64,000 nt of DNA. Origin: Clavelina lepadiformis. Taxonomy: Eukaryota; Chordata; Ascidiacea; Aplousobranchia; Clavelinidae. How positions within the stretch are numbered: the first letter of the stretch is position 1; every line of letters begins with the position of its first letter. The DNA lies in NCBI RefSeq assembly GCF_947623445.1, contig NC_135244.1, positions 3,472,001 through 3,536,000 of the forward strand, read 5' to 3'. Position numbers and translations under genes: made by a program. Of this stretch, positions 1-64,000 are shown piece by piece. Below the pieces are notes generated by a model. The model was not told the DNA's origin. It worked only from the letters and a program-made list of their open reading frames with translations, and did no database searches.

Positions 1-1696
1 CTACTTTGAGCTGGAGCCATTGCTGTCGTTGTTGTTAATCAGCTTGTTTACAAGAATAAAGTTAACAGTGTCCGCTTCATTGAAACACGTCGGGTCAACG
101 TCGGTGGTCATCAAAATGCGGAGGCACTTGTTGGTTACACTATTCGGACTTAATTTACCTGCCGAATTAATGATCTGACTCCGTGGTTGCGTGCGGTTAG
201 AAATCTCTAACCTTAACGTGTTACTACTGTTACTAGCCGAAAGCTATTACGATTAACAGATACAGTTTATCAGAAAACAATCCTTTATTGTAGGAACTGT
301 ACAGGTTCCGATTAATATGACACAAGCACAAACTTAGCATTCACCAATTAAAACAAGTCTAACGAATTACATTTTAACACGACTGACGTAATACGTTCGT
401 GCGATTCGATATCTCTCTGTCTGCGCCGTTACTCGCGCAGAAGTTCGAGTTTATAAAGCGGAGCGATGTGAGCGGAAATATTCAACACAATATACACGAA
501 CATTTCAGAATGTGTGAACGATAAAAACAAAGCGTTGGCAATGGGAATTACATTCAGTTAAAACTAGGATGTTATGAAATCACCTGGTAACGTACTAACG
601 GCGTTTTCACATAAAGTTATTTAGAGCAAGTTTCCAAATGTTGCATCACGATTGCAGTGTTATAAAGTTGCAACTGCAGCCAAATTGCATCTGCAGAACT
701 GCTGATTGCAGTCTTGTAAATGAACAATGTTTTAGTAACTAAATGGCGCATACGTTCTCACAATTGATATAACGTTATTGGATGTGGCTCCCAAGCCACT
801 ACAAGGTTACTTGATGGCAATTCTGTTGTATTTTCTGCGTGTATTTTCCTAGAGTAAACAATCCAACTTATTGCAATTGATTTCAGAAAGTTGGAACATA
901 TTATACCACACCATTCAATATCAGTATAATACAACATTAATATCTTATCACATTAAATGTTAAGCTGAATCATAAAAATATATACCTGAGAAAAAGATCA
1001 AACATTTTTCTTGTGGCTTCAAGTGATTTGCATCGATCTGCATTCGGGCCAAAAATATGAAGAATTCTAGATATGCCATGTATACTAAACGTTGTCAACA
1101 ACTCAGATCCAGTTGGTTTGGTGGCGAAAATGTTCATAAAGTAATCAATGGCTTCTGTCGTCAAATCATCTGGTGATTCACATACCTCAACCCACATACT
1201 TTTAACTGTTTTGCAAGAACACGTCTCAGAGGAAAAGCCTTAAAAAATGTTAGCTTGTGAAAAATCCTGTATTTGGCATACACACAAATTTATCTTGCTA
1301 AACATGTAAACTTATAAAAATATACAAAACCTTAAGGCTGCAGGACTTACCTAAATAACCACGATGCTTGACCTTTTGATGAACTTCAAAACCTCGCTGA
1401 CTTTTAAATTTTTCATCACAGTATTTACACCTAACCAGTAACATGCAAAAGTAAACTCATTAAATGTATCCAACCTTCTATTTTCCTGGTGTGAGAGATA
1501 GTTTCTAAATCATATAAAGCTATAAGCACCATATACTTAAAAGGTCTCTTAGCCTCAGCCTATCTTAATTCTTAACTTACTGAAAGAGATCATTAGCTTG
1601 CAAAGCAGAAGATGATACAGGCTTGATTCTACACTTTTCATCGTCGACAACGATTTCAATTAAATATTCAGCAGTAAGTGCTGGTGCAGACGACAT
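1..1696 (-). CDS. Small C2H2 zinc-finger protein, 226 aa, unrecognised
   Basis: Four exons join in phase on the minus strand: 1696-1581, 1430-1351, 1238-986 and 232-1, with GT-AG junctions, giving 681 nt including a TAG that falls exactly on window bases 3-1. Exon 2 encodes one classic finger, CKYC then 12 residues, then H-x4-H (about residues 40-61). The rest, roughly residues 67-226, is a hydrophobic, helix-like region with runs such as AIDYFMNIFATK and NKCLRILMTTDVD and ends in a Ser/Asn-rich tail. A single N-terminal finger could bind nucleic acid or protein. I do not recognise the C-terminal region and assign no function. The start is the first Met of exon 1, with no in-frame upstream alternative seen. 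Because the stop sits at the window edge, an alternative splice leading leftwards cannot be excluded. Confidence 0.72.
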
Positions 1697-1974
1697 GTTG
1701 GCAACTGATAGGCTACACACGTTTGAATCGTCAAAACAACGTAAACAGCAACCTCACTTCTCAGTAATCGATAAACGAACCATGCAAATGCGTATAACTT
1801 TTCGCCACGACTCGCGTAGTGTGAGTGAGTAAGTGTCCGCAACCATGCGTGACGCGGGCGAAACAAAACCTTCTCTTCTCATAAAAAAGAAACAAACGAG
1901 GAGGAGGTAGTTTCCCATCATGTTCTTTATATCGTTGGTTGAACAGTTCTAATTTCAAATGATAAAAACAACAT

Positions 1975-2420
1975 GAGTGTTTATTGTCGATCAGATTGTC
2001 AAGTGGTTCGAATCCTGGCCTCGCAATAATGTGGCGTGTGGTCGATACACAGTGACGTTTACCGTTTTAATGCCTTTGGGCAAGGCATTAACGACGTTTG
2101 CTCCTCTCAATGGGCCATTGGGCCTGGTGAACAGTTCTGAATCCGGGCAATACTTTATAAAAAAATTTAAAAAAAATTGTGACCATCGGAACTTGAACTA
2201 AGGCAAGCTCGTTAACTGAGGCTCGAGCGTTGAGGATTCATCGCCGGACTAGTTGTACAAAGTCTTCCCGCAGTCCAGGGATAAGGATTATCGTTAGTCA
2301 TACCCTATATTGGAACTTGGACAAAAACAAGCTCCGTAAACGGGGCTCAAGGAATGAATTTCAGTCTTGAAAAGGCTTTTTATAGTCTTCGAATAAAAAT
2401 TCTGATACCACACCAACCAA
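1975..2420 (+). repeat. SINE-like repeat with tRNA-type B box
   Basis: A B-box-like segment, GTGGTTCGAATCCTGGCC, lies near 2001. It is followed by a body and an A-rich run (2158-2180), then two diverged copies of a unit of about 60 bp that begins GGAACTTG (near 2189 and 2312) and carries AAGCTC and GGGCTC/AGGCTC words. This looks like a tRNA-derived SINE with a duplicated tail module. No full tRNA cloverleaf is present. Boundaries are approximate because no target-site duplication was found. Confidence 0.45.
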
Positions 2421-3289
2421 AGCTGTGTGTTTTTATCGGTAAGAAATAAAAATCAAATGGAGCTAGTATTCAAGTAAAAACTTCATTTAATCGGCTCTTC
2501 TCATTCTACGATTCGATTGAGGAGAAACTAAAAAAAGAAAGTGAATCCCAACAAGCTCAGCGTACGCAGGTAAGAACCAAAATATTTAACGAAAAAAACG
2601 CAAATCAAAATGAACTTGCAAAGGAAAACTGCTTGATATGTGGCATTTGGAGTCGTGTTGTTAGTTGTTGTTTAATGTTCATAAATCAACTTTGCTGATT
2701 TGCAATTTTATTTAACACTTTTTCGCTTATATTTTATATACAGGTACTTCTTTTTATATACTTTATGTTTTTTTTATCTGAACTAAGGTAAAAAAACTTG
2801 CTTTAAAAAAGCACAGTAAGTTGTTGTTTAAAACCTGGCGCAGATATAAAGGCTTTCGGTGTTGGACGCCACAATTTTCACAATCAAGGCAAAACTATAG
2901 ATATCTTATATATAACAACAACTTATATATAAGATATTTATGAGCAAAACATAACAAAAGCAGGCACAAAAAATAGCTGGATTAGAGGGTCACTGTGTTG
3001 GTGTTACAGGGTTACTGGCAGTCTGCCACCATTGTCACGGTGGGGAAATTTTAGGCCTATCACCAGGCCCAGACCTACTTTATTGGTAAAGTGTGGTAAA
3101 CGTACCTACGAGCCTACTGAACGTTAATGACGAATTATCGTATCGAATATATTTCGCTATTGCCCGTTGACTGTGGCGTGTAGAAAGGCCTGGCTGGAAT
3201 GTACGACTGTTTCGACGAGAAATCGTGTGAAAATTTTAACTTGTTGGTTTACACTAAAGCCTCAATTCTTTGTTTGTTTACCATGCATC

Positions 3290-3910
3290 CGCCGTTTATC
3301 GAAGTAGGAAAATATGAATACGGTAAACGGCAATTACCAATTAGGCTAGTCTGTGAACTGAAATGTATGCTGATTTTCAAATTAAAACGAAGTACTAGCC
3401 TAACTCTTCTAAAGTTTAAATTAACCTAAAACTAATCTGCTCTGACCCAAACTTTAACTTCTCGTGACGAAATTACTAAGGTGCTGTATGCCGCCAATAG
3501 AACTAAATGCTATTTTAAATGACATTTTTTTTCAGGTATAGTGCACAACCACATAACGTCACAACTTGAGTAGCTGAGGTCCTGTGTACAAATGCTTTCT
3601 TTGGTTATGTGCTTCTGCTCTAGAACCCTTTTTTCCAAGGTGTAAATAAATTCAAAACTAATCTATTCCTACCTAAACTCTCACCACTCATGACTAAAAT
3701 ACATAAAAAATAAATTTGGATAAAAAAGGAAGTCAAACAATAGCAAGATTCAAAGCCCAAACTTCCAGCAAACGAACCTATCGTTAACCACTACTCCAAC
3801 GCATTGCTTTCTGCCCCTTATTCAAAATGAGAGTGGTAAACCCATCAGCGAAAAGCTGTCGGTCACCGTATTGTGATTCAGCATCTTCGGTAAACAGACA
3901 TCGATGAAAT
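3290..3910 (-). repeat. Dispersed tRNA-box repeat, copy A (two abutting partial copies)
   Basis: This region matches the repeat at 49735-53655 in several blocks. One is a block with GAAGTAGGAAAATA and ACGGTAAACGG, another is CCTAAAACTAATC, and the last is a head that ends GTCACCGTATTGTGATTC. Read on the minus strand, the head of copy B carries pol III-like boxes (GTGGCGTAATGG and GGTTCGAATC); in copy A they are decayed. The block near 3407-3470 and the block near 3635-3710 are homologous to each other, so two truncated copies appear to abut, separated by a small palindromic element. The element is probably a SINE with a long 3' body. Confidence 0.55.
3535..3627. repeat. Small palindromic MITE, same family as 53870-53989
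   Basis: The left end reads AGTGCACAACCACATAA and the right end TGGTTATGTGCTTCTGCTCTAGA, which are inverted copies of one another. The same termini occur at 53870-53989. This copy has lost the outermost bases of its left arm. It lies inside the dispersed repeat of 3290-3910. Confidence 0.55.
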
Positions 3911-4556
3911 AGTCACTTCGTTATTATTTGATAATTTGACATGAAGATAAAAAAGATTCTAGTGTGCATGTTGATGAAGGTGTGTGTGTGCGTGCAGGTG
4001 CCACACTTTCCACTACAATATATTGAGGAAGGAAAAAGATGGTGCTAATTTTTTTACTTTTCAACATGCCATAATATGACAAAGGCAAATAAAGCAAAAT
4101 ATGCTTACACACAATCATAGAATGAGATTTAAATCAATTTTGCAGCACTCATGTGTCATGTCTTGCTGTCACTTTCTAGACATTTACTTTGGTCCTTCTA
4201 TTCAAAGCACAATTCTTCGTTTATCACACAGTCAGCACAGATTGCATATTTACTCCTAAAAAAGGCCTAAAGACTTTGCATATGGTTGAAAAATGCTTCC
4301 AGGTTTTAGACTTGTTCAGTCACCTCTAGTTAAGAAACTTGTGATTTTGCACTAATGGACTTGATGCTAATTTAATCTGGTGCATGTTCCCTACACGAGT
4401 AAAACTTAACAGTTCGATCGGAACAAGGTAATTACAAGAAACAATATAGGCGGCTGGGATTCATAACACTGTGTGGAAAGGTGTTGTGAAAGGTTAGTGA
4501 TAGATCACATTATACAATAAAAAGGTTTTTAGCTCTGATCTTAAAGCATGCGTCAT

Positions 4557-4778
4557 TCAAAACTGAGCTGCAAGGTTGATTAATTGGCGCGTATATGCCT
4601 GTCTGCACTTTTTAACCTTCTTGGCCATATGAGAGGTATTAGTGCCAACTTCTTGTTTGTTAGGTGCAGATTTTGATTCTTCAGTAAGCTTGTGTGCAAT
4701 CTGTTTGGTATGAAATATGAATGATTCATATAACACTGCATAAAAATTTGTTTGCGACTGTTTAAATACATTCAACAT
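4557..4778 (-). CDS. Candidate small protein, 73 aa, divergent from TMEM59
   Basis: This open frame starts about 195 bp from the TMEM59 start on the opposite strand. Its second half is charged and polar without low complexity (Lys, Glu, Gln, Thr rich, containing KKVKKCRQAYTRQL), so it looks more protein-like than the other orphan frames here. Part of it could instead be an exon, since a plausible acceptor (TTTTTATGCAG) lies inside it. I recognise no family. It could equally be a chance frame. Confidence 0.22.
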   Translation of the reverse strand: MLNVFKQSQTNFYAVLYESFIFHTKQIAHKLTEESKSAPNKQEVGTNTSHMAKKVKKCRQAYTRQLINLAAQF

Positions 4779-4973
4779 TCAGCTAAGTGCAAAATCATTT
4801 ATAGACGTTCGCTTTAGCGCACTTCTAAATTTTGTAAAAAACTAGAGCGTGTCATTGCCCAATTTTGAAGCTGGGCTTATTTGAAGCTGTTTTGTAATAG
4901 TGTTCAATGAATTGTTACAGTTTTACAGAGAGCAACGATTAGAGTTATTCTTACTGAAACTAATTTAAAGGAA

Positions 4974-7900
4974 ATGGTTCATTTTTGGGCCATTTTGTGT
5001 GGCCTTCTCCTGGTGAGTGCACCACGCCTCTCACTCAGTACTGAAAATGTGGAAGCATTTGATAATATCGAACAGGAGAGCAGCAACTGTGAAGACAGAT
5101 GTGATTCCAATGATGTGAGCCTGGAATGTTGTTAGCTACTTAGTTCTCTTATTGACTGTGATTAAGTTTTAACTTTGAATATCATAGTTTCTAAATGAAA
5201 GCTAGTTTGGAAATTTATTATAGATCTAAAATCTTACTGCAGTATATATATTTTATGTCATTATAGCAAACAACTGGTGATGCCTGCAAGCGTGGTTGTA
5301 GGTTATTCAGTATCTCAGAGTGGGTCACATCAAACTTAACAGAAGTAGAAGGTGACTGTTTCTCAGGTAAAATGTATATTATATATACAACAAGTAATTC
5401 TTTCTGAGCTCTAGTTGTGTGTACTGTGTTTGCGAAAAAAACAGAGATTTTTGCAATGCAAGCTTCTTAACTAGAAGTTGAAGTGATCAATTAATTGAAT
5501 TTATTCAAAGTTGGTACAATAGATAGATATCACTATTTTCTACATAAGCATTTGTGTCGAACTACCGTAAGTTAAGTTACTTTGAGCTATTTGAAGTTTT
5601 GAGTTTTGCAAAGTTGTGTTAAGTTATTAGTTTCCACTGTAAACTAGGATAACTTGATTGTAAGTTTGCCCTGTTTGTAAACCGCTCTCGATCGTAAGTT
5701 GCATGTAATGGTACAGTAAGTCTCTGCAAGACTTCAAAATACAGAGAAGAAAAATGTTTTCTTTAAAACTGCTGGCCAACAAAAACGCTCTATAAAGTTT
5801 TACTTTGATGACATTGCAGCTTACAATCAAATACATTTGCTATGCAAGCCTACTGTTTTGATATGTTAGAACTTTATGTTGTTATAATGTTCTTGAAATT
5901 CATATAGCATGCAAGGAAGCTTACCAAGAGGAATCGACAAGCAATCGGAATGCTTGCATTAATGGTTGTCAATTTGCAAAACCCATTGCTGAGAAACGCA
6001 AAGCAAAGGTGAATTGCCGTTCTGTGCAGTTACTTTGTGTGTTGACATGTCAGAATTATATAATTGCGATGTTGCTAAGTTTATAATCAATTCATTTATC
6101 TGTTGCCACATGTTTAGATAATTGCAATGGTGAGCAAAAGTATACAGAGTTTTTTGTAACATAATTGTAAAGATAGTATATATAATTTAAATTTCTTTTT
6201 TTCTTCTGTTCATGCTTTTATCGTTACTATTATTTTAATTTTTCAAGGTTATATTGTAATATTGAATTTTTTTTTAGCTTTCTGAACTTGAACCCAGTAT
6301 TCATTTGCAGTATGTGTTTCCACTTTCAAATCTTTATATTGAAGCAAAAAATCCATTTGAAGATATGTTTAATGAGGTATATGAGATATCTATTTCTTGT
6401 TGACGTTTTATAGGCCATGTAATGTTTTAATGTTTTCAATCTTGGTATCTTCAGCATAATTTTGTGAGAAACTTTGCTAGTTAATGCAATCCAATTGGAA
6501 TTAAATATATTGCATAGCCATCTCTGGATGATGATGGTATGATGAACCAGATGATGGGAGCCATGGCAAGATCATTTTCCAGGATGAACTCCATGATGTA
6601 TTCCTCCGCTCGCGCCACTCAGATTATCGAGGTGGATGATGGTGATAACCATGAAATCGTTATCATTGAAGTAAGTGTTGTTGTACTAAGTATAGAACCA
6701 CTCATCCTTTTTTATACTGGAAATATGAATTTCATAAAGTGCTGGTAAATACTACTAGTACTACAAAATCCTGAAAATCAACTACAATTTCTAAAATTGA
6801 GTAATTGACATATTGCATAATATACTTCTCTTCATTTCTATATTACGATTAAAACTGACGCAGATCTTTCAACGTAACATATCGCTACAATTTGCTTATT
6901 GCAATTAAATATAAGAAGCAAATGCTATGAGTCATTGCTGCAGCAATGCATTTATTGTTTTGCCTATAGCGTAATCATACAATTTATCTACACTGCCAAA
7001 GTGCATGGTGTTGCAGAAGCAATGGAAGCATATCTTTCCAGTAACAATTACTTGTTGGACATTTGACAGCTTTCACCCATCTCTTTCCCTTATGTGATTT
7101 CACCTAATTTGATAGATTTGTTGCTTATATTGCAGTTTGGAGATCCAGAGATAAATACACCGCATCCGAATGAGAAGAAAGTCATGCTAAACACTGACAG
7201 TGGTGGCTCCAAAACTACTCTTGATGATATCATTGAATCTAACCTTCAAACAAATGCCAACAGGTTCATAAATGATGATTTATTTAGTCGTTAATCCTAC
7301 CTTTTATAGTTGCTTAACACCAACCAGGTAACCCACAGCTTTCACATAAAAGAATTGTCAGCAGCTTCTAATTTTTCATTATTTTATTGTTATTTGTTTT
7401 AGCAAGCCGTTCTTTTATGAGTTTAATTTCATGAATGAGTTCAAGGATGAGAAACCTGATGATAGTTACTGGCGTTCGGTCAAAAGTAAATTCCAAGAGT
7501 GGTGGGATTGCTTCTCAAAGTAATTAATACTATTTCATTTTGTACAAAGCCTTAGTTTTGTTTTGTCAATTTTTGTTAGTAACTGGTTTACCAGTCGAAA
7601 TAAAATGCTTGTAAATTCCCCGTAGAACCTTGTGATGTAATTATCCAAAAACAAACCTAACTGACCATGACTTGAATACAAGCAATCTTTGTCACTTTAT
7701 TACATTTGGTGTAGAAATTGCCAGGCTTGGAGACATTTTAATCATATAATGTTAACTATTACCCTTTAAGATACTTTGATAATTGTTCTTGCAGTTAAAT
7801 TTTGCTTTTATCTTTCACAGAAAATCCAGCTTGCCTGAGTTAGTTCTTCTGTTGTTCTGGTTGTCAACATTGCTGCTTCTGTTGGCAGCCTGTGCTTTGC

Positions 7901-9853
7901 AGTTTCAATCAAGTAAAAAGGTATGTTTAGTAAAGGTTTTGTGGTTGGGTTAAGTAACATTTTCCTAGGTTATGTAAAACCTCACGCTGCAATTCCTGTC
8001 AGCATGAAATGTATATAATTATGGTTGGTATAGATACATCTGGATTTTGTTAAATTTTGTATGACCTAAGGGCGATTTAAGTAGTTATGTGGGACATTTT
8101 CAATATAAACTAGGCCTGTGTGAAACCCGTTATTCCACTATTTTGTTGTTTTCTTTCATATTTCTATGCATTGTTATTGTGTTTTGTAGCAGTTTTGAAG
8201 AATTACTGTTCTTTGTGTGAGCATTATGTGTTTGTTTGTATGAACAATACGTTATGAATGCAGGAAGCTCTTGTGCATGTCTTTATTGTCACTAAGCGTA
8301 TTCACCGAGCATCATTTGCACACTAGTGTGTTGTGCAATGATGCTGTTTGCTCAATATCCTGTACTAGGCTGCAAATCTTGTGATTTCATAACACCAGTT
8401 TAAGCTTTGTAGTTTTCACCCATGAACATAGTTGATTAAATTAAACGAATATCTAATGGTAGCAAAAACAATAAGCAATATTAATTTTCTACAAACTTCA
8501 ATTGATATGGTAGTGGTTTAACTAACTTTTGTGGACACAAACTAACTTATTTAGGAAAACAATATGATGTTACAGTAATGAATCAAGAATTATGTTCAGT
8601 AAATTGCTCTATAATTCTATTATTAATTATTATTAACAGAACTGTGATTTGGCGTATGACTCAAAAACTTAAAAGTACAACAGTTTTTGAACACATGTTG
8701 GGCCTTTGATAGCATTATTAAGAGTACTGTGGTGAAAGTGACCTTATATGTATTGAAAAACTTCATGAGTCTATTTAAGTAATGGATATTTTAAAGCAAC
8801 GCGGCCATATAATGTATCCATTAAAAATAACGTAGGTCATTATGGGCTGTGTATTAATCACACAATATATTAATCACATATTCACACAATGGCCACTAAA
8901 TAGTTGGTTATAAGATGTTCATACATTGCATAAAAATAAAGTGTATTTCACATGTGAGCATCTGATTTCGCCAAAAAGGACGATTAAACATATTCTGTAG
9001 CTGTAATAGTGTAAATCTTTTGTAACAAGTAAGAGCATAAAATAAAATTACATGGACACAAGTTACACAACAAATATCCTTTGCCCAGTGTGGTGGAGAC
9101 AGATGACCATGGGTTGTTGTTTTTGAAATGTAATTTTACTTTGTGCTAAGCAAATAGCAAGCCTACTGTTTTTTTTGTTTTACTCATAACACCAGTGGTA
9201 AATAAGCATTGCTTAACAGTTTTTTTTGTTGTTGACGGCAATCACCAAAAAAACTGAAAGGAATGTTTGTGAAATAAAAAGTTTTTTTTGATTTGAAAAC
9301 TACTATTGAAATAAAAAGCAGTTAGGTGATAATAATTGTAATATATATGTTTCTTTTTTGTTTGTAACTACATAATGCTTTTGCAAAGGTACATAGTCAA
9401 AATTTTGTACTAATGACCTTCTTCCATTTCCTCGCTTAGTTAGTGTTAACATTATTATATGTGTTTCGCATAACACAGTTTGACAGGAACAAGTAAAGAT
9501 AACCTGTTACCATATTAGTTTTCACAGACAACCACAGTTACAACTCACTAAGGTACTGCGGCACAGCAGCATTTTGCGTTGTTGCCGTTGCTGTTCGTTT
9601 CACACATAAATGTCAAATGTTTTTTCGTCCGTTTTGATTACACCAGTTTGACGGAAGCAGACTTTGACAGTTGCCTTGTGTTTTACAGATGAGTGTTAAT
9701 GGAGATCTGGCTTACATCACTGACACAAAAGGGAAGCTTCCTTCTCACGTCAAGTACTACCCTGTTCCTGAGGGAGGCAAGAAATCACCTTATTTTATGG
9801 CGTCAGTAGTTGGCACCCGAGAAGAAAAAGTCCCCTTGAATGACCCTCGATAA
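4974..9853 (+). CDS. TMEM59: Transmembrane protein 59 (TMEM59) orthologue, 367 aa
   Basis: Nine exons join in phase: 4974-5114, 5267-5366, 5908-6008, 6278-6376, 6518-6670, 7136-7263, 7403-7519, 7821-7920 and 9689-9853. The protein is a type I membrane protein. It has a signal peptide (residues 1 to about 22), then a Cys-rich luminal part with CKRGCRLFSISEWV and CINGCQFAKP, which match the paired-cysteine repeats of vertebrate TMEM59. A single membrane span follows (ELVLLLFWLSTLLLLLAACAL, about residues 286-306), then a cytosolic tail. The tail keeps a GDLAYI block comparable to GDLEFM in vertebrates, next to the region that recruits ATG16L1. In vertebrates the protein acts in Golgi and endosomes, modulating glycosylation, Wnt receptor clustering and unconventional autophagy. 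It is somewhat longer than human TMEM59 (323 aa), with a Met/Asp-rich insertion in exon 5. The 1.8-kb last intron is the longest. The start is the only Met ahead of the signal peptide. Confidence 0.95.
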
Positions 9854-12441
9854 ATGGGGATCGTTTTTCTTTAAGCTGTATTATACAATTGTCTAACCTT
9901 ATAACGCACTTTTTGTGGTGTAGTAGTGTCTTGTAACTGAAGATTGCGCGCTTGTTCGAAAATATTAGTAGATTACTCACCTATTTTATTCTCTGCTTTC
10001 CACTCTTTAAAACTAGAGTTTGTCTGCCGCACGTGGGCGCGCGAGCGCTTTTAATAGGCAACGGGTTGTTTTGTCGTTCATGTTCCTGTCTGTTAAGGCC
10101 AGGGAGTATTATATTACGGTAGTAGTGTAAAATAAGTAGCGCTTTTGATTCAAAGCAAGGGTAATAAATAAACTTCATTGCGAGTATTTCAGTTTGTTTT
10201 CTTTGCGCATAATACAGTTTCTATATGCTAGTTTACCAACATTAACATCTTCAATTTTTCTGAATTTGCGAATTGCGAGTTACAGAAATCTTCCAAAGCG
10301 ACTTAGCCAATCTATATCAGTGGTTTTTAAACGGATAGCCATGGTCCGTTGCTAGGTCAACATTTGCGGACCACAAGAACATATTCAGTGACCGGCAGTA
10401 TGGGTTGTAAGTAAACGGATTGTTAATGGGGTTTTTAACTTCGCTTGTCAAATGGCGCTACAAATTTACGTAAAAATGGCGTGATCTAAGCTGTTCAGGA
10501 AGCCAAATAAACACATCACTACTTAATTGTAAATCGCATGAACGTTAACTGGATGACATTTTATCTGGTGTTGTCATTGTAGTTCATGACGTAAAACGTT
10601 AATTTCTAGAGTGAGGTACGCTATGACCATTGTTCACTTTATGATCGTAAATAAGTACGTAACCGTCTAACCGTACAATGCACACGTATCTAAATTTGCT
10701 GATATTTAAGCACGACTGAACGAACAAATAATTACGGGTGAAGCGATCCAATGCGTTTTGTTCAAGCATGTGGATGCACTGAAAGATGTCAACTTTACGG
10801 TAGTTACGGTTGAATAGTCACAGCCAAAGAGTTGAAACAGAAATAGCCACAATTTAGCGGAACTAGCTATTTTTGCATTCAAGTTGTAATCTTAAAAGTG
10901 GCAGTCACGTGATAAGTTTTCAGCCAGTGGAAATGTACCGTAAAATTCTTAACTTTAACCACATGTCTGAAGATAAGAGAAAATAGAACTTGGACAACTT
11001 TGAGTTTTTTAAAAAAAAAACTTCAGACACGGAAAGGCATTTGGGTATTTCAGGCACAACTAAGTGAGTAGTGTTTAAAGCTACAAAAGCATAGTCTACT
11101 CTGACGACAGTATTTTCTATATCGACTTCTAACCGTTGTCGAAAATGTTCAATAGTAAAATTACGAGCGATAGTTTTCAATCTTAAGATGTGAGTCAAGC
11201 GCTAAAACAATTTCACCTTCAATTTAAAAAAATTTGTAACTAAGAATACTGGACATATGATTTTCTAATAATATTTAGTGGTTCAGCAGTAACGTCAAAT
11301 ATGTGTCGCAAAAAAGCGTAAATTTGTTGCTAAATATCATATACGTAATAGCGATTATGACGTCACCGTACAAAACCATACAAATGACGCATATTTTGAA
11401 TCAGGTATGAATAAAACGTTTCGTACTCAAGAAATAGGCAAGATGTGGTTTTCACTTCAGTACATAACAGAAACGCCTTGCGTTAGTGACGTAACTTACA
11501 GCTGGTGAATTTATACCGGTGAAGGTAAATGCGAATCAAGTTACAGTTGGGTTCAATCTCGGCGGTTTGCATTAGCCCAGTCCGATAACGGTAAATTGAT
11601 CATCGTGAAGACACCGGTGCTTCATTGTTACTATGAGTGTGACATTTCTATAAACTATTTATAAATATGTTTTAGCACTTGCCTCTCACTTTAAAACTGA
11701 GTATACTATAGATGGCAATGCATGAGTCCAAGCAAAAGGTCGCCTCCTGCCATACAAGAATGAAAGCTACAAATCACAGGAGTGGAAATAATTGCGTTTG
11801 TAACACTTACATTATAACCATAAACTCATCCAATGCAAGATACGAAAATTTTTATGCACTCAAATAAAGAACTCTATTGAATCGTAAAGTAATAAAAGTC
11901 AAAAGGTTTTAGAGAACTTGCCATTGAATTAGAACGACACAATGTTACTGAAATGCCTCTGTTTAAGCTTTAGGAAGAAATATCAGTTAGACAGTTTTAG
12001 ATATTTCATGAAAGAAACACTACTGTTGTTTACTAGTTTGTGCAACATCTTGATTTTATTTGGACAACGAAGTCTTTACGGCTTTACGCAGCATCTGTTT
12101 TTATCAAAGCGCAATATTTCCTAGAATTCAAAGTTATAAACAAAACAAAAAAACTGGTCAGTGCGATAGTTAGCAAACCGAACATTTATGTGTTTTTTAA
12201 AAAAGTAATTAAGACATAACGTAAAGTTTTTCATACTTAAACTAGTCGCAGAAGCGAATAAAAAAACAAAACAGGCCCAGAAAATGCAGTTACGTAACCA
12301 ACTATTTGAGGAACTAATACCAACTAGAGCATACACATAGCGGCATACACTGTGAATGCAGCTTCTTGTACGTTGCAAACAGCAGAAAAGGCATAAATTG
12401 TAATTCATAGAATCTAAAAGCAAATGCTTTAAGTCGTTGTC
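9854..12441. other. TMEM59-NADK2 intergenic region
   Basis: About 300 bp is probably TMEM59 3' UTR. Beyond that I see no convincing exon. Near 10316 the sequence CAGTGGTTTTTAAACGGA followed by GCGGACCAC resembles a decayed hAT transposon end. The open frames at 10920-11198 and 12121-12423 on the minus strand have no coding character. The last few hundred bases must hold the NADK2 promoter, but no clear TATA box was identified. Confidence 0.4.
10163..10168 (+). terminator. Candidate TMEM59 polyadenylation signal
   Basis: AATAAA occurs as AATAAATAAA about 310 bp after the TMEM59 stop, a plausible 3' UTR length. A GT-rich stretch (AGTTTGTTTTC) follows about 20 bp later. Confidence 0.5.
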
Positions 12442-15400
12442 ATGTCTACTAAAGTTTTAGCGGCAACTTACGGAATTAACTTATGTCGTGGAGGAAGAAA
12501 TGTATTTAAAGTAGCTCGAAACTCAGTGAATGGTTGCCGACAGTCACCTACTTTGGCATTACTTTCTCAGCAAAAAACTGAGTCTCTAAAAGCATCAAAC
12601 GCTACTTTTTCGACTGAAAGCTGTCTCTTAACCTCAGGTAAGCTATATTTGTCTATTAACATATCGATAGGCTTATACCGATTGGTGTTTTCTATGGTTC
12701 CATAGGAATTGCACCCAACGTAATTCCATCAACCGCGATTGTACACACATGCGATTGCACCCACTCGGAATTGCACCCACACGGAATTCTATCCACACAA
12801 AATTGCACACACACACAGAATAGCACACGTTCGGTCTTTAGGACTGCACCAAACAAGTACTGTAGTACATAAGTAAATATGTACGTACTTTTCATATATA
12901 GAGTGAATGCTGCGATTATGTGTAACCACAAAACACAGATTCAGCAACTCAAACATCATGTTAAGTGCCAAATGACTCACCAGTTAAAGACTGAATATCG
13001 GATTAGATAGAGCTTAGTTTAAAGGGGACAAGTGGAGATATCTGCCCCCACGCTCCAAATTAGGTCAGAGTTTTTTATAATAGAACCGTCAGGATAAGAT
13101 CATTAGGCTGCGTCACTGACGTAATAAGTGAGGCATTATTGGGCCATGCCCCTTTACAAACACCAGGCTGCATTCCACGTTAGTTATGCCATGACGTTGG
13201 TGTGGCACGGAGCCAATTCACGTCTTGGCACAACCATGGCAACTGTAAATTCAATGTTTTTCTTTTGTTTAGACGAAAAAGAGCACAGTATCTTCTTTTT
13301 TTAGAGATTACAGTTGGATAACGTCTTTGTTGCATTCGTAATGTACGCCAAACTGACCTTCGCCTTACCCATTGCACAGAAAGCACCCTGGTACAAACAC
13401 AATTTTGGTGCCCATTGGCGTTGTCGCATAGTTACTCCTTCTTGTTCATTGCATTTTTGTATGCAATTAATTATCGGCTATATGATCTAGGAAAACATAA
13501 TTAGCTTATTAGATGGGTGACATGGCATAAAAATTGTTGTATAGGCGTTTCAAAATTGTGCACCATAAATTGCCAATTTTTGTTTATATAAATAGTAAAA
13601 TACATTCCTTTAAAGCAATTTTTGAGCATTTTAAACGGAATTATGTTGCGTGCAATGCCGTGGCCAATACTGTTTTCTATGAGCTACAGTGGTGGAGTTT
13701 AGGTACGTTATTTTGCACGTAATGACCTAGACAGAACTTTCACACACTCAATTTTTAACTAATTTAGAGATTGAATTAATCAAACATTACTCTGTAATTG
13801 CGCACTCGCACTTGTCATTTTTGGTTGTGTGGCACACGCAAGATCTTGCTAAAAAACGACCATACTCTGCAGTCTGGGACTCTGAGTGCAGAATCATGTG
13901 ATGCATTTGTATCTAGACCCTTGCACCTGAATTGTGACGCCATGAAGTGTAGTGCACTTTTGTACTACACTGGACATTTGAATACTTCCAAATACATTAC
14001 ATATAAAATGTTTTCTGCTGTAGGGATTCGGCGCCAAGGAACTTTGTCTGCTCCATCTGCTGTTTCGTCAGACAAAGGGGATCACTTTCACCAAGACATG
14101 GAGGTTGGAACTTCCACTTCAACTCCTCCTGCTTCTCATACTCCACTAATTAAGCTAAACAAAGTTGCAGTGGTTGGGAAAATGACTCGATATGAATTTG
14201 AAAAGCAGCGATATGACGGGTTCAGTGAAAATGAGTTCAAGAAAGCGGTAAATATTACTATCCAATTAATCGGCTTGAGAAACCTATAATTCTTTTGTGC
14301 AGCTAGAAGAACAGAGAAATTTTTTTGCGTTTGGCATATAAGGTTATTATACTTTGGTAGGCTGATTAATTTTGATGAAAAACAACACTGAGACTTGAGA
14401 ATTGCAATCAGAAAGATACAAAGATAACTTAGAAGTATTTTTGCATCTATTTATCGCAGCTTACAGTAAAAGGGTCAAGGTACGAAACTTTGCTGGCCCA
14501 ACATGAGAAGCATATGATAAATCTTGGAAAGATTCTTGATGTCTTGAAAAGAAAAGGGATAGAATATCGGGTTTGTACACGTGGGGAAGCAACTTATTCC
14601 AAAGACACTGTGGACTGGGCCGATGCAGTTATCACTGCAGGTGGAGATGGAACTTTTCTTTCTGCGGCGAGCAAGATTAAAAACAGAGAAAAACCTCTTA
14701 TTGGAATAAATACAGACCCAGAGAGGTAAGAGTTAAGTTAAAGTATACCTGTGTAATAATTGACAAGTTTGATGATAGTGAATTTATTCGAAAACATCCA
14801 AGAAGCATAAATGTTGTCTTCGCTGATAATTGAAAATTTGTTTTTACGAAGGACTAATCATGCAATTTTGCTCAAACAAGTTGCTCAGATTTAGAACTTA
14901 AAGTTGACAAATAAACATGTTGTTGAATAAATGTATATTTATGCTTAATACCGAATTACAGCTAATGAGGTTGTAAATGAATGACAAGCAAAGCATGATT
15001 TTGTTTTAGATCAGAAGGTCACTTATGTCTTCCTCCAAAATATAACTCAAACTTTGAGGAAGCTCTTGACAAACTTGCTGACAGTAAATTCCAGTAAGTG
15101 CACAATGCTGATTAAGTTAAAATTGATCTAAATAAGTTATAATTGGTAAGAATTTAGCATATATACCACTTGCATAGTCAACTCAGGTATCCTATATTTT
15201 GTGTACACTACCATTATTGTTTCCTATAGATGGCTGTACAGGCAGAGGATTCGTATTACTATGACAGGTTCCAAAGCTAATTTCAAACCACTTGACAACG
15301 GATCTATGCTGCAAGAAAGGATGAGAGATCACAGTAACCATCATTCAAGTACTTATTTCAGTGTTCTAGATTCTGACGACGATTCCTTTTTAATGCAAAG

Positions 15401-17424
15401 AAACGCCAACCCTTTAGAAGAAGGTATAAGCTTGTGTAGAGAATTATTTTTCGCATACAATGTTGGGCACTTTATTGTGGTCGTACTGTAGGTGGTTATA
15501 GCTTTATTAGAGTACTAATATAATACTGTATTGCTTTGTAAATTCTGTAATAAAAATGCCTGTCAGACCTTTTGTATGACATATCTGACTATGCAATAAT
15601 GTTGTAAACGCAGTAACAGAATCTGTCACAAACAAATTCGTATTCATCTAAAAATCTCAGGGTTGTATTTGTACCACAGGTGTATCCCATAAACTTCAAA
15701 GTTACTGTGATGTGCTTCCAGTTTTAGCTCTTAATGAAGTGTTCATCGGTGAATCGCTTGCTTCAGTGTAAGTTACCTTGTAAGGATGTGCATTAATTAA
15801 TTATTTATGCTGCTCATACCAGGGGTTTGTTACCAGCTTTGTTTTTCTTAAACCAGCGCAATGTTAAATCAATACGTTCGCTCTGGTTCTTTGGATAATT
15901 TTTTTTCTATACAACGCATAAAGGCATAACTGAAGCCCCATTAGGGCAGCTTCATGTTGCTCTTAATTAAACACTTGCAGTAGTTTTCCCATGAGTAAAA
16001 GATTTTTGCTTCTGTGATGGACCGTTTGCACATGAGCAACTAAGATCTGCAAGTTCTTGTAACAGTAAGGCCGCAAATGGCCTGACAATTTAAAGTTTTG
16101 CCAATCTTGATTAACTCTGAATTTCTTGGTGTTGAAATAAGAACCTCGAGGTGTTTTTGTGTTATTCATCAACAGACCTTCCTACTATGAGCTTCAAGTT
16201 GATAATGATCCATCTGAAAAGCATAAAAGCTCCGGATTGTGTATTTCCACTGGAACTGGATCAACCGCTTGGTCGTATAATATCTGTCGTCTCCATACAA
16301 AGACCGTGAAGTCGGTTTTGGAAATTGTAAAACGTTTACTCGCAAACAACAACGACACGACTAAATACGATGCTCTCTCTGACGATGAGGTCTTAAAGGA
16401 AGGTGGGCTGGCTTCAGATTTCGTATTTTATTTTCCTTTGCTTCTGTGAGCGTGATTAAATTGATTGAAACAAGTACATCATAATGGACTATTTTGTTAC
16501 ATGTTCTATTTTTTGAGTATAAAGACATACCGTACTGGACACTTGTGTAACTAATTCTTTGTCATGTTATGTTGGTAGCAGGAATGGAAAAAATATACAG
16601 CTGTAGATGTTATGAAAGATTGTAGTTAATATTTTCAAGTTCGACACAAATTTCTATGTAGTAAATGAGAATTAATCACATGTTAAAATGTTGTCAAGTC
16701 ACGGAAAGACATGGGGACACTTTCATATTTGATGCCGCGGAGAGGAAACTGTTGTGTTCGATTCGAGACCCGATGCAGAATAAAGTCTACCATTGCAACA
16801 CACCCCATCGATTTGCCGAAAAGCTTTTCATCAGGTTTGGGCAAAACGCGTGGCTTGGTTGCAGTTTTATGCGTTGCAAATCTACGCTCTATGTCTTATT
16901 TTCAACGTACATCTCAAGTCACGCTTTCAATTACTTTTCCTGTGGTCACTATGTTAAGTCATTGTGTTGCGTAAATGAAGCGTGCATGTATGCATTACGT
17001 TTTACTTACGCAACATTTAACAGACCACTATTAAGCGTAAGCCTACTAAAAGGAGACATTGAATAAAGCTTCGTAAATTCCCATTAGATCACATTGATTG
17101 GTTCGTAGCCTTGTCATTATCGCAAGTTTTTTACGCAGAACGTGAACATGGCTTATGTAAAACTATTTGCCTGTTTTGTTAATTTTGCTTGAATATATAT
17201 TGCACTTGTGGAGCCACTTCAGAAGCGTAAAATCAACTTCGGTCTGTCACGTGCCTATATTTGTGGTTACGTCACAATCGAGTTATTGTTACAGATCGCG
17301 TTGCTGGGATGCGACTTTGTGCGTGGATGGCGACACCTCATTTGTATTCAACGACGGCGCCACGGCCGCCTTGCAGGTTCTGCCCGAGGACGCGCTGAAG
17401 ACGGTTGTCTTGGACGAGGATTAA
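12442..17424 (+). CDS. NADK2: Mitochondrial NAD kinase 2, 514 aa
   Basis: Nine exons join in phase: 12442-12637, 14024-14247, 14460-14725, 15010-15093, 15230-15423, 15680-15767, 16176-16402, 16699-16834 and 17295-17424. The enzyme phosphorylates NAD+ to NADP+ in the mitochondrial matrix. The ATP-NAD kinase hallmark GGDGTFL sits at about residues 201-207 and the second motif, STGTGSTAWS, at about 375-384. LNEVFIGESL, LCSIRDPM and RSRCWDATLCVDGDTSF match conserved vertebrate NADK2 blocks. The first 65 residues are basic and rich in Arg, Lys, Ser and Ala with almost no acidic residues, as expected of a mitochondrial presequence. The protein is longer than human NADK2 (442 aa), through a longer N-terminal linker and a Ser/Asp-rich insertion in exon 5. 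Exon 8 uses the acceptor TTGTCAAG, chosen because it alone restores frame. A further in-frame Met lies in exon 2. Intron 1 carries a minisatellite and a MITE. Confidence 0.95.
12705..12830. repeat. Degenerate minisatellite in NADK2 intron 1
   Basis: The word GGAATTGCACCCA and close variants (GCGATTGCACCCA, AAATTGCACACA, GGAATTCTATCC) recur about every 16-17 bp. The array lies roughly 70 bp after the exon 1 donor. Confidence 0.6.
13020..13156. repeat. Short MITE-like inverted repeat in NADK2 intron 1
   Basis: The left end TAAAGGGGACA and right end TGCCCCTTTAC are inverted. A related left end (GGGGTGACCGGAGACATGTC) occurs near 30745. No target-site duplication was seen. Confidence 0.35.
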
Positions 17425-18509
17425 TCCCGGCTTTTGCAAGACGAGCTTGCTTTTAGCCTGCCTTATTGTTTGTTAGATCTTCCAGGTTCAGTCGTTTCAA
17501 CGTCAACATTGCACTTACAACTTAGTGGTAGAGTTCCTTTTTATTTACGTACCAACCCGTTTGTAATACGCAGTTTCGTAAGATGTTATTACCGCGAAGT
17601 CAGGCAGTTGGTCTGTGCTTGATCTTATCCACATTTCTTGCCTTTCTGTGCTGTCAAAGTTTTCATGATTACGTCGTATTTGTATTGAGGTTATGGACTT
17701 AAAATTTTACGTATATTAGATTTGCTGGTGGTTTGACAAATTGCTACGTTATTTAGCAAGGGCTAAACACCTGTTTATGTGGTCTGGTGTTTATTTCTAG
17801 TTTGATATTGTCGCCCATTTCTTATTTTTATATTTTGCGGGATTTGTTGTCTGCGTAAAATGCTTTACTTCGACCTGAGTTATTTCCTATGTCTGAAAAT
17901 TATGTTATTTGTTGTGTTTTACTCTTTAGATTTTAGAATAAGAAAATCGACTCAATGCTATGAAGATGTCTTTTAATCGAAATCAAGCAATAGCTTGTAT
18001 GCAGACTTCTGAATTTTGTTGCGCAGCTGATCTTTCACCTTTTAATGACAGTATCATGCAAAGCAAAAAATCAAAACTAAAATAGTAGTAAAACCAGTAT
18101 TCGTTTCTTTATTCCACGAAACATAATTACGGTATGCAGTATTGTTAATCATACTAAACAAAATCACAACAGTAGCCTATGTCCTACAAAGGTTTAAAAT
18201 GATCACATGATAGGATACACAATTACGCATAATTGTTGGCACTTTTAATGCCACGACAATTAAGAACCAGTTGACTTTAAACGTGGGTCACTGCGGAGTT
18301 CCGAGCACGGTCGTCAGTATCTGGAAAATCAATGATTACAATGGAGTAATGAGCACAAGAGACACCTGGACAAACCATGGCGATTAGAAGCGTAATCGGC
18401 AACGGTTTTATTGCAAGTAGTGCTGCAACTAGCGATCTAACTCTAAGTTTCTTGCATGCTTTACCGCTATACGTGGAAAAATGTGACAATTAAAATCAAA
18501 ACTTTTTGT
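17425..18509. other. NADK2 / coiled-coil gene 1 convergent intergenic region
   Basis: The two genes converge here. The region should hold the NADK2 3' UTR and, on the minus strand, the 3' UTR of coiled-coil gene 1. A minus-strand open frame at 18277-18489 has a hydrophobic stretch but lies directly after the stop of the array gene and shows no other support. No AATAAA was identified for NADK2. Confidence 0.4.
18407..18412 (-). terminator. Candidate polyadenylation signal of coiled-coil gene 1
   Basis: AATAAA on the minus strand (within GCAATAAAACCG), about 100 bp beyond the stop of the gene that ends at 18510. Confidence 0.4.
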
Positions 18510-21311
18510 TCAACCATCACTAGATGACGCACCAGATGCTGATGATCGCAAAGTGCTTTGGTTTGAAGAACTTGACGTTACAGAGATGACGTCATCGTGG
18601 GCTTGAATTCCGGCAGAGGTTGTGGGAACTTCAGGAAGTGCTCTTCCGTCTGTGACGAAAACACAACTCATACACCAATCCTAATTATCTGGTATATCTT
18701 ATTGACTCATACCAGCACTTCGGTTATTTTGAGTGTTGATTGCGTTTCTTGGCAATTGATAGTTTCGCAACGGTGGTCGTCTCGAACCCCTGTAAAAAGT
18801 TACAAATGAGGCGATATTGCGTATAGAAGATTACCGTTGAACACTTGTTACGGAATTACACTTGCCTCGTAGGAATGCCGGGCTGAAATGGCAAGTTATA
18901 GACGTATTCGTATTCATTCTCTTCGTCGCTTTCAGCACTCTCTTCGGCGCTTCCCCGGTCGCTGTTTAACTCTTGATGTTCTTTCATCTTCTCCGACAAG
19001 AGGAAATCGTAATGCTTCTTACAAACCTGCAGCTTTTCGTTCCTCTTTTGTAGTTTCTGTAAACAGTTTTAGTTTGCATGGACTTCGACATATGTACACG
19101 GTAATGTATAGGTCTAATCTCGGCATTTTACTTTCGCCGTGGGCAAATAGGCTTAGATGAAAAATATGAACCACACCTTGGTTAAACTGCTTGAATTACT
19201 TAGAGCAAAGTGTTAAATGTTTCTATCGCAGACGTGGTAAGTTCTCCAAAATATTTGTGTCGTTTTAAAAAAACTTTTCATGATATTCTTTCCACAGTTT
19301 GTAACAAACTTAACTCTGACTTTAAAAAAAGTCCCTACATTTTATCTTCTCTAGAAGGCATATGGGGAAGGCCCCGTGTTGTTTGGTAAACCGTGACGGC
19401 ATGGATTATGTTACCTCCGTTTGCGTACCACTTCTATATTTTGCAACGAATATTTGCAATATTTTAACTGCAATGTTTTATGAGAAAACATCTACTTCTG
19501 ACCTTTGCTTTTTGGTTCGTCAGTTTTAGGCAATTTTTCAGTGATTCCATTGCAAACTGGTAATTCTGTAAAATATGAAATTATGAAAAATGGTCGCCAA
19601 GCACTGATTATTAAAAATACAGTTATTGAAGATTTAAATTGCTCTATAGTGTTATAGTTCGAACGTGACAATGGTTGAAAAGTATAATATTTCTTCACGG
19701 CTCTATTACCGCTATTTGGCTTCCTTGATATAAACGCTATAACCATTTATGCATCAAACATTTAATTAAGGCACTGTTTAGATTCTAACTGTATAATAAT
19801 AACGGTATATGTTTGTTTTGAAAGTTACCCAAAATACTTTATGTCGTAACGTCATTTACCTTTACATCGTCTTCTAAATTTTTGATCATGTCCTTGGATT
19901 GGTCAATGTTTCTTTGAAGGTTCTACATTCAAAATGAGACCATTGTTTTAAGTTTTAAAGGTTTTTTTAAACGGTATTTGGTATTTTATAGGTGTTGCAC
20001 TTGAACAAACGTGTTACCTGTATATCAATCTTTGCAACCTTTCTCTCATTTTCCAAAACAGAAATCCTTTCTTGACTTTCCTACACAAAATTAGTAGATA
20101 GCAGCAAAAATTGCATTATTTGTTGGTAAATTTCATTTGGGTCATATAAATGCAGGCTATACGTGTATATGATCAATAGGATTAATGAATAAACGATAAA
20201 CTATAGCAAAATATGACCTTTTATTTGAAACAAAATTTCAAAAAAGTTGGAAATATATTGATGAGCTTTTATTTTGCAAAAAAATACATAATTCCAGTCT
20301 TGGCTGTGTATACAATTAAAATTTTTGAATTGGTTTTAGCATTTCCATCAGGAAGTTTTGCAAAGTTTAAACAAGGATAAAAGCTTAGCAAGTGACAAAC
20401 CTATCTTGCTAAATCTATGATTCGACTCATGTTTGTTGTGAAACTTACTCGTTCACTTGCTTGAAGCTGACTCTCAAAAGAAGTTACTTTTCGTTCAAAT
20501 TCTCCGATTTTTCTGCGCAACATCTGCAAGAAAATTTGAATAAAAGATTAAACGCAATAATACTCAGTAGTTTAGCGTGCAATCTACCGCTCAGAATCCT
20601 TTCTTAATATTTGGTTTTACGTGAATTGTGGCATCCTGTGAAGTTGACTCAGTAAAAAACCTTCTTACTTACGTCATTTTCATTTTTAGCCCGATCTGTC
20701 ATTCGTTCCTGTTCGTGACTTTGCTGTTTCCACGCCTAAAAAGTAAACATAGATAAAGAAGTTTTCTCAAAAGTAAATGCAAATTTCGAACTCTCATTTC
20801 AAAGTACAAGAAAATTACCTCTATTTCGCGACCACTTGCCGCTATTTCCTTTTGCAGGTCAACAATCTGCTCGCTCTTGGCCTGAACGTAAGAATAAATT
20901 TTGCTTTAGCGACATAAAAATCCAAAAACTACTTAACGTTGTAAATATGGAAATTGTTAATCTAATGACACCGTTTTTATAAAAAACAAAGAGGCGTAGA
21001 TAGATCACCTTGTCTTTATTTTCGAGGACTTTCTTTTGTTCAGAAATCGATTTCAAAGTTTCTGCTATGTATGGTGCTTGTAGTGAAATTGCTTGTATGT
21101 TCTTAACAATAGTAAATAGTTTATTTTTAAATTCTGTTTTAAGACTTAGTATATATTGGCCTGCTTTTTAAAGGATATTGTGCGTCTTTTAATCAAAGGC
21201 GCCATAAAAACATTATAAAAATATTCTTACCACAATTAGGTTTGAAAAAGTGTCCACAATTCCATTGCAATCGCCTCCATCAGTTGCTGATGTCACTGCT
21301 TGCTGAGCCAT
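18510..21311 (-). CDS. Coiled-coil array gene 1, 323 aa, novel family
   Basis: Eleven exons join in phase: 21311-21231, 21101-21009, 20881-20819, 20735-20673, 20523-20449, 20080-20018, 19922-19860, 19565-19503, 19056-18866, 18789-18713 and 18649-18510. I do not recognise the family. Order of parts: a short N-terminus starting MAQQAVTSATDGG; a long predicted coiled coil in which exons 3, 4, 6, 7 and 8 are each exactly 63 bp (21 residues, three heptads, phase 0); an acidic segment ending ENEYEYVYNLPF; a basic exon (RGSRRPPLRNYQ); and a Ser-rich tail containing SAGIQAHDDV. No signal peptide or membrane span is evident. Exon 9 ends in a GC donor (GAG/GCAAGT). The start is fixed by identity with gene 2 (MAQQ). 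A final splice after SSSD-G, as in genes 3 and 4, is possible. It could be a cytosolic scaffold or adaptor; that is inference. Confidence 0.75.
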
Positions 21312-22498
21312 TTTTAGGCTAAATAACTTACTGCGCTGTATAATATTCCAAAAGACCGAACCTGCAACCTGCTGCAAACTTGTCCGCTGCCACTGAATGT
21401 TTTTGTTGATGTCAGACAAAGAAATCTTGGTTGGAACAAGGCAGCCGCTGATAAGGAAGTGAAACCTCACCCCTGTCACAACTCACCGATTCCATGATCT
21501 GTGCGTGACGGTGACTTTCAGCGGCGTTCGACAGATGTGTTTTTGCTCATAAAATGCCTTTTGAAAATTGCACGCATTGACTCCTCTTCTGTCTGACATT
21601 TACTTTAACTTTGATTCAAAGTTGACGAATAAAGAGAAACTTGAGCGAAAGAAAGAGACTCGTGAATTTTTCCGCATAACAGCGAATAATTTTTCACATT
21701 TTTTCTGTGAACACTCAAAAATGATCATGGTCTGCTTTTTTCCCCAACTTGTCTTCTCCGAAACGTGACATCAAAAAACAACAACGTATGCAAAAGCTAT
21801 GTATGCATTGTTAGTTATCACCTACACGGCTAGTCACATGCTCTGCGTTTGCTCTTCAAACTATTAATAATCTTTTATTTCTTCACTGGTGCGCAGTAAA
21901 AACAACGTTCCTCATTATTCACCAATACAAACACCAGTCCAACTTACAAAGAACCAAATGCAGAATGAAAAGTAAAACTCTTGTCCATAAAGCCATAGCG
22001 TAACCAACTATAATTAAAGTGTGAGATAAGAAATTGTTGGGCAGCTTAACAATCTTCGGGGGGAGTTGTGGGTAAATGCGTAAACCGTGTACGTGTGTAG
22101 TAAACTTACTAAAAACAATAAAAGGCGGCACAAGTGGCATATCGATAAATTACTAATACCAAACACGCCGTCACACATTGTGTACAAAAATGGTCGCAAC
22201 AATACGGGTGGAATACATCTTATTATACACCTAAAAATACATCATGAAATACATCTAACAATACGTTTGAAAACATATCAAAGTGCAATTCTACACTAAC
22301 ACGCTTTTCAGCATGGTTAATACACAAAGAATCAACAAACGTGAAATTTGGTGACATACTTTGTTTGTTATTCGTTATTTTACAGATGCACATTTAACGG
22401 TTAATATAGATAATTCAATGATGTCGTTAGGTACAAGCTGCAATGAGCAAAATTTGCTAATCACAGATCATAAACAAAGCAAAGCAACATAAAACATG

Positions 22499-22567
22499 TA
22501 TAAACGTTGTAGTTGTACTGATCAGAATACATACATATATAAACGTTGTAGTTGTACTGATCAGAAT
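22499..22567. repeat. Two-copy direct repeat, 30 bp unit, 39 bp period
   Basis: The 30-bp stretch beginning TATAAACGTTGTAGTTG at 22499 is repeated identically at 22538, separated by 9 bp. Too short and local to assign to an element; probably a replication-slippage duplication. Confidence 0.8.
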
Positions 22568-22770
22568 TTACACTAATTTGGAAATAACGTTAAACTGAAA
22601 AAGCAACGCAAGCCACTGTGGAATCGACCAGGCTATTTGTTTCGGAGCGATTGTTGGTTTCTGAAAAGATAATAAACGTCAGTGAGATTCAGCATAAAAT
22701 AGAGAAATGAACGGATACATTCAAACACTCAAGAGGCCAACTGACCGAACGTAGTGTATGGCCAGTTCAC

Positions 22771-22806
22771 ACACACACACACATGCATAGGCTATATATA
22801 TATATC
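22771..22806. repeat. CA / TA dinucleotide microsatellite
   Basis: A (CA)n run is followed by a (TA)n run with a short spacer, between coiled-coil genes 1 and 2. Confidence 0.8.
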
Positions 22807-23090
22807 AATAAGCTTCAGACAGGTAATACAGCCTGTGATGCGATGTGTGTTTGTGTGTATTTGTGTATATGCTCATACAGCTTACTTTACGTTCTATACC
22901 AGTCGTTTGTTCGATTAAATTTTTGCTTATGCATGGACTTATACATAAGTATATTAGTATATACTGTATCTTGTAACGTATGCTTACACAGATACTATGA
23001 CTGCATGCGTACAACAATGGACAGGTTTGGGTCAAAATGAGCTTTTCACATCCGACAACGGAATAAATGATATCTCAGTTTGTGCAAATA

Positions 23091-26000
23091 TTACAAACCA
23101 TCGCTGGATGGCGTAACAGCTGTCGGTGACTGCCAAAAACTTCGGTTTGAGAAACTCGAAAGTGAAGAAGTGACGTCATCGTGGGCTTGGGCTCCGGCAG
23201 ATGTTATTGGGGGGTCCGGTAGTGGTCTTCCGTCTGTGACAAAAATTGTGTAGTTTATTACTAAGCGGCATCGGTCCTTGTTATGCTGGACCAGCACCAG
23301 ATACTCCAGAGGCTGCTTTTCAAATATCGGTTAACTTTTAAAGCAAGTTTTATAAATTGCGTCTTGCTTCATTGATAAACCTTTCTATCAAGTCAGCTGA
23401 CTACAATAAAGATCACCCAAGTATGACGTGTACATGCCTTGACCGTTCATTGTGTTTCTTAAAGAACGCCGGAATCTCGAAGACAGCCGTCTTGAACGTC
23501 TTGATTGCCTGCAACAAATTACAAGCGGTCTTACTTAATAAGCTTTCAGACGTGGTCGTTTGTGGATTTTGTGAATTTATTGATCCAAAGTATTTGCCTC
23601 ATGGAAGCGCCGCGCTGAAATTGGACGTAATCGTACTCATTTTCTTCATCTTCTTCTTCATCATTGCTTTCATCTTGCTCTTCACTGCTGGAATCTTGCT
23701 CTTCTTTCATCATCTCCATCAAGAGAAACTGGTAGCGCTTTTTGGATTTTTTCAACTCCTTATTTTTTTGCTTCATTCTCTAAAAAAAGAAACCAGGTTT
23801 TTTAACTTATCCGCCGTGGTGTAAAAGCTGGTGAATCCCCGAAGCTTTGCTTCCCTCGGGGATGCATTTGTTCGTGCAGGTTGGATGCGAATCGTTTTAA
23901 CTCGATCGCGTGCAAAGGTGTTTTCGTCTTATTGTTTAGACCGATTCGCAAATATTTTATACAAATATTATACAAATATTTTAACCACCTTTGAACTCTG
24001 TCTCGTCAACTTCAGATCGTGGTTTAGCAATTTCGTATCAAGTTCATCGATCTGCAAAATGCATAAGAAATAGCACATTTCATCGTGCTTATTTGTGTGT
24101 TTCCAAGAGCTTTTAACAGGCGTTTGTCTTTTTTCGTAACGTATAGTAAACTTTACCTTTAGTTGTTCTTCCAAGTTTTTAATGATGTTTTTCAAATCGA
24201 AAACATTTTTTTGAAGGTCCTAAAATAAACAAAATTACAACATTTGCATTACAAATGCCTATAAAAGAATAGTTTATGAACCAAACATAATCTTTTCAAG
24301 TTAAAACAGAAATACGTTCATACCTGTTTTTCAGTCTCCAAAGATCTTTTCTCATTTTCCAGAGCAACGGTCTTTTCCACTTGCGCCTATTGGTTAAAGA
24401 GAGAAACTAAGTTGATTCAAAATAAATTACCTTTGAACATTCTTAATATTTTACAGTAAAAGCATTTACTACAAGCAATAATCCGTATGCTATCTATAGT
24501 ACTTACTGTAAAACCGTTTTTCACTGAATGGTTTTAAGTAGACCACTGGTTCCCAACGGGAACCACACTTGGAGCGGGAACCGTTGGCTTAAAATCTTTA
24601 GAGAGGAAAATTTGGCCGAGGAAGCAAATGGAGAAAGATAATAAAACTGGGCAGGATTTTGGGCTTATTGCTTCTGCGACCGTATCGTATTACTATTGTA
24701 ACTGTTTACCAGTCAAAACGCTTACTCGGGTCGTGGTTACATTCTTAAATTGGCTAAATGCATATTATTCGTTTAGTGAAAAAATTTTCGCCAAGGTTTT
24801 AGGAGCATTTTTACTCGTTTAAGATTTGCGAGTAAATTTTGCCTTTCTTTATGACATCTCAATGTATTAAATGTTATTGCAAGTTTATGCTGACAAGGCA
24901 ACAATTGGAAACAGTAAGAGAATAGTATTTAAAAAAGCGTTAAGAACAACTGGGGTAGACTCAGACGGTGTAAACTGTAAACCCTTTGTGTATATTTGCG
25001 GCCAGACGACACTTACATAGCGTCAGCATGCGATGCTATCTGTCTGAAATTCCTGTAATGATTTTGCTGATCCGCCTCGGGTGTTTATATTTATGAAAAG
25101 TTGCGTAAAATATAGAAATTCTTGAACAGTAATATTTTGAAAATCGTTTTGTTTGAAAAAAAACAAGGCTCCTACTTGAAGATCGTTTTCCAGTTTGTTG
25201 ATTTTTGGTCCACTATCTTCTATTTTCTTCTGCAATGTCTGTTCAGTGTATTAAAACACGCAGATAAAATATCATGTACACCTGACACAACTTTTGTCAT
25301 ATTTCAAACCATCTTAGCACCTCACTGCTGTATATATACCTTGTATTCATTTTCTAGATGTTTGTTTTGGTCCAGCAGAACTTGCAACTCTTGTTTTGCA
25401 TCTGGTGCTACTCTTGAAATTTGATCAAAACTCTTCAAACAAATAAAATAGAATATTATTTGGTTGTAACCAGGACACCAGGGTAAACAAAAACTACATG
25501 TTAGATAAAAACAGAACAAACATTTACGGAGTTACTTATATGTGACTTTGCAATTAAATTTATCAATCTTATAACTAATTAAAGCTTTTTTATTTCTGCC
25601 TATAACGTGCCAAAATTTTATCAAAATTTTTCAACACTTAGGAGAATAATTAGTGTTTGGTCGCTATTTTCACCATTGCTGTGTTCACAAATCTTCGCAA
25701 TGCCTTTGCTGGTGTACCATGTCATTAGTCTTACTGGCCTGTTGTTTTGCCATTTATCAGAATAAGAAGTAAGCTAGTTTAAAATTTGGTGACAAAAGAT
25801 ATGTACAGTATTTCCTTTTCTTGTCCTTTGTAGTCATGTAATTCGTATTTTAGTAATGCAGGAAGTATTTAGATCAGATGCAATATCTATTTCCAAGTCT
25901 ATGCTTTGGTCCTGGACTTTTCATTAAAAATTAGCCCTAACTATATCGTTCCAATGATTTCAAGCTACAATAATTTTTGCTTTCGAATGCTTCCTGTATA

Positions 26001-26251
26001 CTGACGCTAGAAACATACAAGTTGTACGACAGTCGCTCGCGGAAAATGTGGTAACTTCAGATATTTTCAAAGAATAATGCATTTACGCCACACATAAGTT
26101 TTAAAACAAATATGTGTGTATATTTATGCGTGTTTCGTCCAAAACAGCTAGTAACGTAAGAAATCTTCACCTTAAGCAATATGTTAAGGTTATGGAAACC
26201 CGGTCTGCCATCTTGTCCGTCTGGTCCTGAGGAAACTGATTGCTGGGCCAT
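23091..26251 (-). CDS. Coiled-coil array gene 2, 273 aa, paralogue of gene 1
   Basis: Nine exons join in phase: 26251-26171, 25432-25340, 25238-25176, 24386-24324, 24219-24157, 24051-23989, 23779-23598, 23508-23438 and 23233-23091. Exons 1 and 2 have exactly the lengths of gene 1 (81 and 93 bp), and four 63-bp exons encode 21-residue, three-heptad modules. Then follow an acidic segment with a long Glu/Asp/Ser run ending ENEYDYVQF, a strongly basic exon (RQSRRSRRLSSRFRRSLRN) and a Ser-rich tail containing SAGAQAHDDV, as in gene 1. It has two fewer coiled-coil exons than gene 1. Exons 7 and 8 appear to use GC donors (GAG/GCAAAT, AAG/GCATGT). Start: MAQQSVSSG by homology with gene 1; an in-frame Met four codons upstream exists. 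An intron holds a decayed hAT-like end near 24540. Function unknown. Confidence 0.75.
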
Positions 26252-27564
26252 TTCATTAAACAATTGTTTCTCTATTCCGGAAAACTATATCTACAACAAT
26301 CGATGTTGTCAACCTTTTTACCTTGAACAGTTCCAAACGCTATCAGCTGATTCCGCCCATTTCAATGAGTGCTTAAAACGGATTCGGTTTGGACCCACCC
26401 ATTGTGACTCTCTCGATTTTGGCGAAGAGAAAAAAGCACGTCAGATTTGAAACGCGCTTGCTTCGATCCGACTAAATGTGATGAGAGTTTTTGACCACGC
26501 CCGGATGGATCTTAATCTTTGTGCATACCTACGAGGATTATATCTATTTGGTTGCATTTGGCGATGTTATGAGTGGTAGCTATATTTATATACGATGATA
26601 CGTGTAATATGTCAAAGGTCGATTGAATTCTTCTCAAACTACTTACTTGAACAATTCATTTTACGCAAGAAAAGCAAAAAAATTACTTTTAAAATGTCTT
26701 TTTTCTAAGTGACACGCCTTGACGACAGTTCTATTTACAACATACAGTGTGTACTTGTTATATATACGCTCCAATGTAAAATATAAAATGTTTGCAACAA
26801 ATTCGATGGCATTTTGCAACTGCCATTTTTTAAAGATGTATAATATAACTATAAGACAACGTATCTATAGGAAAAATGATGTTGCTCTGAAAAACTAGTA
26901 AACTTCTTATGAAATGTACGATCTTACGTATGAATTAATAATAATAGTAATTAATAACCCATACGCTGTTGCATGTAAATAAAGTAGAAAAGTAGGTTAT
27001 CGAAAAGACGGCAAACAAAACAAGATACACCAATGCACAACTAACTAATCTATGCAACAACAGAAAAACCACAAGTGAATCAGAAAAGAAACAGTAGCAA
27101 TGGAGCGAACAGCAAACAGTACGCTTTCTGTAGGTTTGCTTTAAAACATTAAATAGTGGAATTATAATTAATAATTATAATAATAATTTTAATTAATAAT
27201 GAGCCGTTGTGTACTATTACATCACAAAGGCAGTTTTGCAGTTGGTCAAATTAGTGAAGGTGCATCTCTGACTACAGCTATCGTCTGCTCACGTGGAATA
27301 ACGACCTTATGGACAAATAAAAATAAATGGATTTTTGTAATAATTGGATTTCGTTTTATGGACCCCTTAGGCTTAAAGCATCTTCTCGGATCCCTTAGGG
27401 GTTTATGGACCCCAGGTTAAGAAAGGGAGGAATCCGTCAGTTTCCAAAATAGAAAAACAAGCAGTGAAATGATCTCAAAGTAACGCAAACAATTTATACT
27501 AATTAGTAATGATTTATGCAATGATTAATGTAAAGGATGTGATTAGCGAGTAAATAAAGCTGCT
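26252..27564. other. Intergenic region between coiled-coil genes 2 and 3
   Basis: No exon recognised. Around 27160-27200 is a strongly AT-rich stretch of TAAT words. At 27355-27415 short inverted words (GGACCCCTTAGG, CCCTTAGGGG) suggest the remnant of a small transposon. The promoter of gene 2 should lie just right of 26251. Confidence 0.4.
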
Positions 27565-30146
27565 TTAAAGCGTTTCCGACTTGCGTATTGATGTCGGGGC
27601 CGACAAGCGACGATTGGGCGTGGGTGGGCCTGTAAATGAAACAATATTATGATTGATTGATGCTTTTTATTTTGATGCAATGAGGATATATCAGTTAAGA
27701 AACGTATTGATGATGCGCACGTTCTCACGTCTTCACGTACATGGAAGTTTTAAGTACGTCGTTTTTCATCAAAGAATGTTGACAAGGCATTTGATAAAAG
27801 TCAAAAGTACTCGCCTTGATTTGAAAAGCTAAACGTCGAGCTTTGATCTCTCAGCATTTGAACCTGTACCGAGCCTTCTGAAGAGCTTGATTCTAAATCA
27901 CCGCAAGGTTGCTCCGCGCCCTCTCTCGTCCTGGGATGTCGAAGAACACGTGGTGGAGGTAGAGAGGGAAGCGGTGGTTCTGAAAAAGTGTATGACGTGT
28001 ATGTGTATGACGTGTATGACGAAAATTTAACTTTGTATCATTCACGTGGTGCCATTACGAAGATCAAATCACTTTCATCACCATCATCACCATCATCATA
28101 TGACAAAAACTTCATATCATTAACATTTCGTCTAATAGAGCCTCATGCTTACTTTCATTACTTGACTGTGGCGTGGGAAGGGTTTTACACCTTTGCGATG
28201 TCCTGATAAAAACATACAAATGTCACAGTATAGTTTAAAAATGCAATGTAATAATATCAATTATTTTGATAAACATAAATATGTTTCTTTCAGTATTGCT
28301 TGTTTTACAGCAGCATAAAATTATTAAAATTCCATTTGTTGTCTGCAAGAGATTCAGACGTTGGCTTTAACCTGAATTTATTGTTTGAAAGCACTAAGTA
28401 TAACGCGCACATATTCTGAAGGCAAAATGTAACCCCTTGGGGAATCCCCCAGGGAAATTTAAAAAGTTTCACATCGTTTGCGAGTTGCGTAGCTTTTTGC
28501 TTAACCAATGACGGAATGTGCCATTTTGAGTGGGTTTTGTTCACTCTCGTTCTCTTTTATTCTTATTTTGTGCGCGTATTCAGCTAGAAATTTGCAATGC
28601 TTTTGCCCACACAGGAATAAAAAAAAGCAGTGCTTGTACTTACCTCCAAGAACTGTCCCGTTTGAAAAAATTTTTTGGTCTGGTCTCTCCTGATGCGCAA
28701 CTTTCTGCTGCTGCTTGGTCGACGTTAAGTTGAACGTAATAGGAGTTTGGATCTTCGTATATGTCATCTTCTATGTCGTCTTTATCTTCGCATTGTCCTA
28801 AGTGCTCTAGAAGTACATTGTGTGTCAGCTTGTGCAAATGGATGAGGTCTTTAAACGCCTTGCTATGTCTGCTTTTGCCCTGCGTACAAAAGAAATTACC
28901 CGAATGAGGGACAGTGACAATATGCACTCGATACAGCTTGTTGGGAAATTAAATTATGCACAATATTCGGGTCAATTTCTTACTGTTTCTTTCTTCTCAA
29001 AGTTTTTGCGAAGTATTTCATTTTCCTTCTGTAGTTGGTTTCTTTCTTGGCAAACTCTTTGACATTTCTCGGCAAACTCCTTCAAATTTCAGAACTTTTA
29101 GCTTACAGTTGTGCATATAATTAAAAATGCTTGTTGCATGTAGCCACATAGTTTTGTTTCATTACTGTGTGATGATATTATAATTAATGTAATATACGGG
29201 TTAAATAAGATTTGGAAATCTCGTCTTCAAGGATCGAATCAGCGAAGCGTAACACTGCGTCATGATAACTTCCCGTTATAACTTGTGCTATAAAATTTCG
29301 TGTTGCCCTTTTTTGCATGCGTTTAGCTTGTTGTATAAGTTTTTCATTAGCGTTTACTATTATTACTATTAGTATCAGTAATATTATGCAGTTGACAATA
29401 AGAAAAAAGTCTACCGAGATCAATGCTGTGAAATGGACGTCTTTATGCTGTTGATGTGCCAATGTTCTGTTTAAATGTAATCGTTCAAAGAAGAATTAAT
29501 ATAATCAGTTTATACTTTATACAGTTGTCTTTCTTGTGAAAACTACTGTTGAATTCAATTTGAAGAAGTTCAGTGTCAAGTTAGACAACTTCGTTGTCAC
29601 CTTCACAAGACAATAATTCATTAAGGTGAACAATTAAGTCTAAGGTTGAGAAAAGCAGACAACGACCTTATGACACTCATATACCATCGACCGCAATAAA
29701 CAATTCAACAAGCAAACATTGTAGTGAAGTGGGTCAACCCGTCAAGTTCAACTACCATATACACCCATTCCATTACAAGTGTGATTGATCTTAGTATACT
29801 TTTTGCTTACTGTCAACTGCATAATATTACTGATACTAATAATAATAGTAAACGCTAATGAAAAACTTATACAGCAAGCTAAACGCATGCAAAAAAAGGC
29901 AACACGAAATTTTATGGCACAAGTTATCAAGGGAAGTTATCATGACGCAGTGTTACGCTTCGCTGATTCGATCCTTGAAGACGAGATTTCCAAATCTTAT
30001 TTAACCCGTATATTACATTAATTGTAATATCATCACAACTGCTTAATCAAATACTTTGAATAAATTTGTGATTTTACTTTTTTCTCTTTGGTTAAAGCTT
30101 CGACTTTGACTTTGAACGCCAATAATTCCTTCTCCAGATCTTCCAT
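27565..30146 (-). CDS. Coiled-coil array gene 3, about 226 aa
   Basis: Six exons join in phase: 30146-30078, 29079-28984, 28879-28644, 28202-28153, 27979-27815 and 27629-27565. It opens directly with a coiled coil (MEDLEKELLAFKVKVEAL) and has a second coiled-coil exon. An acidic exon follows with DDIEDDIYEDPNSYYVQL, then a small basic exon (RTSQRCK), a Pro-rich exon (LPSLPPPRVL) and a short basic tail. Exons 1, 3 and 5 have exactly the lengths of gene 4 (69, 236 and 165 bp), and the acidic-to-basic-to-tail phase pattern (2, then 1) equals genes 1 and 2. Intron 1 is enlarged to about 1 kb by an inverted-repeat element. The last junction uses a GC donor (AAG/GCGAGT). If unspliced, translation ends at 27801 instead. 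An unseen upstream exon is possible. Confidence 0.65.
28055..28100. repeat. CATCAC trinucleotide-type microsatellite
   Basis: A run of CATCATCACCATCATCA units within an intron of coiled-coil gene 3. Confidence 0.6.
29167..30038. mobile_element. Long inverted-repeat element in intron 1 of coiled-coil gene 3
   Basis: Two near-identical arms of about 260-270 bp (29167 to about 29437, and about 29782 to 30038) face each other across a spacer of about 345 bp. Outer ends read TGTGATGATATTA in both arms. Each arm carries the same open frame reading inward to outward, with a hydrophobic stretch then ANEKLIQQAKRMQK and YHDAVLRFADSIL. Differences between arms are few and include one 3-bp indel that keeps frame. 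It may be a transposon with long terminal inverted repeats or a recent inverted duplication. No clear target-site duplication was found, so the class is open. Confidence 0.6.
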
Positions 30147-32387
30147 TCTATTTCAAGTAATTTATTCCAAAATTTATGAGTATAGGCCTATTGTCAATAT
30201 CTGTACTTAACATCAAAAGCCTGAAACTCAATGAAAAAGAAGTGAAGTGCGATTTTTCAAGGTCAGAACAATTTTAACTCTGCCGTTCCATTGCAACACA
30301 TCCGCTTTTTGTCACTTAATAACTGTGAAGTTTAATTATTAACAGCCACCTTAATGTATGTAAGATGGATCGAACACTAAAATATTAATACAAAATGACC
30401 CTCTGCAGTAACTAAACATTGCAACGTTTTAGTTGACTCAAATGCGTCCAAAATTTCCTGACTTATTTATAAGACTAATGAGAGAGAGCAAACCACTTTA
30501 TTCGTTGCAATCTTTTAGCTGTGCATTTCTTCTTCTTCTTCATTATGATTATCTTCAAAGCCAAAGTGTATAGGCTATGCCAAAACGAATCTTTTTCTTT
30601 TGTTTTATTTAAGGAAACAACGGCATGTGGTGGTTTTTGCGTTAACGGTTCCCCATTAAGGAATATATAAAATTTGACGATTAAACATCAACAATTGTTT
30701 AAATCCGTATTAAGATGATGTCATAGACAGTTAAAGCTTAACTGGGGTGACCGGAGACATGTCCGCCCAATTTTTGAGCAACTATCATAGCATATCACAA
30801 TTGGAACTGTATTCTGTAAACTGCCAATGCATATCACACCAAGTTTGTCCTGTCTAAAGCTTTCTAGCAAACTAGGTCCCTGTCTGGAAGACTACCGCAG
30901 AGTTGTTTTTCTGCGCCTTACGTAAATGTAATAAACTCAAAGCAAACCAGCGCAAATAAGCAAAATATTATTTTGCAGTTACTATTTGTTTATTAGGTAA
31001 TAATCTGTTCCTACTTCAGCTATCAAAGATTTAATGAACTTTGGGGCAGCCGATTGCTTGTTTTCACTAACTGGGTTTTGTGCATTTTCTGCGTTGCCGC
31101 TGATATTTTCCGCTTCACTCTAGAAAGATTAGGCCTATATGTTCAGTGAAATTAGGCCCAAATCACGCATGGCTTTACGGGCAATTGTACATCAGACAAC
31201 CGAGGCTAAGAATAATAAAATGTTAGCAATTTACCGCAAAACGATTAATTACAGCAGCATAGAGTATACTGTCAGTAACTACTGTACAAGTTCTTCAAAC
31301 AACTTCTCGAGAGTTTAAACTAAACACTCGCCTTGTCCAAGAACATTACAGTCCTAAATACTAAATGAGTCTGCACCCACAAAGACATACATCTGTTACG
31401 TCACAATTCTATCTACAGGAGACTTCCCGCGCTTACGAGGAGCGAGCATAGTGATAGTCAAACGGTTGATTTCCTAAAGTACAAGAACAAGTCACATGTG
31501 AAAAAATAAAAGCATCAGTTTCTTTTAACTTCTGGTGAATCGAAATTCAGGCGAATCAAAGTAATTTAATCTTCGGTTACAAAGGAAGGCAAAGATGGAA
31601 TCCCCAGTACACACCCTGATAAACCCATTAAAGGTGCAATCTTAAAAGAAACGACGCTTTTTGCTTGTGTGAGGAAAGGCGTAAACAAGCCATGTAACAA
31701 TTGTGTACATCAGACAAATTCAAAGCGAAGCATATGACCAAAACTTTAAAAACGTTTGGTTAATATACATAACATGCATGTTAAGTACAGAAGAATGTGT
31801 ACATATAGGCCCACTCCATTGCTAAACAAAAGTATGTTTAAGAGTGAATTGCAAATGTCACACTGTTTTCACGTGAATGGTAAAACATACAAACTGGGTT
31901 TGCAGAATCGACAGATATAAATCTATAATCATGTACTACAAAATTATTTGTGCCAAGGTGTACAATACAAACACCGCATGACGCACCTAAAACTCAAAAA
32001 AGTTGTACCAAATTATGCTAAGACATGCTTATTGTAGTAAGAAGCATACATGTCGTGACACATGTTGTAAGACCGTGACACATATAATTTTCTTTATTTA
32101 TTAACTTTATTTAAAAAAAAATAAAAGATGCAATTTGTTTGTTTCTTTCAGGTTCGATACTAAACAGACTTCTTTTACACAAAAAATTACAAAACACTAG
32201 AAAGTAAGTTGCTTTTTGATGGCATTGCATCAGACGAGTTAAAAAAATCACTTTCGCTTATTGGCAAGCCCATGCAATAAATGAGAAAATGTTGTTGTAA
32301 AATACAGTAGATGTTAAAACGATCCTGAAAAACGTTTTGCGAGTGTCGATCGAGAACGTTGGGCTGCAAATCGAATGAAAAAGCAGT
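30147..32387. other. Intergenic region between coiled-coil genes 3 and 4
   Basis: I see no supported exon. Near 30740 the sequence GGGGTGACCGGAGACATGTC resembles the end of the MITE in NADK2 intron 1. The area should contain the promoter of gene 3. Otherwise plain AT-rich sequence. Confidence 0.4.
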
Positions 32388-34197
32388 TTACTTTGATGCA
32401 ATGTTTACATTTCGCTCAATAAATATTTTGCCTGGAAATACCAAATCTGTGGGTGAAAAGGAAAAACATCCCAAATGAACCGACAATACAATAGGACAAC
32501 CATAATATCAAAAGCAATGAAGACCAACCTTCGTTTGGAAAACTAAATGCAGCAGTTTCATCTCTCAGCCTTTGCGAACTTACTGAGCTTTCGATAGAAC
32601 TGGACTCCACATCATCACGAGGTTGAGCCGCATCGTCTCTCGTCTTTTGATTTTGAAGAACGCGTGGTGGCGGTAGAGAGGGAGGCGTCTGATCTGTGAA
32701 AGTTTATGTGACAAAAAGTTACATTTTGGTTCTTCGTGTACGGCCCGCTCATAAACACTTCATACTGTCGTCTTACATCACAGTAACGACACATCATTGA
32801 AACGTTGACCATAAAGTTAAAGCCTTACTTTTGTTTTTGAATCTTTGCGAGATCCTGATGAAGAAAAGGCAAAATGTTAAATTTAACTAATATTTTTGTT
32901 TGTTACTGTTTCACCTGAAAAAATTGTGAGTTCAAATCTACTTTTCACAGTTTTCTCTTAACCCAACTTAAAAGTTATAACATAGTAACCTGAACCTAAC
33001 TTATAACCTCTAAAACTTCCTCCTAGTCTAAATCTAACTTCAATTAAACCCCACTAACACGTTATGTGCCCATCCTCCTAACGGTCAAACCTAACCGCCT
33101 GTTTTAAAAATGTGCTGCGTGACCTACACATACGATGAGGTGAAATATAGTTGCATTCAATTCTTTCTAGTTTTGTGCGACGGTTTTACACGCATTTTAA
33201 ACTTTAATGCTATTTGATTATTGACTTATTGAAATACATTACAAATTACTTGTTTATAATAGATCTTTATGCGTTTAATGTTTTTAATCTAAAAGAAATG
33301 TTGACAATACGAAACATCCTACATAGGTTGAGCCCGCGTTATCTGTGGGGAAATTCCCGCGAAAATGTAAAAGCTGACGTCATTGCTTAGGCCCGATAGA
33401 TTGCGCAACGTCGGTGAAATATCCAGTTTTTAACATACTTTCTGTGTCTTGACTCTGTTGTGTGTATGTTGTTGGATTTTACTATGCTATTGCATGAACA
33501 TACACGGGCTCAAAAATGTTGATAAAACTGACCTCCAATAACTGCTCCGATTGAAAACATCCTTTGGTCTGGTATCGTCTTCCGATGATTCACACTCTGC
33601 TGTCACTGGATGCTCAAACATCAAGCCGACGTATGCATCTGGGTCTTCGTATAGATCATCTTCTATGTCGTCATAATTACATTGTCCTAAATGATTTAAC
33701 AGCACGTTGTTGGTCAGCTTGTGGACATGCATGAGATCTCTAAACGCCTTGCTCTGTCGTTTTTCGTTCTGTAAACAATCATGAAAGTGGCTTCCAATCA
33801 TATACACTTCTGCCTTTGAATTATGAAGACAAAGTTGCACAATGCAGTATGCTCGATCATAAATTTATTACCAATTTTCTGCTCTCGAGGCTTTTACGAA
33901 GTGTTTCATTTTCTCTTTGAAGTCTGTCAACTTTCTCAGCATTTTCCTTTAAATGGAAGCATCTATTAAAACGTTTAAGAGCCTACAGCAATGAGCAAGC
34001 TTATTGGAAAATTATACCAACATTTTCGTTGATTATAGATTTGTGTAATTATTCACAGCGTTCCTGGATCCAACCTCATGTTTACTTTTTTCCTAATCTG
34101 TTTTGCAAGTTTGGATTCAGATTTTTACCTGTCTCTCTGTTGTTAAAGTTTCGACTTCGATTTTCAGTTTTAAAACTTCTTGCTGCAGACTTTCCAT
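32388..34197 (-). CDS. Coiled-coil array gene 4, about 204-227 aa
   Basis: Exons 34197-34129, 33946-33872, 33768-33533, 32854-32829 and 32693-32529 join in phase. Order: coiled coil starting MESLQQEVLKLKIEVETL; second coiled-coil exon (VDRLQRENETLRKSLES); acidic exon with DDIEDDLYEDPDAYVGLM; a 26-bp microexon (RISQRFKNK); and a Pro-rich then Ser-rich exon (SLPPPRVL, AAQPRDDVESSS). Two endings are possible. Splicing at 32529 matches the exon length of gene 3 exactly (165 bp), and joined to 32431-32388 it gives about 204 aa. Reading through instead to a stop at 32416 adds a hydrophobic segment that could span a membrane (SSLLLILWLSYCIVGSFGMF), giving 227 aa. The first is favoured by homology. 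No known family recognised. Confidence 0.65.
32935..33130 (+). repeat. Dispersed repeat, copy 1 (partner at 35400-35600)
   Basis: This stretch, rich in words like CTAACTTC and CCTAACC, aligns with 35400-35600 in the same orientation: GTTATAACA(T/C)AGTAA, then CTAAATCTA, then CTTCA(A/G)TTAAAC, then CTCCTAAC. It lies in an intron of coiled-coil gene 4. The family is unknown; SINE or MITE. Confidence 0.55.
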
Positions 34198-37100
34198 TTG
34201 CTCTGTTGTAAATTTCCACACTTTGCCAAGAATGACATGTAGGGTGGCTTGGTATCAAAATTCTGTGATGCAATAAGCCAAGAAATAAGCAATTAAGCAA
34301 ATAAGCCTTTTCCTGCTAGTTAAAGCAACATTTAAGCAGTATCCGCTGTTACAGCTTCTTTAACAATCAATTTGTAATAAGCTGTATACATTTTTTATTT
34401 GTAAAAAACTATATTTCAGCTTGTCTAAATCTTACAAAGCGATGCAGACCTCCTTTACAGATCCCGAGCAGCCTTCATTGTTTTTTTTTCACTTTGACTT
34501 AGCAGTATTCTTAAAAGCTATTTCCTTCTATCATAGTCGTTTAGGGTTAGTCATACTACAAACAAAAACGCGACAGGAATATTTTCACAATACTTGACTC
34601 TATTGATTTAGGACGGAAAGTAAATAAATCGCTCCAAATTTTGTGACTTGTTTTTTTTACACCAGTGTAGAGGGTATTGGTTGAACATTACCAACTCTGT
34701 CATCTGTTGTACTGTAATAAATGTTTTTTTTATTCATGGACCGTGTTGTTTTGTTTGAGTTTAAAAAACTGTGGCGAGTTCTAACTAAGTAGCTAAATTT
34801 CTTCTAAATTGTTTGAAATGAAACTGTTTTAAAGATATTATTAACATAGTTTACTTATGGTAAAAGTTTTCTTCAAGGGTTTATGATGTTGTTGAGAATA
34901 CGGGTTTGGAGATTGAAGTATATACTGGCAAAAAGCCATTTCAACCCAGGAGGAAAAAAGACTCAAATTATAGAAGTATAATGCCGCAAAAACACAAAAT
35001 TTGTTACGCTTCAAATGTTTAATGACGTATAAGGTTAAAGGTCGATTAGAAAAATTAAAAATTGACTATCAGGCAACTGAATTTTCTTGGTTGCCTTTTC
35101 ATCTTTAACCAACTCCGCCTTTACTCGCAAGGTATGTGAATGTACGGTAAGCGCAAATATCACAAAGGTTAAACAAAGGTGCTCAACATACCGTGACCTT
35201 GCAATACCAAACTACTGTATTGCGGTACGTTTTTGGTTAAGTTTGCCAATAAGCGTAGGCTAGCATTGTTAACACCAGGAAGCAACGACGTATACAATGT
35301 ATCGGTAACTATCAGTAATTAGCCACACAACAAATTTTTTAGGTTTATTTTACGGCTGTTATTATTTCACCGAAACAAATCGTACATTCATAGTTGTTTT
35401 TCACAGGTGTCTGAATGACCTATTAAGTTAAATGTTATAACACAGTAATCTAAGCCTAAATCTACCATTCAATCTAAACCGAACTTCAGTTAAACTAAAA
35501 TAAGTAAATAAATAACTAACATCAACTTTGCGTATGCTCATTCTCCTAACCTCTTAGGCCAATTTTTAACAATGGGTTGCGTTAGCTACTTGGGTTAAGT
35601 GGTCACTCACTTATTTCTCGCTCTGTAATCATTGGATATGCGCTTGAGCAAGTTTTACTTCTAAAGCCTTGAAAGGGTTTCAATAAGTTCTAAAAGGGAA
35701 AATGAACCTTAAAGGTTACGAAGCACAAATCTAAGCCCTATATAGAGCTATCCGAAAAAAACGTTGTTTAAAGCGCATATAGAAATTCGACGTGACCTTT
35801 TTTAATCCTTATTACGGTCATAAGCAAGGCCAGATAATCTTTCTTGCGGGATATGTTTCTCTACTACGCATGTTATGATGACATTGCTAGAAAAGTTCAA
35901 TGGCAGTTGAAGTTAAAAGTTCAAGTTGATTAAAGCACACCATAAAATTATGAATATTTGGTGTGTTTATTGTTTTTGGTGTGTTTATTGCAATTACTGC
36001 GACTGGTTCTTGTTTTATATATTTTCAAGGATCTCTGATTCTTTGCAAAAATTCGTGATATAATTACTAAACATCGTCGAATCCATCAAAGAAAACTTTC
36101 TTCTCAACGCCATCTTGTATTGGGCGGCTATGGTATCTCTTCTGGTACATTATTATTTTTTTATACCTACCAAAGTAGATCACGTCATGAAACGAGCAGT
36201 AATGCCATGAAATGATGTGATTTACATCTCTAGAAAGATCTTGCAATGGTGTGCAGCAGAAAATTACAATTGGCCTCAAAGCAATTAAAACTTCTATATA
36301 ATTTGTAAACTTCAGAAAAAAGTTCACAGCGTGTTTTTGTGCTAAGTGAGCGAGCGCGAGCGGAAGACCAAAAAAATCGTGAGCGCGCCGCATTTTGACA
36401 AATGATCACCGCTCGCGAGATCGCTTGCAATAAACGAGCGCGCTCGTGCCCAGCTTTGAAATGTCTCGTCTCCAATGTTTTTCCTTGTCCATCCAGCGAT
36501 GTAAAGCACTATGAAGCCCTATTATTAACAATCTGTTGTCGTAACACGTCATTTACTCCTTTGCTCAAGACTGAATAACGTGTTTTTAAGAAATTTTAAA
36601 TGTTCTTTGTTTCTGGGTTTATGGGTTTATTTGCAGCGCTAGTAGTGATCAGCAGTTTTGATAATATCACTATTTTCGTACAGGTTTCAAGCCTCACAGG
36701 TGTTGGAGCTTTTTTCTCGTGCATGCTATCAACAGCTAGTAAGGCAACTAATTTTCGTCCCCACCGCGCCAATGACTAAAAATGGAATGATTGCATGGAC
36801 TGAAGCGAAATTTAAGCCTGGTAAGCTTTTTTCAGCTCGGCTGCCTCTTAAAAATGCTTAGCGTTATTTGTGGCTAACTTTGCGTTGCCTACATGGACCG
36901 TCTATTTTGTCCGGTTATTTGGCTTTATTGTTGGCAGTTGTACTTCTTTTTTTCCCGGGGCACTATGCAATAGGCAAAAAGTTTACATCCAATCACAACA
37001 AACAGTGCCATTTAGCGATACTTTCACGATCATCTAAGAAAACATGACCAATATAATTTTATCCATAAGACGATGTTTTTGCTAATTATGCAAAAATATG

Positions 37101-38381
37101 TCACAGAAAGTCTCCACGTGTTCTCTATATGGACAGCTGATGAAGTGTTTCTCTAAATCTTGTTATTTGTAACTTGTTAATTGGTAAAATTTATTAGGTA
37201 ATAACTAGAAGATCTGTCGGTTGTAACCAACTTAACCTTGCTATAGTTTTTACTGTGAGCGCTTTTTTGTACACCTTCATTTAAGACACGACTTAGCAAA
37301 CAAATTTTGCAGTTTAAGCACGTTTGACTAAACGGATTTCCGCAGTTTTGCTTACTGGCTACGTCCTGAGTTTGTTTCATGAAGCACCTATAAGTCGAAA
37401 CTGAATTCATGCGGCTAGTAGACACGCTAAAATAAAGCTAGCCATCAACGATACATCCAATCTTTAATGTTAGAAGGTGTTGTAGCTTACACTGTACACT
37501 TGGTGGGAGTTACGACGCAGTAGCTTGCCCTGTGTAATAAAGTATCTTCGATGCTTAGCACATAATATCTCTCTAAAAACCTTCCATGCTCTGAACTGCT
37601 TGTAGCTCTCTGACCTTTGCGCCTTACCTTATCAAGCAAAACAAATTGCAATTGACATTTTCGATATATTATACAAACAACGCGTAAATGAAAAGAAAGA
37701 ATCATTTGCACTTATACACTTAGATGATGTTTCTACATATCAGAAATGAAAAGCATGTTTTACAAAAACGTATTGACAAAATAATAAAAAATACGAAGTT
37801 TTAGATGTTATTAAAATCTATATGAAGTAGTGATACTGTAAAACCAAAAAATGGTACCAATTGTACCATGCTTAATACGGAGCAAGCCCAGATAGAAAAT
37901 GCAGGCCCCAAAAGCAACAATTTATAGTAACAAGATTGCTTAATCTGTGATTTAGAAAAACTGCCGCAAAATTTACGCAAATCCATGACACCAAACAGAC
38001 ATATCAAAAATAGAAAGTCTTAAATAATAAAAGTTATATGAAAGATCATCATTTGAAGACAATCAAAGAAATGTGTTTAAAATTCTTGCAAGACACTGCG
38101 CAAAGTCGTGTCAAAGCGCATTAAACAGCTTGGAAAGGTATAATATGTACACAGCACATTTAACACACTGTCGAAAAGTGTACACAAATAAGATGTGCAA
38201 TGTCTTCCAATTCTGTATAGATTACAAAATAAATTTATATAGCTTCATGTTTGTTTTATAGTGACAATCACTATAGGTTGTAGATAGCAGTTCCTCTCAA
38301 AAACTGAAGTCCAGACCATCTGACCGCATCTGGCTCACAACTGCTTTGGCGCGGCTCAAAAAAACAGTTAACAAATTTCAG
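34198..38381. other. Gene-poor interval before the GPCR
   Basis: Contains the dispersed repeat at 35400-35600 and a CpG-dense patch at 36330-36475 with inverted GAGCGCG/CGCGCTC words, probably a transposon end. One isolated exon-like segment lies at 36684-36820 (+), with acceptor TTTTCGTACAG, donor CCTG/GTAAGC and an open frame throughout (for example LFSRACYQQLVRQLIF). No partner exons were found, so it is not called as a gene. The rest shows nothing recognisable. Confidence 0.4.
35400..35600 (+). repeat. Dispersed repeat, copy 2 (partner at 32935-33130)
   Basis: Same ordered blocks as the copy at 32935-33130, ending TTTTTAACAATGGGTTGCG compared with TTTTAAAAATGTGCTGCG. No ends or target duplication could be fixed. 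Confidence 0.55.
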
Positions 38382-39533
38382 CTAAATTGTGGATTCGGTT
38401 TGGACCGCTTGTTCGACGTCAGGGTTATTACGAGTTTTTGCAACTGTGACCTGAGTAGCGGTCGCTGATTTCTTGCACCGAAAAATGGCTGCCACGTGTT
38501 TCCGAAAATCTTTCCTTGCAATAATATAAGCAATGGGATTCACACAGGTGCGCGACCAGGTAAAGCAAACGGAGTACGTGGAGAAATAGACATAAAACCG
38601 TGCACTCGGTACTCCGCCTTTTATCCAGTAGGAAAAGGCGTTGTAAATATTAACTGTTTGCTCTGGCAGCTGGAACACGAAAAAGGCAACAATGATGAAA
38701 ACGATAAGCCTGGCCAAACTGTACTTTCTGGCGCTGCTGTTTAACAGCCTATTTCTGACAGTTATCAACACCTGGATGTAGCATGCACTTATCACAATCA
38801 TCGGTATTGCAAACCCGAAGATGAAGTTGAGGAAGTAATACGTCCCTAAGATGATGTTCCTATTCGGGTTGCCCAAAGGAACCATTGGCGCGCAGGGAAA
38901 CGAACACACGTTAAAAATGTCTTCCCCGTCTTCTGGCAAGTTGATTTCGGTGGAAGCATTCGCCGGAACAAAGGTTGTTGCATCCTCCGTTGAAGTCAAC
39001 TGCGGGACGGATGTGGCGTTAGCAAGCGAGCTGGCGTTTACGCGATCGTTTGCGATTACCCTTTTTGTTGCAGAGTCGTAAAGGAGACTAGGAACGGACA
39101 AAAGAAAAGCGGAAAGCCAAACCGCGACACAAACCCAACGCGCGATACTGAGACGACGGTATTTCTCCAAAGTCAGATAATGGACGACAGCCATCCACCG
39201 GTCAATCGCCATGGCAGTCAAAAAGAAGACACTTCCATATAAATTCAAGAAAGTGATGGTGCCCGCCACTTTGCACATGGCGTCTCCATAATGCCACGTC
39301 ATATCCTTGTAGTAGAAATCCACCCAAAAGGGGATAGTGCAGGCAAAAAGAAGGTCAGCTATAGCCAAATTAAAGAGATAACTCATCGATACTGTCCAGG
39401 AACGATATCGTCGTAATAAACTCACTATGACGAAGATATTACCAACGCTGGCAAGGATGAATACCGTAAGTAGAATAACAGTCAACGGAAAGAATTCGTC
39501 TTGCCTGTCGATATTCATGTTTTGATTTTCCAT
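38382..39533 (-). CDS. Class A GPCR, chemokine/angiotensin-receptor cluster type, intronless
   Basis: One uninterrupted frame of 383 aa from the chosen Met (MENQNMNIDRQDEFFPL); Mets 2 and 28 codons upstream also exist. Seven membrane spans are visible. TM1 has GNIFVIVSLL, TM2 LFNLAIADLLFACTIPFW, the TM3 cysteine is in DAMCKV with DRW in place of DRY, and TM7 has NPIAYII, matching NPxxY. The TM6 proline is kept (FFVFQLPEQ), but the usual CWxP is FQLP. Extracellular loop 2 is long, with three N-glycosylation sequons (NAS, NAT, NAS) and the disulphide cysteine in the VCSFPC block. The C-tail is short and basic, then Thr/Asn rich. Family-wise this is the peptide/chemokine branch of rhodopsin-like receptors. 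The ligand cannot be read from sequence. No neighbour suggests a pathway. Confidence 0.88.
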   Translation of the reverse strand: MENQNMNIDRQDEFFPLTVILLTVFILASVGNIFVIVSLLRRYRSWTVSMSYLFNLAIADLLFACTIPFWVDFYYKDMTWHYGDAMCKVAGTITFLNLYGSVFFLTAMAIDRWMAVVHYLTLEKYRRLSIARWVCVAVWLSAFLLSVPSLLYDSATKRVIANDRVNASSLANATSVPQLTSTEDATTFVPANASTEINLPEDGEDIFNVCSFPCAPMVPLGNPNRNIILGTYYFLNFIFGFAIPMIVISACYIQVLITVRNRLLNSSARKYSLARLIVFIIVAFFVFQLPEQTVNIYNAFSYWIKGGVPSARFYVYFSTYSVCFTWSRTCVNPIAYIIARKDFRKHVAAIFRCKKSATATQVTVAKTRNNPDVEQAVQTESTI

Positions 39534-39617
39534 TTGCATTAAAACTTTATCTTTGAATCTTATCACTGAAAACAAGATAATGGATTTATTGCTTGATATT
39601 AAATAAATCTCATACAC

Positions 39618-42600
39618 TGTATGATATTCGAAAAATATTTTAAAACTCCAGTAAAATTTAAAAAACTCTCGGTAGTCCTAATCAATGATCTAATTTCAAA
39701 TTGAGTTAAGCAATCATTTAATATCTATCAATTGCCAACATATAGCTTGCTCGCCAACTAACCGCATTTAAACGCCTTTTGTCTTAATATAGGACAAAAA
39801 CAGCCTTAACGCTTACAGCTGTGGTCGAGGTCTATTTCCAATTTAATAGCTCTTGAAATATAACTGTTGACGTGGTACATACGATCTACGACAAATGTTA
39901 ATCATTTTTGCTCTCTATCTGGCGTTTCCACAAAAGACATTTCCTTTCCAAACTGAAACGCTTCCTCTAGGCTGGCAAGGACAATCTGACAAATTCCTAT
40001 GATGGCAGATTTCAACAAAACTTACACCATATGCATATAACGACATGCATGACGTGACTAGAGGACGTGACGTCACGATCCCAGTTACAATAACAAAAAT
40101 AACCGTGACGTTATTTTCAAACTCATCAGTCATCACCTACTGGCACAAGCTACGTGCCAACAATCAAACGATAGCTTGGCTATTGGTCATGTTCTACTGT
40201 AGAGCTTGAAGTTGCGTTAACAACTAAATATTTTGAATTTCAAATACTCCACGGATTAAAAAGTAAACTCAAAATATCAGAGATTCAGTCGATTTGATTC
40301 GATATTCTGAAATATGCACAACGCTTGGTGATTTGCTTTGTTCAAAATAGGTAAATTTCATATAAATATAGCCAAATATAGCAACTAAACAATCGTTATT
40401 TGTAAACACGAGGAGATGGATGCGTTTTTTGCTCATAGAAAGAATGGTTTAAAGTAGCGCATTCATCTACATTCTATAAGGTTAATTACATTATACGGGT
40501 AACAAACTTTTTTTAAGCGTCTTAGCTCTGTAAAATTGCATATATCTGCAACACCTCCTATATAACAGTTTGGTAAACGAGTCAAAATATAACTTTATTC
40601 TACCCATTCAAAATCTTGCAATATATGATATATATAATATGTACGTTATTTGCATACACGTTCACATGTTGCCCGTCTGCTGCAAGAAAATACTTGGTAT
40701 AGCATAAATTAATAACCTTTAAAAATTGGAGTTGATTTATGTTAGTTGCGTGCAAACAGCGGAAATTCGAACATTTTTTCATCATGGATTAATTACATAC
40801 AGGCCGCCAATTTGGTAACAAGCACTACAGTTTGCTAAACAATTACAGAACTATCTGCGCATGTGCAAAAAGCAGCTTGTGTAAGCAAAATATGCACTGG
40901 TACGAGGGATAACGTAAAAATCATCATACTTTTAAATGTGTTGCTAACATTTAATTTTGGTTATTCTACTATATGACCATTAATTATTTCAATTCCATAT
41001 ACACCGATGTAAATCAACACAAACGAGTATTATGACCAGTATACACGATGAATAAACAGATATTCTAAAAATAGAAACTTTATTTACTTTGGTGGTTTCA
41101 GACTTCTTTTGTTATAGTTAATTTATATACGTAATATGTTTAAGCTTATGAAAGCATTACGTGACGCTATTAAGCCGGGATTCCACCGGGAACGGAATGG
41201 TTTGTTGTTAGTAGCCCATGCAAGCTGAATGTAAAGAAATGCGATTGAACGACACTAATTTATTCATGATGTCATTCATTTGTGATGTCAACCTATTTTT
41301 ACTTCGTATACTTTGGCACTAGAACACCTTGGCCGAGAGAATTTTGCTGAGAATTGACAACAAAAATTTACCAAGGCGGTGTTGATTATTTTCCTTTGCG
41401 GAAAATCCACAACAAAAATTGCGAAATGACACATTGTAAATTTTTCTCGCGGGGCTCCACCAAAAAATTCCAAATTTTAATTTCTGAAATATTGCGTCAG
41501 GATTTTGAAAATTTCCAAATCAATGACTTTCTGTTTTTCAAAAACTCTCTCAAATTCGAAGGAATTTCCCGCTTTTAACTCCACCAAGATTATTCACAAG
41601 AATAAGATGGAATATTACGAGAATATCTTTCGGCGGAGCCAAAGCCTTACTACAGTATAGCACTTTGTCAACAGCTTTTAACTAACCAGTCTGCTAATAA
41701 TCAAGGTATCATACCATTGGCCAATTCATATTTATTACATCATAATGGGTTTTGGAAGTTTATCCGAAAGCGGCATCTTCATTACCTGTTCTACATCTGT
41801 AAGGTTTGCCGCTTGTAAGAATAAATTTCTTGGTTAATTTTTAGTCTGTCATTAATTACCCAAAAAATTGTAGAGAAACCGACATTAGCTTTTTAACTGC
41901 TATAACTTATCAACTAAGCTAACACTCACTGAACCGAATTTAACCAAATCTATCTTCTAATCTCAATTTAATCAAACGCAAAATCAAAGTTTTAAACTTA
42001 TAACTTCTACACTTTACAGACTTATTTGCCTCTCTTCTAAGATTTTAACTAATAGATGATTTTCTTTCATTCCGTAACAACGTAGATGATCTGACAATCT
42101 ATTCTTACACTTTCACTTTCTGGCTAATGATGTCAACTTTAGACTCTTGAATAAGTCTTCCTGGGAATTAACTGTAGGCTATTTATAATACCAAGAGTCA
42201 CTCCAAGTATTTTTGCATTCCGCCCTCCCGTCCTACGTACGGTTGTTCACGTCCTGACCGAAAATGAAAAACAATTTGGATTTTGGAGCAATCTGCAAAA
42301 AAAAAGTAAAAAATAACTTGATAAACGAATACATTTTAACGTTGTCTATGCCTTCCAGTTTGTGAACTTTATTTCTCATTAATCATTTAAGCTTTTTGGG
42401 GTATTATATAACGGTAGCCAAAATACAGTTGTGACGTATGACATCCTGTTAAGTTATATGGTTTAGTTTTGGTGTCAAGTCTTTGGAAAATCTTTTTTTA
42501 AAGCTTAAGTCATAAATAATAGTTTATGAGCAAAGCATTTCTATGAATACGGTTTTATTTAACAATTTTTGCTTTGAAAACATGGCGTCATATATCGATA

Positions 42601-44971
42601 TCTCAACTATAGAATCTCGTGATTTGATCATACAATTTCCTATGCATGTCGCAACGTTTTTAATGATATCAACGCAAAACACGTTTTCTTCATAATCGTA
42701 GTTTTAATCATTTCAAAATCAACGAAATTCGTTTTTGCTTTCTATTTTACTATAGCCTATAACGCAAATACTAGTGCAATGATGCATAAAAAAGAGTTTG
42801 GAAAATTTCTATTTTCATTTTCCTACTTCTTACAGTTCTTGCTCCTGATCAATTTTAACAATGGTTGCTGTCACGCTAATATCGCAAACCAACTTGCAAT
42901 GAAAGGACAAATGGGCTAGGCCTGTTCTCTAATTGCTCACTGCTAAACTTTGTTGGGAAATTTTACCGTTGTGTAAAACGCTTTTATAAGAGATTCTATT
43001 GGGTGTTAACAATGCCATTGTGTCTCAAACTTTCGGTACGCTCATTCGGAATAACGGGTTTTAGTTTGACATATTCCATAAATAACCCATTGGATTGTTT
43101 GGCAAAATGTTGTGGTCGATTATTATGAGCTTGTGAAATGCTGTTACCAACGTTTGCGCCGATGAGCAGGTAGTATTCTATAACACCTTTAAAAAACCGA
43201 AGTGAAAACGTGCATAACAATTTTTTTGTTTCTAACAAGTTTATTAAGTTCTAACGGTTTGATTTGTTTATTGAGCAACTGAATATCTTCTGTCGCAAAC
43301 GTACGCCATGCGTTTACGGCGGACCTTAGGGAAAGTAATGGCAAAACGGTTTTAGGCAAATTTTAATTTATTTTATTTCAAATTATTATCAAATTTATTT
43401 CCATTTTGCGGATAACCGCAGCTCGTATGGGGAATAAAAATCGAGTCCTTAAAAAAGATTTCTCAAGCTTTTTTCACGTAGAATGGGGATTGAGACCAAC
43501 TAACAACTAATACATTTTATGTTGATACTTTTTCCGCTGTATATCTTTTCAAAATCGAACCGATGCCTTGCCGTTGCCTAGCGGTCAGAGTAATGAACTC
43601 TACAAATCTTACGAAGAAGAAAGTCCCGTTTGAAAAGGTAAGAGAAAAAAGAGGTTGTTGTTGTTTGCTAAATTGTCAAATTTCATGCTGGTGTGAGTAA
43701 TAGTATGCTTATGATAAATTGCGTTTTAATTTTTGTTTCATTAGCCTTTTTAAGGCATAGTTTAAGTCCAAATCATAAACAGCTCAAAAGAATCACGAGC
43801 GTAGATTTATTTAGACCTATACTATATTTAGCAAGTCTCTTGCGCTGTTTAGACAAAATTAGGTAAATAAGATGAATAATTTAATACATGAACAAACGAA
43901 TAAAAAATAACACGATGAATACTATCAATTTTTCGGAGCGTCGATGAAGATTTTTTAAGAATCCTGTTCGAGAAGCAGGATTGTGGTATCTGATCAACTG
44001 CCTTACACGCCTATTTTTAATTTGTGCGCCACTATGGCTCATGAATATAAGATCAAATGGCGCATAAAAATCAGTAGCTTACTCATGATTAACCCGGTAT
44101 ATAAGGAGAGTTGCAGGCTGGTAGCGTTTTCTTCGGTTGCCTTCTGTTGTGTATTTTGCGATTTTTAAAGCCATATTTGTATAAACATCTTTAACAAAAC
44201 ATGTGGTTCTAGAGTCTAGACTATTAGCTGATAATAAACTAACAAATTGATAGAAACGATTATTTGTAGTAGCCATGTTACGCCAATGGCGGATTAAGGG
44301 GGTGGTTAACTGGGCTGCAGCCGGAGCCCCTGGATTTTAGGGGCCCCCAGAATTGAAATACAAGTAGGTTACTTATAACAACAGAAATGACTTAATACTG
44401 GTTTAATAGAGCTCGTCTGAGTCTGTCCATTACAAGAAAATTAACTTCTAACATTTTCTTATATTTGCGTCGATCTCCTGACAATATTACGTCACTAACT
44501 CACTACGCCTCCATTTCCATTTCATCCACTCAGTTAGGTGGTGCACACATTCAAACATCGACTCGCGTGAAATCATTCAAATAGGTGGTCGTCATGAATC
44601 GGTACAGTTATTACGCCATAACCACCTTTGTTTGATTCTAAACAAACTCATTAAATGCAATTCTCCCAGTCTTTCTTAAAATGGTAATTACAACTAACCA
44701 AACTAACACCTGTAATTTCGCCTCAAGACATAAAAATTGTCATATTGGCAACATAATTTTACACATCAATAAGAATTAAAAAGTTTTAAACCATCTTAAG
44801 TTTTTTCACATCAAAATAAACAACCCCCGGAAAAGCGAGAAGGAGGCAGATGACAGTAAGAGAAGAAATCTTATACTGTACCAAAACTCCGAAACCACTG
44901 CTGAAAAAGCGTATACAAACATCATTATTCACTGCCGTATGTAGCAAAGTCGCAGGTAAGCGACTAACCGC
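39618..44971. other. Gene desert, no supported gene
   Basis: AT-rich, with scattered short open frames lacking coding character. At 44278-44360 GGCGGATTAAGGGGGTGG followed by GGGGCCCCCAG resembles a decayed MITE end. Around 43565-43600, TGCCTAGCGGTCAGAGTAAT resembles a tRNA-type A box, without a convincing B box. Nothing else can be supported. Confidence 0.45.
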
Positions 44972-45365
44972 CACTGTTGTAATGACTCGAATCACATTTT
45001 ATGATGACTCGAGTCAAACAGCCTAAATGACTCGACTTGACTGGAGTCAGAGTGCATAATGGTCCGAATCACGTTATGACAACGGTAACGTCAAAAAATG
45101 GAGCTTAGGGCAACAAATCAGACATTTTTTAAAAATTTACACTTTTCTTAAAAAATATGACTCACATTAATTTGCAAACAGCTATGACGTTATGGCCTGA
45201 CAATATGACGTTATTACTATGCTATGACGTTATGGTAACCACCGCAACGCATAGTTTGATGTCAGGAAAATTTTAAGTTATAAATGCATTAACTTGACTT
45301 GAGTTAAAGTTTAAACTAACTCGACTTGACTCAAGTTAGAAAAAAGTGACTTGGTTACGACAATG
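44972..45365. mobile_element. hAT-like nonautonomous element, 394 bp
   Basis: Ends are inverted: left CACTGTTGTAATGACTC, right (reverse complement) CATTGTCGTAACCAAGTC, both followed by subterminal ACTCGAGTCAA-type words. Flanks are CTAACCGC at 44964-44971 and CTAATCGC at 45366-45373, an 8-bp target duplication with one mismatch, as hAT elements make. There is no transposase frame inside. The mismatch and diverged arms suggest moderate age. Confidence 0.7.
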
Positions 45366-45952
45366 CTAATCGCAATATGGACATATGGTATTGTATAGGC
45401 CTATGATGGCATCAAATTTTTGCAGAAATTACAGCTTGAACCCAGTAATGACTTGTAGCGTTCGCCAAATTATCAGCTAGGCAATGGTAGGACACCACGC
45501 TTATTTGCCGAAAAAGTTGTATCTTTCTCTATTTCACAGTTCGCATTTAGAGTTAGTCAACTTTAGGACAAGGAGGCACATACAGACGCTCTTTTGAGAC
45601 GTCACTCCAATTCAGGTTATGCCTGTGCTTCTGTTCATTTTATTTTCCTACAAATAGTTCCCAAGTTAGCCGGAGTGTGGGTCTGGTGGATTAGGAACGG
45701 CTCAACAGCACATATATAGCGTGATGTATTTCGTTGCGCTTTAAACTCTTTATGTTTCAGCTGTTCGAGACCTGCTGGACTTGTCGCACTTGTTGTGTGG
45801 CGATGTAACCTATATATGTTCTTGGATGGTTGGTTTTTTATGCTTTTTTTTATTTTCTGGTTTGAACAAATTTGATATCCAAAACCACTGACCATTGCAA
45901 ACATTGATTAATTATAATTAACTTATTTATTGTATTTTTTTCGAAGATAAAA

Positions 45953-46005
45953 GCCGTGGCTACTATTTTTTATTTCTGATCATTTTGTGCGGTTTCTATT
46001 TTTTA
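45953..46005. repeat. Fragment of the GCGGCTTCTATT MITE family
   Basis: GTGGCTACTATTTTTTATTT, then TTTTGTGCGGTTTCTATT, aligns with the middle of the element at 47665-47779. Both ends are missing. Confidence 0.55.
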
Positions 46006-46441
46006 ATCAGATCAACAGACGATTGGACTCTTTCACTTTGCTGCTAATCCTGTTTAATCAGCACATGCTTAAGAGACCGTTCACACTTTGTGTCTCTTGT
46101 TGAAAGAACGTTTTCACACTTCCCATTCGGTACGCTGCTGGCGCTCGGCTTTGTCTAAATGACATCAGAAATGGAAGAAGTGTTACTTAGCTACAACTCT
46201 GCCGTCTCTATTATCAAGTAGCAGCAAACAAAGTTTTCACTTGTTATAATACCACTAATTCTACAGTTTCAACTTAGTCATTCATTTGCAAAGCACTTAC
46301 TTTCACTTATTCTGTGCACACGATTTTTGTAGTGCTGTCATATAGAAACCTAACGCTATCTAACTCCAAAAGGATATTCAAAAGGGCTGCGTATGTGGTC
46401 TAGAAGTTCTCTGAATTATCAATTGAACGTGTACTAAATAT

Positions 46442-46868
46442 TGCGGATGGGCCGATACGAACCCAAACCCAAATAGATTCGCCGAATATCGTCTTTGTAG
46501 AAGATTCAGGAGAACACGAATACCAACAATGGCGAACCCGAATACAATATTACTTATGAATTTGCTGACTTTGTTAAAAAATGATGATCTAGTTTCTCGA
46601 CAATGCTAAAATAGAGTAAGCAGTTCTTACAATGAAGGTCGTTTTCCTAACGATTTTGCTTTTTCAATCGTTTTTTAAACACTGTTTTTTTTTTAAAGAA
46701 AGCGACTTGTTTATCGATTACGTCATGTTACAAGCAAGACTTGACTACTTTTGGATGAAATTTTATTGTTTGGTTCTAATACGAATAGATTCGGGATTCA
46801 TTCGTGTCGACCTTCATGATATTCGGGTTCGCACGAGCCCGAATAATCTTCCTCGAGGCACATCTCTA
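46442..46868. mobile_element. hAT-like nonautonomous element, 427 bp
   Basis: Target duplication CTAAATAT is present at 46434-46441 and 46869-46876 (8 bp, perfect). Terminal sequences are TGCGGATGGGCC at the left and, reverse complemented, TAGAGATGTGCC at the right. Subterminal words with CCGAATA and ATTCG recur in both orientations. The open frame at 46632-46934 crosses the element border and is not a gene. Confidence 0.75.
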
Positions 46869-47664
46869 CTAAATATTACGCGAAACATCCGACTAATACT
46901 GCTTCAATTATATTATCTACAATGTAGCTCATAATCACGTAGCAGTCGTTATCTAGAATTCTATTCAGCGGGTTATGGCTTTTGGAGCCCCGAGCCGAGC
47001 GGAAGAGTCTATTCACTGAGAAGTGGATATCGGTTAAACTCCACACACTCTAAACTCAATACAATGTCAAATATGCAACGGATTTATACACGACGAGGAG
47101 AATGAACAGAAATAGACAGCTACCTCGAGGAGAAATGCGCTCCAAACCGGAAACTGAAAGCAGCATGTAATATCCATGACGTAGTCTGACCAGATAAAGT
47201 AAGATTCCTTGCCGCTTGCAGTTACTGTTACCGGTGATCAAGAAATTGTCGTAAACTTTAATGATATTATTCATAACGATGGTGAAACTGACCCACGATA
47301 CTAAAAATAAAACTCGTGAATAGTCTTCAGAAGCGGGCTGGGCCACAAATTGTTACCGGGAAAATGTTCAAAGCGGCCGGCCCCAAATTATTGATATTTA
47401 GGCAAAGACTTTGCATCTAGCAAAGTGCATTCTTTGACAGCAACGACTTCGCGTCCTGCCCTTGTTCAACATTGAAACTTGCCAAAACGGCTTCATTGTG
47501 CCGTTTTGCTGCTTCGTGTTCTAGAAAGTGTTGATATACATCAGGTGAAAATGTGGTATGTGTGTTTTAGAAACTGCCTGACAAACCTTAGGCTTATGCA
47601 AAAGTACAGCCCAATCAGCTTCGTTCCTGACCTCTACGGCTAGGCTATGTCCTATTTCCAAGTA

Positions 47665-47779
47665 CCGTATTTTCCTGAATAGAAACTGCGGCTACTATTT
47701 TTTATTTTTGAAAGTTTTGTGCGGCTTCTATTCGAGGGCGGCTTCTATTCAAGGGCGGTTTAAATTCAAGAAAATACAG
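47665..47779. mobile_element. Mariner-type MITE, 115 bp
   Basis: Inverted ends CCGTATTTTCCTGAAT and (reverse complement) CTGTATTTTCTTGAAT, flanked by TA on both sides, as Tc1/mariner insertions are. Internally the word GGCGGCTTCTATTC is tandemly repeated. A partial relative lies at 45953-46005. Confidence 0.7.
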
Positions 47780-48144
47780 TAGGCCTACGCTATTTCTGAA
47801 TATATTGCATTCATTCATTACACTGGTCGACATGATTTTTATTTTCTGGCAAAAATGGTGACTTCTAAGATAATTTGCTCACGCTGATTACGAATATGAA
47901 GTCGCTTTTTTTCTATCACGTCAAGATTTTTTATAATTTGTGATTTAAAATTTTTCACTTCACTACTAATAACAGCCTGTTCTATGAAGTATTCCTCGTT
48001 GTTGGGTCATAGTTACTATTGTCATAGCCATTATACATCATTGTGACGTCATAATAATTTTATCGTGAGTAAACCAGGCTACATGCAAACACATGTACAG
48101 TAGCCTACCATATGCCAGCTTGTGCGTATCATAGTCAAGCCTAA

Positions 48145-49278
48145 AAGCTGTATTGTTGCACAATACAAATCAATTTGCTTCTATCCATGTAGCTCATTCA
48201 ACTAGCATCACCACCGGGAATGCATTTTCCCAGGGGTGCTTGGAAAAAGCTCAATCGCCTTAGAACTGGCGTTGGCCTCTTCCGCTCAACAATGCACAAA
48301 TGGGGTATGGCTCCATCTGCGGCCTGTGAGTGTGGTGCAGAAGAGCAGACTGCAGACCACGTCATAACCACTTGTCCCACATACCGCCATCCTTGTGGAA
48401 ACCGTGGTCTGACAACAATGGATGAAAACCTGGTCAGCTGGCTAACAAACACCTGCCCTACAATATGAAGTTTTTGTTCCCTCTCTGAAATTAAAGAACC
48501 ATCTACTCCACACGAAGAAGAAGAAGAAGATTCAACTAGCATGAAGGAGTCTTACGAAAATATGAAACTTTTTCTTTCGAAGTTGCAATATAGCACTCAT
48601 ACATGGAAAGTTTGCGTTGATTTTAAAGTCGTAAATATGCTACTGGGTCAACAAACTGGATTTACAAAGTAGCCTTGTTTTATGTGTGAATGGGACAGCC
48701 GAGACAGGAGAAATCATTGGATTTAACGTGAGTGGCCGTTGAGGGAGTATCTTACACCAGGCTATAAAAATGTTTTACAGCCTGCTCTTATCGACAGATC
48801 TAATGTTATACTTCCACCATTACATATTAAACTGGGTCTCATGAAACAGTTTGTAAAAGCTCTCAACAAAGAAGGTGTATGTTTTAAATACATTCGGGAA
48901 AAGTTTCCTCACTTGAGTGCCGAGAAAGTTAAAGAGGGTGTATTTGTTGGACCTCAAATCAGAACACTCACCAAAGACCCCCAATTTCTTGTTACCATGA
49001 CGGATGTGGAAAAAAAAGCATGGCTCTCTTTCACCGAAGTTGTATCTAAATTTCTTGGAAATACTAAAGATCCGGATTACCAAAATATTGTAGAAAACAT
49101 GTTGGTTTCTTATCAAGCACTTGGATGTCTAATGAGTTTAAAGGTTCATTTTCTACGCGCACATTTGGACAATTTTCCTAAAAACTTGGGTGACATGAGT
49201 GAGGAGCATGGTGAACGTTTTCACCAGGACTTCAAAGCCATGGGCACAAGCGCCCTTAATACAACCGTTTTTGAGTAA
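48145..49278 (+). pseudogene. Decayed mobile-element ORF of unnamed dispersed protein family
   Basis: The translation in one orientation shows blocks I recall from a protein family spread in many copies through insect, hydrozoan and other invertebrate genomes: TWKVCVDFKVVNMLLGQQ, CFMCEWDSR, LPPLHIKLGLMKQFVKAL, GVFVGPQIRTL, LGCLMSLKVHFLRAHLD and EEHGERFHQD. Copy number and dispersal suggest it belongs to a transposable element, but I cannot name the superfamily with certainty. The copy is broken and is further split by a LINE fragment at 48209-48529. No terminal repeats were located. Confidence 0.6.
48209..48529 (+). mobile_element. 5'-truncated LINE, 321 bp
   Basis: A 13-bp target duplication, ATTCAACTAGCAT, flanks the insert (48196-48208 and 48530-48542). 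The insert encodes the extreme C-terminus of a non-LTR reverse transcriptase, with LNRLRTGVGLFRSTMHKWG and a Cys/His end CECGAEEQTADHVITTCP. It finishes with a GAA-repeat tail (CGAAGAAGAAGAAGAAG). This is typical target-primed insertion with strong 5' truncation. The frame is open from its start to a stop near 48468, and the identical duplications suggest a fairly recent event. Confidence 0.9.
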
Positions 49279-49831
49279 AATTTTCATTCAATTTTTGCAA
49301 AAAAGTGTGACGTGATGGGTGAATTCTGACTGCAAATTCGGAATCAGCATAGTCAAATTAGGTAAACTCAATTAATTGTTTGAAAAAAATTAAAAAAAAG
49401 TTGAAAAATGTCGCCTAGTGATAATTATCTAAAAGCATTGCAACCCGTATTGTAGCACTTAAGCGCTGCCTACAGACCTTAGTAGCCTATTGATTTGACG
49501 GAGAACCGTATGTGGAAATGTGGCACTTGTACGCACGAGGTTCATCAACGTGCATGCCGAACCGTTTTCTTTGCACACCGATTTATAATAAAGAAAGAAA
49601 GAATTGAGGCTTCTGTACACGTCATTTGGTCAAAATTTGGCAACATCTATTTCACCGGCTGCCGGTTACCGAATTTGTAAAAAGCTAATTTGGTAAACGT
49701 CAGCCAGTTACGCATTTAGTATTTTTCTACTTCAGTAAACGGCAACCAGTGAATTAGACACTTATTTTACCGGCCTCCGTTTACGGAAGTAGGAAAATAG
49801 GAATACGGTAAACGGCCATTACACTAATCAG

Positions 49832-50769
49832 TAGGGCAAGTTTTTGTTGCACTAAAAACGTGAGAAAGTTGCACTTAATTTTAACAAAAGTTGCAGTATA
49901 AAGTTGCATTTATGCACAAGTTTTTAAAAGCATTAATGTATGAGATACTCGAAAGGATCCGTTGTATAACCCAACAGTTTAAGATTTGCAGGTTGTCTGC
50001 TTGTTCTGTTTCTTTCTTCGCTATACAATCGATCTTGCATACATTTTTATGTTCTTTAGGTTTGAAACCTACATGACAGGATTTCGCTGTCAGCTCCTGT
50101 AGAGCTGTCAAATTTGGCACTTTCCCATTTCACGGGCGGCCTGGCGAGACCGCCGAAAATAACATTTTTGCCGGTATGCAGCAAGAAAATAACGCAATGC
50201 GGAAATAATTTTCAGCAATAAGCCAAACAGCAAAGCCTTAACCCACCCCTCCCCTCCCCCCAAAACAAGTCAAATACCACACCCCAAACCCCCTAGGTCT
50301 GCAACTAACTAAGCTATCTCAACAAAAATTGACCTCGAAAGACTAGACACAACCTGTTTCCGTTTGTGCGGGCTTGGCCAAAAGCCAAGTCATACTTCCA
50401 CTTCTAATTTAGTTTAGGCACTGTCGTGCTTGGCTGGGGTTGTTAAACTTCTAGCTTGCAAGCCAAGTGTTGCGTCATTGATAACATTGAGATGCAGCTA
50501 ATCCAACACATATCTCTTTGTTATGCAAAGCAAAGAGAATAGAAATATACTAGAAAAAGTTTTATAGCATGTTTTTTAAATCACTCCTTTACATTTTGCG
50601 CAATACTTAATAAAAGTTGCAGTAAAAAGTTGCATGAAAAATAGAAAAAAGTTGCAAAAAGTTGCAATATAAAATTCCTACAAACAGCTTAAAACATCAT
50701 ACTACATAAATTCTGAGTATTTAGGAAGCTGCCGGAAGCTGTAAAAAAAAGTTGCAAAAACTTGCCCTA
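49832..50769. mobile_element. hAT-like nonautonomous element, 938 bp
   Basis: Perfect 15-bp terminal inverted repeats TAGGGCAAGTTTTTG, with a perfect 8-bp target duplication CTAATCAG at 49824-49831 and 50770-50777. Subterminal AAGTTGCA words are clustered at both ends (about five near the right end), a pattern expected of transposase-binding sites. No long transposase frame is inside, so it is probably mobilised in trans. It interrupts the tRNA-box repeat. Confidence 0.9.
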
Positions 50770-51067
50770 CTAATCAGTAAATTGAAATGTATGTTAATTT
50801 TCAACTTAAAATGATGTACTAATTTTTCCAAAGTGTAAATTAACCTAAAACTAATCCCATCCGACAAAGCCTCTCACGACTAGATTAGATCAAAAATAAA
50901 TTTTGACGAAAAAGAAAGTCAAACATTATCAAGATTCGAACCCGATATCTTCGGCATTCGAGCCCCATCGTCAACCATTACGCCACCGCACTGCTTTTTT
51001 GCGCTTTTACAAAATGATAGTGATAAGCCATCAGCGAAAATCTGCCGGTCACCGTATTGTGATTCTT

Positions 51068-53617
51068 GGTACTACGACACCTTATCGAAAGACACTTTAT
51101 CGAACGACACTTTATCGAACGACACCTGATCGAAACGACAGCTGATCGAAAGACACTTTATCGAACGACAGTTAATCGAGCCGACACCTGATCGAACGAC
51201 ACTTTATCGAAACGACAGCTGATCGAACGACACTTTATCGAACCGACAGTTAATCAAAACGACAGTTGATCGAACGACACTTTATCGAACCGACAGTTCA
51301 AGCAAGATTTTTGCGTGTTTCTCAAACATTGAAACAATGAGCCATTGTGATGTGCGGTCTTTGTAATGGTGTGCATTAATGAATTGTGATGTATATATCA
51401 TAAAGATGTATATATCGTTTTGTATATATCACCGTGACGCGACACCTTATCGAAAGACACTTTATCGAACGACACTTAATCGAACGACACTTTATCGAAA
51501 GACACTTAATCGAACGACACCTGATCGAAACGACAGCTGATCGAAACGACAGTTGATCGAACGACACTTTATCGAACCGAAAGTTAATCAAACGACACTT
51601 TATCGAACCGAAAGTTAATCAAACGACAAATCGACACTTTATCGAAAGACACTTAATCGAACGATACCTGATCGAAACGACAGCTGATCGAAACGACAGT
51701 TGATCGAACGACACTTTATCGAACCGAAAGTTAATCAAACGACACTTTATCGAACCGACAGTTAATCAAAACGACAGTTGATCGAACGACACTTTATCGA
51801 ACCGACAGTTCAAGCAAGATTTTTGCGTGTTTCTCAAACATTGAAACAATGGGTCATTGTGATGTTCAGCTATCTGTCCATGTTTGTTTGATAAAGTTGG
51901 ATTTTGTAATTTTTGAGATATTGTGATATTTATATAATTTTGCTCTCTCTCCGCATTGAAACGTATTACTCATTTACGCACCAATAACTTGACTAACTAT
52001 TCTTTTTCGTTCTCTTTTCACAGCGGGGGCGCGGCGTAACAGGAAGAATTTATAGAAATGTGTCACTTTTAGAAATACCTAATTTACACTAAATTCACTT
52101 TCTTTAGTTTTACAATTATGATGTATACAGGAAGCCAGATGATGTTTCTACTAACCTGTAATAATCTCATCGTTTACGACGCATAGGTTTCTAGTAATTA
52201 ACGATTGCAAATGTGTGTGCGGGGTTGGCCACACCTAGTTTTTTTAGTAAACTCGCGAGCCTGGTTAGGATAGGGTTAAAAGATCCACAATTTATTGAAA
52301 CAACTGACGATATGCACTGTTAAAAGAACGACAATTTATTAAAAGAACTGACAACATGCACTGTTAAAAGCACGACAACTGACGAAGTGCACGTTTCAAT
52401 CGCATTCATTTAATTACAAGTTGTGTGCAATTGCTCGAAGATAACTTTTTATGTCCATATTTGTTGAGTCATAATTTTCAACTATGCTCTTCAGCCGTTG
52501 GTTGACAGCGTCGTAGCGCTTCTTCCGTGGTGGGCCATCGATTCCAGCACTCAATTGTTCAATTAACATTTCGTTGGAACCTTGTTCCTGCTTAATTTTT
52601 TTGACGAGTCTGTGAAGCGTCGGATGGGATATTGAGACACGCTTGCTGAACGCATTGTGCCATCCTTCAATGCTATTATTCGTTCGTGGAAGGTCATCTT
52701 GAACCCGGTGGAAGACATTCACATGTGTACGTGCTACCAAGCATCGAAGCCATTTATTTTGCGCTGTCGGTCAAGCTGGGATAAAGACCACTTTCAAGAA
52801 GCTACTTTGTGTAAAAGTCAGACAGCGACATGCCCCTTGCTATTAAATTTTGCCTTCAATTCCTTACTCTTTGTATCTATAATGACTAGTCTAGTCTACT
52901 GTACAGACAATCTCGTACTTAGTAATTCTCGTGCGTATTCTTGTGATATCTTATTAATATGTGGGCGGGCCGGCCGCCATGCGCAATCAAACACTTTATG
53001 ATACAAATATAAAATATAGATATAAAATATAAATCGTCAACTTTATGATACGATAAGGTGTCGCGTCACGGTGATGGTACTACGACACCTTATCGAAAGA
53101 CACTTTATCGAACGACACTTTATCGAACGACACCTGATCGAAACGACAGCTGATCGAAAGACACTTTATCGAACGACAGTTAATCGAGCCGACACCTGAT
53201 CGAACGACACTTTATCGAAACGACAGCTGATCGAACGACACTTTATCGAACCGACAGTTAATCAAAACGACAGTTGATCGAACGACACTTTATCGAACCG
53301 ACAGTTCAAGCAAGATTTTTGCGTGTTTCTCAAACATTGAAACAATGAGCCATTGTGATGTGCGGTCTTTGTAATGGTGTGCATTAATGAATTGTGATGT
53401 ATATATCATAAAGATGTATATATCGTTTTGATTAACTGTCGGTTCGATAAAGTGTCGTTTGATTAACTTTCGGTTCGATAAAGTGTCGTTCGATCAACTG
53501 TCGTTTCGATCAGCTGTCGTTTCGATCAGGTGTCGTTCGATTAAGTGTCTTTCGATAAAGTGTCGTTCGATTAAGTGTCGTTCGATAAAGTGTCTTTCGA
53601 TAAGGTGTCGCGTCACG
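51068..53617. mobile_element. Mutator-like foldback element with tandem-repeat arms, 2.55 kb
   Basis: The 9-bp target duplication GTGATTCTT occurs at 51059-51067 and 53618-53626, restoring the interrupted repeat. The arms are arrays of a 15-16-bp unit based on CGACACTTTATCGAA. Outer ends share CGACACCTTATCGAAAGACAC in inverted orientation. A block of about 350 bp at 51068-51420 recurs nearly identically at 53077-53429. An inner element with ends CGTGACGCGACACCTTATCG spans about 51433-53070 and encloses a MULE-type transposase fragment. The 9-bp duplication, array-like inverted ends and transposase fragment agree with a Mutator-like element. Confidence 0.85.
52414..52740 (-). pseudogene. MULE transposase C-terminal fragment
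   Basis: About 108 residues with blocks LPRTNNSIEGWHNAF, HPTLHRLVKKIKQEQ and YLRAIAHNL, followed by a stop. These are characteristic of the C-terminal part of Mutator-like transposases (often with FLYWCH fingers) found in many animal genomes. The catalytic DDE core is not recognisable upstream, so this copy cannot be autonomous. It is antisense to the window inside the foldback element. Confidence 0.75.
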
Positions 53618-53869
53618 GTGATTCTTCACCTTCGGAAGACGGACCAGGGTTAGGTAAAAGACGGAATCCGGACGGACTTTTACCCAACAGACGCCAGTCA
53701 CTGCATCAAAATTTGCGTCTCTGCACACACAACTTCTTGTCGAAAACTGCAATACTTTGCAGTCGGGGCTGAGAAATGTCCGAATGTATATTACTAAATT
53801 AGTAGTGTTAGAACTATTGTAACTTTGTTTTCTTCTTATTCCTGTTTATGGCATAGGATAGGGTATTTG

Positions 53870-53989
53870 GGTCTAGTGCAGAAGTTCACAACCACAGGAT
53901 ACATTAAATGTATATATACAAATTTTGTATATTAGAGCTCAGCTGCCCCGATTGTGACATCATTTGGTTGTGCACTTCTGCTCTAGACC
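53870..53989. mobile_element. Palindromic MITE, 120 bp
   Basis: Left arm GGTCTAGTGCAGAAGTTCAC and right arm, reverse complemented, GGTCTAGAGCAGAAGTGCAC. A relative is at 3535-3627, and a single end-like word (CTGCTGCTCTAGACCC) is at about 54074. No coding capacity. Confidence 0.7.
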
Positions 53990-54424
53990 AAAAAGATTTA
54001 ATTGGGCTAGTTTATTTTGAATCTTCTGCAACAAGATAATAAATAGTCATTTGTTTAAATATGGTGCTGTACTGCTGCTCTAGACCCAGGTTTGGGAACC
54101 AACAACTTACGTGATATATAATTTTGGTATTAGTTAGTTTAACTTAGTGTTCAGCTTAACCTGACTTTCTGCATACTACCCAAAGTATACAATAGACTTA
54201 ACATATACTTGTGCTTTACTTCTGTCTAATCTGACTGTGTGGCTGCATGCGATTGAATGAACTAACCTAAATTATGTATCTACAATCTACATGCAACAAT
54301 TTTGCTTCATATTTTTGCTAGGAATGGTTATGCAGCTGACTAACTTAAGGGTGTTTGATATAAATTTAATTCAACCTGGGAAAAAGTGAAACCTTTTTTT
54401 ATTCTAAATTGATTGCATCGAAAT

Positions 54425-55270
54425 ATGTGCATTATTTTTCTGCATTCTGATCCGGACTGCTTGAGCAGCAGTTACAAACTGATTCTTGCTGCAAATCGAG
54501 ATGAGCACCTATCTAGGCCTTCCAAATCGGCTGACTTCTTATCAGAAAACCCAAACGTACTGTGTGGGCTGGATCTGAAGCCCGGCTATGAAGGTGGTAC
54601 TTGGCTTGGTGTAACTAGGAATGGAAAATTTGCTGCACTCACAAATTATTTACACTCTGAAAAAATCATTGGCAAAGTTTCTCGTGGATTTATTGTCCGA
54701 GACTACTTGGAATCAGATTCTCCTGTTCGAGATTACATTAACACAAAACTAATTAATGGCGCTTTTAGTCCTTTTAATTTTATTGGTGGCCAATTAGTTA
54801 GGAATGGAAACGAAATGGAATTGTTTTATTATGCAAATAACGATCCCAGTTCTCCAAGGCCTCTGCAAACAGGGAATTACTCTATGGCTTGCACAACTTT
54901 GGGTGGAAAGTGGAACAAATGTGTTCATGGTTCTCAGGTTTTTGAGAGAATCATTCAATCCACGGACAACCATGGACCCCTGGCACTTTCAGATTTACTT
55001 ATAGATATGTTATTGTCGGACACCACTCTGCTCTATCCAGATCCAGCAATTGAAGAGCAAAACAAATATGGCTTTAATGAGAAGACCATGCGTTCGTACT
55101 GTTCTGTTATGATCGATGGCTTAGAACATTACGGCACCCGTGCTCAAACAGTTATATTGGTTGATCAGGAAAATCGATTATATTTTACCGAGAAAAGCCT
55201 CACTGTTGTAAATGGAGAGAAAACTTGGAATTATGCCTCATTTGACTTTCCGCTTAATTTGTCAAGTTAA
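54425..55270 (+). CDS. TANGO2: TANGO2 homologue, 281 aa, single exon
   Basis: An uninterrupted frame with the NRDE domain over its whole length. It starts MCIIF with Cys at position 2, the conserved residue of the family. The Asn-Arg-Asp-Glu signature (AANRDEH) is at residues 22-28, GGTWLGV and ALTNYL follow, then YGTRAQTVILVD and the ending FTEKSL. Length fits vertebrate TANGO2 (276 aa). In other animals the protein acts at mitochondria and the ER-Golgi, with roles in lipid/haem homeostasis; the biochemical activity is debated. The start at 54425 is preferred over an in-frame TTG 12 bp upstream because MC begins all family members. The lack of introns contrasts with the multi-exon neighbours. 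STRIP starts 279 bp downstream on the same strand. Confidence 0.95.
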   Translation: MCIIFLHSDPDCLSSSYKLILAANRDEHLSRPSKSADFLSENPNVLCGLDLKPGYEGGTWLGVTRNGKFAALTNYLHSEKIIGKVSRGFIVRDYLESDSPVRDYINTKLINGAFSPFNFIGGQLVRNGNEMELFYYANNDPSSPRPLQTGNYSMACTTLGGKWNKCVHGSQVFERIIQSTDNHGPLALSDLLIDMLLSDTTLLYPDPAIEEQNKYGFNEKTMRSYCSVMIDGLEHYGTRAQTVILVDQENRLYFTEKSLTVVNGEKTWNYASFDFPLNLSS

Positions 55271-55549
55271 GGTGTCATTTTTTAAATCTATTGTTAATTA
55301 CCTCAAGACTGTTTAATTTTATCAACCTCTTTGTAATCTTTATCATCTGCACTTCATACCAATATAGAAAAAGTTAATTAACGTATTGGCATTGCTATGT
55401 GATTGTTGTGCATTCCACTATATTGCATACATATATGCTGCATGACATGTACAAACATCTTTTAATAACAGTGTTTCCTAATTACTAATTATTTTTTTTG
55501 TTAGATTATTAGCTCGTTGGTTGTTTTACGATAAGCAAAGATAAATGAA
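55271..55549 (+). promoter_or_regulatory. Short TANGO2-STRIP intergenic spacer with acceptor-like site
   Basis: Only 279 bp separate the TANGO2 stop and the STRIP start codon on the same strand. The spacer has no canonical AATAAA. It carries a pyrimidine tract with TTTTTTTTGTTAG at about 55493-55505, a good 3' splice site 45 bp before the ATG. It could be a 5' UTR intron end, or a spliced-leader trans-splice site of an operon-like pair, as known in tunicates. Confidence 0.4.
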
Positions 55550-58500
55550 ATGAATACTAAAGATCATGAACAAGACCTTGAATTTGTTTACGATGACTCT
55601 GACACTTACGAGAATGAAATCAGTGATTTATACACTTTTACTGAGGAGCCGGAATTTCGTGTCAATTTGGAAAATTTTAAACAACTGCTTGAAGCCAAAG
55701 GTAGGTTTACCAAGACGTCGTATTATTGCTGATATAATTTATATGAAGATTTAATAGCAATGGCATGCCATCTCATACACTTGGTTTGGAAATTAACCTG
55801 TTTTTTATTTCTTTGACAACCTGTTCAGGTACTACAGTTAAAATCTTTCCAATTAGACTCAGTTGCACATCAAAATGTTATGAAATTGTGTTATTTGATT
55901 TTTAAGGCTTGGAAAACTGGAGCAATTTGAGCCCCGAAAAGAAAGTTTTGTTGGTGATGCATATAATACAAGTCATTGAGGTAACGGATAAAGCTGAAAG
56001 GTAAAGCTGTACTTTTATTTACTCTCCTTTTTTGGCATAATAATGACGGATATTACAAAGTTGAACCTTGTTTATTCTTGGGTGTTGTCCAATTTAAAGC
56101 AAAATTAATTTATGTGTGGAATATCAGAAATATCCATGTCAATTTTCAAACTTCTATATTTTTCTGTTGGATAAACTTGAATAAATGTCCTTGACCTAAG
56201 TTATGACCAGCATAAACAACAATAGCAAGTAGCAATACCATAACTGCAATGTCAGAATTGTAAGAAATGCAAAGGAGGAAAATGCTAAAAGTTATACATT
56301 TCATACTTGCAAATTAATTTCCACCCAAAATAACCTCGTTAAAAGTGTTACGTAAGCATGAGTTTCTTAACTGATGATTTTCAAATTCGGAGAAAAATTT
56401 TAATTTTTGGACAAAATTTTTATAAAAAACTTCGTTTAAATTTTGAGTTGATTGAGTTTCAGGGTGAAAAATTATTAGATATAATTTTATTATAAATGAA
56501 GAATTGAACATGTCTTGTACATACCATAATTAGAATTATACTGCAGTAATAACAACATCTCTCAATATATGTTACTGTTGTCTCAGGTTCAAGGCAACTA
56601 GCTGGTTGTTATATCTTGTGCAAGGAGTCTATGGAGAATGTCGTAATATTGAAGAACAAAAACAAAACTGTCGAGATAACTGCTTTCTCTTCTATAAATT
56701 GGGCATTTTTGCTACCGTGAAAGAACTGCTTATGATGGAGATACAGTACGATCTACACCTATTTAAATATATAAATCATTTAATTCACTATTGTTAAAAA
56801 TTTAGAATTTTTAAGAATTATTCCCAAGAATATATTATCTTTTCTCAGGGATTTGGAATATATAATGCGTCCTCTCATGCTTTTTTGCAGCTTAAGTGAC
56901 AGCACACCGTCTACGGAAAGAAAATCAACAATGTTGTCTCTGGCTGATTGCAAAGAACTTCGAAGTCTTCTTAATATTCTTTACACAATGGTGGAGACCT
57001 TACGACATGAGGACACCATGGATTCACCTGAAGTTACTAAACTTCGCAGCGACTTCTTACATGATCTTGGTATGTGATTATATTCGTATGCGCTGTAAGT
57101 TGTAGCATTAGAACATTTTCATAAGCGATATAAAATCTACCTGGAATTTTTTCGCTGTTAAAAGATTTTAAATGTAAAAGCAAGTTAGATGACGTGGTGA
57201 CATTGAAAATGTATAATATTTAATAGGAAGGAATTATGTTTAATTTTTGACTGTGTATCTTAGCTACGAATTTGTTTTTACTTATCAATATGCTAATCTT
57301 CATTTGAACGTTACATAGAGCAAGGTCTTCATGATAAGGAACCCCTTCTTATAGTCCTGTTCAATATGGTGTTGAAATTTTGCTCGGAGACTTCCTCCTG
57401 CTTGCCAATGAGAAAAGTTCTCCTCCTCGTTTGGAAGTTACTCCTGGTAAGATGTCAGGCACATCATTATGTTATAAGTCCCAATTGCTCTCTCCCAATA
57501 AATAAATGAGTGAAAATGTCCAACTGGTACTTCTTGTAGTCCAGCAGTTTTCATAAACTGTGTTTCTGCTTCCAGACTATATTGGGTGGATTTCGATCTC
57601 TTAACGAGAAAAAAATTAAGAAGCGCAAGGAAGCCGGACTCCCTATCCTGAATGAAGATCCACTCCAGGTTGTGCGAGACATGAAAGCTTCCGCTCCTCC
57701 AACATCTGCATCAGATATTCTTGATCTTGCCCAACCTCCAGGAAAAAGAAGAGCAAGAAGGGTAAAATGATCTGGAACATAAGTCGTTAATATATCCACT
57801 TTTCTTTTTGACGAAAGAAGCAGGTTACTTTTTTACCTGTGCCTGAAATAACAATAATACCATGGATATATTGCTCTCAATTAGGGATTTCAACAATAAT
57901 GAAAGGATCAGCTGGTAGCATTTTTTGTGTTGTCTAAATTGTATGCAGGCAAGAATGAGTAACTGGTATAAAAATATGGTTATCAGATTTTAGCTGAGCT
58001 GGACGCGGAGACAACTGACATTGATTTGGACAGATCAAGCAAAGTTGATGCGGTAAGAGGAACAATGACATTTACCAGCCTAGGAACATAGTTGTCTTAA
58101 TGATTTCAAATACAACTTTTTAGCCTTTCGAGGAAGAAAAAGTGACAAGCATTGATGACGATCCTATGGAATCGGCTCCAACCTTCCCCGTGACGGATTC
58201 CTTGAGTGGAAGCGAGGGGGATGCTGTTCTTGACAAAACAAACGGAGTAGTTAAGTCATCTGGACACATTGCATCACAAGAAGACGCTGAAGGAGAACTG
58301 GGCCATCCACCTGGTTCCATGGTAAGCTCTCGTAGAATTTTGTGTCAACATTTATTCGTATGTACGCATGCTTTATTTCTTGACCTGTCAAACTACTTTT
58401 ATCTTGCTTGTCTGAAGATTTACTTTTATGCATCAAAGGAATTTTTAAAAAATATTATAATTTCTGTGAACCAGACATTTTAGAAGAATCACTTAATCTC

Positions 58501-61500
58501 GTGCTAGAAATGCATCAATTCAATATTAATCTGTTAGACAGCTTGTAAGCTACTGAAAATGCTACGCAACTTTCACATAATTTTTATACGTTTTACAAAA
58601 TGAAATATTTCTTCCCACGCTTGACACAACCATTTTGAAATTTTAGTTTGTGCTATACTACAATAACTGCAATGAGAATAACACCTGTGCACAATTTTAA
58701 ATTCTGATGCATGGGACGTACAGATTATATCGATGAGTTATGGTTGCGATTAACATCAGCAAAGATTTAAAAATTGTAAATTCAAATTGTAAAAAAATTG
58801 TAATTCAAATTACTTAAAATTGTAAAACTACTACTGTTCACTTTGCAAATGCCATTATAAAAGAAAATAATTTTGAGGACACGAAATGATGCCAAGAGAT
58901 AATATGCTCATTTAGACACAATTTAAATTTATAGGAAACATAAGAATTGGGTTGGGACTGAAGAAATTGTGTTGATATAAGCCAATTGCCTTTGCAGGCA
59001 AATTTTACTGCAAATTCCCTTGTTCGTAGCAAACCATCAATGACGAATAGTCATCTGCGTGTGGGGTAAACTTTTTTGCTAATATTGGCAAGTTTCAGTT
59101 CTAATAAATGTCTACTATTTGATTAGACTCCAATGCCGACAGCTAGTGGGCCAACTTTGTCAAAAGACACTGCATCAATTGCAGCCAAACTTTTAAAAAT
59201 TCGCAAGGAACAACTCGAAGCCCAATGTAATTCACCTATTCCTGAGGTGAAGGTTATTTCCGGGTTACCGTGGGTACCAAAGGCAAGGGAAAAGGACTTG
59301 GAAGCCTTTTTGAATGTTGTGAGGCAGAAATTCATCGGATACATACTGCCTGGGTAAGTGGATATCATCATAGGTAAAAGTAGGGAGGTTGAAATGTGAT
59401 TGTTTTCTTCAAATCGCATTTCTGTTGCAGTGATCTCACCACAGATGCAGGCCTGCCTCCACCTACAAAGGACAGCATCAAAATATTACAAAAACACAAA
59501 TATACGTCACTTAGTGAATTGCAGACTGCTAATGAAGTGCAGATTACCAAGTGTCCATTGACAGTTGGTAAAAACGAGGTAAACAATTAACTTTGACCTT
59601 GAAAAGGACCGGTTGCTATGACCGATCTGTTTCCGACCGAACCGGTTACAACCGACCGATTGTGACCGGAATGCAGTGTGTTAGCAAAGCATAACTTCAC
59701 TGCTTATAGCATTTTTTTTTCAATCACTTGCCCATTTTGAAAACTACATTCTAATGTTTTATGCAGATAATTCCCGAGACCACTGTGGAAAAACTGTACC
59801 AGATAATGTTACCCAACCTTCCACAATATGTGATCGCCCTCTTGAAGATTCTGCTGGCTGCTGCGCCTACTTCAAAGGCTAAAAATGACTCCATTAATAT
59901 ATTGTCCGATGTTTTACCTGAAGAAATGCCGTAAGTTTCAAGAATATTTGAAAGGGTTAGGTTCTGTAATGAAGTTCATTGCTTGAAACGAACAGAAGGC
60001 AGTGACATCTAGTACACGTAAAAAGTAGAAATAATTTGAGAACAAAGTGCAAGTAGGATCCAAGAATTATTTAAAAATCTGATAAAGAGAAATTTGCAAT
60101 GAAAGTTATTTCAGACATATTGAACTGTACTTCACTGGTTATCAATTTCATTTATTACTTTATAAAATATATTCTTATATCACTCAGTTTATCATTATCG
60201 TTTTGTTGATATTTTTGTTAGTACCATGGCCGTGACCTCCTTGAAGCTCGGCATCGATGTCAACCGTCATAGGGAGGTGATAGTCAAAGCAATATCTGCT
60301 GTTCTTCTTATTCTACTCAAGCACTTAAAGTTCAGTCATATTTATCAGGTATTGATTTACACTCTTTACATTTTCGCCCTAGCCATTGTATGCATGATCG
60401 AACAGCCTTATTGTTGCACAATTAGTTAATATCGTGTCTCGAGTTTTTCTTTTCCATGACTCTGTTTTATTTTCTTGTATGGTATATTTATTGCCATTTT
60501 TTCCCAGTTAAAATACTTATTTTATATTTATTAGTTTGAATATGCCAGTCAGCATTTGGTGTTTGCCAACTGCATACCTCTTGTTTTGAAATTCTTCAAC
60601 CAAAATATTGTTGCTTACGTTACTACGAAGAACACAATTCCAGATCTTGAGTTTCCGGCTTGTGTCTTAGGTAAACTACTTCGAAAAAGTATATATTCAA
60701 GAAAAATCTGTAATGTATATAAATGCAATTATCTTACTTTAAACAACTAAACACCTCTAAATAAAGCGTTTTTTTAATATAAAATTTCTGCCTTTTCCTT
60801 CCAGTCATATACCATGCCTGCGTGTATCTTAATTTCTGTACAAACCACATTTATGGCAACAGGTGAGAAGAAAGAACTGACAGCTGAAAGTTTTGAAGGC
60901 ATGGATACTGGTAACCTACCATGTTGGAGGAACCTCTTCTCTAGTATCAACTTGCTTCGAATTCTCAATAAACTCGTCAAATGGAAGCACTCACGTACCA
61001 TGGTATGTCAACATTTTAATTTCAGTTTCATAATTTTTAACGTTCTAGAAACAAAAATTTAACGCTAGAATTTAAAACTATTTGCAGATGTTGGTCGTTT
61101 TTAAGTCGGCTCCGATATTGAAACGTGCGTTGAAAGTTCGTCAGGCGATTTTCCAGCTTTACGTCTTGAAACTTCTGAAAGTCCAGACCAAGTACTTGGG
61201 CAGGCAATGGAGAAAAAGCAACATGAAGACGATGTCCGCCATTTATCAGAAAGTTCGTCATCGATTGAATGATGATTGGGCATTTGGAAATGGTACAAAC
61301 ATAAAGTTTTGGTTTAATTTTTGTAATAATTAGTCTCAAACAGCTCACAATTTTTCTACAGTTGTGTAATAGTAATTTAAGTCCTTTAAATAGAGTGTAA
61401 AGCAGTTTTGTATTTTAAGATGAGTCTGGAGCAAGCGTTTGAAAAGTGATCAAACACAATCTAATAAAGTGTTCTTACAGTAACTGTGTCACAACTGTTC

Positions 61501-62094
61501 TTTCAGTTGTTGTAACTTACACTAGATGGTAAATTGTAAAACGTTGACATTTTTAATCCTGCTCCAGACATAGATGCAAGGCCGTGGGATTTCCAACAGG
61601 AGGAATGTGAGTTGCGGGCGTTTGTTGAACGATTCAACATCCGACGTTACCACACGACTGGATCTCGTGCTGGTGGTACTCCAAGCATCACAAGTCCGGT
61701 TGATGAGGATTACACTTCAGTTGATAATAACTTGCAAAATCTTCTTCAAGAAGAGTAAGCCGCTTTCGGATCATTTAGACATGATATTCAATTTATTTTA
61801 AGTAGAATGTTTATCATTTTAGGTATGAAACACGTAAGTTTTATACATTACATGATTTACATCACATTTAGTTGACAAATTAACAATTTCTGTAACCCTG
61901 TCAGCGTACATATTCTCGGCTAATGTAACATTCTTAATGGTGTTGTTTCATAAATTCTCCACTAACTTGTGGTGTTGTATAGGATTGAACTTCCATTGGA
62001 TTTTCGGAAATCGTACGACGTTTGGTTGGAGAGAGAAGTGTATTATGCCAAAACAGACTGGGACCAACTATTGAAGATTCCATGCGTGCAATGA
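55550..62094 (+). CDS. STRIP1: Striatin-interacting protein STRIP1/2 (FAM40), 882 aa
   Basis: Seventeen exons join in phase: 55550-55700, 55907-56000, 56587-56745, 56849-57069, 57319-57446, 57576-57761, 57987-58052, 58124-58321, 59127-59353, 59431-59578, 59767-59930, 60222-60348, 60535-60670, 60863-61002, 61088-61292, 61568-61754 and 61983-62094. The N-terminal half matches the N1221 domain (YDDSDTYENEISDLYTFTEE, LADCKELRSLLNI). A diverged acidic linker (exons 7-8) follows, then the DUF3402 half, which is nearly invariant in animals (GLPWVPKAREKDLEAFL, ALLKILLAAAPTSKAK, LGIDVNRHREVIVKAISAVL, YLGRQWRKSNMKTMSAIYQK). STRIP is a core scaffold of the STRIPAK PP2A-kinase complex, controlling cytoskeleton, Hippo signalling and cell shape. 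Exon 14 uses the acceptor GGCAACAG because an earlier one breaks frame. The N-terminus lacks the Pro-rich extension of human STRIP1. The STRIP1/STRIP2 split is vertebrate, so this is the single pre-duplication type. Confidence 0.95.
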
Positions 62095-62427
62095 GCAACT
62101 TTTTGGTGTACATATTTCGAAAAAGAATTCGGTGTCTGAACATGCTACCACTGCTGTGATTAAAAGAAAAATTTATTTGGAGCTTTACGTGACGTGTCTG
62201 TATATTTAGAAGCTTATTTGATATATTCGGTTCTTTGCTTGCCGGTCTATCTTGAGTTATTCAATCTTCGAGTTTTACATAAGGCTACTTCTGTCGTGTT
62301 CCGCTTTAGTGGTGCTGCTTATTTTAATTATTCTACTTGTAAATATTCTTGTGTTGAGCACAGCAAGAAAAATTTCTAATTTTTAAAGTGCTTCTATATT
62401 TAAAATATCCTATTCCAGTTGTACAGA

Positions 62428-62433
62428 AATAAA
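62428..62433 (+). terminator. Candidate STRIP polyadenylation signal
   Basis: AATAAA about 335 bp after the STRIP stop (context CAGAAATAAACGC). A T/G-bearing stretch (GCGTTTTGAAAGTTTG) follows about 30 bp later. Confidence 0.5.
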
Positions 62434-63491
62434 CGCATCGTACGTATTAGAGATATAAGCGCGTTTTGAAAGTTTGCCTTTGAATTATAAAGCATGCCTA
62501 GGAGCTAGGAATATCTCAAACTGAAGCGTGACTATAATTACATATCTCAAATTTCAATCAGTTCTACAGAGGCCCAAACAGATTTTTGGCCTAAATGCCT
62601 CGTTTATCTTCATTTGTGCCGACTATGAACAATATTCTGTATCTGACTCGACAATTTTAAACTGCTATGGTGTAATTTCCACGTTAAATACAACACTAAC
62701 CGGGCAACCAAATTGAGTAAGGTACCAGTCAACAATGCTGCACAGCTATGCCAACCAAACTGTTAGGAATATGAGCGTGAGTAGTTAAGTACATATCACC
62801 AATGAAGTAGATGGCAAAGGTTTTTCTCAGACTTGCCACTAGTAATGCTAGGTACTTCTTAAACGTGCCACAAGTAACGCTAGGTATTTCTGCAACATGC
62901 CACTAGAAACGCTAGGTATTTCTGAGACATACCACGGATAACGTCAGGAGCATATCGCGAGGCAGTTGGTAGGTTATCACCAATATCACTCATGTTGTAC
63001 ATTTCCTATCAACTTACTTATTTCATTTACATCTAATATTGATATATCAAGAGTCACTTTTCATCACAGTATTGAGTAAAATCACAATTCAACGCTTGTT
63101 ACCTGATGAGGTCGTATCGTCACTCAACATATTCAAACGAAATTGAACAACGAGACCAATTGCAGGAATAAAGAGCACACACAATGCACATCCCGCCGTT
63201 GCACCGTGTAGATTACAGTTTAATCTGAAGAAAGTGGGCAGAAAATCAAGCAGAGTCGACCAAACAATGCAAACGTGCCAATTAATTAGACTGCATTGCT
63301 TGATTTGTTTTTATATAGGCCGGTAATTCTTCGGTTTTGATATCACGCCAATCGGGATTGTCTGTTGCCTTTGTCTTGGGATTAAGTCTGTCCAGTTCGA
63401 GATAATATAATAGCGAGGACGTTTATCTTCTATTGAGGTTTGAACTGCCTTTGATTAAAAATACCAAAGTCGAAAAGAGTTTAACAATAAC
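62434..63491. other. Intergenic region right of STRIP
   Basis: Apart from the minisatellite at 62835-62962 I see nothing of note. It should include the promoter of the coiled-coil gene at the right edge. A TTTATATAGGCC word at 63310 is TATA-like, about 180 bp before a candidate ATG at 63492. Confidence 0.35.
62835..62962. repeat. Minisatellite, about four copies of a 32-bp unit
   Basis: Units begin TGCCACTAGTAATGCTAGG, TGCCACAAGTAACGCTAGG, TGCCACTAGAAACGCTAGG and TACCACGGATAACGTCAGG, spaced about 32 bp, with degeneration towards the right. Lies between STRIP and the next gene. Confidence 0.8.
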
Positions 63492-63662
63492 ATGGCGATA
63501 ACATCAGTTCAATTCCCTGGAGATTCTTGGGACACTCCAAGTTCCTCACTCACCCAAGCTGACAAGGATTATGATATCGAAATTTAAAAAGGCGCTTCTT
63601 ATTTCTTACCAATAAAAAAAACTAACAAGTCTCACTTAAATCTGAAAATTCTTTTTCTTTAG

Positions 63663-63799
63663 AATTGCTCTCGCAACTCAGCGGTGTTCGTCGAAGCGCC
63701 CAGCAATTGCAGCAGAACGTCACAACTGCCTCTCAGTTGCAGGAACTACAGACTCAGTTGCAGTTAGAAAGACAGCGTGCGGCCGATATAAGACAGCAG
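63663..63799 (+). CDS. Internal exon of a coiled-coil protein gene (partial, runs off window)
   Basis: A 137-bp exon with acceptor TTCTTTAG and donor CAGCAG/GTATTG. It encodes a Gln/Leu-rich coiled coil (LSQLSGVRRSAQQLQQNV, LQELQTQLQLERQRAADIR). A possible first exon starts with ATG at 63492 (MAITSVQFPGDSWDTP) and can join in phase through a weak donor CCAA/GTTCCT. That join is speculative, and read without splicing the frame ends after 31 codons. I do not recognise the protein. The gene must continue beyond 64000. Confidence 0.5.
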
Positions 63800-64000
63800 G
63801 TATTGCATTTGAATTTTGACACTTCAGATCATTTTTATCCGCACGTACTGTGTTGTCTGTCTAGTAAAGTTCTAATTATAATCATCTAAATTGTCAGTCT
63901 GTTTAGATTTTGATAGATATTATCATAAAGATAAGCGTTACCGCGTTAACATATTTCCTAGCTGTCTATGTAATATATATCAGTATGTCAGGTAAGCAAA

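What the first reader, a model, noticed from the sequence alone, without database searches (positions are those of the whole stretch)
18510..34197. Four-gene tandem array of an apparently undescribed coiled-coil protein family
Four minus-strand genes in series (18510-21311, 23091-26251, 27565-30146, 32388-34197) share one architecture: coiled coil, acidic Tyr-bearing segment, small basic exon, Pro/Ser-rich tail with an (A/I)Q(A/P)(H/R)DDV motif. Intron phases are the same across all four (coiled-coil exons phase 0, acidic exon ends phase 2, basic exon ends phase 1). Exon lengths are identical within pairs 1/2 (81, 93 bp) and 3/4 (69, 236, 165 bp). I recognise no named family. A lineage-specific expansion is the simplest reading.
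Basis: partly seen in the sequence, partly recalled or inferred. Interest (0 to 1): 0.85.

Follow-up and report, generated by a model that had tools for sequence, protein, structure and literature searches.

The report
Sea squirt coiled-coil gene cluster
A sea squirt chromosome carries four neighbouring, related genes for small coiled-coil proteins with a tyrosine-bearing acidic patch and a proline-rich tail; they match no named family searched here and look like signalling scaffolds, but their function has not been shown.

Summary
Genes 1/2 and 3/4 are clear paralogue pairs under purifying selection. Homology between the two pairs is likely but BLAST does not detect it; it rests on shared intron phases, tandem position and short matched segments. 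The DDV motif is in three of four genes, and the last exon of gene 4 is uncertain. No Pfam model listed passes its cut-off, and four single-protein searches of the genome find no other credible member. Other tunicates could not be searched. My reading, inferred only, is a cytosolic coiled-coil docking scaffold: an acidic segment with tyrosine motifs (YEDP in genes 3/4, like the Y-E-X-P sites of SLP-76) followed by proline-rich SH3-type motifs. It lacks the SH2 domain of SLP-76/BLNK, so it is not a member of that family. Modest interest.

The parts
18510..21311 (-). Gene 1 (g1), 11 exons, 323 aa: 21231-21311, 21009-21101, 20819-20881, 20673-20735, 20449-20523, 20018-20080, 19860-19922, 19503-19565, 18866-19056 (acidic, Tyr), 18713-18789 (basic), 18510-18649 (P/S tail)
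   Evidence: exon placement, splice sites and phases; similarity to g2; pN/pS
23091..26251 (-). Gene 2 (g2), 9 exons, 271 aa: 26171-26251, 25340-25432, 25176-25238, 24324-24386, 24157-24219, 23989-24051, 23598-23779 (acidic, Tyr), 23444-23508 (Arg-rich), 23091-23233 (P/S tail)
27565..30146 (-). Gene 3 (g3), 6 exons, 226 aa: 30078-30146, 28984-29079, 28644-28879 (helix, acidic YEDP/YVQL segment), 28153-28202 (basic), 27815-27979 (P/S tail, SLPPPR), 27565-27629
32314..34197 (-).
31015..31119 (-). Coding-looking open stretch between g3 and g4 (SEAENISGNAENAQNPVSENKQSAAPKFIKSLIAE), AG before and GT after, phase 0; possibly an upstream exon of g3 or of an unmodelled gene; unassigned
   Evidence: highest codon score outside the models in the five gaps scanned (trained on these same genes); single copy in the genome
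29168..30037 (.). Dispersed foldback repeat inside intron 1 of g3 (217-nt arms); an insertion, not part of the gene's function
   Evidence: arms 94% complementary; copies on many contigs

Best explanation
Four tandem paralogues made by successive local duplications encode soluble, probably cytosolic docking scaffolds. Inferred working: the N-terminal coiled coil makes dimers or oligomers; kinases phosphorylate tyrosines in the acidic segment, creating SH2 docking sites; the basic exon and Pro/Ser tail add a charge switch and SH3 docking sites (RxLPxxP in g1/g2, SLPPPR in g3/g4). Shown: gene anatomy, pairwise paralogy, purifying selection, heptad periodicity, presence of the motifs. Inferred: cytosolic location, oligomerisation, phosphorylation, every binding partner.
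For: Exon anatomy and phases. Heptad periodicity strong in g1/g2 (0 of 500 shuffles each), weaker in g3/g4 (14 and 24 of 500). 63-bp exons of 21 residues, three heptads each, resemble one another (g2 exon 3 against exon 5: 8 of 21 identical, 0 of 1000 shuffles; best 5 of 36 exon pairs have 0 of 1000), which fits growth of the coiled coil by exon duplication. Tyrosines fall in the acidic segment: 3 of 7, 2 of 4, 3 of 3, 3 of 4. YxxPhi motifs occur there in 4 of 4, YEDP in g3 and g4. Acidic segment of g3/g4 pN 0.22 against pS 0.50. RxLPxxP in g1 and g2 is seen in 25 and 106 of 20000 shuffles of their C-terminal parts. SLP-76 carries Y-E-X-P motifs that bind Nck and Vav SH2 domains (passages of PMC3308951) and a proline-rich SH3-binding region C-terminal to its tyrosines (passages of PMC2803302), the same order as here. 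The one exon modelled, from g4, gives a helix at residues 7-27 and low confidence after it.
Against: Short motifs are cheap. Clustering of Tyr in 10-residue windows is no more than chance in g2 and g4 (1730 and 2170 of 5000 shuffles), marginal in g1 (301 of 5000) and notable only in g3 (24 of 5000). The two pairs do not share one motif form: no YExP in g1/g2, no RxLPxxP in g3/g4. No localisation, expression or binding data. The structure model has mean pLDDT 51.6.
Confidence: 0.35

Rival explanations
1. Structural coiled-coil proteins of centrosome, cilium, cytoskeleton or germ cells whose C-terminal tails are fast-evolving disordered linkers; tyrosine and proline motifs incidental.
For: The best sub-threshold Pfam matches of g1 and g2 are TACC_C (E 1e-4, 22.5 bits against a 29.9 cut-off) and HAUS1 (7.5e-4, 19.8 against 40), both of centrosome or spindle proteins; long regular heptads in g1/g2.
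Against: Any coiled coil gives such matches; none reaches its cut-off. The acidic and tail exons of g3/g4 are as conserved as the coiled coil (pN 0.22-0.23 against 0.27), so the tail is not a mere linker there.
Confidence: 0.3
2. A known animal family that has diverged past recognition in this species, with a function set by orthologues elsewhere.
For: The method is weak for coiled coils and disordered tails; the two pairs inside one array already do not find each other.
Against: No Pfam-A match over its cut-off; solved-structure matches are coiled-coil noise (best E 0.0027, laminin gamma-1; many weak hits to the p85 inter-SH2 coiled coil; one hit at E 0.94 for g3/g4).
Confidence: 0.25
3. Nuclear proteins: acidic segment plus Arg/Ser-rich exon acting in chromatin or RNA binding.
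For: Arg-rich exon of g2 (RQSRRSRRLSSRFRRSLRN), acidic run beside it.
Against: The basic exon shrinks to about 17 and 9 residues in g3 and g4 and is only mildly basic; no nucleic-acid-binding family matched over its cut-off.
Confidence: 0.1

Closest known systems
SLP-76 / BLNK (LCP2 family) adaptors
   Same: Y-E-X-P tyrosines in an acidic stretch (g3, g4) followed by a proline-rich region; soluble docking logic (passages of PMC3308951 and PMC2803302)
   Different: No C-terminal SH2 domain; N-terminal coiled coil instead; YExP absent from g1/g2; no sequence homology shown
ITAM-type tyrosine motifs (consensus recalled: YxxL/I x6-12 YxxL/I)
   Same: g4 alone has YDDI and YVGL with 10 residues between (positions 80 and 94)
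   Different: Not conserved: g3 has no Tyr at the first position, g1/g2 lack the spacing; no transmembrane receptor
TACC, HAUS1 and zf-C4H2 families (Pfam)
   Same: Coiled-coil-like sequence; best sub-threshold Pfam matches of g1, g2 and g3
   Different: All below curated cut-offs; no family-defining feature seen

Membership tests
SLP-76/BLNK adaptor family | C-terminal SH2 domain | tested here: not met
   No SH2 family listed for any of the four proteins in Pfam-A at E up to 10 (25 of 27 matches shown for g1)
SLP-76/BLNK adaptor family | Acidic region with YExP docking tyrosines | tested here: inconclusive
   YEDP in g3 and g4 only, 2 of 4 genes
SLP-76/BLNK adaptor family | Proline-rich SH3-binding region C-terminal to the tyrosines | tested here: inconclusive
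   RxLPxxP in g1, g2; SLPPPR in g3, g4; binding not testable
TACC family | TACC C-terminal coiled-coil domain over the curated cut-off | tested here: not met
   g1 22.5 bits against 29.9
HAUS1 | HAUS1 model over the curated cut-off | tested here: not met
   g2 19.8 bits against 40
zf-C4H2 | Match over the curated cut-off | tested here: not met
   g3 24.1 bits against 34.5
One four-gene family (g1-g4) | Detectable homology between pair 1/2 and pair 3/4 | tested here: inconclusive
   Phases agree in 4 of 4; junction segment 43 of 20000 shuffles with the splice-constrained Arg left out, tail 63 of 3000; hhalign E 0.037, probability 1.4%; no significant blastp
Lineage-specific tunicate family | Absent outside close relatives | not testable with these tools
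   No animal sequence collection was offered; only the own genome was searched

The most novel reading that the evidence does not exclude
A chordate side-branch evolved, independently of SLP-76/BLNK, a soluble coiled-coil-multimerised phosphotyrosine and SH3 docking scaffold, diversified by tandem gene duplication and by duplication of three-heptad exons.
Probability: 0.15. Interest if true: 0.6.

Novelty: new member of a known kind. Interest (0 to 1): 0.3.

Why it matters
Orphan tandem families are common in animal genomes, so the cluster itself is ordinary. It would matter more if the docking-scaffold reading held: it would give an invertebrate chordate case of SLP-76-like docking logic built on a coiled coil, and a clear example of a coiled coil growing by 63-bp exon duplication. 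Both can be tested with existing RNA-seq and other tunicate genomes.

Tried and rejected
Pfam, solved structures and a fold of one exon gave no family. A further last exon for g1 (18277-18320) and g2 (22590-22660), which would give all four genes the same terminal layout, was tried: the two do not resemble each other beyond chance (protein 751 of 5000 shuffles; DNA 62 of 500, and the best DNA alignment does not align the exons; other stretches downstream of g1 score higher), so I leave it out. A first pN/pS run used wrong frames for two tail exons; those two rows are dropped and one search replaces it. Botryllus histocompatibility factor was considered as a lead from memory: the one search pairing its name with coiled-coil found 0 papers and I did not compare sequences. 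Other literature searches for a matching family: listings only; 0 papers pairing Clavelina lepadiformis and coiled-coil; some searches concerned adaptors. An attempt to search the genome with the paired alignments was not accepted.

Full report
Where it lies. The window is C5:3472001-3536000 of a 209.06 Mb genome in 95 contigs. Contigs C5, C6 and C9 are 24,617,235, 20,771,506 and 15,725,681 bases long, which agree with chromosomes 5, 6 and 9 (24.62, 20.77, 15.73 Mb) of Clavelina lepadiformis in passages of PMC10884593. The paper gives 210.1 Mb in 102 scaffolds, so the assembly held here differs slightly. I take the species as C. lepadiformis, by inference.

The genes. One search gives four spliced frames on the minus strand: g1 18510-21311 (11 exons), g2 23091-26251 (9), g3 27565-30146 (6), g4 32314-34197 (6). 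All 28 acceptors are AG; 25 donors are GT and 3 are GC. The GC donors after g1 exon 9 and g2 exon 7 stand at the same place in the two paralogues. The phase series after the coiled coil (0 into the acidic exon, 2, then 1) is the same in 4 of 4. In g3 and g4 the P/S tail exon is followed by one more exon in phase 1; in g1 and g2 the models stop in the tail exon, and a further exon there is not supported. The last exon of g4 is uncertain. A tblastn of the four proteins against the window finds no fifth member.

Relatedness. g1/g2 and g3/g4 are clear pairs (blastp E 2e-27 and 8e-61; the reverse directions give 2e-37 and 2e-50). Codon comparison gives pN/pS intervals of 0.46-0.66 and 0.39-0.64, on 270 and 204 aligned codons, with dS 1.26 and 0.92, so the duplications are not recent and the frames are constrained. 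The end segment of g3/g4 is not visibly constrained (pN 0.53, pS 0.62). Between the pairs no search is significant on its own: blastp E 0.015 or worse, hhalign E 0.037 over 20 tail columns with probability 1.4%. Ungapped comparison anchored on the phase-2 intron was reached by 16 of 20000 shuffles, 43 of 20000 with the splice-constrained arginine left out; the tail alignment by 63 of 3000. With the shared phases and tandem order I hold common descent likely, not proven.

Extent of the family. Searches of the own genome with g4, g2, g3 and g1 gave 7, 13, 8 and 16 matches; 6 of these 44 lie outside the window, with E from 0.3 to 5.7. But none of the four searches found the other pair, so a member as distant as that would have been missed. 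The search takes no alignments for this genome. No tunicate or other animal sequences could be searched, so lineage restriction is untested.

Known families. Pfam-A gives only sub-threshold coiled-coil matches: TACC_C for g1, HAUS1 for g2, zf-C4H2 for g3, Vac_Fusion for g4, none over its cut-off (25 of 27 matches shown for g1). Solved structures: 31 distinct sequences at E up to 1 for g1/g2, best 0.0027 (laminin gamma-1), many the p85 inter-SH2 coiled coil; 1 for g3/g4 at E 0.94. I read these as coiled-coil noise.

Anatomy of the proteins. Heptad periodicity at 3.5 residues beats all 500 shuffles in g1 and g2, and is reached by 14 and 24 of 500 in g3 and g4. Among 36 pairs of 21-residue exons, 5 have 0 of 1000 shuffles as good; one of these is within a gene (g2 exons 3 and 5), the others between g1 and g2. 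The acidic segment carries 3 of 7, 2 of 4, 3 of 3 and 3 of 4 of each protein's tyrosines; yet window clustering of tyrosine is beyond chance only in g3 (24 of 5000), marginal in g1 (301), not in g2 (1730) or g4 (2170). Motifs found: YEYV/YVYN (g1), YDYV/YVQF (g2), YEDP and YVQL (g3), YDDI, YEDP and YVGL (g4); RALPEVP (g1), RPLPDPP (g2), SLPPPR (g3, g4, seen in the sequences). AlphaFold2 on the acidic exon of g4, aligned with that of g3, gives one helix (residues 7-27) and mean pLDDT 51.6.

How it may work. [quoted passage not shown] the DYESP tyrosines are Syk-family substrates and a proline-rich SH3-binding region follows them (passages of PMC2803302). The order acidic tyrosine segment, then proline-rich tail is the same here, with a coiled coil in front in place of other multimerising parts. 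I therefore commit to a multimerised docking scaffold at 0.35. It works like such an adaptor if the inference is right; it is not a member of that family, since the SH2 domain is absent. Structural coiled-coil roles are nearly as likely.

Verdict. As a kind it is ordinary. The statement that it is undescribed rests only on the Pfam and structure searches and on literature searches.

Noticed in passing
window 29168-30037: Foldback repeat in intron 1 of g3: arms 29168-29384 and 29821-30037, 94% complementary. Related copies lie on many contigs: 92 matches listed, 40 of 993 first-look candidates scored.
   Followed up: yes
window 31015-31119, minus strand: Single-copy coding-looking open stretch between g3 and g4 with AG and GT at its ends, phase 0; it cannot join g3 exon 1 in frame as modelled, but could join g3 exon 2.
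   Followed up: partly
window 38385-39677, minus strand: 431-codon open frame with a 7tm_1 (rhodopsin family) receptor match, E 3.9e-44.
   Followed up: no
window 54416-55270, plus strand: TANGO2 gene in one open frame, E 3.4e-58.
   Followed up: no
   Followed up: no
window 48727-49275 (+) and 52417-52770 (-): Open frames of 183 and 118 codons that look transposon-derived to me; neither matches Pfam-A at E up to 0.01.
   Followed up: no
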